64,000 nucleotides of DNA from assembly GCF_019059575.1 (NCBI RefSeq), contig NW_024881567.1, forward strand, positions 343,001-407,000, in the 5' to 3' direction. Positions 1-64,000 of the stretch are shown here, in pieces. The position numbers and the translations under genes were made by a program. Origin of the DNA: Amphibalanus amphitrite (Eukaryota; Arthropoda; Thecostraca; Balanomorpha; Balanidae). Each line of letters begins with the position of its first letter. The first letter of the stretch is position 1. The notes beneath the pieces are model-generated. The model was not told the DNA's origin. It saw nothing but the letters and a program-made list of their open reading frames with translations, and ran no database searches.

Positions 1-647
1 TTGATGTAAAGTTCCGTTGTATACTTTCCCGAAGGGTAAACTGTGATCTTGGTATCTAGAAAGGGGATTGGTGTATTGTCTTCCGTCGACTCGATGGTAA
101 ATTTCATTGAAGGATGTGCTTCGTTGATGTGGGATAAGTATTCTTTGAGACTAGTTGGTCCGTGAGTCCACACTCCAAAAATGTCATCGATGTATCTCAT
201 GTAGATGTCCGGTTTGAGAAGTGCGCTATCGTTGAAGGTGTCCTCAAGGTGTCCCATGAAGATGATGGCTAGTGGTGGGGCTACGTGGCTTCCCATGGCG
301 ATGCCAGTCGTCTGGCGGAAGTATTTGTCACCAAATCTTAAATAGTTGTTGGACAGGCAGTGGCGTAGGAGATGGGTGACGTCGGATGTGTTGAGACCAA
401 ACATGTTGATTCTTGTATGATGCAAGTCCAGCAGTTTCTTGGCGCTCTCGATGGCTTCCTGATAAGGGATGTTTCCATAGAGATTGGTGACGTCCATGCT
501 GAAGGCAATACTCCCCGCAGGTAGCTTATACCCGGGGTAGGCATCGGAGAGGCGTTGTAGGTACTCGTCAGTGCTTCGGAGGTGGGCCGGGACGAACTGG
601 AGAAGCTGGCTTAAAATCTTCTCTAACAGTTGCGAGATCTTGTCGAG
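1..647 (-). mobile_element. Inverted partial copy of Penelope-like element 1
   Basis: This stretch is the reverse complement of 689-1335, close to identical over about 645 bp, with a spacer of about 40 bp centred near 668. The first bases of the window match the complement of the bases ending at 1335, so the inverted copy continues beyond the left edge. Such inverted partial copies at the head of an insertion are known for Penelope-like elements. The minus strand reads the same RT region as the plus-strand copy. Confidence 0.85.
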
Positions 648-2103
648 AGGGTCACCTCGCAAGAAAGTTGCGCAACAGTTGCGAGGTCACGACAAGATCT
701 CGCAACTGTTAGAGAAGATTTTAAGCCAGCTTCTCCAGTTCGTCCCGGCCCACCTCCGAAGCACTGACGAGTACCTACAACGCCTCTCCGATGCCTACCC
801 CGGGTATAAGCTACCTGCGGGGAGTATTGCCTTCAGCATGGACGTCACCAATCTCTATGGAAACATCCCTTATCAGGAAGCCATCGAGAGCGCCAAGAAA
901 CTGCTGGACTTGCATCATACAAGAATCAACATGTTTGGTCTCAACACATCCGACGTCACCCATCTCCTACGCCACTGCCTGTCCAACAACTATTTAAGAT
1001 TTGGTGACAAATACTTCCGCCAGACGACTGGCATCGCCATGGGAAGCCACGTAGCCCCACCACTAGCCATCATCTTCATGGGACACCTTGAGGACACCTT
1101 CAACGATAGCGCACTTCTCAAACCGGACATCTACATGAGATACATCGATGACATTTTTGGAGTGTGGACTCACGGACCAACTAGTCTCAAAGAATACTTA
1201 TCCCACATCAACGAAGCACATCCTTCAATGAAATTTACCATCGAGTCGACGGAAGACAATACACCAATCCCCTTTCTAGATACCAAGATCACAGTTTACC
1301 CTTCGGGAAAGTATACAACGGAACTTTACATCAAACCAACATCAGCCGGGATTATACTTCACGCAGAGTCGGCTCAACCATGGAAGACTAAAAGGGCTGT
1401 GCTTCACTCACAAATACGACGAGCCATCAAGCTATCAAGTGACGATAACGCCCGACACCGAAGCATCAACAAAACAAGAGAGCTCTTCGCCAACAACGGG
1501 TACAACGTGAAGACCATCAACAAGACGGTGGACCAGTGCATGAACACTACCAGAGCAAGAAGAAGAAGACCGAATGCTTCCGCAGTCAGAATGGTGCTAC
1601 CATTTGTCGACGACGAGCTCGCCAACGCGGTCCAGTCAGTCGTCCGGAGGAGTAGCCAACCTGACCTGGGGTTGGCCTGGACTAATAAGAACACCATCAG
1701 GCACCAACTGGTCCGGTCAGCCCTACAGCCTCCACCCTGTCCCGGTGGCTCTCGATGCCACTCGTGCGCCGCCGGACTGAAAGGAAGATGCCACAGCTCA
1801 GGTGTGGTGTACCAGCTCACGTGTGAACTGTGTAACCAGTGTTATGTTGGTGAGACGGGACGTTCGGTGCGCCTCCGCTACAACGAACATTTGCGAGATG
1901 CTAAAAACAAGCGGAATGACTCCCCGTGGGGCGAGCATTTCCGTACACAGCATCCCCAGTGTCGGCCGGGACCCCATAATGTAAGGGCAAAGATTCTGCA
2001 GGCATGCGATGACAGTAGAGGCAGGAAAATAGCGGAGTCTCTTTGGATCAAACAGATTCGCCCAGCTCTAAACAGCAACATAGCGGCCTGGGCCATCATT
2101 TAA
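571..2103 (+). CDS. Penelope-like element 1: reverse transcriptase with C-terminal GIY-YIG endonuclease (5'-truncated)
   Basis: The uninterrupted frame encodes the C-terminal two thirds of a Penelope-like polyprotein. RT motif A is seen as FSMDVTNLYGNIP, motif B as GIAMGSHVAPPLA and the catalytic motif C as YIDD. A cysteine cluster (CPGGSRCHSC) comes next, then the GIY-YIG nuclease: VVYQLTC, then CYVGETGRSVRLRYNEH. The linker cysteines and long spacing resemble the Neptune-type branch, a family inference. The annotated ATG lies in the inverted head, so the first 40 or so residues are not native and the finger domain is missing. Real coding starts near 691. The protein would make cDNA from element RNA primed at a nick. 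Having no internal stop suggests a fairly young copy, but the 5' loss makes it inactive. Confidence 0.85.
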   Translation: MLRRWAGTNWRSWLKIFSNSCEILSRGSPRKKVAQQLRGHDKISQLLEKILSQLLQFVPAHLRSTDEYLQRLSDAYPGYKLPAGSIAFSMDVTNLYGNIPYQEAIESAKKLLDLHHTRINMFGLNTSDVTHLLRHCLSNNYLRFGDKYFRQTTGIAMGSHVAPPLAIIFMGHLEDTFNDSALLKPDIYMRYIDDIFGVWTHGPTSLKEYLSHINEAHPSMKFTIESTEDNTPIPFLDTKITVYPSGKYTTELYIKPTSAGIILHAESAQPWKTKRAVLHSQIRRAIKLSSDDNARHRSINKTRELFANNGYNVKTINKTVDQCMNTTRARRRRPNASAVRMVLPFVDDELANAVQSVVRRSSQPDLGLAWTNKNTIRHQLVRSALQPPPCPGGSRCHSCAAGLKGRCHSSGVVYQLTCELCNQCYVGETGRSVRLRYNEHLRDAKNKRNDSPWGEHFRTQHPQCRPGPHNVRAKILQACDDSRGRKIAESLWIKQIRPALNSNIAAWAII

Positions 2104-2411
2104 AGGGTAACGCCCAAGGGAAAGAAATGAGGAACTGATCCTGTCCTGTAGTACTCTAGCATTTACAACTTCGCTATTGTAATTGTTAGGTGTTGATTTT
2201 TATCCGCTGGGACTGAGAGCGTGAGATGATGTTTTTTCGTACTCCAGCGTAGATGGGTAGCCATTCGGCTTCCACGGTTGACAGTGATGACAACCGTGGA
2301 AGCTATTGTAACGTCTTCTGTTCTGATGCCTTTGCCACTGATTCACTGACCATGTGTGTATTGATGACAAGTGGCTTTTATATTCAACCATATTGATGAA
2401 TGGTGTGTGAG

Positions 2412-2526
2412 AAAATGAATGAATGAATGAAGGACTGAATAATTGGATGATTGTATGAATGAATGAATGATTGAATGAGTGAATGAATGAATGAATGAAT
2501 GAATGTATGAATGTATGGATGAACAT
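2412..2526. repeat. (TGAA)n-type simple repeat
   Basis: Imperfect tandem GAAT/TGAA tetranucleotides, with interruptions such as GATT and GTAT. A minus-strand frame through it reads as repeated FIHS, which is not a gene. Confidence 0.85.
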
Positions 2527-2942
2527 GAATGATTGAACGATTGAGTATTGTTTCGAGGTTTGAATGAATGGTTTAATGGTACAGTATTTATGCTCTTTGA
2601 TGTAAGATGGTGGCCTTTGATGACTTGATTGTCTAATTATCTATAGCTGAGTGATGTGTGAGTACATGGATGGTTGGATGTTTGACGGATTGCATGGCTC
2701 GATGGTTGAATAGACGACTAGATGCTTGTGGTCTAGTGATTGATAGATGATAGGGATGAATTAATGTGTAAATTGTGGACACACATGTATTATATTTATA
2801 TGAAAGGGTACCTTGTGAACATTTCAACTGTAAGATGGTTGTCTATTTTGCGCGGCGAGAATTTACCAATGTGAGACTTCCTAACTTAGCTGTTATCGAC
2901 ATATTCTGGCGCTGTTGTGACAAAATGATTTAATTTGCAATT

Positions 2943-2975
2943 CTGAACTGAAGAAGGACAGTGTCCGAAATATAT
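2943..2975 (+). ncRNA. Hammerhead ribozyme-like core in Penelope-like element tail
   Basis: CTGAAGA at 2948-2954 is followed by a short hairpin (AGGAC, loop, GTCC) and GAAA at 2967-2970. This matches the hammerhead consensus CUGANGA, stem II, GAAA. Penelope-like elements are known to carry hammerhead motifs in their terminal repeats. Stem I and stem III partners around the core are weak by eye, so self-cleavage may need a dimeric arrangement or may be lost. Confidence 0.55.
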
Positions 2976-3554
2976 TCATTTTGTAATTAATTTTGGAACC
3001 TTTTGCATTTCGCAATCATTGAACATAAGGTTATATTTGAAAACATATATATGTCATAATGCTGTTCATACAAGTACTTCGCCATTTACTTGAATTTTGT
3101 TAACTTTAATTTGGTGTTCTTTGGTTTTAATTTGCTGTTCGGTTAATTTAATTTGAAGTAGAAAAGGTGTAGATCCATAGGTCATGACCTAAGAAAGCAT
3201 ATGAAAACACATCTGATGTGCTCATATCAACATTACAGATCAGTTGATGAGCAGCATGGCTCTTCCCGAAAAAAGTGTTTGGGATGCAAAAAAAAAACAA
3301 GATGATAAATTGTCATGACACATCTTACCAAAATGTATTCAAGGAATCAATTTGAGATTGGAGCAAAATGATCTGACATAGATCTAACCTAAAAACGACC
3401 AAAAGCCTTGTCCGAAAACCGCTGACGGTTGAAAGCTCAATGACACTAGAGCCGTGCATAAGGAGGTGTGAAAACACTTTCCTTTCCTCATCTCGATCTA
3501 TTACGAGAAGACCATGTTATAACGTGAGAAAGGTGTTCTCAAAATAAAATACAT

Positions 3555-4680
3555 TTAACCCTCGCCCCGTTGGGCTATTGGCGGAACCGTTTCGCACCCA
3601 CCTAAGATTTCGGAAAGTTACCGACCGATTTGGAAAATTCAAAGAGCGTTTGATAGTCCCACCAGGGAACTATACCTTGCAGCCAAGTTTCGTTGACCTG
3701 GGTGCAACCGATGACAACACAGGTCAGATCAAAGGTCGCATTATTCACCGATCAACAACCTTTTCTAAGGAGTGCGTTATAACATAAAAAATGCATGCTA
3801 GCGAAAATCATCGACAGAGCGTTGATTGCCTAATACATATGCTGCTTAAAGAGGTCACTGATGCGAGGTCAGGTCACATAGATCAGGTCACTTAGGGTCA
3901 CAATATGAGCCCAACTATGCTAGGGTCATGTGATACATGTTTTATGGCCAATTTTACATTTCAATTTCAATGATGTGGGCTAGGTGACCATTGGGGCCGG
4001 CTTAGATTGCGATCTGGTGAAGGTCAGGTAAAGGTCAGGTAAAAAAGTTTTCTTCCGAAGTTGATATTTAAAAAAAAGGTATCTAATCGATTCAGCACGG
4101 AGATGAATCCAATTGTGATCTTTGCTTTGCTCTGCGTGGGCTATAACGGCTAAAAACTGAGTTTGAAAATTTAAGTACTAAATTTTGAGTTTTTTTTTCG
4201 CCGTAACTTTGTTAAAAATGGAGCTATCGAGCTCAAAGTGGGCAGGTCTTTAGCAGATCAATAGCTCTATAACAAGTATTCCGTTTTTTTTTTTTTTAAT
4301 TTTGAAAGTTTTTGGTATTTTCGGGGTATTGTAAAAGAAGTCACTTTTTGGTTTTGATAGTCAAAATCTTTTTATGTTATTCCGAGTTAGCAGTTTTGTA
4401 GCCCTGTTTATTTTTACATCTTTTTTATTTGAACATTTTTCGCTATCTTCAAAACTGTAGGCGTGACAGCTCTTCCCGCTAAATTGGGTCGAAAATGGCA
4501 GAACATGACGACACTCTGACGTCATTTCCGGCCAACCTATCATAGCCTGTGAAAAAAATGGTCACAATGTGTAAAATTGATGCCCGGGAGGTGCTAAAAG
4601 TTTGGTGACGATCGGCGCAGCGGTTCTGGAGATATTGAAAAGTCTGGACTCATTGGGGACTCATAAAACACAGAATCCAT
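3555..4680. mobile_element. TTAA-flanked (piggyBac-like) MITE, left end only
   Basis: Starts with TTAA (3555-3558) followed by CCCTCGCCCC. The interior carries many TGACCT/AGGTCA hexamers and matches, inverted, the MITE at 51221-52413; for example 4570-4640 corresponds to 51290-51360 on the other strand. No right terminus is visible before the next element at 4893. It encodes no protein. Confidence 0.6.
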
Positions 4681-4892
4681 TCGGGCATTCCACGTCAAAT
4701 CGCACACCGAAATCCGTCACCCCCTCCGATTTTTCTGAAATTTTGTAGGTGGAGTGGGGAACGTTCAAAACTTACTTACGTGAAATATTTTCAAAATTCG
4801 ATAACGCATCGCTAAGTTATAGGGCATCGAATATAAGCAAAAATGCGATACATCAATTTTTTAAATGATTATAACTCTGGTTATATTTCTTG

Positions 4893-7051
4893 TAGGGGAA
4901 GGTGGGGTAAGACGGACCAGCTAAGGTTTGAGGCCGTATATCTTGCTACACTGCTCTCGTAATTCATATTATTTATAGTCTTCGGAATGCTCAATCCTTC
5001 CTTTGTTGATATGTGTAAAGACTAAATTTCAAATTAAAGACATCTAGGTGGTGGATACTGGATGCTCTTAAAGAGGGACATGTCGAAAACTCAGACAAGA
5101 AAAAACGTAAGAAAGAAAAAACGGGTAAGACGGACCACCCAGCAGTGCCTGCTATCCGTTCATGTGTGTTACACTTCTGCTCTGTACTCTTGTAAGAAAA
5201 AGTAACCAGAATGGTAAAATAACAAAATGAGCCTTTATTCTTTACTCATGTGTGATGGAAGTGCAGCTAAAAGCTGGGAACATGTGTGTTGATTGTCGTT
5301 TGGCATGAATGCATGCTAACTGAGCACTTGCATGCATGGCTCACATGCAACAAAGACTCCTTCCTGAAAAATTAGCTTACTTAACCCGCGCCCTGCTGGG
5401 GGGGGGGGGTGTTTGAACACCCCTCTTGTGGTTTTTCGCGAATATCTCAAAAACGGCGGCGCGGAGCGCCGCCGTTTTTGGTATACCTTATCATACATCA
5501 ATTCTACACATGTTGTGAAAATTTCAGACCAAGGTCATTCAAGGTCAGGTCACCAGGTCACTTGAAGTGACCTCACCTCATAAAAAGTTTCAATGTCTGT
5601 CATAGCTACACCGAGTGACCGATCGCTTTGAAACTTTCAGCGATTGATAAGAGTAGCAGTATCTATAAAATGTTTATCTCGGAATTTTGATATCGGTGAC
5701 CTAAGGTCAGGTCAATTTTGCGACCTCCCCATTATAAGTCAATGGGAGAAAATTGAAATGCGCCTCTTTTGGAAGAAAGACATTATAAACACTCCCAAAC
5801 ACTGAATTACAAGTGGTTTAGACACACTGAACATGAAAATGGTGTCCGTGACCCTTGTTTATGCCCTGAGGTCATCTTAGGTCACGAATTGTATCTAACA
5901 GTTTTTCGCAAATAACTTTTGATAGAGGCATGCTAGAGCGATGAAAACGCCTTAGATGTGTTCAGCTCGACGATACGGATCGACTGATATGCAACATGAC
6001 CCTTTCCGGTCAGGTCATGACCTTGACCTGAGGTCAAATTTTCAAGTTGACCTTTCAAGGTCAAGTTATAGTTCATTCGATGCGTCTTGACGAGAGGAAC
6101 ACGATGCCGGTAAAAGTAAGCTCGTACAAGGCTTGGGTCAAAAGTTATTGCCGAAAAACTGTTTCCGAAAAAATCGGCTATTTTTGCAGTTTTTGCCCCC
6201 TGCAGGCAAAACCGTTGACGTTAGGTCAAATCTGAGAGAATTACTCAGAAAGGGCGTTAATAGGGCTATCGAATGCGCTTTTCCGCGGCGCTGTAGCTCT
6301 ATTGGTTCCCGAGTTATGCGTTGGCTTCTTGGAAATTTTCGATATTCGACCTGGTAATCGGCGAAATTTTGCCTTCAATGACCTCTGGTGACCTGACCTT
6401 TGACCTGACCAAAAAATTGACCGAAGTGATTTCGTCATTATTTTTGACGCTCTTTCGAACGCCGCCTTCCGCGTATCGCTACGTGGCCCAGGAGCCGAGT
6501 TACAAGGGGGGGTGTTCAAACACCCCCCCCCCCCAGCAGGGCGTGGAAATCCAGGACCCCCAGCCGGGCGCGGGTTAAACTTGTGTCAATGTTTTGGAGA
6601 ACTTTCCATATGCAGGGTACAATGGACCACCACAGGGTAAGATGGACCACAGTGGTCCGTCTTGCCCTAAATCTAAATTCTGTCATTATCATGACGTATA
6701 TGTCAAATAGCCCAACATTGCAAAACCTTGCCTTTCCTAAAGTGTGACTATAACTAAGTTTATAACTTTGTTCTTCACAGTTAAGTGCAAAATAGAAACT
6801 AATCATGCAAGAAAGGCGCCATAATTGAATCACCCGTAGACCTCTTATATTAGATCGGTTTGACGAAAAACAACATTTTTCTCAATAACTCAAAAGCTAT
6901 GCATCCTGGCAGCATGAGCTCAAGGTGGCCATTGTTACGATGAAAAACAAACATAGTGAGTGCATAAAGCAGTAGATACCAGCAGCGGTTCAGCCGGGAG
7001 GGCTGGTGGTCCGTCTTGCCCCGCTGGGCCGTCTTACCCCACCTTCCCCTA
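4893..7051. mobile_element. TA-flanked DNA element with GGGGAAGGTGGGG termini
   Basis: The left terminus reads TA|GGGGAAGGTGGGGTAAGACG and the right terminus is its complement, ending CCCCACCTTCCCC|TA at 7050-7051. Inner copies of the GGTAAGACGGACC motif recur at 5124-5140, 6605-6665 and 7010-7020. Without the MITE at 5381-6578 it is about 960 bp and non-coding. The TA target suggests a Tc1/mariner-like enzyme in trans, but the superfamily is not certain. Confidence 0.7.
5381..6578. mobile_element. Complete TTAA-flanked MITE (CCCGCGCC subfamily)
   Basis: TTAA at 5381-5384 and 6575-6578 flank inverted termini CCCGCGCCCTGCTGGGG and their complement. Just inside, both ends have a long G or C run and the words TGTTTGAACA and TGTTCAAACA. 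The element is 1,198 bp, non-coding, and inserted in the TA-flanked element 4893-7051. A perfect DR1 arrangement (TGACCT, T, TGACCT) lies at 6394-6406. A GC hairpin GGCGGCGC...GCGCCGCC sits at 5453-5476. TTAA target and CCC termini point to mobilisation by a piggyBac-type transposase. Confidence 0.85.
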
Positions 7052-7236
7052 CCGGAATGAAATCAACTTGGTCTTATAGAGAATTGATCCATCTTTATTT
7101 TTCATTTATAAAATTAAATCTAAGTGACCTTGAACTTTCTTTGACCTTGAAACGAAATGAAAAAAATATCAAAAGCAAAAAAAATGTACCCTTCGATTTG
7201 GCTAATTTTTACATATTATTGTCCGCCATAATGTTC

Positions 7237-8176
7237 TTAACCCGCGCCCCAGTGGCGGTCTCAGCTAACTTCGCCCTAGTGGGGGGAGGGGGCATATGTT
7301 ACCACCCACCCCTAACTCAAAAACTAAGAGGGCTAGAAAGACGCGGTAAAAAGCAGTCGATAGCTCTTGATGCGTACGTTTGAAAGAATTTCAGTCATTT
7401 TTCATCTTAGAGCAATATTGGGGTCACCAGAGGTCATCAAATGTCAAAATTTGCGAATTGTCATTATATTTTTCAGAAAACATGCCATTATCTCAGGAAT
7501 TATGATAGCTAGAAAAACGCTTGGAAAAGCAATCGATAGCTTTTGAACTCTTTTGATAATGTCATAATCAAAAATGACCTCAGGTCAACGGTTTAGCCTC
7601 CAGAGGGCAAAAACTCCAAAAATAGCTGTTTTTACGAAAAGTGTTTTTCGACAATAACTTTTGACTTAAAAAAGCCACAACATTTATATTGCCAGAATCG
7701 TGTTACTCTCGCCAAAACGCGTCGAATGAACTATAATTTGACCTTGACAGGTCAACTTGAAAATTTGACCTCAGGTCAAGGTCATGACCTGACCGGAAAA
7801 GGTCATGTTGCATACCATTCGATGCGTCTCGGCAAGACAAACACAATGAGGCCATCCCCAGCGTTCTATCTCTTTCCAATCGAGAGTTATTGGCAAAAAT
7901 CTGTTTGTAGCCTCAAATGACCTCGAATGACCTTTCTAGAGGCTATCAGCAAAAAAGACACATTGGTCGTTACGGGTGGTTCAAATCATTGTGATTCTGA
8001 AATATTTGGACTGTTCCTATGCGTACACACCGATCTAGAGCCATTTTCGTTTTTCTCCATTGACTTATATTGGAAAGGTCACGCCACTGTCCACTGACCT
8101 GACCTTAGGTCACGGATATAAAAAATCCGAGATATACAAATTGTAGGCGCCCATAACATCATGCAATCCACCAAGT
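7237..8176. mobile_element. TTAA MITE, CCCGCGCC subfamily, interrupted
   Basis: Left end TTAA|CCCGCGCCCCAGTGGCGG at 7237. The interior resembles the right half of 5381-6578 on the other strand, including TGACCT/AGGTCA hexamers and a shared block on glancing-angle words such as CGATGCGTC. The next MITE begins at 8177. DNA beyond it, near 11662-11741, ends in a weakly similar GGCCAGCGAGGGCTAG, so this MITE may resume there; that link is tentative. Confidence 0.6.
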
Positions 8177-8976
8177 TTAACCCTCGCCCGCACATGGGGG
8201 GGGGGGGTTGCCACCCCCCACCCTCCTCCCCCACCCAGGTAGTCTTTCTGCTCTGCACTCAGCATTTTTAGAGCTAGAAGCCTGATTTTTCGTATAGCTG
8301 CTCCTCTATCCTTTTTTGATGTCCACTGAAAATTGCAAGTTTCTGTGGTTTTGGTTTCGGAGATATGACCTTGTTTTTCAGGTCATGTCATGACCCAAAT
8401 GACCAATTCTCAACATCTTGCGTTGGCTATGGGCCTTGTGAGCTTTTGACACCTTGCTTTCGGCCTTTTTGCCAGTTTTACCTCCTACCTATCATGGAAC
8501 ATGTTGTTCGACGATGTACAGATGTCAAGGTCAGGGTCAAGGTCAACCTAGGTCATCTAAAGTAATTGCGTTTTAGGCAAGCTGAATTAACTTTTCGTGA
8601 AGTTTTTTGACTGCATTTTTGGTAAAAGCTTCTCAGGTCATGATTTCATGTAATATGGACACATAAACAACCGGTGCACACACCAGTATACACACAGACA
8701 CACACAGACATACAAACACATATCATTGACCTTGAGCTAACTTGACCTGAAATGACCTCAGCAGCAAAAACCTGGTCGGGTAGTGTGACAAAGAGGTTCT
8801 AGCTTGCTTTGCACCACAAAACGGCATCGTCATCGGTATATGGTGAGCAGCGCACTTGGTATCCAACGGTGACCCAAAACAGCAACATTTTTTAGTTTGA
8901 CCTGACCTGGAAGGTCAATGACTGACCTGAGAAGGTAAAACTGGGTACCTATCGCTGGATTCGTCTCTTCCCAAAG

Positions 8977-8981
8977 AATCT

Positions 8982-9016
<35 letters not shown>

Positions 9017-9020
9017 TTTC
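8977..9020. repeat. (TTTA)n 3' tail of minus-strand LINE
   Basis: About eleven TTTA units, read on the minus strand as (AAAT)n. They directly follow the 3' end of LINE A, as expected of a retrotransposon ending in a simple repeat. Confidence 0.85.
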
Positions 9021-9158
9021 ACGTCAAAGGCCCTATCCACACAGGTGTGGCTATTCCAGGACCAGAGTCACATTAACAGAGTATCGGGTGATCACTTTCG
9101 TAAAAGCAAACGCACAAGCACACACTCGATCACACACACGCTCTCAGAAATGGGGTCG

Positions 9159-11535
9159 TCACGAGCCGACGCCACTGGCAGGCAGCTGCCGTTGTAGCAG
9201 GTAACTCCGCAGCTCTCTTTTGAATAACTGCGTGTTCGTGTCACGAATAATTTGTGGCAGACCATTAAAAGCTGTCACAGCGGAATATAAAAAGCGCCTC
9301 CTGCCTGATTCCGTTCTAATGGTGGGAACATTCAGCATATCGTCCTGTCGTGTGGTACGCTGACGGACGTGGCGCCTCTGCATGAGGCTGGCGGAGAGCG
9401 TCTCAGGCTGAGCAGTGGATAGCATGCGCTTTAACAATGTCAGAGCGTGAAAGACATGCAAGTTGTGGGCTGAAAGCCACTCAAGTTCACGAAGGACCTC
9501 GCTCACGCGATCAAATTTGCGACGCCCCGAGATGACGCGTGCGGCAAAATTTAACACTTTTTGGAGTCGTCCAGTCTGTGTAGCATTGCAAGTTCCGTAA
9601 ATGCTTATGCAGTAACGGATGAGTGATATGACTAGAGCTTGGACTAGTGTTGTGAGTGTCGCACGAGGTAAACTATGACGGCAGTGACTCAAACCAATTA
9701 AAATTCCAGTGCAGCGCCGTACTACATCATCTGTGTGGGCGGCGAAAGTCATACACTGGTCAAATACGACACCCAGGTTTCGCACCGTGAGAGAACCGGA
9801 GACAGTCGCGCCCATGAATTTGATGGAAATGGTTGGTAGCTGTCGAAGATTTTGGCGGGTACCGAGAGCTATGAGTTGTGTTTTTTGAGCGTTGATTTTC
9901 ATGCCATTTTTGCCGAACCAGTGAGAAAGCTGCGTTAAATTTCGTTCCATGGAACCAATCAGTGCGCCAATGTCTCCGGGCCTCCCACTCACGAGAACCT
10001 GAGTGTCGTCAGCATACTGACCGATACACGCGTCATCAGCATATAGCGGAAGGTCATTCGCATAAATGCTGTACAACAGCGGTCCGAGCGCTGACCCCTG
10101 GTAAGTACCGATAGGGTTTGGAAGCGGCGCAGAAAGGGCTCGCGAGCCACTCTGGCCCTGAATGACGACCTGCTGATAGTGATCAGCAAGGTAGCTGGCA
10201 AACCACCGAGTGTCCACGTTATACATCTCGAGCTTTCTCAACAGGCCATCGTGCGGAACAACGTCGAAACATTTGGACAGGTCTAACAGGCATAAAAGGC
10301 TGATCTCTCTGTTGTCCATGGCCTCAAACACTCTATCTGTTACAGTAAGAAGAGCGGTGTCAGTAGAGTGATTAGACCTAAAACCATGCTGACTAGATGA
10401 AAATAAATGATGTGTGGTGAAGTAGCTAAAAAGCTGTTCATACACGACCCGTTCAGTGATTTTGGCGATGGTTGGCAGAATAGAGATTGGTCTAAAATTG
10501 GACACATCGGTAGACTTTGGCGTTTTCTGAATAGGATGGACTAAGGCCAGCTTCCACGAGGTCGGCACAGAGTGACCAGCGAGACTAGAGTTGACAATGT
10601 GGGTGATAACTGGACAGATGGGGTCAATGCACTGCTTAATAAAACGCACGCACAGTCCGTCAGCGCCGCACGACACGCCGCCGCCCATCCGACCAATGAC
10701 ACGCCGCAGCTGCCCCTGAGTGACCGGTGTCACCTGAAACCGGCCGGTGGCCACGCGCGGGAGTCGTACCGCCAGCTCCGGGCCCGCAGAGTTCACCTGC
10801 CGGGCCGTGGTCGTGCCAATACTCGCAAAGTATCGGTTGACATCGTCCATGTCCGCGTCTGGCGACTGTCTAGCCGGCCGCTTCCCCGATATAATGGGCC
10901 GCACACTACGCCACAGAGAGCTCGGCCCACCCTCGCGCAGGCGCCGGCCGATCTCCTCCCGCGTGTCACGGCGGACAGCTGACCTGACCTGCCGGTTCAG
11001 CTCCCTATACCGGTCACGGTCAGAGGCACGGAGAGCCGCACGCCGCTGAGCCATCAGGTCCTTGGTGGCTTCTGTCACAGGGGGCGCTGTCGGATTACGC
11101 GCCTGGATGCGTTTGACAGGAGCCAGCTCGTCGACAATGGGAAGTGTCATTGACAAAAAATAGTTCCACTGTTCACTCGGGTCAGCACTGTTAAAAACCG
11201 GGCTCCAGTCCACGCTATATAGGCGCCGGTTCGCCTCCGCCGCATCCAGTTTGCGCCAGCACCTGCCCGTCACCGTACACGGTTCAGGGCGACAGTCGGG
11301 GAGCGACATCAGCACACGCGACCAGTTATGAGGGCTGTAGTCACAGTGCAGCGTACCGGCTCGCTCAACACCGCGATTCGTGGAAATAACATCTATGGTG
11401 GAGCCTGATTTCCGGTAAGTAGGTTCGGTAATGTGCTGCAGCATGGAGTAAGCCCCCAGAAGCTCGCCGAGTCTGATAGCCGCGGTGCTCCTGTCGTCCC
11501 CGGTGTTGATGTTGATATCACCGGCTATGATGATG
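9159..11535 (-). CDS. LINE A: endonuclease tail and reverse transcriptase (CR1/Jockey-type, 5'-truncated)
   Basis: An open frame runs from about 11535 to the stop at 9159. It enters inside the apurinic-like endonuclease (IIIAGDININ, the GDxN-type motif, about 80 bases before the first ATG at 11444), so that ATG is unlikely to be a true start. Next come the linker, RT block FRPISILP, the HGFRSNHSTDTAL block, motif A LLDLSKCFDVVPHD, GSALGPLLYSIYANDL and the catalytic QYADDTQ. The C-terminal region typical of CR1/Jockey/L2 elements ends in ...LPQIIRD. The element copies its RNA at a nicked target. No internal stops, so it is young, but it is truncated. It lies inside the MITE 8177-11661. Confidence 0.85.
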
Positions 11536-11664
11536 GGTCCGCTTTTTGGTCATTACCGCGAAGCTCTATCTCCAACAGGAACGAAATGGCGCGGGGGGTT
11601 GCACCCCCCCCCCCCATGTGCGTTCTAGGATGGGAAAATGGCATGTGCGGGCGAGGGTTAAGCA

Positions 11665-12345
11665 CCCCTGACTGAGCTATCGCAAATATTCGCCAGGGGG
11701 AGGGGCGAAAAACGCCCCCCCCCAGGCCAGCGAGGGCTAGCATTCCGGGGAGTGGCACAGCGCCTGACGAGAGCGGCACAGACGTCGATGGAGCGTTATA
11801 TGGGAGGGGCGAATCATTAACGTTTCAACGCATTCTGGGAAGGGGAGGCGCGTAATGGCAGAAAGGCGCCTGGGGAGGGCGGCACGTAGCGGCGGCAAAG
11901 TGCCTTGGGAGGGCGGCGCCGACTGCGATAGAGCATTTTGGAGTGGGGCGGCGTGTTGTGGCGAGCGGCGTCACATAATGGGTGCGGAGGTACTCTGGGG
12001 AGGGCGGCAAGGCGTCTATGGAGGGCGGCACAGACGGTGGTAAAGCGTTGTGGGGAGGGGCGGCTTATTGAGTTCGGCGGGAAGTTGTAGCGAGGGCAGC
12101 ACATAGAGAGCGCCGAGGTACTCTGGGGTAGGGGCGGCAAGTCATCTGGGGAGGGCGGCACAGACGGCGATAGAGCATTATGCGGAGGGGCGGCACATTG
12201 AGGGCGGCGGGGTTCTGTGAGGGGCGGCACATAGAGAGCTCCGAGGAACGGGGGAGTCGGTGCGGGGGGCGGAAGGACATCTGGGAGGGGCGGCGTGTAG
12301 AGGGCACCGAGGTATTTTAGTGAGGAACAGCACGTTGAGGTCAGG
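11665..12345. repeat. GC-rich degenerate minisatellite (GGGGCGGCAC motif)
   Basis: Imperfect tandem units of a few tens of bases contain GGAGGGGCGGCAC, ATAGAG and GCCGAGGTACTCTGG. Long proline-rich frames on the minus strand are artefacts of this repeat. The first 80 bases may include the resumed end of the MITE that started at 7237. Confidence 0.7.
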
Positions 12346-12420
12346 CGTATAGTGGACCGAGCAGTGCCGTTTCTTTTGCTTCGTTTTGAAGTCCTCGAGT
12401 CCCGCAATTGCAGACTTCCT

Positions 12421-13550
12421 CTACCGGGGGCGGCATTTCAGCATTCCAAAAACGGGCTGGAATTTCCAGCGTTCCAGCCTGGTGGTTACGCCCATGTCAG
12501 ACAACATCCTGCTAACACTACTATCCCTCGAATAATCATCTAAAACAAATCTTACAGCACGTCTTTGTATCATTTCTAGTTCATGTTTCGTTCCCTCTGC
12601 ACTTGGATCCCAGACACAGCTTGAATATTCTACCAGTGGCCTGACTAAGGTCAAATAGACGCTTTCCTTAAAAGTCTGTGGGCAGCCTCTAAAATTTCTT
12701 TTGACAAATCTCAACATTTGATTTTCTTTACTTGTAACATATTGTATGTGTTTTTGCCAACTACATGTACTCGAAAGGTGAACGCCTAAGTACTTATATT
12801 CTTTAACTACCTGGACTTCTGCTAAACATTTAGATAATATTTCGTTGTTTTTGCACACCTTTGTCTGGACATTCGCATTATAGCACACTTCATTAATAGT
12901 CATATTCCAGTTTTTGCACCATCGTGACAATTCATCTAAATCTGTATGTAAGGTGTCGCTTGATATCTGATCACTCCTGACCTCCGTGTACAGGACTACG
13001 TCATCTGCATACATTCTTACCTTGCATTTCATTATGTCAGGGAGGTCGTTAATATACAAAAGAAACAAAATTGGGCCCAAGACGCTGCCCTGCGGGACTC
13101 CAGATGTGACAGGTAATTCAGCTGAGTATAAATTTTCCAGACTTTTTGAGATCTATTGGTAAGAAAAGCCTGTATCCATCCTATTACTTTCTCATCTAAG
13201 CTGTACATTTTGAGTTTGTTTATAAGATGCTTATGTGGCACCTTATCGAAAGCCTTGCTAAAGTCAATAAAAACAAGATATATACCGTAACTGTTTCTTT
13301 TATCAATTGAAGACATGGTGTCTTTGCAAAGCATTATCAACTGAGAATGTTTTCTAAATCCATGCTGACTCTCTGAAAACAGGTTCAAGACAAGTCTTCT
13401 AGGTAGGTTACAATCGATGATCCTAATATTCTTTCCATCATCTTGCAGCAAATGCATGTAAGCAAAATAGGACGATAGTTTTCTGCTTGGTTTGCACTAC
13501 CCCCTTTAAAAACGGGATGAACCAGAGCTTGACGCCCGGCATTTGGTATA
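12421..13550 (-). pseudogene. LINE B: CR1-like reverse transcriptase fragment with frameshift
   Basis: On the minus strand NYRPI (about 13465-13510) is followed by SESQHGFRKHSQL, motif A FIDFSKAFDKVPHKHLINKL, then after a frameshift near 13140 VPQGSVLGPILFLLYINDL, the catalytic MYADD and a C-terminal region with VRPLVEYSSCVWDP and IQRRAVRFV. The endonuclease part is missing 5' of about 13550, and the 3' end is lost near 12470 where the minisatellite starts. It is a different family from LINE A, with lower GC. Non-functional. Confidence 0.8.
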
Positions 13551-13554
13551 TCTC

Positions 13555-14349
13555 CTATTTGGTACCATAAGAGTTTTTTGTCAATAACTCGTGGTCATAT
13601 TAAGCTAGCGAGTCGGGAAAACCACCGATGGACTCAGCAAGACCTGCCGAACGAATGATATGCAACATGACCTCCTTCGACAAAGTTTGTGACGTTGGGG
13701 GCTCTAACCTGACCGTGACCTGAGGCCGACACCTCACGTTGACCTCACCCAAACAAAAAGTATAGCATTTGACGCGCCCGAGCAAGGCGAACACGATGTC
13801 AAAATCGCGGCTCTGCGACCATTATTTGCGAAGTTATTTGCCAAAGACCGAACCCGTACCTTGGGTCACTTGACCTGACCTCAGAGGTCACCGGTTGACC
13901 AGAGACCTTAAAATCGGGTAGCAATCGCTGCGTCTTGTAACGGCGCACACGCTCGTTTTTTTGCGACGCTCTCGCTCCATCATGGGCGAAACGGCGAGGG
14001 GGGTCGTATCCGCCCCCCCCCCTCTCGGCCGGCGCGTACCGTAAGGTGGGGCTATTTGAGACAGTGGGGCTATTTGAGACATTATTTAAAATTGTCTTAG
14101 ACTTAGACAATGTTTAATTTTTTAAAATAAAAACTGTTTGAAATTTATGTTTAATTTTTGCTCAGGCGATTTACTGCTCGATTCCACTCATCCCTGAGCA
14201 AAAATATCACAAAAAAATCAAACGATCTTCATTTTATAGCGATTTTAAATACTGTCTCAAATAGCCCCACTGTCTCAAATAGCCCCACTGTCTCAAATAG
14301 CCCCACTTTACGGTATGTAAAAAAAAACAATAGGTCTGGCGAGGGTTAA
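13555..14349. mobile_element. TTAA MITE, right half
   Basis: The right terminus GGCGAGGG|TTAA is at 14338-14349. The interior has TGACCTGACCTCAGAGGTCA-type hexamer clusters near 13865-13890 and a G-run/C-run pair at 13995-14022. The left end is missing; LINE B abuts it at about 13550. A small TA-flanked MITE (14037-14315) is inserted just inside the right end. Confidence 0.65.
14037..14315. mobile_element. TA-flanked MITE, CCGTAAGGTGGGGC termini, copy 1
   Basis: Flanked by TA (14037-14038 and 14314-14315). Left end CCGTAAGGTGGGGCTATTTG, right end its near complement. A subterminal word, ACTGTCTCAAATAGCCCC, is tandemly repeated three times at the right end. Internal TTTGCTCAGGCGATTTACTG is shared with copy 2 at 63307-63542. 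Confidence 0.85.
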
Positions 14350-14439
14350 AGTGCGACAGATATTGCGTGCAAGGCCGTACATATAGATCACCAAAGCAAC
14401 AATTGTCTTTTACCAATGGTTTAGTATAATATTTAAAAT

Positions 14440-14650
14440 TGCCAGATCTGAGCTGACGTCGCTAACTCTAAGGGACATTCAAATGCTTTAGCCCCTTGGA
14501 ATCCGAAAACTGCAGATTTTGAAGTGGAATATTTCCGAACTAAGGCACTCGATGTTGTGAGTGCCGAAACCGGTAAGTGCAGGCCAGGGACCCCAATGGC
14601 CAATTTGGCCATCTCAACTCAAAAACTTATGTCAAAGTGAGATGACCACT
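14440..14650. mobile_element. Fragment of the AGGGACCC TTAA MITE family
   Basis: The order of words (GACGTC, ATTCAAATGCTTTAGCCCC, CGAAACCGGTAA, GGGACCCCA, TTTGGCCATCTCAACTCAAA) matches the complement of 46485-46680, inside the MITE 46469-46952. Termini are not visible. Confidence 0.5.
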
Positions 14651-14689
14651 TGAATAGGAATCATAGGAATTAGACAAGGGCGCACACAA

Positions 14690-16560
14690 GGGGGGGGGCA
14701 CACGGGCCCGTGCCCCCCCCATTCGAGTTGGGGGGGGCCAACTCCAAGGAAGGGGCCCATTTGAGGCGGCCGAAGGCCGCCTCAAATGGGCCTCTAACTA
14801 ATCCTTAGACCACCGAAGACCGTGTACAAAGGGCCCGCAAATGGCCTTAAAGGGCCCTCAGATGGTCTCAAAAGGCCCTCAGATGGCCTCGAAGGGCCCT
14901 CAGTTAGCGTCATAGGGCCCTCATATGGTGTCAAAGGGCCCTTATATGGTGTCAAAGGGCCCTCAGATGGCCTTAAGGAGCCCTCAGATGACCTCAAAGG
15001 ACTCTCAGACGGCCTTAAAGGGCCCTCAGATAGCCTCAAAGGGCCCTCAGCTAACGTCAAACGGACGTCAGAAGGCCTTAAAGGGTGTCAAAGGTCCCTG
15101 AGCAGGCGTCAGAGGGCCATGCCCTTGCGTCAAACGGCTCTCCGAAGGCTCTAAAGGGTCCTTAGCTGGTGACAGAGGGCCCCCAGCTGGTGCCAGATGG
15201 CAGATGGCCCCCAGCTGGCGCCAAATGGCCATCAGAAGGCCTCAAACGGTCCTCAGCTGGCGTCAAGCGGCCCTCAAAAAGCCTCAAGGGGCCCTTAGAA
15301 GACCTCAAGGGCCCTCAGAAGGCCTTAAAGAGCGTCAAAGGGCCTTGAGCTAGCGTCAGAGGGCCCCCCAGCTAATGTCAGAGGGCCCTGAGCAAGCGTC
15401 AAACTTAACCCTATTAGTGGCAGGGGGGTTGTTTTTATCCACCCCTCAGGTTTTTCGGGAATATCTCCAAAACCGCTGAAGCTACGATGCTAAAATTTTC
15501 TGACTTTTCCTAAAACTTAATTGGGCACATTCCCTGAAAATTTCAAGTTCATAACTTTACCAGGGGCGGCTCCAGAGCACTGGGAATTGGGGGTCCTATT
15601 CGTGAAGCGAGTCATTTGGGCGAAGGTCACGATGCTGCACCAGTTTTACGAACAGTGAATGAAAGGTATCATGTGATAACATATACAAAGTTATTGTGCA
15701 TCCTCTTTTGACACGTTTTTGCTATAATAGGCGGATCCAGGCGTCCAAAAAGGGGGGTTATTTTTTACCTCCCAACATAGGTGCCCTGACACCGCCTATG
15801 CATGACCAATACAATTTTAGTCGTTCTCTCATAAGAAAATTGTAACATAACAAGACCATTGCCACCCTTTTTAGAAACAGTACCAACAAAAACCTGATTT
15901 ACTATACTTTTTGTGTACCCCCAATCTCAATGATCTGTATCCGCCTATGATTTTTGAAAATGCATATTTTTAGGATCCATGTGAATTCCTGGATCATTCT
16001 CTATCGATCGGCAAAAGTTGCGTTAAGATTCGTTCAGAAACCTGGCCGTGATAAACAGTCTAAAATGTATCTGCAATTTGCCCGTTTTTACCCCCCTCTA
16101 CCCCCCTATTGACATTTTTTTAATTTTTTTTTTAGAAATGTAGATCTCGTTGAGCCAAATCGAATGCCGTTTGAATTTTGAAAATCGGCCGGTTAGATCT
16201 CGAGATATCAAGGGGGGTTGTAAACAGCCCCCCCCCCCTGCCACTAATATGGGGTAGCCAGGAGCCTGCCACTAATAGGGTTAAAGTGCTTTTAGCTGGT
16301 GTCAGAGGGCCCCAGTTGGTGTCAGAGGGCGTCTAATTTGGCGTCTAATGGCCATCAGAAGGCCCAAAAACGATCCTCAGCTGGCGTCCAGCGGTCCTCA
16401 GCTGACGTCAAGAGGCCCTCAAAAGGCCTCAAAGGCCCCTCGACTGCTCAAAGGGCCCTTAGAAGGCCTCAATGGGAACTCATGAGACGTTAAACGGCCT
16501 TCAAAAGGCTTGAAAGGGCCCTCTGCTGATGGCAAAGGGCTCGCACCTGAGTCAATAAGA
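14690..16560. repeat. Degenerate 21-bp minisatellite (GGGCCCTCAGATGGCCTCAAA), split by a MITE
   Basis: Tandem 21-bp units dominate 14835-15404 and resume at 16285-16560; the interruption is the MITE 15405-16284. Because 21 is a multiple of three, both strands show long frames with 7-residue repeats (for example GPLRPSE). These are not genes. The leading part 14690-14790 has a G-run/C-run and a GGCCCATTTGAGGCGGCC palindrome. Confidence 0.8.
15405..16284. mobile_element. Complete TTAA MITE (CCCTATTAGTGGCAGG subfamily)
   Basis: TTAA at 15405-15408 and 16281-16284, with inverted termini CCCTATTAGTGGCAGG and CCTGCCACTAATAGGG. A second copy of CTGCCACTAATA lies 20 bp further in at the right end. 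Inside each end is a G or C run with TTGTTTTT or TTGTAAAC. The element is 880 bp and non-coding. Its flanks are the same minisatellite on both sides, so the insertion boundaries are clear. Confidence 0.9.
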
Positions 16561-18290
16561 GCCTTGTCAAAAAACGGACCTGAGAAACCTTGCCGGCCCT
16601 GGTTATCTGCGAGACTCCTACACTTACCTGAGTGGCCCCCGTTTACTGAGGGGCCCTGGTTATTGATGGGGTCCCTGGTTACTTAAGGGGCGCCTGGTTA
16701 CCAGAGGGGCCCATGGTCACCTGGTGGGCCCCTGATCAATTGAAAACCCCTGGTCATCTGAAACGCCCCTGATTACCTAAAGGGTCCCCAATCACTTGGA
16801 TTCAGTGACATAGCAAGGGAGCGAGGGGGTACGTGCTCGTTCTCGGGTTTAGGGTTCCTTCGAAACCGAGGGGCCCTGCGGCGCCAGTTGGTAGCAGAGG
16901 GTTCGCGCTGGCCGCTTTTCTACTCGGAAGGACACCACAGGGCTTGTGGGGAGACGTTATTGGCTCCTATGTAGCCACAATTATCTTCGTAAAGGCCCAA
17001 TGCCGGTTTCTGAGAGACCTCGCCGGCCGCGCTCAGGGCCCTAGTAACGGCCAACGAGGGATTGGCTGCTATGGCTCCACATCCGTCTGTGATAGACACA
17101 CGGTCCACACCAGTATTTCTAAAGGCACCCACAACGGCAACTGCGAGGCCCCTCGCCCCACCTCCAAAGGACCCCCACCAGCGCATCGGCGGCTCTGAGA
17201 GTCCCCACACCGACGCCTCTGAGGGCCACGTACCAGTGACTCTGAGGGCCTCTTACCAGCCTCCGAGTGCAGTGGCGCGGGAACTACTTTGCGACTGGGG
17301 GGGGGGGGCACACCATAATAGAGATCAGCCTAGGGTATCCCCAAATCTAGTTTTCTCACCGGTTTTAGGCCACTTATTTTTCATCCCTCGGCTTTTTCAA
17401 CAAAAAAGATAACATTTGCAAAAAAGTGTGGTATTCCGTCTCAAAGCTGTGGGGGCACCGCCCCCACGGCCCCAGAGTTGGGGGGGGGGCAAGCTGCCCC
17501 CACTGCCCCCCCCCCCGGCTCCCGCGCCTATGTCCGAGTGTCCTTGCCAGCCTATGACGGGCCACTTTCCACTTGCAGGCCATTTTGCAGGGCCACACAC
17601 ATGCCAATGATGGCCAAACCAGTGTCTCTAAGCCCTAAGACACCGCAACGGCGCTAGTGAGGACCCAACACCAGCGCATCTGACGGCCTTTCACTGGCAC
17701 CTCTGAGAGGCACCTCTGGCTCCTTTGTCTGTAAACGTCAACTCCGATCTTCCACATTTTCTCATGCAAAAACCGTTTTAAAGAGACCCGTCTGCCAGTG
17801 AGACTGGACCCACCGTGCCTCGCTCCTCCCATCGAAAGGTCCTGGATACATCCTTGCCTGAGCTGACCCCGGGCCCCCGGGTGACTCGCGGGCCCGGGGT
17901 CAGGTGACCAGCAGGTGACCCCCTCTTGGGCGAAATTCTGGGTACGTGTCCGACATGCATCGTACATAGTCCTGTTGATTTGATTCATTGGTTAAACATT
18001 AAATATAAGTTATAAGCTGGATCTCTAGTCTGTGATCCCGCATCGTATCAGATATAATGACATTTCATGTCGATGTGCCTAAAAAAATATGCGAATATAC
18101 GTGAAAAAGGAGTGCTGCTCCCACTCCTACACATCCGGGCCAAACAGTGACCGGCGGCCCCTGCTTCTAGCCACCCGGGGCCGATCGGCCGGCCGGCAGT
18201 CAGTCGCTGCCCGGGAATGATTTCTGAGGGACTTGCAAAAATGTTTATTAATGAAGTGTTTTACGTAATAAATTAGATGATTAGGTATAT
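16561..18290. repeat. GC-rich minisatellite-like and unassigned DNA
   Basis: Degenerate repeats of CTGGTTACCTGAGGGGCCC (16600-16790) and GGCGCCTCTGAGGGCC (17000-17260, 17620-17720) occur. At 17452-17515 G-runs and C-runs surround CCCCCACGGCCCCAGAGTTG. No frame here shows a recognisable protein; from 17990 to 18290 I see nothing to annotate. Confidence 0.5.
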
Positions 18291-18291
18291 G

Positions 18292-18578
18292 TACACTGTA
18301 AAAAAAAGTTTAGCACCCATGTCAAAAACCAGCACCCTATACCTGCTTATTTTAAGCAGGCTAAATGGGTGATAAATTTTAGCACCCTTTTCGAAAAATA
18401 GCTCCCTGTGCCGGCTTATCTTAAGCACCCTAAATGGCTGCAACCATTTAGGGTGCTTAAAATAAGCCGGCACAGGGAGCTATTTTTCGAAAAGGGTGCT
18501 AAAATTTAGCACCCAGTTAGCCTGCTTGAAATAAGCAGGTACAGGGTGCTGGCTTTTGACATGGGTTTTTACAGTGTA
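18292..18578. mobile_element. TA-flanked foldback MITE (CACTGTAAAAA termini)
   Basis: The ends are TA|CACTGTAAAAAAAAG and CTTTTTACAGTG|TA-like at 18577-18578. Nearly the whole element is an inverted repeat: AGCACCC, TAAGCAGG, CTCCCTGTGCCGGCTTAT and AACCATTTAGGGTGC recur on both arms around a centre near 18434. TA target and CACTGT termini fit a Tc1/mariner-type parent. Confidence 0.8.
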
Positions 18579-18599
18579 CCGGCTCTGAGTCGCATTTGA

Positions 18600-20404
18600 G
18601 AAAAAACATGGTAGCGTAAAAATATATATGTTTTCAAAATTAAGCTGGTACCGAAATAATTGTTTTACCTACCATGCATTGACAAACCAATTGCTCAAGC
18701 TTCAAACCAACCGAAATATACCCCGTGGGCCGTATTTTTTTTTGGGGGGGGGGGGCCTTCGGCATGGGGGGCCCAGTTCGAAGGTTGTCCCCCCCCCCCA
18801 CTCAAAAATCCTGTGTGCGCGCCTGGTCAATTAGAATATTTCGAAGTTTGAAAATAAAGCGTCGGCATAAAAAAACATGAGTATGGCCACTTTGCCCCAG
18901 TCTCCCGGCTAAAAATTAAGGGTTTACCTTCCTAGTCCCTCTTTAATGCGATTTCTGGAACTTAATTTTATCACTTAGTAGATCAGCTGGAGATCCATTG
19001 ATTGGCGTTCCGATTTTGAAACTCTAATTTTGAAATTTTGGCCCAGCCTGGAAAGTCAACCAGATCATCTAGGACCTTGAAACCGTGGGTAACAATGGCT
19101 TCCGGCTTCCTATCGCCACAACACGCTTTTTTCGCAAAGCTCTAGCTCTATCAATAGCCGAACGGCTGGGTTGGGTCAAACGGACCCCCCCCCCACCCCA
19201 TCATGTAGGTTATCAGATGGCGAAATGCCCTTTGCCCCCACCTACCCACCCCTCAAATAGGACCTTAAACCTGCTAGACCTCAACAGGGCCGGGCTAAAG
19301 GTCCAGCCGGCACTAACCTCAAATCGTCGTCATCATCGAGGCTGTGGGCCTGCCGGTCGGCGCCCACCAGGGTGGCCAACGCTGGCTCTGGGAGCCGCTC
19401 GTTCACCTCGCTGGAGCCAGCAGAGCCGTGACTCGGGCTCGACGCCAGCTCGGACCGCTCCTGGCGGCGTCAGTCAAATGGTCAGACCTGGGCCCCGTTT
19501 CACGGCCGCTGCCAGCACACGTGTCAAATTGGATTTCCATGGAAAATCAACAAGCCCAATGCTCCAACACTACCACAAGTGTGACGTCAGCTCGCGAAAT
19601 CGGTTGGCAGCGTCTGGCAGCGCGGCCGTGAATCAGGCCCCAGTTGTGTCCTGTCGTGAGTTATAGGCAGTGGCGTAGCTAGATATCATCAAAAAGGGGG
19701 GCATGGTGCTCGAGGGGGTGACTTTTCCCTTGAGAGGTGCGCCATTGCCAGCTAGTGACAGGGGAGTCAGTCTAAAATGTAACGTCATGTGTATGCATGA
19801 ATTAGCATGAATTGAATTAGTATGTGAGAATTAGGTGCACATCATAGTATTATTATAATACTTATAATAATACTATGTATAGTATTATAACGATTATGAA
19901 AGGTACAGCCCACCGCTAAAGTAATGTGTGGTTTTACCAATCTCAACGGCTGGCTTTGACCGACGATTTTTAAATGCGGACTGATTGAAAAGAAGACGTC
20001 AATAGATAAAGTTGTAGCTGCAAGGGTGAAGATACGTGTAAGCTACATTTAAAGTCTCGTTGCAGTCTGGCTGATCGTTCCTAGGCTTCAGAAGCAGAAC
20101 CTACCCATGACTGAAACCATACATTACTTCTGCTGTGGACTGTACTTCTCATTCACTCATAATGCTAAGGTCAATTCAGGCCCGGGCAGAGGCTTGCGTT
20201 CGGCCATACTCGAGCCCGCCACCAGCGCCATCTGCTCTGTACGTACGCTGTCGCTACACTACCATGGATTTCAGACCCTAACATAAGAGTTATACCCTAA
20301 CATAAGTTATACATAAGAGCCTGTTTTTCGGCGATAACTTATTTAATTCAATCGCCTTGAAAATTTGGCAAAGCACATTTCAGCTCAAGCGCCGATTCTT
20401 GTCA
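18600..20404. other. Unassigned DNA with MITE debris and an AT palindrome
   Basis: At 18730-18815 a G-run, GGCATGGGGGGCCC and a C-run resemble the ends of the 14690 repeat. At 19000-19250 the sequence resembles TTAA-MITE interiors (CGCAAAGCTCTAGCTCTATCA). CAGTGGCGTAGCTAG at 19669 looks like a lone hAT-type terminus. At 19843-19893 there is a short AT hairpin (CATAGTATTATTATAA and complement). No gene is seen. Confidence 0.35.
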
Positions 20405-20654
20405 ATAGCCGTCTTCACGACGGCCATCTGATACACATTTGGTGCACATCTGGGGCAGATTAGGTGCAGATTGGGTCAAATTAGGTTCAGTGTGTCTCTT
20501 AGTAGCTATCAGCTAGGGTTGCACTAATTGCTTATATGCGTGCTTTGTCATATTATCAGAGAGCATCATCGATTAAAACACTGAAATAAATTCATAAAAT
20601 AAAGATAATTGCTGTAAAAGAGATTACGCGCAGATTTTGTCAAATTAGGTGCAC

Positions 20655-20686
<32 letters not shown>

Positions 20687-20687
20687 G

Positions 20688-22174
20688 CTCCCTCTGCTCC
20701 TCATGGGGGCATTGCCAGACGGCTCTGGAAGCGTCTGGCGGCGGCCGCCAGCGCCGCCACCACTCAGGTCTCCCGGACCTCCTCCAGCCTGGGATGGATG
20801 TGACCCAGGGTTGTATGTCTCAGTCGCATCAGCGCCGGACATCTCAGCAGCACGTGTGCCGGCGTGTCAGGCTCCTCATTACACAGGGGGCAGCGGGCCG
20901 CCACACAGCCCTCGTCGCGGCAGGCCTCACATCCTACAGAGGGAACGGTACCGATCCTTTGCAGATAGGCCCTAGAGCCCGACCAGTGCCCGGCACGCAG
21001 CTGGTGGACATCCACCGCTCTCTCCCGGTCCAGCCCCGCCACCGGTCGCGGTGGGGGGAATCGCCCCCCCCCCCATCAGCGACCGGAACCAGCCGGGGGG
21101 CCAGGCCCGGACCGTGTCGTCGCGGGCGGCCCTAGCCACCGCTCGGGTGATTGTCCTGATGTCTACAGGCACGCTGTCCTGTGGTAGATCGGCGGCCTCT
21201 CGGGCCACCCTGTCGGCTCGCTCATTACCCTCCACACCACAGTGCGAGGGGACCCACTGGACGTGGATAGTCCGGCCATCATCCGAGAGGGCGGACATGG
21301 CTCTCCAAGCCACTACTCCCAGCGGGGAGGTCTGGGCGGCCGGGCCGTTGCGCAGGGTCGCCACTGCTGAGAGGCTATCCGTGCAGACCACGATGGGCAG
21401 GTCCTGGTCTCTGTCTTTTTGGGTTAGGGTCTCCAGGCCGGTCACCAGCGCTACCATCTCTGCGCGGTAACTGGAGCATAGCTGTCCGGCCGGGGTCCTC
21501 GGCCTCTTCATCCGGCCAGACCAGCACGGCCCCAGCTCCGCCCCTCGAGACTCCGCCCACCGCGGACCCGTCCGTCCACATCCAGACGGCACACTGCGAC
21601 AGGGACGCGAGGTGCAGGGCGGCCGCGCGCTCCTTTTCCGCCGCCGCGGCGCCGGCCCGGAGGGGGCCCACGTCCATCCGGAAGGTGACGCCTGATGTCT
21701 GCCGCCACGGCGGTATCATCAGGAAGCACCGGCGGCTCCACCGGTAGCGCGACTCCGGCCTTCTCCCAGGCCCGGCGGCCCCGCTCTCTCCACCCCCGGA
21801 CTGAGGCCAGGCGCGCCGGCGCCGAGGCCTCGGCGGTCGCGCGCAGGGGGTCTCCCCCGGTGGCAGGGCCAACGCTCTTCCCAGCAGCCTGGCGGCCAGC
21901 GTCCATCCCCTCTCCTCCATCGGGGCTAGTCGAGCTTCCGCCATCAGCGCGTGGGACGGTGTAGATCGCGGGCACCCGGTGATGATACGGACCGCCCCCG
22001 CAGTTCCCGCTCCAGGAGCTCCACGTGCGAGGGGGCGGCCGCCGGCAGCCACGCGGCGGCGGCGTGCTCTAGCGCCCCGCGGACGTAGCCGTTGGCTACC
22101 GTCCTCAGGGCATCCTCGTCCAAGCCCCAGCTGCGCCCGCCGAGGCGGCGCAGGTGAGCCAGCCGGGGACGTAC
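20688..22174 (-). pseudogene. LINE 1 C-terminal half: RNase H and CCHC zinc finger
   Basis: Minus strand. It starts in the post-RT region (RPRLAHLRRL, VANGYVRGALEHAAAAWLP), then shows RNase H: WTDGSAVGG, SSYRAEMVAL, VVCTDSLSAV and QWVPSHCGVEGNERADRVA, containing the D-E-D-D/H residues. A zinc-finger segment follows: CEACRDEGC, RCPLCNEEPDTPAHVLLRC. At least two frameshifts (near 21060 in a C-run and near 21500-21990) break it. RNase H removes element RNA during cDNA synthesis. Very high GC compared with flanks. Confidence 0.8.
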
Positions 22175-22520
22175 AGTCGTGTACAGGTTGATGGTCCCCT
22201 ACTCTTTATCCATCGGGTTCCTATGGCTCAGCATTGGCAGCAGCCGCCTGGTACCGGTAGGCTGTGCCGCATGACCCGAGAGTGAAGCGGCACAGCCTAC
22301 CCACACTGTATGACACCGGCTCGGGTCGCCTGGTAGAGCGATTTGACCGGACGCTGCGTTACACCGGCTGGGGGGAGGGGGGGGGGTAAAGGTCAGGCTT
22401 GTCTATTTAGCTCGGCTCGGTGGATGAGGCGGGCTGGAGTGTGGTGTGGGGCGGGGGTGATGTGGGGAGGGAGTGAGCGGATCTGGGGCTGGGTGTGTGT
22501 GGTCACTTGTCGCATAGAAC

Positions 22521-23335
22521 CGATCGTAATCCACCCTCCAAAAATTCGCTTTAGAGATATTCACAAAACCCAGGGGGGTTCAAACACCCATCTCCCAAGT
22601 GGGGTGCGGAAGGACAGGTAAGGGTCCATACGGTCTCCTCATGAATTGCAGCAAAGAAAGAAAACAGACCTGTCACCAAATAATCTTTCTGAAAGGTGGA
22701 CTAATCGCATAGCCTCGGACACAGAAATAAACATCCAGCACGCGAAGCGTCTCGAACCGGGCCTCTCACTACCGGTCAGTTTGACAGTCTAGCACTCCTA
22801 CGCCGAGCTACACCGGATGGTGGCCACGGCCGGGGCAAAGTCTGGCCGGGCGGGCGGCGGGGGGAGGTCGGCAGCAAAGTCAATGAATGTTTTTGTGGTT
22901 TCGGGTGCCGGTCGCTCTAGCTTGGTGGAATGATGATGGATCATTGGCAAAACTTTCTACGTGGAGTCCCGGTTCGAGCCTCATCGGGGCTCCGGCTACT
23001 TTTCCGAGTTAGGATCTGGTTTGATTTTAGTGGTTGCGAGCCATTTATACGGTTTTATATCTACATGTCGATTGTCGATTGATTGATTGATTGATTCATC
23101 CGTTCATTTATTACATGTCGACATTTAGCATACGAATTTACATCCAGGATCAATCCGATCAATCTACCATTTTCATAAGCGTATTGCCTAAATATCATGC
23201 ATATATGTGGCACAAGACCTATGGTTGCCTCGATACCGTGCCAAATCACGTTTTGCACAATGCACAAGTAAATTATATTCGCTAGGTCTTCCGTGCATTG
23301 TGCTTAGCAAAAACAGGAATGCAATTGTTAAGCGA
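22521..23335. other. Core of the long-TIR element with tRNA-like motif
   Basis: No protein frame. At 22540-22620 there is a TTAA-MITE terminus-like piece (GGGGGGTTCAAACACCC). At 22965-22985 GGTTCGAGCC matches a Pol III B box, and TAGCTTGGTGG about 50 bp upstream resembles an A box, so a degenerate tRNA-derived SINE is possible. A (TTGA)n run lies at 23074-23095. Confidence 0.35.
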
Positions 23336-23513
23336 CGCAAAATGTGCAATGCAGCAAGTGACCACACAACCCGCCCAGCCCCCATGGTCCACCAACACGC
23401 CCCACACCACTCCCCAGCCCACGCCAACCACCGAGACGAGCCCCTCCCCCGCGCTGGTCTGACGTGACAGCTGGTCTACAAAGCGCTCCACCCGGCGACC
23501 CGAGCCGATGACA

Positions 23514-24745
23514 GCGCAAGCGTGTCAGCGGCTTGCTGGGCACGGTGTCTGGCCGTCTCGATACTCGCACCCGCGCACAGGGTTGCAGTGTCGTCGGCGT
23601 ACATATAGGGTGTGCATCCTTGGATCGCCTTGAGGGAGTGTGCGAGGGGTGCCGCCCACAACAAAAACAAGAGCGGGGACAGGACGCTACCTTGCGGTAG
23701 GCCCGCCCGAAACACCCGTTCGCCACTCTTCACTCCGTTCACCTCGACGGCGACTTGTCGGTCTCGGAGCCACTGCCACGTCCACTGCACCATGCAGCGC
23801 GGGAGTCCCAGCTCTAGCAGTCTCAGACGTAAGAGGCGATGGTCCACCACGTCATAGGCGCGCGCGAAGTCATACGCGACCATTACGTACTTCTGGGCGG
23901 TGGTGCCTTCTGGTGGGTCTGCACGTCTGGACTTGGGCCGATTCCATCCGTCTTGCACCTGCTGGACGAGTCTGCCGATGCTGTCCTCGACCGATCGGCC
24001 AGCCCTGAAGCCGACCTGCTCCGGTGGGACCAGTCCGCGGGACTCGGCCAGGAAGGTGAGACGTCGCTTGATGAGTCGCTCAGCCAACTTGCCGACGTGC
24101 GAGGTCAGAGCGATGGGGCGGTAGCTCGCGGTGAGTCGCTTGTCCTTCCCCGCCTTGGGGATGGGGACCACCGTCGCTTGTCGCCACTGCCTCGGGACCT
24201 CTGCGGTCCGCCACGACATGTCGATGATGGTCAGCAGGACCTTGCGAGCCACCGGTCCTAGATGTCGGAGCATCTCGTTCGAGATGCCGTCTGGTCCGGG
24301 GGCCTTCTTGAGCTGGAGTCCGCTGAGCTCTCTGACCAGGTCCTGCACGCTGAAGGGACCGCATGCTCCTTCTCGTCGATCGCCGCACCCGCGGCAGGAG
24401 CGGTGCTCTTCCCGTAGCTGCCTCTTGGTATCGCGGTCCAGCTTCGGTATGCGCACCTGCTTCGAGACTCTCGCATACTCTTGGACGAAGGCCTCTGCCT
24501 TATCGCGGTCGGTTACGATGAGGCGGTCTCCCTTCAGCATCGCTTGGCCGTCCCTGGGCTCATCGTCACAACATCGCTCCCACTTCTTCAGCGTCTTGTG
24601 GACCCTGCCGACGTTGGCTGGCCTGTTCAAGGTGGTGGAGACGAAGTCCTTGAAGTGTGCGATGATGGCCTTCTTCTCCAGTTCGGCCGCGCGCCGCTTG
24701 ACCGCGATCCAGCGCTCCCGGGACGGTGTGTCACCATCGCGCAGG
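23514..24745 (-). CDS. LINE 2 inverted 5' segment: reverse transcriptase
   Basis: Minus strand, open. It begins in the pre-RT linker (RWIAVKRRAAELEKKAII) and has RT blocks KKAPGPDGISNEMLRHLGP, YRPIALTSHVGKLAERL, PEQVGFRAGRSVEDSI, motif A VAYDFARAYDVVDH, motif B AGLPQGSVLSPLLFLLW and the catalytic MYADDTATLCAG. It stops at AADTLA, the inversion break; after that the frame reads into TIR sequence. The apparent ATG at 25065 is in the antisense of the plus half and is not a real start. The endonuclease is missing through 5' truncation. Confidence 0.85.
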
Positions 24746-24775
24746 GATGGTGACACACCGTCCCGGGAGCGCTGG
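24709..24775. repeat. 29-bp perfect palindrome at the LINE 2 inversion junction
   Basis: Arms 24709-24737 and 24747-24775 (starting CCAGCGCTCCCGGGACGG) are exact complements around a 9-base loop. The left arm belongs to the RT segment; the right arm duplicates it in the other direction before the RNase H segment begins. Confidence 0.95.
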
Positions 24776-26462
24776 ACAAGATGGGCCAGGACATCGAAGA
24801 TGGTCGTCTCGGGAGAGAAAACCCAGGTCCTGGTGCTCTCGCAGTGGCCGAAGGACGCAGTGGACCTGTCCATCAGGGTGGCTGGAGCGAGAGTTGAGGC
24901 CCGCGAGACTCTCAACCTGCTCGGAGTAACGCTGGATCGCCTCCTCCACTTCGGCCCGCACTGCAAGAGGATGCGACAGAGAACCCGACCGAGACTGCAA
25001 CACCTCAGGAGACTGACGGGCAGGGACTGGGGGCTGGAAGAGCGGCAACTCCGCATCGTGGCCAACGGCTACGTCAGAGGCGCGCTGGAGCACGCCGCCG
25101 CAGCGTGGCTACCGGCCGCGTCCCCCTCCCACGTGGAAGTACTGGAGAGGGAGATGAGGGAGGCCGCCCGCGTCATAACGGGCTGCACGCGCTCAACCCC
25201 CACCGAAGCCCTGATGGCGGAGGCAGGACTGGCTCCGGTGACGGCCCGGAAAACCACCCTGGCGGCGCGATTCCTCGCGAAGGCAAGAGCCCTCCCAGAA
25301 GAGGACCCACTACGCCGAGTAGCGGACGCGACCGTCAACCCACGGTTGAAGGCGGTGACGGGCTGGCGCACGGTGGGTCTGGAGGCCTGGCACATGGCAG
25401 GTGTCGTGGCCCCGATCGAGCCGGTGCTGCCGCCCAGCGTCGCCCCGTGGGAGGAGGCCCCCCCGGTGGTCTTTGACCTGGGGATAGGAGCCACACCCCC
25501 CTCCGGAGCGTCCGCGGAGACCCGCCGACAGGCGGCCGCCCTGCACCTGGCGTCCCTCCCCCAGTGCGCGACCTGGGCCTGGACGGACGGATCCGCCGCG
25601 GGAGGAGTGCTGGACGGTGGAGCGGGCGGCTATATCGAGTGGCCCGACGGGGAGAGCCACGAGCTCCGCGCACCAGCGGGCAAGCTCTGCTCGAGTTACC
25701 GAGCGGAGATGGTGGCACTCCGCGAGACACTAAACTACATCGGCAACCACACTGATCATGAGGAGGACCCCATCATACTGTGTACCGACTCGCAAGCAGC
25801 TCTATCTGCCCTACGGAGTGGCCCGGCCGAGCAAAGGACGCAGCTGAACCGAGCTGTCTGGGACGCTCTGGCCCTGGTGTCCGACAATGGAGAGCGGCAG
25901 GTGCGCCTTCAATGGGTCCCGTCCCACTGCGGGCTGCCTGGAAATGAGATGGCCGACAGCCTAGCCAAGGAGGCGGCATCTCTCCCCCAAGAGCAGGTAC
26001 CGGTGGACACGCGCACAGTGCATAGAGCAGCGGCGCGAGCGGCGGACGCTCGCACACGAGAGCAGCGACCCCCAGGCTGGTTCCGAACCCTGATGGGGAC
26101 AACGTGCCCACCCACAGTGTCTGGCCTGGACCGTCTGACGGCTATCGACGTCCACCAGCTGAGAGCCGGACACTGGTCAGGGTCGCAACAGTACCTGCAT
26201 CGCATCGGCAAGAGCCCCACACGGCAGTGCGACGCCTGCAATGAACGAGCATGCGGCGGAGCCCTCTGCCCACTCTGTAAGGAGGAAGCCGACACCCCAG
26301 ATCACATTCTGTTGCGGTGCCCAGCGCAGATGGGGCTTCGGTTCCGCCTGACGGGAAGCATACACGCCCCAACCAGAGAGACTGCAAGGAGCACAAGTTA
26401 CATCGCGGCCATGGCGGCCGCGCGCAGAGGGATGCTAAGCCGCGAGGCTTCGCGTCGCTAGA
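24776..26462 (+). CDS. LINE 2 3' segment: RNase H and CCHC zinc finger
   Basis: Plus-strand frame continuing from the RT at WARTSKMVVSGEKTQVLVLS. Post-RT region: LLGVTLDRLLHFG and VANGYVRGALEHAAAAWLP. RNase H follows with WTDGSAAGG, SSYRAEMVAL, ILCTDSQAALSAL and QWVPSHCGLPGNEMADSLAKE, all catalytic acidic residues present. The end has a zinc-finger segment, CDACNERACGGALC, CPLCKEEADTPDHILLRC. Stop TAG at 26460-26462, then a short AACAACAA tail. The frame upstream to 24131 is antisense of the inverted half and is not coding. Confidence 0.85.
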
Positions 26463-26633
26463 CGCCGAGAGGACGAACAACAAGCCGATGTCAAACGGCG
26501 CGGGAAGACCGTGCCGCATAACTCTCCGGTCATGCGGCACAGCCTACCGGTACCAGGCGGCTGCTGCCAATGCTGAGCCATAGGAACCCGGCGGATAAAG
26601 AGTAGGGGACCATCAACCTGTACACGACTGTAC

Positions 26634-26739
26634 TCGTTTCCGGAGTCGACGACAGTAGGCACCGAATTGGAGGCGGCGGTCGAGCTCCATGCCGAGGAGG
26701 ACTAGGGTGTCTTTCGCCTGCACCGTCTTTCCTGCCACC
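26634..26739 (-). pseudogene. LINE 1 middle linker between two insertions
   Basis: Minus strand reads KVAGKTVQAKDTLVLLGMEL, then DRRLQFGAYCRRLRKRV, homologous to the LINE 2 stretch following the catalytic RT domain. The left border is the GTAC next to the long-TIR element, the right border the TTAA of the MITE. Confidence 0.85.
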
Positions 26740-27637
26740 TTAACCCTCGCCGGCACAGGGGAGGGGGGGTTGATGCAACCCCCCTAAGGTTTTTCGCAAA
26801 TAACTCGCGTATAAAGCGAGCGATCGCGACGAAACTTTCAGTACCCTCGCAGTGATCAATTTTACACTTACCCTGAAAATTTCATGACCCTGACCCAAAT
26901 GACCTTTGACCTGTGACCTCTTTTCTGAGACCATGTTTGGCCGGAATCGCGATTCGGCGTATGTCGGCTCGCATTAGCCGCGCGTTTGCAAGCTTTTCGT
27001 GGTTTCAAACGTTCAAACATGTGATTTGATGTTGCTCCCATACATTACGGTGGGTGTCAATGTCACCTGAAGGTCAGGTCAGGTCATTGACCTTTGGTGA
27101 CCTCGGGTGACCTCGGCTCACTTTTTCGAGTTTTATATGTTTCTAGGCTAGTTTTTGGAGCTAAATTCGAATTTAGCAGCCATTTGAACATTTACGAAGT
27201 AGTTTTGGTGCCTTCGTAACATGTTACGAAGTTGGCAGAGGCGGTTGGCACGTATTACGAATACCCGTCACAACCCCTACCGGTTGACCTGACCTGACCT
27301 GACCGGAACTGGTCTAAATGCTTAAAGACATCATCTCTGATCAAAACTAACACGATATTCGTGATCAGCACCCCGAAAAACCACATAGCAGCCACACTTT
27401 ACGACTTTCTAACAGGTCCCGATTTTTCCGGTTTTCGGGTCATTGACCTGACCTGGAAGGTCACCCGATGACCTAGGACTTAAAATTGGGTATCATCGGC
27501 TTCCTCCCGTGACGGGCAACACGCTCGCTTTTTCCGCGAAGCTCTAGCTCGATCAGGGGCCAAACACAAAGGGGGTCGTACCCCCCCCCCCTTGTGCCGT
27601 CGAAGGACGCAAAATGGCCTGTGCCGGCGAGGGTTAA
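26740..27637. mobile_element. Complete TTAA MITE (CCCTCGCCGGCACAGG) inside LINE 1
   Basis: TTAA at 26740-26743 and 27634-27637 with inverted termini CCCTCGCCGGCACAGG. Removing it rejoins the LINE 1 frame. A perfect DR1 (TGACCT, T, TGACCT) at 26900-26912 is followed two bases later by another TGACCT. GACCTGACCTGACC runs occur near 27285-27300. Length 898 bp, non-coding. Confidence 0.9.
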
Positions 27638-29055
27638 TGGTGCCTCGGACGGGGTCTCGGGCGTTCTGGGAGAGCACCAGTAGTTGGGTTTTCTCCCCGG
27701 CGACCAGCATCTTGTTGTGGTGAGCCCACGCGACGAGGGCATCTGCCGCTGTCTGCGCTCGACCTCTCGCCACCTCAATGGTGTTGCCCGAGCATAGGAC
27801 TGCCGTGTCGTCGGCGTAGATGTAAAGAGAGGTGCCCGGCGCTCGGAGGGCCTCAGCCAGGTCTGCCGCCCACAACAGGAACAAGTAGGGCGACAGAACA
27901 CTGCCAATGGGGCAGCCCGGCGCGGAACATCCTCGTCTTGGAGAGAGCTCCCTGAACTTCGACCCTCGCTCTTCTGTCGCGTAACCATCCCCATACCCAC
28001 CGGACAGGGCAGAGGGGGAGGCCGCTCTCGAGGAGTTTCAGACGCAGTAACTTGTGGTCCACGACGTCATACGCTCTACTGAAGTTGAAGGCTGTCAGGA
28101 GGAACTTCTGTGCTGACTCTTCGTCCTGGCGTTTTGACCGTTTGTCTCTCTTTGGCTTCTGCCATCCGTCTTCCACGTCTTGCACAAGTCGCCCGATACT
28201 GTCTTCCGCCGATCTTTCTGCTCTGAACCCCACTTGTTCGGGGGGGGATGAGTCGGCGCTTTTCGGCCAGGAACTCCAGCCGGGGTAACAGCGTCCGCTC
28301 GGCTAGTTTCCCTACACAGCTGGTGAGGGCAATTGGCCGGTAACTTGACAGGAGCCTCTTATCCTTCGCTGCTTTCGGTATCGGTACCACGGTCGCCGAG
28401 CGCCACTCTTGGGGGACCACTCCTGTCTTCCATGACTGGTTGATGAGGTGGAGCAGTGCGCTCCGGGCCACCGGACCAAGGTGCCTAAGCAGTTCAGGTG
28501 TGATGCCATCGGGCCCGGGGGACTTGCGCAGCTGCGTCCTCTGGATGGCTTGAGCGAGTTCCTCTTCAGTGAAGGCCGAGCAGCACCCGGTGCGGTCGTT
28601 CTGACACACGGTGCATGCGTGTCGGTCTATCCGGTTCAGCCGCTCCCGCGCCGCTCGGTCTATCTTGGGACTCCTCACTTGCCTCGAGACAGTGGCATAT
28701 TGATGTGCAAAGGCGTTCGCCTTTGCCTCGGCGTTCGCCTTTGCCTCGGTGGAGACGAGAAGTCGGTCGCCAATCTTCATCGCTTCGCCGTCCCGGTGTT
28801 CGTCATCTCCTCCTCCCTCCCACTTCTTGAGCATTCGGGAGACTCGACCGACGCTGGACGGGCGATTCAGCTCAGTGGTGACGAATTATCGAAAGGACTC
28901 TCGAGAAACTCGTGCCTCCACCTCTGCTGCAAGCTTCTTGGCGTTGATCCAGCGCGTCTTGGCTGTAGGATCTTCGGCTGTCACGGCCCGCCTCGCCTCT
29001 TGTCGCTCTTCTGCCGCTCTCAACACATCCGGGTGCAGAGCCCATGGCTTTGCCC
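27638..29055 (-). pseudogene. LINE 1 N-terminal half: reverse transcriptase with frameshifts
   Basis: Minus strand. It begins in the linker (RWINAKKLAAEVEARV), then RT blocks RKSPGPDGITPELLRHLGP and YRPIALTSCVGKLAERTL, a frameshift near 28245 (G-run), GFRAERSAEDSIGRLV, motif A TAFNFSRAYDVVDHK, a second frameshift near 27910, and IYADDTAVLCSG. An in-frame 18-base duplication gives AEAKANAEAKANA (28710-28750). It cannot make an intact protein. The 5' part with the endonuclease is absent, as expected of target-primed truncation. Confidence 0.85.
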
Positions 29056-29159
29056 ATTAGATGCACTCGTCGGATAGCCCGTCCTGAAAACGGCTAATAT
29101 TGTCTCTTAACAAAATATCAAAATTTAGGGCACTTGTCATAGGCCCGTAATGCTAATTA

Positions 29160-29345
29160 GATTTTGCACCCGGATAGAGGCTCGTTCATTCCCGCAGCGG
29201 ATTGGATGGTAGCGCTGGCCAATCACGTTGCGCCGGGCCCAACTAAACTCCGCCCACTGGCCGTGACCGCGCTGGGTCTCTGCCGGCTCAGTCGGTGCGG
29301 CGGCAGCACCGCGGAGAGGTCGCACGGGGGCCGCGCACTGGAAAC
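29160..29345. promoter_or_regulatory. Promoter-like CpG-rich stretch (tentative)
   Basis: A GC-rich 180-bp block contains GATTGG, GGCCAATCACG and CTCCGCCC, that is, two CCAAT-box cores in opposite orientation and one GC-box core within about 70 bp. No gene could be tied to it, and the neighbouring DNA is repeat-derived, so function is uncertain. Confidence 0.25.
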
Positions 29346-29478
29346 ATACATGGAATCGACAGGAAGTATCGGAGCGATGGTTTGCTCTTCATTCGAGGGA
29401 GTTGGTAACCGCTTCTCCCTTTTTGGTATATCAACATTAAACACTGATCCAGCTCAGAACATAAATAATTATCATAAT

Positions 29479-29790
29479 GAGGATATCTGATGTCCCGGAC
29501 CGTATGCTTGCCCGTATCAGGGAGAAGGTGGGATACATATGTAAGAAAAGCGCACTTCTCATGTTTGTTATTTTCATGCAATTGACGCTGGAAGGGTGTG
29601 ACATTATTTTTGGGACACCCTGTATTGACAAGGCGGGAGAACTAAAGCCGTGCGGCTATTTCCACTTCTGATACAACATACATTGCCACTAAATCTTAAA
29701 AAAATTGAATGATGTAGGCCTTGTAGTTACGAAACGGGAGATGTTCAAAGCTGTGACATTTTTTAGACACCCTGTATCATGTGACTAGTG
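29479..29790. mobile_element. Debris with mariner-type ends (GACACCCTGTA)
   Basis: TTTGGGACACCCTGTATTG ends near 29635 and TTTAGACACCCTGTATC near 29780. These resemble right termini of the ACAGGGTGTTCC mariner-like family at 43790-44393. No matching left terminus was found. Confidence 0.35.
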
Positions 29791-30215
29791 GCTTTGATTT
29801 TAAGGTAATTCTAAACTCCTTACACTTTGAAGGATTTAGTCTTAGTTGCCATGTCTTTGACCACTGGTTCAGGTGTTCAAGATCGTCTTGCAAACTTTCG
29901 CCATCCTTCGCACTGGTTATTTGACGAAATATTTTGACGTCATCGGCAAAGAAAAGTACCCGGGAGGACATACCAATTGATAGGTCATTAACGTACAGAG
30001 CGAAGCATAACGCTGAAATTTCAGCGCCCTCGGGTTTGCCCGACGTAACATGACGCCACTCCGAATACTTCCCGTGCACGACAACGCGCTGTTGCCTGTT
30101 ACTGAGGTACAATTTGAGCCAGCTGAGAGCAGCGCCAGATACATGCTAAGACGCTTCTAGTTTGTGAATCAGAAGTTGATGATTTACGCTCTGGAACGCA
30201 GCAGAGAATTCCGTG
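29777..30215 (-). pseudogene. Non-LTR reverse transcriptase fragment
   Basis: Minus strand reads FQSVNHQLLIHKLEAS near 30150-30210 (motif A region), then SWLKLYLSNRQQRVVVHG, an altered motif B, ALYVNDLSIGM and the catalytic FFADDVKIF, then LNPSKCKEF. Frames shift near 30130. Only the palm is left; both ends are lost. Related to the CR1/Jockey group. Confidence 0.75.
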
Positions 30216-30540
30216 TAGTTTGCAGTTTTACTGCCCCATATTTGCCTTTTTGGATTTTTCTTTTTCAAAATGTAGATCAGGTTTGCGTACTCTTGCGCCC
30301 AATAGCAGGTACGGCAAACATGACGAGATAATTTGATAACGCGATGAAAGATGCAAGATCTGACATGTTCGTGCATTGCATTATATGCCCAAGCCCATAG
30401 TCAGACACACACGGAAGAAACAGCAAAAAATGGAAGGCAGTTTCAACTTATATGACTTTTTGCTACATCTCAACATCGTAAAAATATAAAAAAACAAATC
30501 AACCCCGACTAAAAGCGTAAGGACGTTTCCGTCAACTTAC

Positions 30541-30648
30541 CTCTCGCATGGCAGACCAGTCAGGGGAAGTTCTTTCTATAGTCGGTAGGTGGCTGTTGCC
30601 TGTCTTGTTGCCAAGCAACGAAAACGGCCGGCAACATCCTCTTACCAA
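30541..30648 (-). CDS. Candidate host exon 2 (weak)
   Basis: On the minus strand a 108-bp open block begins after ...GTGCGCAG and ends at GAG|GTAAGTTG, a strong donor. It is exactly 36 codons, phase 0 at both ends, so it could follow the exon at 31075-31313, which also ends in phase 0. The product (TIERTSPDWSAMRE at its end) is not recognised. An RFX X-box-like palindrome overlaps it, which would instead suggest regulatory DNA. Confidence 0.25.
30607..30619. promoter_or_regulatory. RFX X-box-like palindrome
   Basis: GTTGCCAAGCAAC matches the RFX-family X-box (GTNRCC, short spacer, RGYAAC). Such sites sit in promoters of ciliary genes in animals. No transcription start is evident, so this is a motif match only. 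Confidence 0.35.
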
Positions 30649-31074
30649 CTGCGCACTCTTACCCGCACTTACCCTACTACGGTGAATGAAGCCACTGGTT
30701 AATAAATCCGAAACGTTGCGTTACCAAGGTGGATTTAGTAAGCGGATTTAATTGTATTTTGTATTACCATTAAAAGTGCGTATTAACTGCTTGAACTTTT
30801 CTCATTATTTAGTAGACACCCGTTACCACCACCGAGTAAAAACCCGCAGGTTAAAGTTGCAGGTGGGCATGGGAATGGCAATCTATCGAGAAGTCGATCT
30901 GCGACATTACGAGAACTCTCATCAGACTCCATCCATGCTAATGGATTTTGAAATGTCTTTCTGGTCCAATGACACCCAGAAATGTGCCAATGATGCAGTG
31001 TGTACTAATCGCCCGACGGGAACAGCTGCTAGGAGCCGACTGAAGAGCGCTCGAAAGGAGCTGATGAAGCTCAC

Positions 31075-31313
31075 CTTGTGGTCGTGGTTGTTGTTGCTGT
31101 TGGATGGTTGCCGGCGGACCGTCGGCGAGCTGTCCGCTCTGCTGCCTTTGCCCATGAGGGCGTCCTCGATGAGTCGGTGGCCGGCGCGCCGGCGCCGGCG
31201 CCGGTACACCAGGTAGCCGGCCAGGGCGGCCACGTAAAGCACCAGCACGCCGGCCACTCCAAGACCGAGCGGCAGCGAGACGGGGCCGGCTGCCGCCGGC
31301 GCCTCCGGCTCGC
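31075..31313 (-). CDS. Candidate host exon encoding a transmembrane segment
   Basis: Minus strand. A branch-point-like CTAAC and an acceptor TTTGCGCTGCTGCAG precede an open 239-bp block ending GACCACAAG|GTGAGC, a good donor. It encodes an Ala/Pro stretch, then a hydrophobic span (LGLGVAGVLVLYVAALAGYL), then VYRRRRRRAG, a classical stop-transfer, then a Ser/Asn-rich tail (SPTVRRQPSNSNNNHDHK). This fits the membrane anchor and start of the cytoplasmic tail of a single-pass receptor or adhesion protein. The family is not recognised. If not spliced at the donor, the frame runs about 50 more codons to a stop. Confidence 0.45.
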
Positions 31314-31379
31314 CTGCAGCAGCGCAAAACACAGCCGCACTCTCAGCCAGCAGTTAGTCAGTGGACGCCAAAGGTGTGC

Positions 31380-31850
31380 TGCGGCGCAGTGTGACCGTAA
31401 GCGCTCTGCTTCCTGCCATCTATTGACGAAATAGGAAAAACTTCATTTTTTATCTTATTGACAAATAGTTATTTGTGACGTCATGCGCGACCACGAATCA
31501 GCAATTGTGAGTCATCGGAAAAGAAAAATGTGAAGGATATTGATGGTCTTTCTAGATAACTTTGATAGAGACAATTATATAGGTAAGGTTTTATTTCAAT
31601 TGTAAACTGGTATCTCTCTCATACTTGTTAGTGTCCCTTACTAGCACTCACAAAGCCAACCAAATGTGAGTATTTCAGTAACAGTCCACAGATGTAGTGA
31701 TTACATATAGGCATAAATACAGGCTGAGGCAATTGCAATGCTGGCTTGCCAAGTTGAATATAATAGATAGCTGATGCCAGCCAAAACATAAAAGATGCTC
31801 ACTAGCAGTTTCATGACTTTACAATAAATTTATCTTACCTGGCGGCTGGA
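31380..31850. other. AT-rich unassigned DNA
   Basis: No repeat or gene recognised. If the candidate exon at 31075-31313 is real, this would be its upstream intron. Confidence 0.3.
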
Positions 31851-31854
31851 GCAG

Positions 31855-32070
31855 ACTGTGACAAGTTACCTTGAATCGATTCAAAATGTGACTCGCATTG
31901 CCTTGAATCGACTCAAACTCTGACTCAAATGGCCTATATATACAATATACATATGTGAATCGACTCGACTCATGATTCAATAAGCTTTCAAATTGTTTGA
32001 TTCGACTCAACTCATGACTCGAAGCAAAATGACTGATTCTTGAGTCGATTCATGATTCAACTCTGAGTCG
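31855..32070. repeat. Clustered GACTC/GAGTC motif repeat
   Basis: More than a dozen GACTC, GAGTC or GATTC pentamers in about 215 bp, often as TGAATCGACTCAA or CTCATGACTCG, with irregular spacing and in both orientations, interrupted by a short TATATACA block. Confidence 0.6.
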
Positions 32071-32084
32071 TATACAACCCTGAG

Positions 32085-32965
32085 GCCCAGACGCCGGTGG
32101 GGCCCTCAGAAGCACTGGTGTATACATATGTAGACCGTAGAGCCGACCCAGGGCCGCCGGTATGGGACCTTAGGTACTGGCGTAGGACCTTCAAAGGTAT
32201 CGGCGTGTGGCCCTCAGAGGCACTGGTGCAGGAACCACAAAGGAGCCGGTGTGGACCCTCAGAGGTGCTGGTGTGAGGCCCTCACATGGACGCCGTTGTG
32301 GTGATCTTTCAGACACTGGTGTGGCGCTGAGCCCACACCCCTCACAGATGACTGTGTGTGTGGCCCTTGGAGTTGTTGGTGCGAATGCTTAATAACCCAG
32401 TAGCGCCTCTCAGAGACCGGCAAAGGGCCCTCAGAGGCCGGTAACGGGCCATATGATGCCAACAACGAGTCTTCACAGGCCGGCAAGTGAGGGCCGGCAC
32501 TATCTTCAGGAGCCCTGTGGGGTCCTTAAAGATCGGCATGGGACTCTCAGACGCCGGTTGGGCCCTCGAAAGTCACCGGTGTAGCACCTACAGTTATCGG
32601 TGGCTGTCTGCCAGAGGCACCGGTGTGGGGCCCCAGAAGCGCCGGTGTGGGACCCTCAGAGTCGTCGATGTGGGGCCTAAAGAGACACTGTGTCTCAGAG
32701 GTGGCGGTGTAGGGCCCTTCTGTATGGAGCCCTCACAGTCGCCGGTGGACTTTTATTTTTCAAAGGCACCGTCGTGGGGGTCCTCACTCCTCAGAGACAC
32801 GGGCATGGGGGCAAGGGGTCTTCGAGAGGCCAGCAAGGGGTCGGTAGAGGCCTTCAGGAGCCCTGTGGGATCCTGGAGACCGGCGTGGTACTCTCAGGCG
32901 TCGCTGGGAGCCCTCAGAGTCCCCAGTGTGGGGCCCACAGAGTTGCAGGTAGGTAGCCGTCAGAT
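32085..32965. repeat. Degenerate minisatellite (CCCTCAGAGGCGCCGGTGTGGG)
   Basis: Imperfect units of about 25-30 bp built on CTCAGAG, CCGGTG and TGGGGCCC. Both strands have spurious frames. It resembles the 17000-17260 and 17620-17720 stretches more than the 21-bp array at 14835. Confidence 0.65.
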
Positions 32966-33004
32966 GCGCTTGTGGGGCGTTCCACGACAAATCGACAAGT
33001 GCCC

Positions 33005-33800
33005 TGCACCCTCATATTTTATTTTTTGCTTAAAATTGGTCTAATGGGTTGTGATGGGCGGGGAAGCCAGCTGTGGCAAGGATTTTTTTCTTCGAACAAC
33101 GGTTTCCGAGATATAGCCTCGGGCAATTCTTGGAGTTTGCGCTGCAGCCCTATGTTTGGCGGCCTATAACTCAGAAACTATTAGTTTTTTCACGATAAAA
33201 CTTCATATGGCTCAACTCACAATCAACCAACAAACATTTTGGCTATCTCGGATTTTCAATTTTTGAAAATTTTGATCACGTGATCTTTTGTCCTATTTTT
33301 CAAAGAGTGACCTTGATATTTTCCCCACTGAAAGTTGCAATTTTGTCTGATGACGATTAAAGCCTTATCAATTGTCATTCATATGCGATAATAAAAAGAG
33401 TGGTTATCGCCCTGCGTTGACCTCAGGTCAGGTCATTTTTATGACCTGTCCATTATTACGAGCGGGAGCGACAGCGAGATCTCGAGAATAAAGCAAGATA
33501 GCGACAAGCGGTAAACGGTAAAGGGTACACACGGATAAGGTCTATAATTGTTACTGAGGTCGTTTTCAGGTCAGGTCAAAGATGACGTCACAGGAGCTAC
33601 AAGGAAGTCAAAATAGCGGCACTATACATATATATGAAGTTTTTCTCGAATAACTTTCAAGGTATCCCAGCTAGGAACAAACTAATAGCACCATCGTGAT
33701 CCTCTCGTCGATCCGCATCGAAACATATGTATGTTGACCTCGAAAGGTCTAAAGGTCAAAAGTTGACCCTAGGTCACGTGATCTAAGGGCCCTTACATTG
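33005..33800. mobile_element. TTAA-MITE interior without termini
   Basis: Words such as GACCTCAGGTCAGGTCA (33420), AGATCTCGAGAA (33478), GATCCTCTCGTC (33700) and AAGGTCAAAAGTTGACC match the complement of 43380-43680, the right half of the MITE 42759-43755. Termini are missing. Confidence 0.55.
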
Positions 33801-33874
33801 GCGTTTAAGTGTCTACCACAGGCTAGAAGGGACCTGATTCGTTCCGGCAATTCACGTGCCCATTGACGTCACTT

Positions 33875-34616
33875 ATATTAAGGATGGGCATCTTTCCCAA
33901 CGCCAGGGGCGTCTTTCCCACCCTCTGGGGTAAGATGCCTCTTGCACTACTTCAGGAAAATAATGAACAACAAGAAAGTTATCATATTTCAAGCACGAAA
34001 GTGTGAAATTTTGTGGAGAAAAATGATGTCGGCTTCCGTTGAAACTCTCAAGTTCTTGCTTTTGCTTTCCGTGCGTGATTTTCGAAAAATATATGAACCC
34101 CTGGGCATCTTTTCCCACCCTCCCCTACTGGAGAACACCGCCTCTTATCTATCTGTCATAGGCTTTTCACCAATAACGTACTCACGTCCCTGGCACTCTG
34201 TGTTCACTTGCCTTGTGTGCCGGCCACGCGGAACGCCAGACAGGGGGCGAAACGGGCCCGCAGAGCACTGGCTGCATCCTTACAGAGGAGCCGGACCAGC
34301 ACCAGCCTGCCGCGCAGCACCTCAGCACCGACACCCTCGCCGACCCACTGAAACACGCACACACACGCACACACACACACACACACACACATGTTAATCA
34401 ATTTCTGAGAACACATTCCGAGTCGAGATAACAGACGGCGGCAAGGGGCATGGAGCAATCAGGGTACATAGAACAACGGGAACGCCAACGACGCGGAAAG
34501 CGTCTATTTTACCTGGATTGCAGGATAGGTGATATATTTTTTGAACTTGGAAAAAATAGAATATTCGATTTTGACAAGTAAAGCAAAATTCATATAGCAG
34601 TTATGTTTAAATTATA
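33875..34616. other. Unassigned DNA with GGGCATCTTTCCCA repeats and a CA tract
   Basis: GGGCATCTTTCCCAACGCC at 33876, CGTCTTTCCCACCCTC at 33911 and GGGCATCTTTTCCCACCCTC at 34103 are direct repeats of a terminus-like motif. A (CA)n tract runs from 34348 to 34391. No gene seen. Confidence 0.4.
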
Positions 34617-35026
34617 TGTAGAGTGCGGATGCACTGCATTCTCGCTATTTGGCGATATCCCACCACGAGGAGCCTCAGTGGCTGCGGGGTGACCCCAGCA
34701 TCCGGCGTCGCACGCACTGTGCGTGCAGTGTGCGTGCGGCGCGAATTATTGGCTTAGAAAACTCCTGACTCAGACGCCGACAGACCACGGCGACGGCTGG
34801 ACCAAGGCTCTATAGACGGCTGGACGTTGAACCCTTCCTTCCCCTCAGGGTGCTGCTGGCCCAGGCTGATAGGTCCCCAGGCTGATAGGTCAGCTGCCGA
34901 ATTTAAGTGATGATTGCTTTACTGTTTGTGCGACTTACTGATATACATAAAGTCATGTGGAGGCGACAGGCAGTCGGAGCGGCCGCAGCCGGCGGCAGGT
35001 CGAAGCCGCCGCGGCAACCGCTTACA
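34617..35026 (+). repeat. Probable 5' LTR of gypsy-like element
   Basis: A 410-bp block begins TGTAGAG and ends CGCTTACA, the TG...CA ends expected of an LTR, and two bases later TGGTGGCAGCGGTG begins, which looks like a tRNA primer binding site. The 3' LTR is not in the window, so the left boundary is inferred. It contains a GCGTGCAGTGTGCGTGC palindromic region. Confidence 0.5.
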
Positions 35027-35028
35027 TC

Positions 35029-35046
35029 TGGTGGCAGCGGTGTTTC
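35029..35046 (+). promoter_or_regulatory. Putative primer binding site
   Basis: TGGTGGCAGCGGTGTTTC begins with TGG, the complement of a tRNA CCA end, two bases after the presumed LTR. The tRNA is not assigned. Confidence 0.5.
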
Positions 35047-35320
35047 TGCTTTTGCTGGTCGGCCCTGCGCCCGACCGCTATGGGCTCGCTGATAACCTGG
35101 CCGCCGGTCCGGCCGAGATGGCTGCACTCAAGAAGAAAGAACCCTTCCCAGCTGCGTGTCGGAGTGCCCCGGCTCTGAGAAGACCCAGACCGGATCACGG
35201 CGAGGACGTTTGCACCGTGAGTGATTCGCTGGTCAGTGATGCGCTGGTTCAGTGCGGTGCCGCAGCAGTGCGGTGGAGTGCGCGATTAGTGATGCGCTAT
35301 ATCAGTGATGCTCTGGATCA

Positions 35321-36422
35321 GTGAGGTGGTGGACGGCTGCGGAGGGTGTGCGGTCGCAGTGAGGTGGTGGACGGCTGCGGAGGGTGTGCGGTCGCAGTGA
35401 GGTGGTGGACGGCTGCGGAGGGTGTGCGGTCGCAGTGAGGTGGTGGACGGCTGCGGAGGGTGTGCGGTCGCAGTGAGGTGGTGGACGGCTGCGGAGGGTG
35501 TGCGGTCGCAGTGAGGTGGTGGACGGCTGCGGAGGGTGTGCGGTCGCAGTGAGGTGGTGGACGGCTGCGGAGGGTGTGCGGTCGCAGTGAGGTGGTGGAC
35601 GGCTGCGGAGGGTGTGCGGTCGCAGTGAGGTGGTGGACGGCTGCGGAGGGTGTGCGGTCGCAGTGAGGTGGTGGACGGCTGCGGAGGGTGTGCGGTCGCA
35701 GTGAGGTGGTGGACGGCTGCGGAGGGTGTGCGGTCGCAGTGAGGTGGTGGACGGCTGCGGAGGGTGTGCGGTCGCAGTGAGGTGGTGGACGGCTGCGGAG
35801 GGTGTGCGGTCGCAGTGAGGTGGTGGACGGCTGCGGAGGGTGTGCGGTCGCAGTGAGGTGGTGGACGGCTGCGGAGGGTGTGCGGTCGCAGTGAGGTGGT
35901 GGACGGCTGCGGAGGGTGTGCGGTCGCAGTGAGGTGGTGGACGGCTGCGGAGGGTGTGCGGTCGCAGTGAGGTGGTGGACGGCTGCGGAGGGTGTGCGGT
36001 CGCAGTGAGGTGGTGGACGGCTGCGGAGGGTGTGCGGTCGCAGTGAGGTGGTGGACGGCTGCGGAGGGTGTGCGGTCGCAGTGAGGTGGTGGACGGCTGC
36101 GGAGGGTGTGCGGTCGCAGTGAGGTGGTGGACGGCTGCGGAGGGTGTGCGGTCGCAGTGAGGTGGTGGACGGCTGCGGAGGGTGTGCGGTCGCAGTGAGG
36201 TGGTGGACGGCTGCGGAGGGTGTGCGGTCGCAGTGAGGTGGTGGACGGCTGCGGAGGGTGTGCGGTCGCAGTGAGGTGGTGGACGGCTGCGGAGGGTGTG
36301 CGGTCGCAGTGAGGTGGTGGACGGCTGCGGAGGGTGTGCGGTCGCAGTGAGGTGGTGGACGGCTGCGGAGGGTGTGCGGTCGCAGTGAGGTGGTGGACGG
36401 CTGCGGAGGGTGTGCGGTCGCG
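35321..36422. repeat. Perfect 38-bp tandem array, 29 copies
   Basis: Unit GTGAGGTGGTGGACGGCTGC plus 18 more bases, repeated with no visible variation from 35321 to 36422 (1,102 bp = 29 x 38). It lies in the untranslated leader between the presumed LTR and gag. A long minus-strand frame across it is a repeat artefact (38 codons per three units). Confidence 0.95.
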
Positions 36423-36852
36423 CAGCAGCTGCCGTCCCGAGTGCTGAGCGTGTCTGGTGCGGCGGACTCAGTGCTCCGAATCCGTAATCGTATCGCTGAG
36501 CCGCTGTGCGCTATTGTATTGGCACGGCAAAGGCGCGCCACACCGTTGTGCCTCACGGAATAGGAGATTTTTTCGTCGGCTCGCTGCTACCGGCCGGGCT
36601 GAGCGCGCCGCGTGCGCCGCGCTGCCTCAGCTTCGGCTGGCCGTCACTCGAGCGAGCTGTACCTATCGGCTGTCGACTGCCTTCGGAGAGGGGCTTCGCT
36701 ACTGGAGATCGCCATTCGTCGCCGGCCCTCAACCTCGTCGAAAGATCAGTCCATTCTGGGATTGGTGCATGGAGACATATTGTGTGTAGTGTCGGTGTTT
36801 GTGTATTGTGTCAACTGTCGTGTATATTGCACCGGCAATCTTTCGACCGATA

Positions 36853-37600
36853 ATGCCTACCGAACTCGAAAAGGGTGTTGTGTCCGAGAGGTCAGAGACC
36901 GAGCAGAAGCACTCGGTGGGGCGGGTTGGTGGTCAGTTCGGTGGTCTGTCGGCGGCATCGGCTCCAAAATTTTCTGGGGAAGATTTTTTTTTGGAGGTTT
37001 TTGACCCATTTGGAGGCATTCTTTGCGTTCGATCCCAGTCTCAATGATGAGCAGCGCGTGCGTTTTCTGCCGCTCTGTCTGACGGGCGTGGCCAGAGACG
37101 CTTTCGACTCGCTGACAGACGATCAGCGCACCACGTTCGGGCGTACCGTGGATGGCCTGAAAGGGTTCTTTCACCGCCCCAACTCAGTTGACGATCGCTC
37201 CCAGCTCCGGTCTTTGAAACTCGAGCCTCGGCAGCATCACTCGTTCGATGTGTTTTTGATTAAATTCAAAAAGCTGGTGCACGAGGCATTCCCGGGCAGT
37301 GTAAGTGGCATTGTTCTGTTCAACTGCTTTTTGGACGCGATGCCAGAGCGATATAAAGTAGCTATCGTATCACAGGGGGCGACGACGTTCAGTGAGGCCG
37401 TGGACCGAACCCGGAATGTTCTGAGGGGAGAACAGCTGTGCGCAGATAGGGCCCCGGGGGAGTGTTCAGTCAGACAGGTCACTTCTACGGAAAGGTCAGT
37501 CCGCAGCAGATCCTCACCCGCCTTGAGCAGCTGGAGCGTCGAGTGGCTGACGCCGGCAGCTCAGACAGAGGAGCTTCAAATCGTGCCGCCGCCACCAGGG
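36853..37600 (+). pseudogene. Gypsy-like gag, 5' part
   Basis: Starts ATG at 36853 (MPTELEKG), reaches AASAPKFSGEDFF, then a T-run near 36986-36992 shifts the frame to LTHLEAFFAFDPSLNDEQR, typical of gypsy gag (FxGxDFxxFLxxFE then FLPLCLTGVARDAFDSL). The next block LKLEPRQHHSFDVFLIKFKK fits the capsid region. Around 37480 a second frame overlaps (LTRLEQLERRVADAG). The Transib-like element interrupts at 37601. Confidence 0.75.
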
Positions 37601-40600
37601 CACAGTGGCCCTTTTTCAGAATTAGCACGCATAAATTCAAAATAATGTTTCTCTTCTTTTGAGTAAAAAGCAGTCTAATCGTGTGCAAAATAGTCCAAAC
37701 TATCCGATGGTGCCATTTTTACCTCCTAAAAAATAATTATCTTTGGTAAAACTGACCGCAAAATCGAAGTTTGTCGAGAGGCGCGCGGACACCACCGGCG
37801 GACCCTAAAAAGTAGAGTGAGAGGAACATTAATTTGTAAGACTTTCGATGCGAAAATATTAAAAATTAGTGGCATGGCTGTGAAGCTGAGTTTACGTAGA
37901 AGCCCTAGAAACCACTATTTTCATTATATAAACTTAAATAACCACTTTTGCCGAATATTGTGGACACAATAACAGGACAATTATTAACTGGAGATGGCGG
38001 CATACATATGAAGCTTTATGTTAAGTAGCACACTCTAGCACATGTCATATTATACATCGTTCGAATCGCCGATCTCTTCTGACCAAGTTCAAGTTCGGTG
38101 TATTGAGGACATTTCCACATAGTGGCTTAATATTTGGTCCGAGTCAGAGTACATAGATAAAAACATGACACAGTCAATATCACAGTAAATCACAATCACG
38201 AGATGGGTATATAAAAACACGGACCAAAGTCGGACAAACCAGACCCTCGACTAGTTCGATAGCCGGCGCAGAAACTCGGCGCGGGTTACAGAGCCGGTGA
38301 CAGCCGGCGACAGGCGGTTCCACGCCGCGGCCGCTCGGTAAGAAAACGCGCGGCGCGACGCGGACAGGCGGTATGGAGGCAGCTCGAGAGCGCCCGCCTC
38401 AGTCGACCGGGTGCTGCGCCGGGAAACCGCTGTACGAGGGACGAACAGGGAGCGGATCGCCGCGGGAGCGTGCGGGTCCCTCAGCGCCCTGTAGACGCCG
38501 AGGCAGTCACGGCGCTCAACCAGCTCGCGCACGTCACACCAGCCCAGCGCAGCTAGGATCGGCGATACATGGTGATGCCTGGGCACGCCAGAGACAACCC
38601 TCGCACCAAAATTCATCGCCTTCTGCACACGGTGAAGGTGGCATGCAGCGGCGCCACCCCAGACAGAGAGGCAGTACAGGATGTGAGGAAAGGTATGACA
38701 CTGGATAAGGAGCTTAAGGATGTCGGGTCTGAGATGATGGCGAATTTTATACAGACATATAAGGATGGAATTGCACTTTTTGACAACGTTGGAGATGTGC
38801 TTTTCCCAGGATAAGGTGGGGTCTAGGGTCACTCCCAGCATCTTCACAAATGGCGAGGGTGTTAGTAAGTAGCCTGGCAGGTTAAGGTGGAAGGATGAGG
38901 TTTTCTTAAGGTTTTGGGCAGTGCCGACAAGGAGCAGAGTGGTCTTGGATCAATACCATACCAGCACAGCTTTCTAAGCAGAACGTCATGGTCAACACTG
39001 TCAAACGCCCGGCTCAAGTCGATGGACGTGACGGCGACAACATCGCCATCGTCGACACGCCGCGTCATCCACTCCACCGCGTCGATTAGCGCGTCCTCCG
39101 TTGAGTGTCTAGATCGGTAAGCATACTGTGACGGAGCTAAAAGGTGACAGCGAGCGAGATAAGATGACAGCTGAGTACAAACAATTTTTTCACACACTTT
39201 TGATAACACAGGTAAAATAGAGATTGGCCTAAAATTGCCTGGTAGATCTTTGGCACCGGACTTGTGCAAAGGCACGACTGTAGCGAGCTTCCATGTGTCG
39301 GGAAAAGTACAAGAAATGATGGACGCGTTCACAATGTGTAAAATATGAGAGCCTATGACAGTAAAACACGATCTTATAGCCTACAGCGGTACACCATCAT
39401 GCCCGACTGCGCGGGACGAAGACAACCGGCTCAGAGCCAGCGACAGCTCCGGCAGCGTGGCAGGCTGCAGACTCAGCCCCGCCGACGTAACACGGCGGGA
39501 GTGGGGAGCGGCGGGAGACTCAGCGGCCGCGGCTGAGCAGACTCAGCGGCCGCGGCGGGAGTGGGGAGGGGTCACTGGCGGACAGCTCAGCAGCGATTCG
39601 AGGCCCAACAGCTGCGAAATGGGCGTTAAAAGTGTCCTCTTGACCCGGTGGTACCCCCTCGCCAGCACCAGCTCCACCACGGGAAGGACGGAAAGCGAAA
39701 TCCCTGATGTTGCGCCAAAAGGCTCGGCGATCGGAAAGCATGTCACTGGCTAAAAAGTCGCGCTTGCACTTGATCAGTCTACTTTTCACACAGTTCCTCA
39801 GTCTCCGATACTCGTCCCTGTCCGTGTCCGTCCGAGAGCGGCGCCACACGCGGTACGCTGCGTCTCGCCTACTCATTAACTCCCGCAGCTCCGGGCAGTC
39901 CTCCAGCCACGGGCAGTGGGGCCGGCGAGGTGTGACACGCTTCACAGGACAGTGCACGTCAAGTATGCTCCACCAGATGGCCAGAAAAGCACTCACTTTG
40001 TCGTCAATCGAGACTGAGTCATAGACAGCATTCCAGTCCGCCCGCAGAAGGTCCAGACACACCGCGTCCCAATTTACCTTGCGCCACAGGCGCGCGGTGA
40101 ACGGGGCCGGCCGGCGACCCCGCAGACCATGTCCATCAAAGGGCATCGCGCCATTTTGCTTCTACGGTGGATAACGTGAGCCAGTTCAGTCCGCGAGCGG
40201 CTGTGGCTCCTGTTCGATACGACTAAGCTCATTGACCTGGCTCGAAGCTGGTGTCACCTAGTGACTGGTGTGCGCCTAAATGTGGCTTGACTTTTGCCAT
40301 AAGATGTGCTAATTGAAATGTCATGTATGTGTCAAATGTCATGCCCCCCCCCTCCAAAAAAAAAACTCCGATTTCTTGCCGCGTTTGATGTCCAAGCCGC
40401 ACAAGTCCCGTGGTCGGCCTAAGATCGAACGTCAAAAGCGCTTATGTTTTTGTATTGTTCGCGCCGCGCTGACCTTAGTTGCTGCCCGGCCGGGGCCGAC
40501 TAACGGTGGCTGGCAACAGCTGTAGATGCGGTCACGTGACGCCCTGGGGCGCCCTGGCGGTCAGTGCAGCGCGGTCGGCTGGCGGGCTCGCCACACTTGC

Positions 40601-40804
40601 TTTCGGGGGCGAGCCGTGAGAACGTGCGCCAAATCTTGTGCCGAGCGGCCTGTCGCTGTTGGGCCGAATCTCCTTGGACAGTTCGTTTCTTTTCTTCTCT
40701 TTGCATTGACAGGGAATACGTCCTTGATCACGTGGTGATGTCTTGCACCACTTTCAGGAAGTGTGGGAATTAATGCGTGCTAATTCTGAAAAAGGGCCAC
40801 TGTG
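37601..40804. mobile_element. Transib-like non-autonomous DNA element in gag
   Basis: Both ends begin CACAGTGGCCCTTTTTCAGA; the perfect inverted repeat extends 32 bp. The target duplication is the 5-bp CAGGG at 37596-37600 and 40805-40809. A 5-bp GC-rich duplication with CACAGTG-type ends is the hallmark of Transib elements, relatives of RAG1. Internal DNA 37640-38225 and 40150-40765 is non-coding; LINE C occupies 38226-40150. Removing it joins gag (PPPPG) to the zinc-knuckle region. Confidence 0.8.
38226..40150 (-). pseudogene. LINE C: CR1/Jockey-type RT with catalytic domain deleted
   Basis: Minus strand. 40146-39520: pre-RT linker (VNWDAVCLDLLRADW, VKRVTPRRPHCPW). 39365-38950: RT with FRPISILPVLSKVCEKIV, HSTEDALIDAV and motif A SIDLSRAFDSVDHDVLLRKL. 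At about 38945 the frame jumps from CWYGIDP directly to KTTLLLVGTA, so motif B and the YADD box are missing. 38850-38251: C-terminal domain (LGVTLDPTLSWEKH, VVSGVPRHHHVSPIL, AAAWNRLSP). A frameshift accompanies the deletion. Inserted in the Transib-like element. Confidence 0.8.
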
Positions 40805-41060
40805 CAGGGGTCGGGGCACAGGGTGAACCGGGTGGTGCTCCCGCTTCCCGTGATTGTTTTGCGTGCGGGTCAGCAGGTCACCTCAGACGGAATTGTTTCA
40901 GAAATCACACGTGCTACGCCCTGCTACGGCTGTGGTGAGACAGGCCACTTGCTGGCTCGGTGTCCGAGGGCCGTACCAGGTGCGGGAAACGACCAAGGGG
41001 GCCTCGCGCCGGGGGCTCGGGGCCCCAGCGCCAAGGTGCAGACCCCGCACGTGACCCCAA
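40805..41060 (+). pseudogene. Gypsy-like gag, zinc-knuckle part
   Basis: Two CX2CX4HX4C zinc knuckles lie side by side in different frames: CFACGSAGHLRRNC at 40855-40896 and CYGCGETGHLLARC at 40922-40963. One shift between them breaks the gene. These bind genomic RNA in retroelement particles. Confidence 0.8.
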
Positions 41061-41109
41061 TGGGCCCCAGCGACAGAGTGTAGACCCAGTGCGTGACCCA
41101 GAGGTGACA

Positions 41110-42510
41110 GATTCGGTTTCATTGACTGATACCGTTTTATTCGTTTTGCAGCACGAATTCTTGGAATTCAGTGCACGTGCCTCCTGGATACTGGCAGTAG
41201 CATTAGCGTTGTTCACAAATCCGTTTTGGATACTTTGTCGCAAGTTAAAATGTGTCTACTTCAACTCGAGCTAAAACCGTGTCTCAGCAGGATCTACCGA
41301 TTTCGGGCCGTGTGAATGTACCTACCTTTTGACGTGGCTGGTCAGCAGCATGTCATTTCTTTGTACGTGTCAGGCTCAGTGGATGTCCCGTGTCTACTTG
41401 GCTTGGAGTTGTTTTTTTTTTTTTTTGCATGCTGTGCCTTGTGTGATCGATTTGCCCCGTAAGAGACTGAGTTTGACCCCTCGTGATTCTGTGCGAAACG
41501 TCTCTGTGGATGTGACCTCGGTGGGCAAGGTGAAGCTAGGTCGTGACCTCTCGGTGACCCCGGGAGCTGAAGTTATTGTCCCTGGCTATGCTCATGCCTG
41601 CACTTACCGGGGCTCGGCGCTGGTTGAGCTGACATTGGACATGCCAGGCATTGAGATAGTGCGGTGTCTGGTCAGGGTGTCTGATGCCGCCGTCCCCGTT
41701 GTAATTCGCAAAGTTACCTCTGACTACGTGACCCTACTCAAGCACACTGACGTGGCTGACCTCGAGGTCATCTTCATTGAGGCGCCGCCGTCCGATCTGA
41801 TCGGAAAGTCTGATAAGTCGGCCGGTGAAATGAACATTGAGGATATGATAGATTTGACTGACACTGACCTTACCGTCGCTCAGCGTGACGCACTGCTTGC
41901 TGTTCTGCGCAAATACGGTCCCATGTTCGACGGCCATATCGGTCATACCGACTTGGTAACTCACCGCATTGACACAGGCGACCCCCCCCCCCCCAGTCCG
42001 ACAGAGCCCGCGACGCATTCCTCCCCACTTGCGTGATGAAGTGCGTGCTCAGTTGGACGAATTGGTGCGACAAGGAATTTTGGAGGCAGCTGACGGGAGC
42101 TGGTCGTCTCCTATCATGCTGACCAGAAATAAAAATGCTCAGTGGCGTTTGGCAGTTGACTGGCGGCGGGCAAATGCTATTACCAACCTGCCCGCCTACC
42201 CCATTCCGAGGATAGATGATGCGCTAGAGGCCCTGGCTGGCTCTTCCTACTTCTGTGTGTTGGACATGAATTCTACATATCACTAAATATCCATTGAGCC
42301 CGCTGACCGTGTCAAAGCGACGATTACCACTCCGTTCGGAAACTGGCAGTATAAGCGGATGTGTTTCGGTCTCTCATCAGCACCTTTCACCTGTGCCCGT
42401 CGCTTGAACATTGTCCTCGGTGATATGTATCCCCACACGTGTGTGACATACTTTGATGACATAATTGTCCACGGAACGTGTATTGAGGAGGTCCTGGAAC
42501 TGGAACGTTA
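41110..42510 (+). pseudogene. Gypsy-like pol fragment: protease and partial reverse transcriptase
   Basis: The protease active site LLDTGSSISVV is encoded near 41180-41210. After further frameshifts a long frame (41450-41990) covers the protease-RT linker, ending at a C-run (41979-41993) where the frame shifts. RT follows: ILEAADGSWSSPIMLTRNK, WRLAVDWRRAN, FCVLDMNSTYH, stop, then KRMCFGLSSAPFTCARRLN and the catalytic YFDDIIVHG. The sequence loses similarity at about 42510; RNase H, integrase and 3' LTR are absent. A retrotransposon relic, not a functional gene. Confidence 0.8.
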
Positions 42511-42758
42511 TAGTATTGTGCTGCCTCTATTTCTATCAATACGTGACAAAGTTCCTGTTTGAATACTGCAAGAACACTGGGGTCGCGTCAACTGAACACT
42601 CAAATGGGGTCAAACTATGTTTTGCTAAGAACTTGGCACCTAACGAAGTTGCAGCTTACAAATCGTGTAATTGTGTTCTTTGTGATCAGCTGAGTCGAAT
42701 TAAATGCAACAATATGTATTTTGATGAACTTTTTGAACCTCATTAAATTTCACCAAAC

Positions 42759-43755
42759 TTAACCCTATTCCTGGCGGGGGGGGGCCTCAGGAGCCCCCCC
42801 TGAGGTTTTTTGATTATTTCTCCCAAACGCGTTGAGCTAGGAAGCTCAAATTTTCTGACTTTTCCTAAAAGGCTTCTACGCAACATGTCTGAAAATTTTG
42901 AGTTGATCTGACCTCAGGTCAGGTCACCAGAGGCGGTTTGGTGACCCTACCTCAGAAAAGTTTGCAATCACGCCAGAGCTAGAGTTTTTGACCGATCAAT
43001 TTCTTCTCTTCAGGCTTTAGTTAGGGTACCAGTATGTGCAATTTGTATATCTCGGAATTTTGATATCGGTGACCTAAGGTCAGGTCAGTTTCGCGACCTC
43101 CCCATTATAAGTCAATGGGGGAAAAATCAACTCCCTGTTTTTACCACTAAAATGGGTCGGAATGGCCCCATATACCATACATGACTTCATATACGATCAA
43201 CCTTCACTACCTTGAGGTCTGTTTTGCTGTTGGGCAACTGTGAGGTCATGTGACGTCATCAAAGGTCACCAAAGGTTTTTGGCCAATAACTCCGTACAGG
43301 AACAAGATACAGACGCGTGGATGGTCTCATTGTGTTCAGCTCGTCAAGACGCATCGAATGATATACATGATGACCTCGAGGTCACGTGACCTGAGGTCAA
43401 CCTTTGACCTTGACCTTGCGAGGTCAACATATATATCATTCGATGCGGAATGACGAGAGGATCACGATGATGCCCTTAGTTTGTTCCTATCTTGACTAAT
43501 TCGAAAGTTATTCGAGAAAAACTCTCTCCATATCTAGCGCCGCCATTTTGACTTTTTCGACCCCTGTGACGTCATCTTTGACCTGACCTGAAAATGACCT
43601 TAGTAAAAATTGTAGATCTTGACCGTGCGTATCCGATGCCGTTTACCGTTTGTCGCTATCTTGCTTCGTTCTCGAGATCTCAGGGGGGGGGGGCCGAATC
43701 GGCCCTCCCCCCGCCAGTTTCTTGTCCCGGCGGAGCCCGCCAGGAATAGGGTTAA
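42759..43755. mobile_element. Complete TTAA MITE (CCCTATTCCTGGCGGG subfamily)
   Basis: TTAA at 42759-42762 and 43752-43755; termini CCCTATTCCTGGCGGG and CCCGCCAGGAATAGGG. G-run and C-run subterminal blocks. AGGTCA/TGACCT hexamers are dense at 42905-42950, 43070-43090, 43255-43275 and 43370-43430. 997 bp, non-coding. Confidence 0.9.
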
Positions 43756-43789
43756 GTGCACTTTAAATTTCACTTAAACTTGTAAAATG

Positions 43790-44393
43790 TACAGGGTGTT
43801 CCAAAAAAAGTGAGCCCCCTAACTAAGATCGACTGTATCTCCGCAACCGTGTATCCTACAGCTTTGGAAAGCCGCTCATTAGAAAGAGCAATCGAATTCC
43901 ATCCAGATAGGTCGTAATTCTGTTACATAGCTTGCACAACACGACCAGCATTGTGAAAAGCACAATTCAATACCAAATTCTTAGTGAAATATTTAGGGGT
44001 AACGGATATGGTTAAAATTTATTCACATCTGACTGCATATTTCAGTTCACGTGCTTTTATTCATTCTTCGCGCGTGAACTTTTATCATAAAAAAATGAAG
44101 ACTGAATGGATGACCTAGTTCAACCAGTATTTTGACCACTCCAATATCGGTCGTGCGTTGCCGTCAGCAATACACGTTTACCGCCGTCGCCGTGTTTCAC
44201 CCGATCTCGCAACACATTTTGTTCTGGTCGTTCTCGGTGTAATACGTAATCATTCAGAGCCACACTAGGTAGCCTACTAGAACCGAAATTGACCGTTCTT
44301 TCCAACAAGGAGTCTTTCATTATCGTAGGACATACGGTTTCGGAGATAAAAGCAATATAAGTTTGGGGGCTCACTTTTTTGGAACACCCTGTA
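43790..44393. mobile_element. TA-flanked mariner-like MITE (CAGGGTGTTCCAAAAAAAG)
   Basis: Left TA|CAGGGTGTTCCAAAAAAAG, then TGAGCCCCC; right end the complement with TA at 44392-44393. About 600 bp, with GAAAG and CTTTCC words inverted internally. ACAGGGTGTTCC ends and TA target are typical of mariner-derived elements. No transposase frame. Confidence 0.85.
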
Positions 44394-44499
44394 TATTCAT
44401 CGATGCGCACAGCTGTGCGAGGTTCACTGATGCTATTGTTTTTTCTATCTTTACTATACATCAAAAGTTATAAGTGAAAAACGTTCGACGTGTTTAGGA

Positions 44500-44700
44500 A
44501 AAGTTTTACGTTTATGCCCCAAAAACACCTAAACATTGACTTGGTCACCAAATTTGCACAGGGGCGAAATTTCCTATGGGTCGAACTTCCCTGTAGATTT
44601 GGTGTTTCTATGTGCCACAGGAGCCGATCACAAGGGGGATCGCATCCCCCCAGTCGTCCGTGTTTTGAAAAAGATCAAGGTCTGGCGAGGGTCAAAGGAA
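44500..44700. mobile_element. TTAA-MITE right-end fragment, decayed
   Basis: AGGAGCCGATCACAAGGGGG, then GATCGCATCCCCCC and GGTCTGGCGAGGGTCAAA at the end, a mutated GGCGAGGGTTAA terminus. The left part is missing. Confidence 0.5.
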
Positions 44701-44917
44701 TTCGTATTGAAATCATCACAAAAAAGGCTTGTTTGCATTATTGGTATATGTAAAAAAGAAACGATGTAATTCTAAGAATCACAAAACGTTTAGTGCTTTT
44801 TTGGAACAAAACTTCGTCCAGCCTGTCGTTTTAGGTCCTCGACCTATTCCGACAACTAGCATCTGAAGACAACTACCGTCCTGCGTCGGGTGGCACCTGT
44901 TGTCGCCTCTGGCTCAC

Positions 44918-45088
44918 CTGAAGAAAGGTCTTTTGCTGGTCACGCCGCAGACGGAACGGCGGCTCGAAGGTGGAGTTGATGGCGCTCCAGCCTGCCCTGG
45001 TCATCACCTCTGATCCGGACACCACGCACACGGGCGAGACGACCGGCTGCTCGTCCGGAGCCACGCCTATCGGCCACAACCGCTCCAA
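44918..45088 (-). CDS. Candidate host exon (unrecognised)
   Basis: Minus strand. An open block ends in CTTCAG|GTGAGCC, a good splice donor, phase 0. It encodes APDEQPVVSPVCVVSGSEVM, then TRAGWSAINSTFEPPFR, ending KTFLQ. Composition and third-position GC look protein-like and it matches no repeat in the window. The acceptor is unclear; ...GGCCGATAG at about 45067 is one option. No family assignment. Confidence 0.35.
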
Positions 45089-45165
45089 ACGTTAGCGTCT
45101 CCACCAGAGTCGGACAGTCCAGTTCGCGCAAGCGGATAGGATGCGCGGATTGGACAGATATCTAC

Positions 45166-45246
45166 ATATCATCATACACCATGCGCAATGCGCGAGTAAC
45201 ATAAAATAAGATGTTACTCGCACATTGCGCATGGTGTATAGTATGA
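45166..45246. repeat. Short hairpin element
   Basis: CATACACCATGCGCAATGCG and its near-complement form two 33-base arms around AAAATAAG, with one mismatch (CGAGTAACAT, ATGTTACTCG near the centre). Possibly a tiny MITE. Sequence 45250-45888 shows nothing else. Confidence 0.7.
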
Positions 45247-46468
45247 TAACATCAAATAAGAGTAGATCGTATTCCAAAAGAAACGGAAAACACTGAGCAA
45301 AATAGTCTCACGATTGAGACCATAGGTGTGCAGGTTGCGTGTTGCAAAAAGACAAAAACACTCCCACACTTCCACGTCGCACGCACACATGCACAGTTAC
45401 AAATACAACTACCTATACGCACTCTAAACACACACTCACTACAACACAATATTTACCAGTGTTTTTTACGCTTTACCTGTGTTGAACACCTTTAATTGGT
45501 TCTTTTCGTGTTTTGCTCAGTACTGTAGTGTGTGGTGCACACAAGTGGTATGAGGGAGTTTCGGATGCCTGCGACGAGCACAGCGACATTCTGACTTGCG
45601 TATAACGGGTGCGCACTTGGTTTCTTGAAAAAGATTGATTATCCGTATCTTTAAAACTATTAAAGCTATCAATACAAACTTTCGTATAGTGAATAATCAT
45701 TCATTTGGGAATAAGTATGCCAAAATTTAGACCAAACCGACTATTTTTTCATACAGACAGGAGCTTACAACAAAGTCATGAACGCGGAAAAGAGTGGCGG
45801 AATTTTCACAAAAATAACAAAAATTGCAGAGAAACAACTTGTCTTCCCACTGGCGCTTTCTAGGTATTGGTAGAAAGAAAGCTTGTGCCATTAGAGCAGG
45901 GGTCGGCAAATGGTGGGGCATGCCCCCTTTGGGGGTAACGGCGCCCTTCGGCGGGGGGTAATGAGGGCCTCTGAGAAAGCCTCATCTTTTTTTTAGAATT
46001 AATGGCTCCCTTGATGGGACAGACATCGCAACTGTTGTGCCCCAGGATTCAAAAATTAGTCGAGGGCAAACGCACAAAGCATGAACTGATCAGCTGGCGC
46101 ATGCCAATTTTCATGTACATAGCTGCTCACCACTCCGTACAATCGCGCAAAAGTAGCTGTCATGTATTAGCCGGCGCTCGCCTGTTGGCGTTTTCACAGT
46201 CACTAACGCAAGGGAGAGGAGTTGTCCATTGCACCCAGACCCGAGCATCTCGGCCTCTGAGCTGGAGCTTTGCAGAAAAATTGAGCGTGCTGCCCGTGAA
46301 GATAGGCAGCCGCTGCTACCCAATTTAAAGGTCCTTGGTCATTTGGTGACCTTCCAGAGGTCAATGACAAGTCCCGAGTAAATCGGCTCTTGCTGTAACT
46401 TCTTGAAGTGAGATTTTGTGGACTGCCATGATCTCAAGAAAGATCTCACAAATCAACGGTTATTCGGG

Positions 46469-46952
46469 TTAAAGGGACCCTCCCACCTTAACATTAGATT
46501 TGAGTTGAGATAGCCAAAATGGGGTCCCTGGCTCACAATTACCGGTTTCGGCACTCACAAGTCACAACATCGAGAAATACCTTAAATCGGAAATATTGAA
46601 TTTCAAAATTGCAGCGTTTTGATTCAGAGGGGCTAATGCTTTTGAATACCCCTCTGAATGTGTGACGTCAGCGCAGATATCTAACGATTTTTAAAATATT
46701 TTACTAACACGTTTGGTAGCACGCGGTGGTATGGGCTGCTTTGCGCGCAACAAATGCCGCACTTTCAAATAAAGTCGCTAGGAACAGCGGATATCCCAAA
46801 AAGTAAACAAAAGTAAAAGTCTAATATCTTGAAAACCGGTGAATATTTTTCGATAAAATTTGGTAGACATTCGTTTCCGCTCTTTCTGAACCTAGCGACA
46901 TCACTTTCATGCCAATTCATTAACTTTTTTGAAGGTGGGAGGGTCCCTTTAA
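46469..46952. mobile_element. TTAA-flanked MITE, AGGGACCCTCCCACCTT termini
   Basis: TTAA at 46469-46472 and 46949-46952, termini AGGGACCCTCCCACCTT and AAGGTGGGAGGGTCCCT. This is a different family from the CCCTCGCC MITEs; TTAA targets are used by piggyBac and Kolobok. A fragment of the same family is at 14440-14650. Confidence 0.85.
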
Positions 46953-47071
46953 GGTCATGCCATTTTCAGGACAGATAAAAATGATCGGCTCGAGGGTACA
47001 GTTTTTATGACCCGACCCTTTTAACGTGATCTATTCCCGAAAAATACACGCTACCCCTATTCGTATGGGGG

Positions 47072-48205
47072 TTAACCCGCGCCCTGATGGGGCTCCTGGG
47101 TATCCACGCCCTGCTGGAGGTGGAAGTTGAACCCCCTCCCCCCTTCTAACTTGTCTCCTGGGTCACTAGCGAAACGCCGTAGTCGGCGTTCGAAAGAGAG
47201 TAAGACATGATGAAGGAAAACTATGGCCACTTTTTAGGTCAAGTCAAAGGTCAGCTCACCAGAGGTCATCTAACGTAAAATTTCGCCAATTTCCAGGTCA
47301 ACCTTTGACAATTTTCGACAAACTGGCCTATAGCTCAGGAAAGGATAGAGCTACAGAGCTGCGGAAAAACGCATTCGATAGCTCTCTTAACGTTTTTTTT
47401 TCTGATGATGCCCTAAGATTTAACCTAAGAATAACAATTTAGCCTGCGGAGACAAAAATGGCTAAAATGTACGTTGTTTGCTGATAAAATGTATGTTGTT
47501 TGCTGAGTTTTTCTTCAGTAGCGTTTCACTCAGAACTTGCAAAAGCTCACTTTTATCAGCATCGTGCTCCCCCCGTCGAGAAGCATCGAAGGTCTTGTTG
47601 CACATCAGGTGATCCGTGTCGTCGAGCTAAACACATCCAAGGTATTTTCATCGCTCTGGCATGCCTTTATCAAAAGTTATTAGCGAAAAACTATTAGATA
47701 CCGTTCACGACCTGAAATGACCTCAGGGACATACAGCGGGGTTACGGGTGCAGTTTTCCGGCTCAGTGGTCATGTTTACTTGTGATTCAGTGCTTCACAG
47801 TGCTAGGAATGACACTCATCCAAAAGAGGCGTCTTTCAATTTCTACCATTGACTTTGCGACTCTCCCATTGATAACGAGAGAGGGCGTGAAAGTGAGCTG
47901 ACCTTTGGTCACCTACATCAAATATCCGAGATACAAATTTTGTACATGTTTTGTTGCCTTTGTGACTTTGTCAATTCCTGAAAGTTTGAAAGAGATCTGT
48001 TACTCTGTGTAGCTACAACAGGCGTTACAGTCTTTACTGAGATGAGGTCACTTGACGTGATCTGGTGACCTGACTTTGAGCGACTTTGGTCTGAAATTTT
48101 CACAACATGTGCAGACAAAATGCATGACAAAATGTGACAAAATGGTGGCGCTCAACTTTTTTTAGATATTTGCGAGAAACCGCAGGGGGGGGGGGGGGTA
48201 GCCTG
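47072..48205. mobile_element. TTAA MITE inside hAT 1 (CCCGCGCCCTGATGGGG), right end lost
   Basis: TTAA|CCCGCGCCCTGATGGGGC at 47072; interior matches 5381-6578 on the opposite strand (CTCCTGGGTCACTAGCG, GGCGTTCGAAAGAGAG). It ends with the TTTGCGAGAAACC, G-run block near 48170-48205, just short of where the terminus should be. Confidence 0.7.
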
Positions 48206-48369
48206 TGGTTTCTCGCAGATATGGTACCCAAAGAGTCGCGGAAAAGTATGGAAGTTTAGTAACCTTGGTTATATCACCAATGGGGTCTGGCAAGTGGGGG
48301 TAATGGCGCTGCCTGGCGCCAAAAAAGGGGGCACGACCCCGGAGGACCTGCCGACCACTGCATTAGAGG

Positions 48370-49105
48370 AACGACACAAGCACGGGAAGTGCGTGGCACA
48401 TGCACAGTGTGCAGGTGTGTTGATTCGTGGCGAAAGTGCCCCAGCAGAAGAAGCTCGTTCTGGTAAAAGGTATTCACCATCTTGTGAGTGTTCCCGATAC
48501 GCTTCCCGTCCTCCTGTTTCCATGTTTGTAAGAAAAGTTTTAAATTGTGATATTGTATACTAAAAAGGGTAGAGATACCATGATCCAGCTCTCGGCAGCC
48601 GATAAAAGCAGCAGAGGAGCAATGGGACGTGGATCTGTAAGCTTTCAAATCAATCTTATCAAATCAAATCAATCTTATCAAATCTCCCTTTCAAATCAAT
48701 CTTATCTGGTCATTAGGAGAGCACCTTAAGCTATTAAGTAAAGACAGGCTTTCAGTAGTTCTGTCAGATAATTCAAAAGAGAAATGGCAGGTAGGGCTTC
48801 ATAAAATATTATCTAAATGAAGTAAGATTGGATGTATTTCTGGAGATTTTCGGCAAGTCCATTTTATTAATACAAAATTGGCGCTTTTATTTTCTAATTG
48901 TTGTGTGAGTGAACGCTAACAGAAAATGCTGATCAACGAAGCCAATGGAATTACATTATTATGGTTCGTTTTTTTTTAAGTTTGCCCTCGACTGTAAAGG
49001 CCTTTTTGAACATAGCACGTGATTAGGCCATGATTTTCTCTAAACGGTTTATAGTTCCGTAAAAACGCACTACGGGACAAGGCTTGGCTTGATAAAGAAA
49101 TATTA
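48370..49105. other. Unassigned DNA with CAAATCAATCTTAT repeats
   Basis: Three to four imperfect copies of TCAAATCAATCTTATC at 48645-48710. Otherwise AT-rich with no recognised gene or element. TTTTTTTTAAGTTTGCCCTCGA near 48970 also occurs, inverted, near 63715-63730. Confidence 0.35.
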
Positions 49106-49213
49106 GCTTGGATACCAAGAGGGATTTGTGTGCACTTGTGTCGGGGATAACGATAGATTTTAAAAGGGGTAGAGGGCTTGTAGCCCAGGCCCGACTGATT
49201 ATATTGAATGTTT

Positions 49214-50714
49214 CAGGGCCTCGGCTAAGGAATTTTGACTGGTGGGCCACTTGGGCAGCGACATGGACTGACCTTCGTAGCCATAGCCCCCCCCCCCCCC
49301 CATTTTCGATTTCTCCCCAGATTTCGGCCACTTTATTCTGCAAAAAACGGATGGCATTAAAAAATGTAAAAAAACGGGGCTCGTCCCCCCCCCCGACTCT
49401 TCAGAGAGAGAAGAGAGAGTAGGGACCCTCAACCCTCTCAGTGGTGATACTCCGGCGGTGCACATAAAATTGCACAAGTAAGCACAAAATATTGACGCAG
49501 ATTATAAAACATTGGACGATAACTTACGGCCGGTCGGATGTTAAAAATCAGCGAGCCCTGAATGGATCACTCGCCGACTAGTTAGTCGGAGATTCGGAAG
49601 CGGTCGGACGGGATCGGGCGTTGTCGGGTGGATCGGGAGGAATTGTGAACAGCACAAGTGCAGCTTTATATATAAAGTGGGTTGTAGCAGGAACCCCCAA
49701 AAAAGGGTTGTAGCAGGAACCCCAAAAGGGGAATTGTAGCAGCAGCCCCAACATCTCTGAAAATGATCATTAAGCCTATTGGTGTCGCATGGAAAAGAAT
49801 TCACTCAAAAGCGCACTGCGCAACCCTAATATTTTCTTTTAAAAAAAACTAAGTTATGTACACTTCTGGTGAACAATGTCCCAAACTTCAGATTTCTCTT
49901 GGGTGTCTGAGTGGAAAATTCTAGCCACCCAAAATGTGAAAGTGGAAAATTATCCATTCTTTTTCTTGAGTGTCATCTTCAGCTCCAATGAGAAATTTCT
50001 GGAACGCTGACTGTGAACGGTTCGAAATTCGTCCAACTGGTCAGATGTGCGACTGCAAGCATCATACCGTTCGTGAAGACGCATAATATCGCTTGCAGAC
50101 TTCAATCGGCTGGAAGTTGCCGACACTATCTGTAATTGACAGAGGCAAACGTCTTTCACGATTATTGCATGAAATTTAAAGCCTCGGTTACACTTAAACG
50201 GATTGGACCAACGGACGAGAAACGGACGAGAACTGTCAGCGTCCGGTGATTTCCGTTTGTTTCCGTTGGACGTCCGGTTGTCATCCTTTAATATCCGTTC
50301 CATGTCCGGTGGTGTCCGGTTGAGCACACCGGACACCACCGGACATGGAACAGATATTAACGGATGAGAAACGGACGTCCAACGGACATCAACGGACGCC
50401 GTCCGTTTCTCGTCCTTTGGTCCAATCCGGTGAAGTGTGACCGGGGCTTAACCTACGGCTGTCTCAAGAAACCGGGAATTGTGATGGCATTAGGCGGGCA
50501 GCGACGATCAAGTTCTTACTTTTAATAAATGCAACAATGTAGTAGGGCCTCTGTCTCTGTCTGTATCACAATGTTACCTATGTCGTGATGTAAAATGTGA
50601 AAACTTCGATTTTTCAGAAAATTACTGGTGGGCCAAATCTTTGAGGCCGGTGGGCCATTTCGGGTCACTGGTGGGCCATTTGGCCCACCAGTTAACATGT
50701 TAGCCGAGGCCCTG
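49214..50714. mobile_element. hAT element 2 inside the transposase gene
   Basis: Termini CAGGGCCTCGGCTAA and TTAGCCGAGGCCCTG; target duplication GAATGTTT (49206-49213) and GAATGTTC (50715-50722), 7 of 8 matching. Subterminal TGGTGGGCCA words repeat at both ends. It is 1,501 bp and non-coding, and contains the foldback 50179-50449. Confidence 0.85.
50179..50449. mobile_element. Foldback MITE (AAGCCTCGGTTACACTT)
   Basis: Nearly symmetrical arms from AAGCCTCGGTTACACTTAAA to the complement of AAGCCCCGGTCACACTTCAC, centre near 50320, with many GGACG/CGTCC words (GAAACGGACG, CATGTCCGGTGGTGTCCGG). Target duplication not clear. Confidence 0.8.
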
Positions 50715-50869
50715 GAATGTTCCCGCATTTTTCTGTCGAGAGAGGGACGATGCTGACCGACGGGGTGATGTAAGAACAGTCAATGTTTTAAAAAAAAAGA
50801 CATGCGATGCAACTGGTGTGTCAGAGGGCACTGTCAAAAATATTCGAAGGGAATATCAAAACGGCCAGG

Positions 50870-53109
50870 TTAACCCTCGCCCTGGAAGGGCATTTTTCAT
50901 AACACGGCCTGGCAGGGTGGGTGGGGGGGGGTCGATTTGACCCACCCCCCCGCGATTAACTCCTATGGCACCTAGAAACACCAAATTTGGTAGGTAGGTG
51001 GGCTCCCTGGAGTTCTCGCTCCTGTGCAAATTTGGTAAATCTAGGTCAATATTTAGGGTTTTTTTTGGGGGGGGGGGTATAAATGTAAAAATTTCGCTAA
51101 AAAACAGGTCAAAAGTTTTTTCGCTTATAACTTTTGATCTAATTAAGATAGAGCAAACAGAAAAGCACCAGTGAACTCAGCACGTCAAGGCGCTTCCAAT
51201 GATATACTTTTTAAGCTTCCTTAACCCGCGCCCTGGTGGGGGGGGGGCTATTTTTTGCCCCCCCTCCAGACTTTTCGATATATCTCCAGAACCGCTGCGC
51301 CGATCGTCACCAAACTTTCAGTACCCTCCCGGACATCAATTTTACACATTGTGACCAAAAATTTATCCAAAGGCTATGATAGGTTGGCCGGAAATGACGT
51401 CAGAGTGACGTCATGTTCTGCCGTTTTCGACCCAAAAAAGGGTTTCGCGGGAAGAGCTGTCAGGCCTATAGCTTTGCAAATACAGAAAAACGATAAAGAC
51501 ATAAAAGCTGTAGAATCGACAGGGCTACAAAACTGCTATCTCGGATTTTTGAAATTTTTGGATTTTGACCCCCAAAAATAAAAAAAGATTTTTTGATTAT
51601 AATAGCCGAAAAATCCAAAAAGTTTTTTGAATTTCGAAAAAACCGGAATATATGTGATAGTCCTTACCGCCTTCTATCTACATACCAAATTTGAGATCGA
51701 TACCTCTTTTTTTGGCCAAGTTACAGCGAAAAAACTGTTCAAAATTGATGACGTCAAATTTTCAAACTCAATTTTTTGCAATTCTAGACCTCGTAGCGCA
51801 AAACAAAGACCACCATTAGACTCCCCGTGACGAGCTGCATCGAATCAATACCCATTTTATGCAAAAATATCAACTTTGAAATTTGACCTTTTTTGACCTG
51901 ACCTTGACCTGACCTCCACCAGAAAGTGGCCTAAGCCGTACCTGATAGTCTTATAACCAACACCATTGAGTTGGAAATGAAAAATTGGCCATAAAACATG
52001 CATCGCACAACCTTAGTACCTAAAGTTAGGTTCATGTGACCTGACCTGTGACCCTTGGTGACCTGACCTGTGACCTGGTAATGTCAGTGACCTCTTATAG
52101 CAATATATGTACTAGGCAACTGACGCCCTATCGCTGATTCTCGACAAAATGCGTTTTCTTCGGTGTTATAGCGCATTCCCTAGATGACCCGTGAACGGTG
52201 AAACATTTCATCTTTGACCTGACCTGTGACGTCATCGGTGACCCAGAGGTCAATGAAATTTGGTTTCCTTCGACAAATTTGACAGGCCTTTCGAACGCCG
52301 TTTGAATTTTGCGGATCCGTCCAGTAGTTTCGGAGATACGAGGGGGGGGCAAAAAATAGCCCCCCCCCCCACCAGGTCGCGTTATAAACAGACCCCACCA
52401 GGGCGCGGGTTAAGTGTACTTTAAGTTTTTCTTAATTTTTAAGTAAACTTTAATTAATTAATTAATTAATTTCAAGTTAACCAAATTGCATCATATCGCA
52501 TATCATTCGATTTGGCTGATCACCAGGAACACAATGATACCATTTTTAAGCTCTAGCGTCATTATGTGCCAAGTTATTGGCAAAAACGTCATTTGACCTC
52601 AGTTGACCTCATCTGACCTGACCCATGGATAAGTATGTACACCAAACAAAGAAGCACCAAGTGACCTTCTGTTAAGTACTGTGGTTTCAAAGCACAAAAG
52701 TGATAGAACGAAGCGGATATCTCCAGTATTTTCCGAATTTAGTATTTACGACGTAATGGCCTCTAACTGACCTCAGGTCACTGACCTAAAATAAAAACGA
52801 ACTATATGTTATACAACTCGGTGAACTTAGCACATCCTGAAAGTTTGAAGGAAATCAGTCCAAAACTGTGAGCTGGACAGGTGCAAAAAGAAAATTGAAA
52901 TTTGACCATGACCTTGTACCGTTTTTTTTTACCTGGTGACCTGACCCAAGGTCACCCGGACCTGAAATTTTCAGGTCATATGTAAAAAGGTTGCCCCATA
53001 GGCTGTGCCAAATTTGGCGGCGCTGCGCGCCGCCGTTTTTACGCTACCTTCGAAAAACCTTAGGAGAGGGGGGGGGTCGCATCGACCCCCCTGCCAGGGC
53101 GAGGGTTAA
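50870..53109. mobile_element. TTAA MITE in transposase exon 1, itself interrupted
   Basis: TTAA at 50870-50873 and 53106-53109 with termini CCCTCGCCCTGGAAGG and CCCTGCCAGGGCGAGGG. At the left end an extra 50-bp stretch lies between the terminus and a CTGGCAGGGTGGGTG block. A second MITE occupies 51221-52413. Removing it joins transposase codons exactly through a single TTAA. Confidence 0.9.
51221..52413. mobile_element. TTAA MITE nested in the 50870 MITE (CCCGCGCCCTGGTGGG)
   Basis: TTAA at 51221-51224 and 52410-52413, termini CCCGCGCCCTGGTGGG and CCACCAGGGCGCGGG. A G-run, then GGCTATTTTTTGCCCCCCC, mirrors GGGGGGCAAAAAATAGCC at the other end. 1,193 bp. TGACCTGACC-type clusters at 51895-51915, 52030-52080 and 52200-52250. 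Confidence 0.9.
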
Positions 53110-53209
53110 GGCACCAGAAACGGTGCCACGGAACAGGGCGGAGCGGAAGACCCTGGATTCTCTGCAGGCTGGTGCCCTCCGAAGGATAATTCACCACATG
53201 TACCTTCAG

Positions 53210-54030
53210 GTAAATGCTGCTTGTTTGCCTACTTCTGTGTTTGATCTTGTAATAGCTGATTAATTGTTTGTCGCTGCATGTGCACAGATAGGCTGATAAT
53301 AATTAGCTGCTTGTTCTTGTCACAAAGTTGTATGTACGTATCGTATTCAATGTTTACTTTTCATTTCGCGATGTTAACCCTCGCCCGTATAGGGGGGGGG
53401 GGGAGGGATCGAACGGACCTCCCTCGGTTTTTCACGAATAACTCGCGTAAAAAGCGGCCGATCGCGACGAAACTTTGAGTACCCTCGCGTTAATCAATTT
53501 TACACCTACCCTGAAAATGTCATGACTCTGACCCAAATGACCTTTGACCTGTGTGGCCTCACCTAAAAAATAAAACACTTGTTCTAGCTGCACCGACTGT
53601 CCTATAACTTCTAGACATTCAGTGATTGATAAGGGCGACAGGATGTACAAAATGTTTATCACGGAATTTGGATACCGGTGACCTAAAGTCAGGTCAATAA
53701 TGTGACCTCTCCCATTATAAGTCAATGGGGGTGGGGGAGAGAATCTCAGTTCATTCTATTTCGCGTGAACACCATCCCAAACAGTAAAAATGCAATGCAT
53801 CAATAACTTTTGATTGAGACAAGATGCAGGCTCCAAAACAAGTTCAATATGTTTGTCTCGTCGAGACAAATCGAATGCTATGCAATATGACCTGTTGCGG
53901 GCAGGTCGTGGCCTTGACCTGCGGTCAAATTTCAAAATGACCTTTCGAGGTCAAATTATACATCCTTTGATGCGTTTTGACAAAAAGCCTCCTTCGTGGC
54001 GTGGCTTAGCCCTCTTTATCTCTTCCCACA
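53210..54030 (+). other. Transposase intron 1
   Basis: Donor CTTCAG|GTAAAT at 53210 and acceptor CTCTTCCCACAG| at 54030. Phase 0 on both sides. It contains the partial MITE 53374-54015. Confidence 0.6.
53374..54015. mobile_element. TTAA MITE, left end, within transposase intron 1
   Basis: TTAA|CCCTCGCCCGTATAGG at 53374. A perfect DR1 TGACCTTTGACCT lies at 53538-53550. The right terminus is absent; similarity to other MITE interiors fades near 54015, just before the acceptor of exon 2. Confidence 0.65.
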
Positions 54031-54566
54031 GGGTACAGAGCGGGTAACCATCAACGCTGAGATGCAACATCTGGATATCGACACGAGTCGTTCTTGTTTA
54101 CGCAAGGTGCTGCTGCAAAACGGTTTCCGTTTTCGTAAAGTTGATAAGCGCCGCCTCTTTATCAGAAAGGCGAGAGATTGTTGCCGCCAGGGCTTCCTAC
54201 CTCCGGTCTATCAGACGCTTGCGCCAGTCTGTACCTGACAGTCGCTTTGTATTCCTTGACGAGACCTGGTTCAGCTAAAACGACGTCCAAGAGCGAGGTT
54301 GGCTGGACACAGCTGAGATAACCGGCCGTAAAACATCAATCGGCAAGGGACGAAGACTAGTAATTCTGCACGCGGGATCCAGCCGCGAATTTGTTAGCGG
54401 AGCGCTCTTCAGCACACGAAATGACGGACAAGCAGCAGACTACCACTCCAACATGTCGGCAGACAAATTCGAGAAGTGGTTTTCTGAACAGCTTCTACCC
54501 AACATTGAACCGGGAAGTGTCATCGTCATGGACAACGCGTCCTACCACTCAAGACAAAAAGAAAGG
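54031..54566 (+). pseudogene. DDE transposase gene, exon 2 (frameshift and stop)
   Basis: Continues the helix-turn-helix region (TINAEMQHLDIDTSRS, CLRKVLLQNGFRFRKVDKR). A one-base shift near 54172 moves the frame to IVAARASYLRSIRRLRQ, then the first catalytic aspartate block VFLDETWFS, followed at once by a TAA at 54276-54278. Downstream: GRRLVILHAGSS, MSADKFEKWFSEQLLP and the second catalytic block VIVMDNASYHSR. The two lesions show the copy is dead. Ends AAAGAAAG|GTAAGC. Confidence 0.8.
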
Positions 54567-54853
54567 TAAGCAGCCTAACCACATTTTCGCAGTTTTCACG
54601 GCTGAGATTCCGTGCAAGGCTGGAGGAAAAACAAAACAATTAACGTGATATACGACATATTTGATCTACATATTAATGCTATATTCAGTATTAGTCCGTG
54701 GTTTATAGTTATTTCATTTCTAGCATGACAAAAGACTATGGTTTAAGCGGCGAACTGTCTCGTAACAGTCAGTCGTGTTCATGATCCCGCAATCGTTCTG
54801 TTCTTAAGACTTAACATTTTTTGTTCATTTATTTTCCGATTGTGTTCTTCCAG
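54567..54853 (+). other. Transposase intron 2
   Basis: 287 bp, GTAAGC donor and TGTTCTTCCAG acceptor. Splicing keeps frame: KER joins APTTTW. AT-rich compared with its exons. Confidence 0.75.
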
Positions 54854-55328
54854 AGCCCCCACAACCACCTGGCGAAAAAAGGACATCCAGGACTGGCTGG
54901 ATGAGCGAGGCTTGCAGTGCGACGACGACCTGCGCAAGCCGGAGCTCGTGCAGCTGGTGAAGAGCCTGCACCTCCCAAAGAATGTGATCGACGAGCTGGC
55001 CGCGGAGAAGGGACACCAGATTCTTCGCCTCCCTCCTTATCACTGCGACCTCAATCCCATCGAGCTCATCTGGTCTCAGCTGAAGGGATTGATGCGTCAG
55101 AGGAACCAGGGAGGAAGGCTGGAGGCGCTGGAAAAATTGCTGGTCCAGTGCACCGAAGACATCACGCCACAACTGTGGGAGAGTTGCTGTCGGCACGTCA
55201 CTGACCTGGAGAACGACTACTGGAGGAAAGACGGCCTTCTAGACGACCTGGACCCAGTAGTCGTGAACATCGGCAGCGACAGCGAGGACAGCGACGACGA
55301 CGACGACGACGACGACCAGACTGAGTGA
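54854..55328 (+). CDS. DDE transposase gene, exon 3
   Basis: Reads APTTTWRKKDIQDWLDERG, then LRKPELVQLVKSLHLPKNVI and the third catalytic block LPPYHCDLNPIELIWSQLKG, in which the glutamate completes the DDE triad. The C-terminus is acidic, DSEDSDDDDDDDDQTE, then TGA. This layout (DET, MDNASYH, DLNPIELIW) belongs to the IS630/Tc1/mariner superfamily, in the intron-containing branch found in many invertebrate genomes. Exon 3 itself is intact and clearly higher in GC than its flanks. It follows intron 2 in frame. Whether the parent was a transposon or a host-co-opted copy cannot be decided here. Confidence 0.8.
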
Positions 55329-55707
55329 TCTTGTTCCGATCGCTTTGTTGTTCTGCCTGGTTTGGTAGTCGGCTGGTTGGTCGATTTGTTGTGTGTTTGA
55401 TCAGTTGGCCGCTGTTTTTTTTTTCCGTCGGGCAGTTAGTCATTGGTGGTCAATCCGCTTACTTTGGACCAGTGAGTCTGTGTGTTCTATGTCGCCGGAT
55501 TTAATGTGTTTATGTCTGTGTTTCGTGACTCGCTGTTTTAGCTGGGCTGTCCTTTATATCCGTCTGGTCTTTTACCCTACCGCCGAATTCACGGTCGAAG
55601 CTTGTTCCTGGTCACGCTGAATACGTTTCCATACATGAATACAAAGTGTCTATAATTATCATCTTAATTTGACGAGTTCAGTTGTGACAAAGCGATGATC
55701 TGGTTTG

Positions 55708-55709
<2 letters not shown>

Positions 55710-55781
<72 letters not shown>

Positions 55782-55806
55782 AGTGACAAAGCGATGATCT
55801 GGTTTG

Positions 55807-55859
<53 letters not shown>
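55710..55859. repeat. (TA)n microsatellites, left of foldback
   Basis: Two (TA)n runs (about 55710-55779 and 55808-55859) separated by a second copy of GACAAAGCGATGATCTGGTT, also present just before the first run at 55686. Confidence 0.95.
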
Positions 55860-55862
<3 letters not shown>

Positions 55863-57946
55863 ACAGGCAAAGTGAAAACTCGGGCATTTTGCAAAATGCC
55901 TGACCGGCCAGGCATTTTGCAAAATGCCCGGGCAGTTTGCAAACTGCCTGACCCACCAGGCATTTTGCAAACTGCCTAGGCATTTTACAAAATGCCTGAC
56001 CCGCCAGGCATTTTGCAAAATGCCTGGGTTTCCATATATTCCACCCTTTTGTTGACTACAGTACAGGCGTTGATCATAAACGTTCCACTGTGACTGACCC
56101 CACAGCACATTTCACATATGTTGTGGGCACATGTGACACATTCCACGGTCACGAATACAGGGTGTCACGAAATTGTTGCGGGATGTTGTACTTGTGTCCC
56201 GAAATGTATTGCATCGTAGTTCCGTCAGTGTTCTCCAGCACCTCGCTGACAAGTAATCAGCGGCCACATGGTCTGTCCCCGCGGCACCTGGTGAAGCTCA
56301 AATAGACCTCTGTAGCCCAGCATGCCCCAAACGAGAGTCCCCAGTGCCCAGTGGGTGCTTCACCGTCTCGACAGTGCAGCGCCTCTGAGCTGCTGTTGGC
56401 CCAGAACTGCTTGTCGGGACGGTTAGTGACTAAGAAGAGCTCTAATAGCCGTTTTCACGACGGGCTATCCGGCGAGTGCACCTAATTTGACCAAATCTGC
56501 ACCTAATCTCTTTTTCAGCAAATATCTTTATTTTATGAATTTATTTCAGTGTTTTAACCGATGATGCTCTCTGATAATATGACAAAGGACTAAGGAGGCA
56601 TATAAGCAATTAGTACAACCCTAGCTGATAGCTACTAAGAGACACACTGAACCTAATTTGACCAAATCTGCGCCTAATCTGCACTAGATGTGAACCAAGT
56701 GTGTACCAGATGGCCGTCGTGAAAACAGTTAATATCGCCTCACGGCCTCATCATTGAAAAGTCTGAATCTCTAGTCCTGAATGGTCCAGATTTGGTGGGT
56801 TTTGGTGCCGGGATGTAATTTGAACGGGTCCAGCACCAGGGCATTTGGACCAGGGCACTCGGCGTCTAAATCGTCCATCCCCCGGTATCTGAAGATTTTA
56901 CCCTGAAGCTGAAGCCGCTCAACCTCAGGCTGCAACCCTGATTTACCGTCATCCATAAGTGGTGCAGCTGGATTTCGACAAAACCCACCAAATCTGGACC
57001 ATTCAGAACTGGAGATTCAGACTTTCCAATGATGAGGCCGTGAGGCGATATTAGCTGTTTTAACGACGGCCATCTGGTACACATTTGGTTCACATTTGGT
57101 GCAGATTAGGTGCATTTTGGTCAAATTAGGTTCAGTGTGTCTCTTAGTAGTATCAGCTAGGGTTGTACTAATTGCTTATATGCCTCCTTTGTCATATTAT
57201 CAGAGAGCATCATCGGTTAAAACACTGAAATAAATTCATAAAATAAAGATATTTGCTGAAAAAGAGATTAGGTGCAGATTTGGTCAAATTAGGTGCACTC
57301 ACCGGATAGCCCGTCGTGAAAACAGCTATTAGAGCTATTCTTAGTCACTAACCGTCCCGACAAGCAGTTCTGGGCCAACAGCAGCTCAGAGGCGCTGCAC
57401 CGTCGAGACGGTGAAGCACCCACTGGGCACTGGGGATTCTCGTTTGGGGCATGATGGGCTAGGTGAAGCTCAAATAGGTCTCTAGACCTATTTGAGCTTC
57501 ACCAGGTGCCGCCGGGACAGACCATGTGGCCGCTGATAACTTGTCAGCGAGGTGCTTGAGAACACTGACGCAACTACGATGCAATACATTTCGGGACACA
57601 AGTACAACATCCCGCAACAATTTCGTGACACCCTGTATTCGTGACCGTGGAATGTGTCACATGTGCCCACAACACATGCGAAATGTGTTGTGGGGTCAGT
57701 CACAGTGGAACGTTTATGAACAACGCCTGTAGTCAACAAAAACGGTGGAATATATGGAAACCCAGGCATTTTGCAAAATGCCTGGCGGGTCAGGCATTTT
57801 GTAAAATGCCTAGGCAGTTTGCAAAATGCCTGGTGGGTCAGGCAGTTTGCAAACTGCCTGGGCATTTTGCAAAATGCCTGGCGGGTCAGGCATTTTGCAA
57901 ATTGCCTAGGCATTTTGCAAAATGCCCGAGTTTTCACTTTGCCTGT

Positions 57947-57949
<3 letters not shown>
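55860..57949. mobile_element. Large foldback element in (TA)n
   Basis: Left arm 55860-56803 and right arm 56980-57949 are complementary with small indels, leaving a loop of about 175 bp. Termini GTTACAGGCAAAGTGAAAAC. The outer 160 bp of each arm contain repeated short palindromes (GGCATTTTGCAAAATGCC). Each arm also carries one AATAGCCG MITE (56445-56735; 57045-57335). No coding capacity. (TA)n borders both ends. Confidence 0.85.
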
Positions 57950-58026
<77 letters not shown>

Positions 58027-58034
58027 ATGATGCT

Positions 58035-58070
<36 letters not shown>
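57950..58070. repeat. (TA)n microsatellite between foldback and PLE 2
   Basis: (TA)n to about 58023, GATATGATGCTTGA, then (TA)n to 58069. Tyr/Ile repeat frames through it are not genes. Confidence 0.95.
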
Positions 58071-58071
<1 letters not shown>

Positions 58072-58075
58072 TCAT

Positions 58076-58846
58076 TAAACGTAATAGCACTTTCACATTT
58101 CGAAAGCTTTGTTTGTGTTTTTATGATCTTATTGACTATTTTCTTGCTGTTTTCGTCAATACGATGTATCAGATCGGCAAAGTTCATGTAAAAATATTCG
58201 TTAAAGTTCGACGCGTTTCGAATGTATTATACATTCATTTTCAAGTACACTGTGAGACACTCGTTCAAATAATGCGTACATGGACACGATTGAACAACAA
58301 TATACAGGTCACGAGTAAAATCATAAATAACACTTTCAGTTTCAGTGCGCTACTACAACAGTAACTATGATCACGTCACACATAGCGCTAGTCGGGTTGG
58401 GTTGCTTGTGTTGGTGTTGTTCTGCGTGTTTGTGGGTGTGATGTGTGCTGCATTGTACCCCAGAGAGCCAGTTTTTCTAGGCGTGCGTTTTTCTGTTCAT
58501 TGATGCTTGGTGTGTGGTCTCTGATGTGTATGGCCTCTGTGATCTCTACGCGTCTGGGGTCACGGTTGGAGTGGATGATCGACGTGTTTTCTACCAGGTG
58601 TTCTCTTGTCAGTCTAATGTTGTGTTTCTCCAGCATGTGTGTCTTGATTGCTCCCTCCTGTTTGTGCATGGTCAGACGACGAGACAAAGTGGTGCATGTG
58701 TATCCAACGTAGCTGATGTTCTGAAGCCTGCAATCTTCAGAGGGACAGTCAAATTGGTACACTACGTTGGTACGCATGAGCCGCTTAGTCTCAATCGGGT
58801 TGTTTTTCATGACCAGATGTTTCGTCTTTGTGCTCTGATAGTAAAT
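58076..58846 (-). mobile_element. Inverted partial copy of Penelope-like element 2
   Basis: Reverse complement of 59331-60101, with only a few mismatches seen over about 770 bp (for example 58292 and 58344). It includes the GIY-YIG endonuclease part and 3' tail in minus orientation, adjoining (TA)n on its left. Confidence 0.9.
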
Positions 58847-58856
58847 AGTAAATCTG

Positions 58857-59789
58857 ATAGTCACTTACGAATTAAGTCGCGACGATGTTTTGCCCTTCCT
58901 TGACGTGCTCGTAGAAAGAGGTGCAAACCAGTATCACACAAGTGTGTACCGCAAACCCACCAACACAGGCCAAACACTTAACGCTAACAGCGAATGCCCG
59001 AGTAGATACAAGACCAGTGTGATCCGAGCATTTGTCAAAAGGGCAATCCGTACTTGCTCCACCAACAAGAGCATGCACGAAGAGTTTATGCGCCTCAAAC
59101 AGCTCCTAGTTAACAATGGTTACAGCAATGGAGACATAGACTCAGAAATCCAACGACAACTTGACACAAAATATAACGACACAAACATGCAGGAGTTGCA
59201 GGGCACATCACACCACCTATATTACCGCAACTTCATGAACACAGAATATGAGAAAGACGAGCGGATACTCAAACATATCATTACGAAAAACGTAGAATGC
59301 AAGGACAAGTCTGACAAACTCATGCTTCACATTTACTATCAGAGCACAAAGACGAAACATCTGGTCATGAAAAACAACCCGATTGAGACTAAGCGGCTCA
59401 TGCGTACCAACGTAGTGTACCAATTTGACTGTCCCTCTGAAGATTGCAGGCTTCAGAACATCAGCTACGTTGGATACACATGCACCACTTTGTCTCGTCG
59501 TCTGACCATGCACAAACAGGAGGGAGCAATCAAGACACACATGCTGGAGAAACACAACATTAGACTGACAAGAGAACACCTGGTAGAAAACACGTCGATC
59601 ATCCACTCCAACCGTGACCCCAGACGCGTAGAGATCACAGAGGCCATACACATCAGAGACCACACACCAAGCATCAATGAACAGAAAAACGCACGCCTAG
59701 AAAAACTGGCTCTCTGGGGTACAATGCAGCACACATCACACCCACAAACACGCAGAACAACACCAACACAAGCAACCCAACCCGACTAG
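58857..59789 (+). CDS. Penelope-like element 2: C-terminal RT region and GIY-YIG endonuclease
   Basis: Open frame beginning just after RT motif C (PFLDVLVERG, TSVYRKPTNTGQ, LNANSECPSRYKTSVIRAF). It continues through the RT thumb ([16 protein letters not shown]) and LYYRNFMNTEYEKDERILKH to the endonuclease: VVYQFDCPSEDC, then [18 protein letters not shown], the conserved REHL block and IHSNRDPRRVEITEAIHI. RT motifs A-C are absent, so it is 5'-truncated where the inverted copy begins. The 3' tail runs to about 60110. Confidence 0.85.
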   Translation: MVTYELSRDDVLPFLDVLVERGANQYHTSVYRKPTNTGQTLNANSECPSRYKTSVIRAFVKRAIRTCSTNKSMHEEFMRLKQLLVNNGYSNGDIDSEIQRQLDTKYNDTNMQELQGTSHHLYYRNFMNTEYEKDERILKHIITKNVECKDKSDKLMLHIYYQSTKTKHLVMKNNPIETKRLMRTNVVYQFDCPSEDCRLQNISYVGYTCTTLSRRLTMHKQEGAIKTHMLEKHNIRLTREHLVENTSIIHSNRDPRRVEITEAIHIRDHTPSINEQKNARLEKLALWGTMQHTSHPQTRRTTPTQATQPD

Positions 59790-59931
59790 CGCTATGTGTG
59801 ACGTGATCATAGTTACTGTTGTAGTAGCGCGCTGAAACTGAAAGTGTTATTTATGATTTTACTCGTGACCTGTATATTGTTTTTCAATCGTGTCCATGTA
59901 CGCATTATTTGAACGAGTGTCTCACAGTGTA

Positions 59932-59968
59932 CTTGAAAATGAATGTATAATACATTCGAAACGCGTCG
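59932..59968 (+). ncRNA. Degenerate hammerhead-like hairpin, PLE 2
   Basis: CTTGAAAA, hairpin TGAATG...CATTC, then GAAACG. This has the layout of the CUGANGA, stem II, GAAAC core, but the first box deviates. The mirrored copy lies in 58076-58846. Confidence 0.35.
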
Positions 59969-60181
59969 AACTTTAACGAATATTTTTACATGAACTTTGC
60001 CGATCTGATACATCGTATTGACGAAAACAGCAAGAAAATAGTCAATAAGATCATAAAAACACAAACAAAGCTTTCGAAATGTGAAAGTGCTATTACGTTT
60101 AATGGTCTTTGTCTAAAAGAAGATTTATTGCCGAAGTTTACAAATATATATTAGTATATATTGACAGCGTATTTTCCAGTA

Positions 60182-61557
60182 TGCATTGTTCATTGAACTT
60201 GACAGCAGATTCTGCTTTAATAAGCTTCTTGTTCAAGTGTTCGATAGATCGAATGGTTTTCTTGACTTGACACGATACTTGTTTAACGATCTCATTAAAA
60301 GTTGTCATATATTGAGTTTATTCAAGACTTAAGCTTTCGAAATTATCACAATTTCATGATCACAAGGTTTCAGGGTTTTTGTTTTTATCAACAATGAGAT
60401 GCAGAGTACATTGTAAGTTAAAATTCTAAGTAAAAGAAAATCGTGCCATGGTGAGTAGCCATCTCCGTTGAAGCAATTTCTTGGCAGTGAGGAAAATGGG
60501 TACAGTGTAACCTACAGATATGGGTCATTCATTAACATCTACACAGTGCACTGTGCACATCCACAGCGTCAATGTTGAGGACAGTTTCCATCTAAACCTA
60601 GTTCCAGAGAGACAGTGTTGTTGTAGACTGGCACTGTTTGTTTAGATGAGGGCTGTACTCTCGGATGTACAGGGCCTCTGTAATCCATATTCTTCTATGG
60701 TCATTACACGAATGGATGACATCCGTGTTTTCGGTGAGCGTTTTGCGTGTGATGTCTTGTCCGTGCTCCTCTTTTGCGTGCTTCTTGATGGCACCTTCCC
60801 TGAGGTGCATTGTTAGCCGTCGAGAGAGGCTGGTCGTCGTAGCGCCAACGTATTTATCGCGGTTGAGGAGTCTGCAACCTCCTTCAGGGCAACTATCCTG
60901 ATAAATCACATTGGTTTTCTGTAGATGGTTGTTTTTCTTCGTTCTGGCTTTTGTTTTTTGCATGTTGTTTTTCAGCACAAGACTTGATGTTTTGGCTGTG
61001 TTGTAGTATATGACGACATTAATACGTTTGTTGGCATCTGTGCTTGTGACGTTTGATGTGATGATGTTTTTCACGATACGCTCTTCAAGCTTGTAGTCAG
61101 AGTTCATCTGGCTTCGGTAGAACAGATTGATGTTGCCTTTCTTGTCTGATGTAAATTGGTGGTTTTCATGAAGTTTGTTGAGATGCGACCTAATTTCTGA
61201 GCTGACTTGTTGGTTGCTGTACCCGTTGTTGACCAGCACTTGCTGTGTTCGGATCAGCTCGCTGTGCATTGTTTCCCAAGAGGAACAGTGTGTGATCGCT
61301 CTTCTGACAAAGGGGCGAATCACGCTAGCCTTGTACCGTTCTGGGCACTCGCTTCTAGCATTGAGACAGCTGCCTTCGTCAGTTGCCTTCCTATAGACCG
61401 ATGTTACACACCTGCCGTTCGCGACTTCGATGTTGACGTGACACGATACTTGACACGACAAGTATCGTGTCAAGTCAAGAAAACCATTCGATCTATCGAA
61501 CACTTGAACAAGAAGCTTATTAAAGCAGAATCTGCTGTCAAGTTCAATGAACAATGC
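60182..61557 (-). mobile_element. Penelope-like element 3 with 99-bp inverted ends
   Basis: 60183-60283 and 61459-61557 are perfect complements (CAAGTATCGTGTCAAGTCAA... on the right). Between them lies a minus-strand coding part and a tail. The right end abuts (TA)n. Confidence 0.85.
60598..61445 (-). CDS. Penelope-like element 3: C-terminal RT and GIY-YIG endonuclease
   Basis: Minus strand. Starts at [30 protein letters not shown], then [65 protein letters not shown] and [18 protein letters not shown]. The upstream part of the frame translates the inverted end and (TA)n and is not native. Like PLE 2 it lacks RT motifs A-C. Clearly diverged from PLE 2 and 4, so a separate family, with no internal stop. 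Confidence 0.85.
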
Positions 61558-61568
61558 ATATATATATA

Positions 61569-61628
<60 letters not shown>

Positions 61629-61638
61629 TATATAACAA

Positions 61639-61722
<84 letters not shown>
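61558..61722. repeat. (TA)n microsatellite between PLE 3 and PLE 4
   Basis: Long (TA)n with interruptions GCATATATAACAATGCATA near 61626-61645. Confidence 0.95.
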
Positions 61723-61725
<3 letters not shown>

Positions 61726-61729
61726 ATAT

Positions 61730-62906
61730 TTCGGCAGGATATCTTCTTGAATACAAGTTTTATTAAAAATGACCGCGTTTTTTGCCTTTTCACGTTTCTT
61801 TTGAAGCTTTTCTATCGTTCTTATGAGTGTTTTTTTGCTCAGACGTCAGATCAAAGATAAGATTACCAAGTGACATTTATATGCATAATTCGACGTTTCA
61901 AATAGACACCGCTATCCATTTTCAAGATAACATGGTTCGCTCGATGCTACGTTTGCAAGCTTCGGTTTGCAATACATAAATGACAATAATAAAATGCAAG
62001 TTTGCGCGAGCCTAATTTCCTAAATATCTTACATCATACAAACATTCAATGGACGACAATCACATAAATCGCACCGCTGCAGCACAGTAAGTTGTCTGCT
62101 CTAACCCATGTTCTCATGCTGCTACACTTCCCCAGAGTAAAAGATTGGAATACTGTTGGACCTGTTTGTTAAGCGTTGGTCGCTTTTCATGTATGTGTAG
62201 TGCTTCTAACACTGCTAATTTTCGCTTATCGTGACATGATGTGATGATGGTGGTGTTCTCTGTCAGGTGTTGTCTTGTAAGTGTTGAGCCGTGTTTCTCA
62301 TGCATGTGTTCTTTTGGTGCTCCATCTCTTAAATGCATAGTGAGTCTTCTAGAGAGCGAAGTTGTAGTGACACCAATATAGGTTTCTTTACGAAGCCTGC
62401 AATCTTCGTGAGGACATGTGAATTGATACACTACATTGGTGCACTTCAACTTATCTCTGCTAGAGTTGATGTTGTTTTTCATGACAAGGCTACGTGTTTT
62501 CATGTTTTGGTAAAAGATGACCAGTTGTAGTTTTTGGTTGTCTTGTACACACTTAACATTTTTCTTTACAATGTGCTTAATGACTGTTTCGTCAACCTTG
62601 TGGGACGTATTCATGAAGTTTCGATAAAACAATGTAAGATGCGTCTCTGACTGTGCGCCAGCACCCACTGCGTCACTACGATCCATGTGTTTTTCCAGTT
62701 GCGCCTTGATCTCAGCATCTACTGCCCTATTTGAATAGCCGTTGTTGACTAAGATTTGTTTGACTCTTGTGAATTCAGAGTGCATCAGGTCATAGGTAGA
62801 TGAAACCTTAATAGCCCTCCTTACAAATGCTTTGATGACACTCTTTTTATACTTATCAGGGCACTCGCTTTTTGCACTCATGACCTGACCTGTGTTTGTA
62901 GGCTTG

Positions 62907-62907
<1 letters not shown>
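61730..62907 (-). mobile_element. Penelope-like element 4
   Basis: Runs from a 3' tail next to (TA)n at 61722 to a 5' truncation at (TA)n at 62908, where the frame begins at RKPTNTGQ. No inverted copy is seen. A hammerhead-like hairpin is at 61887-61926 (minus strand CTTGAAAATGGATAG...CTATTTGAAACG). Confidence 0.8.
62114..62905 (-). CDS. Penelope-like element 4: C-terminal RT and GIY-YIG endonuclease
   Basis: Minus strand, open. [74 protein letters not shown], then endonuclease [31 protein letters not shown] and ITSCHDKRKLAVLEALHI. The ATG at 62881 is internal; the frame continues to the microsatellite. Truncated at nearly the same residue as PLE 2 and PLE 3. Confidence 0.85.
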   Translation of the reverse strand, partial: KPTNTGQVMSAKSECPDKYKKSVIKAFVRRAIKVSSTYDLMHSEFTRVKQILVNNGYSNRAVDAEIKAQLEKHMDRSDAVGAGAQSETHLTLFYRNFMNTSHKVDETVIKHIVKKNVKCVQDNQKLQLVIFYQNMKTRSLVMKNNINSSRDKLKCTNVVYQFTCPHEDCRLRKETYIGVTTTSLSRRLTMHLRDGAPKEHMHEKHGSTLTRQHLTENTTIITSCHDKRKLAVLEALHIHEKRPTLNKQVQQYSNLLLWGSVAA

Positions 62908-62979
<72 letters not shown>

Positions 62980-62985
62980 TATATA
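62908..62985. repeat. (TA)n microsatellite right of PLE 4
   Basis: About 39 TA units with one ACATATA interruption near the right side. Confidence 0.95.
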
Positions 62986-63306
62986 ATGCGCGACAAAATA
63001 ATATGGAGTAAACGACATGTCAATGGAGAGATAATGAAGCACAAAAAACTATTTGCGAGAAGCCACCTATACGTTTTAGAAGTATCTACGGCAGTTCGAT
63101 ATCTTTGACATCTTGACATGTAAATTTATAAGCATGGCCAGCTTACCTCTCATTCTCTTCCAAAACGGGAAAATAAAACTTTCCTAAGTTTGCACTTATT
63201 ATTAATATAATTACAGCCAGGCTAGCGATACTTTAATTTATCTATTAGACATATTTGGCTGAAGTTGTGACCCTTGATTGAGTTATGCTAGAATTATACA
63301 AAAGCG

Positions 63307-63542
63307 TACCGTAAAGTGGGGCTATTTGAGACAGTGGGGCTATTTGAGACAGTATTTAAAATCGTTATAAAATGAAGAGCGTTTGATTTTTATGTGATAT
63401 TTTTGCTCAGGAACGTGTCGAATCGAGCAGTAAATCGCCTGAGCAAAAATTAAGCATGAATTTCAAACGGTTTTTATTTTATAGCAATTTTAAATACTGT
63501 CTCAAAAAGCCCAACTGTCTCAAATAGCCCCACCTTACGGTA
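63307..63542. mobile_element. TA-flanked MITE, CCGTAAAGTGGGGC termini, copy 2
   Basis: TA at 63307-63308 and 63541-63542; left CCGTAAAGTGGGGCTATTTG, right complement with one variant repeat (AAAAGCCCAAC). Same family as 14037-14315. Confidence 0.85.
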
Positions 63543-64000
63543 CCCTTAATTCATAATTTCGCTGATGGTTAAAACCAAGGCAGTATATATAGTTCAAACT
63601 TTTGAACAGCTTTTTCATGTGTTTATTGCAATGTGCGCCGAAAAGAAAAGATCAGCTTCCCAAGTAATTCTCTCTGCAAATCGCATGCTGTTTTTAAAAA
63701 TGCTCTTACAGACTCGAGGGCAAACTTAAAAAAACGGACTATAGGCATCGTAAACCTTGTTTTCTGTTCATGCAAATGACGTTAAAAATTCTGAACACAA
63801 TATTTCTTACGCGAGTCGTTGGCTTTGCTGATGAAATGACGTCTTCAGCTAAAAATATCAAAATTTAATATAAAATTTGTTATATTAAACTTTTGTTTTA
63901 GTATTACAATTATTTGAATTACGCTACATATAATTTATCATCATTTTTAAGTGATATTTAAAGGCAAACAAGAAAATAATTGCTACTTTTTTGCTATTGA
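63543..64000. other. AT-rich DNA, nothing recognised
   Basis: No gene, repeat or terminus could be supported, apart from a short ACTCGAGGGCAAACTTAAAA match to the complement of 48970-48992. Confidence 0.3.

Follow-up and report, generated by a model that had tools for sequence, protein, structure and literature searches.

How the 5' end and the second strand of LINE insertions arise is an open question. Going by the excerpts available from three articles, of 2068 L1 insertions that are specific to human or chimpanzee and flanked by 5-30-bp duplications, 639 (30.9%) are 5'-inverted (PMC2912911), insertions driven by the R2 protein (PRINT) show cDNA snap-back at their 5' junctions (PMC11371274), and extra nucleotides are present at the 5' junction in about half of the zebrafish ZfL2-2 copies (PMC4245944). 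The literature on twin priming outside L1 and on retrotransposon snap-back, as far as its accessible parts extend, offered no natural example from a LINE that carries RNase H.

Here we describe a locus in a 64,000-nucleotide stretch of the Amphibalanus amphitrite genome (the window), where five mobile elements are nested within 8.7 kb and where the sequence, together with sister copies, reveals the cuts and the order of insertion. Related copies in the 807.55-Mb assembly that contains the window confirm the nest and every cut in it. A sequence-only reading had proposed such a nest and is partly supported: sister copies independently support its nesting order, while its wording on the family of the two LINEs, on one target and on a plain second LINE did not stand.

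The oldest element is a small MITE (20406..29096) with the termini TAGCCG...CGGCTA, probably inserted at a TA target (20406-20407 and 29095-29096) and split by LINE 1. Both halves align to two intact copies in the window (at about 56445-56740 and at 57051-57327), and on each of these copies they overlap by 12 nt at the LINE 1 target, which is single-copy there. The target duplication of LINE 1 consists of ATTAGGTGCAC on the 3' side (20644..20654; single copy in both intact MITEs) and ATTAGATGCAC on the 5' side (29056..29066), read back from the sequence. Taken alone this duplication is weak, since ATTAGGTGCAC is found four times in the window on both strands (19830, 20644, 56476 and 57288), and it is the sister copies that decide; the occurrences at 56476 and 57288 lie inside the two other MITE copies. 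The proposal that a small MITE took LINE 1 with an 11-bp duplication is thus borne out, both intact MITEs showing a target of 11-12 bp.

LINE 1 lies on the minus strand in three parts. The 3' part (20655..22170), which has counterparts in genome copies, holds RNase H, a cysteine-rich C terminus and a (CAA)11 tail, seen as a TTG run at 20655-20687; the middle part (26634..26739) lies between two DNA-transposon inserts; and the 5' part (27638..29055), also recognised from genome copies, encodes RT, is 5'-truncated and carries frameshifts and stops. Genome copies match the 3' part at 92-95%, with a separate group at 78-81%, and both halves match the same genome copies at 93-96%. The middle part matches L062 at 106 of 110 aligned nt and is continuous there with both other parts. 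With the inserts removed, 121 nt are predicted between the query ends, plus 2 unaligned nt, against 123 nt in relatives, and 123 nt is the spacing in eight of nine same-strand copies; in the ninth, C63, 1153 nt separate the halves and the 5' match stops 32 nt early. The halves had been claimed to form one element, and the collapsed spacing, equal to that in those eight relatives, upholds this. A check for halves belonging to different subfamilies found no such case, as the same copies match both.

Two DNA transposons interrupt LINE 1. One is a MITE at 26740..27637, both TTAA copies (26740-26743 and 27634-27637) included, with the terminal inverted repeat (TIR) CCCTCGCCGGCACAGG. It has 39 other scored places in the genome at 94-95%, and in all three copies read, the window copy among them, TTAA stands on both sides, in agreement with the proposed insertion of a TTAA MITE into LINE 1. 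No open reading frame of at least 150 aa lies wholly inside 26744-27633; with its TTAA duplication, its TIR and no long transposase frame, the element is a TTAA-target MITE.

The other is a long-TIR element (22171..26633, both GTAC copies included, at 22171-22174 and 26630-26633), itself split by LINE 2. Its outer arms measure 151 nt and are 91% complementary, with further inner arm pieces, and it has 39 other scored places in the genome at 95-98%. The target had been left as GTAC or TA; GTAC stood and TA did not, GTAC being found in 503 of 514 exact termini, where the base preceding TA is G 503 times, A nine times and C twice. A Tc1/mariner identity, which implies a TA target with otherwise free flanks, was dropped on the same count. 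As to a tRNA-like match in the interior, ARAGORN reported none in the window. The TIR halves on either side of LINE 2 rejoin to the empty site in sister L018, which has one GCCGATGTCA, and three further sister TIR elements are continuous through the LINE 2 site; the claim that LINE 2 sits inside the long-TIR element is supported by that empty site.

The two LINEs had been called members of the same family. They share one EN-RT-RNase H group, but form two separate lineages within it. Copies of the LINE 1 lineage in the genome are 92-96% identical to LINE 1, and those of the LINE 2 lineage 98-99% identical to LINE 2, with one further copy at 87-88%. The two window LINEs match each other in tblastn at 42-81% identity over nine segments, and copies of the LINE 1 family such as C29, C128 and C860 match residues 11-568 of the LINE 2 3' protein at 60%. 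Judged from these similarities, LINE 1 and LINE 2 are cousins in one group. Domain matches were RVT_1 (8.9e-24) and RNase_H (7.2e-13) in LINE 2, and RVT_1 (3.5e-11) and RNase_H (8.4e-10) in LINE 1, two of whose four pieces had no match. Both window LINEs are truncated before the APE endonuclease domain, which is found in sister copy C966 (L032; Exo_endo_phos_2, E 1.2e-15; Exo_endo_phos, E 6.5e-11); a comparison of the EN region with solved structures gave no matches. Tails are (CAA)n, and target duplications of about 10-14 bp occur in several sisters (partly by eye), C50 and C1299 being among the few copies without one (by eye). Endonuclease in the sister, RT, RNase H, tails and duplications together point to an APE-type LINE with RNase H.

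LINE 2 had been read as an ordinary insertion, which is not borne out: its 5' segment is inverted and a foldback stands at the joint. The target duplication consists of GCCGATGACA on the left (23504..23513), with one mismatch, and GCCGATGTCA on the right (26484..26493), and each of these two sequences is found just once in the window. A 5-nt filler, GCGCA (23514..23518, plus strand), absent there in sisters, leads into the inverted 5' segment (23519..24745, minus strand), which codes for RT in a 413-aa open frame and matches C966 at 99.1% in one block. The end of this segment forms the first foldback arm (24708..24738, plus strand; 31 nt, a perfect complement of the second) and the 7-nt loop GCGCAGG (24739-24745), which is continuous with sister LINE sequence. 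The second arm (24746..24776, plus strand) repeats the same 31 nt in direct sense and is not found here in the sister copies read. It shares GA at 24775-24776 with the direct 3' segment (24775..26483, plus strand; 99.7% to C966), which holds RNase H, a cysteine-rich C terminus and a short (CAA)n tail. On uninverted sisters the two segments are contiguous (L003 281-1508, running from 1508 to 281 for the 5' segment, and 1509-3217), so that they partition the element, with nothing lost and nothing doubled at the cut. Sixteen LINE 2-lineage places among the loci read hold both parts; in 15 of them the parts share a strand, the window being the only exception. The inverted 5' segment by the target, the tail on the direct part only and the single duplication around both parts are the marks of a twin-primed 5' inversion, and the inverted arms of LINE sequence, closed by a short loop where the cDNA ends, are those of a cDNA snap-back junction.

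The nest had also been described as datable. Its relative order holds, whereas absolute dating does not, and the mutual order of the TTAA MITE and the long-TIR element is not readable because neither interrupts the other. Differences private to the window copy amount to 10 in 330 columns for LINE 1, the whole basis of that count, 8 in 1101 for the long-TIR element and 10 in 2871 for LINE 2, and fit the nesting order. As dating, the step between the long-TIR element and LINE 2 is weak, because more relatives lower the private count and their numbers differ (four for LINE 1, three for the long-TIR element, seven or nine for LINE 2). The long-TIR copy in the window is also no more diverged than its three sisters (8 against 9, 8 and 6), and the LINE 2 differences are uneven between parts (7 in 1181 and 3 in 1690 columns). 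The low private difference of LINE 2 suggests that it may be polymorphic.

We consider the following history, from nest to LINE 2 joint by twin priming with cDNA snap-back, highly probable. LINE 1, a 5'-truncated EN-RT-RNase H LINE, would have entered the small MITE by target-primed reverse transcription, duplicating 11-12 bp, and later taken the TTAA MITE and, at a GTAC target, the long-TIR element, in either order. The right TIR of the latter would then have taken LINE 2, which is a young member of a related LINE lineage. Under twin priming, a first cDNA would have run from the 3' tail up to the base GACAAG..., and a second, started by the opposite end of the target on the neighbouring base (...ACACGCT), would have extended in the direction of the 5' end of the RNA. 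Either this second cDNA or a host polymerase acting at its terminus may then have snapped back, self-copying 31 nt via the 7-nt loop, before joining the first cDNA over the 2-nt GA microhomology. The nest with its cuts and their order, the inversion, the exact abutment and the foldback are seen directly in the sequences, whereas the primer and the polymerase that acted in this insertion we infer; the second priming site and any microhomology there are not directly readable because of the left target mismatch and the filler GCGCA.

Other origins of the joint were weighed against this history. A foldback made by template jumping, in which the first cDNA at GACAAG jumped to the RNA 5' piece and copied the final 31 nt of it before the two cDNAs met end to end, would account for the GA microhomology at the jump site and is a tentative possibility that we regard as rather unlikely: the landing point would be inside the acceptor RNA, and hairpins occur without such a jump in L022 and L030, the latter with repeated reversals that look like self-priming. 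It is quite unlikely that LINE 2 was a simple 5'-truncated insertion with 5' snap-back, later inverted by ordinary rearrangement. An inversion of such a copy between the edge of the target and the cut does give the present order exactly, and the uninverted form is seen in L022 and L030, but one breakpoint would have to lie no more than 5 nt from the border between LINE and target, and inverted 5' pieces by the target in C1071, L056 and L018 make an insertion-coupled cause simpler. Some libraries are known to yield artefactual foldback reads, and an assembly or chimeric-read origin of the foldback or inversion could appeal to them; with arms of just 31 nt and a 7-nt loop within a coherent target duplication, and with similar joints in other contigs, we hold it to be extremely improbable. 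The chance that two insertions of the same family landed side by side in opposite directions is next to negligible, for although the parts lie on opposite strands, one target duplication surrounds both, one part alone has a tail and the element is covered without loss or overlap.

A further proposal concerns the RNase H of the LINE, which might destroy the RNA template of the second cDNA during copying, so that the first cDNA would run off precisely where the second was primed and the released cDNA end would snap back. If true, this would explain the loss-free inversion and the hairpin joint, and be a distinct way to finish a LINE insertion; we judge it very doubtful. For the twin-priming history itself, exact abutment of segments, seen in one of four inverted cases, is a point against, and inverted 5' pieces in relatives are a point in favour. 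C1071 has such a piece, has lost 358 nt between its parts and shows, by eye, a target duplication of 13-14 nt and no foldback; L056 has a 110-nt inverted piece with an overlap of about 10 nt, and L018 a 14-nt inverted piece. Foldbacks elsewhere in the group, both uninverted, are those of L022 (30-nt arm) and L030 (20-nt arm). A detector requiring arms of at least 13 nt, from 100 nt upstream to 60 nt downstream of the junction and blind to remote inverted pieces (L018, L056, C1071), was positive at 5 of 32 junctions in RNase H-bearing copies, and at 0 of 224 control positions taken across five LINE loci and their flanks. Both arms lie in the host flank in L045 and C50, which leaves three LINE foldbacks (window, L022 and L030), and as it was the window case, scored at the inversion joint, that had prompted the test, the rate without it is 2 of 31. 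An RNase H-less LINE (query, window 9162-11549, with no RNase H match there) was positive at 1 of 16 junctions, L119, probably a similar foldback with 15-nt arms and a 10-nt loop, its 5' edge being approximate, from an 80% match; L123 of the same LINE has 11-nt arms, below the cut-off. RNase H as the cause of foldbacks is thus not supported, RNase H-bearing and RNase H-less junctions showing no difference.

The 32 junctions are not all independent, as C615 and C56 have their first query base in common and were both kept, while of C108, C533 and C1699, which share a junction, C108 alone was kept. Left out were copies with the 5' end outside the sequence taken for them (C486, C128, C555, C860 and C63), interrupted or not clearly 5'-truncated copies (L057, L060, L034, L006, L040, L046 and L048), C1071, three of the relatives of the LINE 1 3' part (C48, C758 and C1840) and L105-L108. 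Fillers at L005 and L015 each have a 9-nt match to LINE or flank, and that of L023 has no match of at least 8 nt to either.

Nests, twin priming and snap-back are each known, and their combination here is a modest new instance; alone, it changes no known picture. The ordering of arrivals is ordinary genome history, and the nest is a clean worked example of what annotation would break into fragments. Together with the sister junctions, the LINE 2 joint provides a small natural collection of footprints of twin priming and snap-back from a LINE group that encodes RNase H, useful for the question of 5' ends and second strands. Compared with nested transposon clusters, the locus is alike in its stratigraphy by interruption and in an outer LINE more diverged than the inner one, and differs in nothing of kind. 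The group resembles ZfL2-2 in its extra 5' nucleotides (PMC4245944), within the part of that article available. LINE 2 resembles twin-primed human L1, as the accessible text portrays it, in its inverted 5' segment by the target, its direct tailed 3' segment and its one target duplication, but differs in the RNase H of its group, the exact abutment and the 31-bp foldback at the joint. With PRINT it shares, on the excerpt at hand, a cDNA 3' end that appears to prime on itself before the 5' junction forms (PMC11371274); PRINT is an engineered R2 delivery in human cells, whereas these are natural copies of an APE-type LINE, one with a large inversion.

Five mobile elements lie one inside another at 20406-29096 of the window (C70:343001-407000; C numbers are contigs of its own assembly, G000, and L numbers are loci taken from it), and these were compared with the whole assembly of 807.55 Mb in 2644 contigs. 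A small MITE is outermost and contains LINE 1; LINE 1 in turn holds both a TTAA MITE and an element with long TIRs (the long-TIR element), whose right TIR contains LINE 2.

The window holds two intact copies of the small MITE (n = 2, near 56445 and 57051), to which the left half in the nest aligned over 229/245 and 230/248 nt and the right half over 40/44 and 38/44 nt, with the halves sharing a 12-nt overlap at ATTAGGTGCACT, the LINE 1 target. This motif is also present elsewhere in the window, and therefore the intact copies, which span the target, outweigh the duplication alone; they confirm the proposal of the sequence-only reading that LINE 1 had interrupted a MITE. The nest's MITE is ~7% different from the other two. 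At 55700-58100, two small MITEs stand in opposite orientation with flanks mirroring each other, and the pair looks like part of a larger inverted duplication.

The claim that LINE 1 was itself interrupted, by the TTAA MITE and the long-TIR element, is borne out by relatives that hold its parts in order and at an uninterrupted spacing. Among the candidates scored (40/529 for the 3' part, 40/160 for the 5' part), nine copies besides the window have the two parts on a common strand, at 93-96% and spaced by exactly 123 nt in eight (C29, C128, C32, C1293, C860, C300, C314 and C555) and by 1153 nt in the ninth (C63), while a tenth copy, on C1071, has them on opposite strands. Collapsing the window's LINE 1 by removing the two inserts, each with one of its target copies, the check proposed earlier, leaves 121 nt, and two query bases are unaligned in the 123-nt relatives (121 + 2 = 123). 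All three LINE 1 parts also align in order in short stretches from four relatives. At the TTAA target position the relatives have TCAA (6/6), thus the target is one base off all six relatives read, a change that fits a time lag before the TTAA MITE inserted. The GTAC target may, from the same comparison, have been inherited, as relatives have GTTC in 5/6 and GTAC in one (C314). An 18-bp tandem duplication at 28712-28749, in the LINE 1 5' part, shows as a repeat inserted in its protein. Two LINE 1-lineage copies with unlike 5' truncations, L071 (C1352) and L087 (C1293), share one site of a repeated host sequence, GAACGAGCAGGTTCTGTA; this is a hint of target preference.

Of the TTAA MITE candidates, 40/7951 were scored, giving 39 other places at 94-95% plus the window itself, and TTAA flanks were found in 3/3 copies read. 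For the long-TIR element, 40/496 scored candidates gave 39 other places at 95-98%. Its target had been left as GTAC or TA; since the base before the exact terminus is G in 503 places and another in 11 (9 A, 2 C), the target is GTAC, and TA alone was discarded.

The third interruption proposed, of the long-TIR element by a second LINE, is supported by locus L018, where a TIR copy without LINE 2 has a single GCCGATGTCA at the site. The joined LINE 2 flanks (short stretches) aligned with this TIR over 342/356 nt, and L066, L067 and L068 are likewise continuous across the insertion site. L018 (G000:C626:268766-272827) also holds another LINE 2-lineage copy, by eye within its long-TIR copy; this second LINE has a separate duplication, AGCCGAGCCAAAT, and also lies near AGCCGA.

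Private differences per column were 10/330 in LINE 1 (4 relatives compared), 8/1101 in the long-TIR element (3 relatives) and 10/2871 in LINE 2 (7 and 9 relatives), which fits the outer-to-inner order; the step from the long-TIR element to LINE 2 is weak because unequal numbers of relatives were compared. Stops are absent from both LINE 2 frames, and LINE 1 has several. These ages are relative only, and an absolute date would need a rate.

Other repeats were recorded in the window and assembly. At 35319-36421 a 38-bp unit is repeated 29 times at 100% identity, which may be an array of very recent origin or an effect of the assembly. An RT and GIY-YIG frame at 541-2103, its GIY-YIG score slightly below the Pfam cut-off, is one we take to be Penelope-like; frames adjoining long (AT)n runs at 58388-63019 look related to it by eye, and Pfam gave zero matches for one frame of that region. 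An internal piece of a related LINE family (query 583-1865) occurs at eight places at 98-99% with identical ends (C157, C32, C245, C697, C392 twice, C328, C430), and is perhaps a LINE fragment borne by another mobile element. Further interrupted LINE copies of the group, on C590, C235, C20, C830 and in L021, have query-piece overlaps of 9, 8, 4, 1 and 10 nt, some of which are of target-duplication size.

LINE 2 comprises a 413-aa frame with RVT_1 on the minus strand (24744-23506) and a 572-aa frame with RNase_H on the plus strand (24743-26458). In the loci read, the two parts are co-strand in 15 of the 16 LINE 2-lineage places having both, the window being the sole inverted one. L003 (C966) carries the counterpart of the inverted part at 281-1508 and that of the direct part at 1509-3217. 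As CGCT stands on both sides, the two blastn alignments share 4 nt at their ends; read by letters, the cut falls between GACACGCT and GACAAG with zero loss. A 5-nt filler, GCGCA, separates the inverted part from the target. The inversion joint has two perfectly complementary 31-nt arms around a 7-nt loop, and the loop bases are a continuation of the sister LINE sequence, in which CCTGCGC lies upstream of GATGGTGAC; therefore, copying passed the arm by 7-8 nt and then turned back. Twin priming would give the order of the LINE 2 parts and the single target duplication, and snap-back of the second cDNA would produce the foldback at the joint.

Related junctions vary. The LINE 1-lineage copy on C1071 is inverted with 358 nt lost between its parts and a 13-14 bp duplication by eye; L056 has 110 nt inverted with ~10 nt overlapping, L018 has 14 nt inverted, L022 has 30-nt arms and an additional 19-nt repeat, and an 85-nt filler in L030 contains two hairpins. 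Other 5' junctions, when inspected by eye, are clean (e.g., L011, L017, C110, C314) or carry direct repeats (L026, L027, C32), and for the fillers of L005, L015 and L023 no explanation was found. The foldback detector found LINE-derived arms in 3/32 junctions of the RNase H-bearing group, window counted, against 1/16 RNase H-less junctions and 0/224 positions along five LINE loci; given these counts, a link between foldbacks and RNase H is not claimed. In L119 (G000:C128:76026-76426), an RNase H-less LINE copy has a foldback with 15-nt arms close to its 5' edge, and an additional complementary stretch surrounds the foldback.

A title- and abstract-level literature search on twin priming and retrotransposon snap-back did not find inversion, snap-back and exact abutment in one natural insertion. 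The separate pieces are already known: PMC2912911 gives 639/2068 (30.9%) of recent human and chimpanzee L1 insertions as 5'-inverted, and PMC11371274 describes snap-back at 5' junctions in R2-based insertion.
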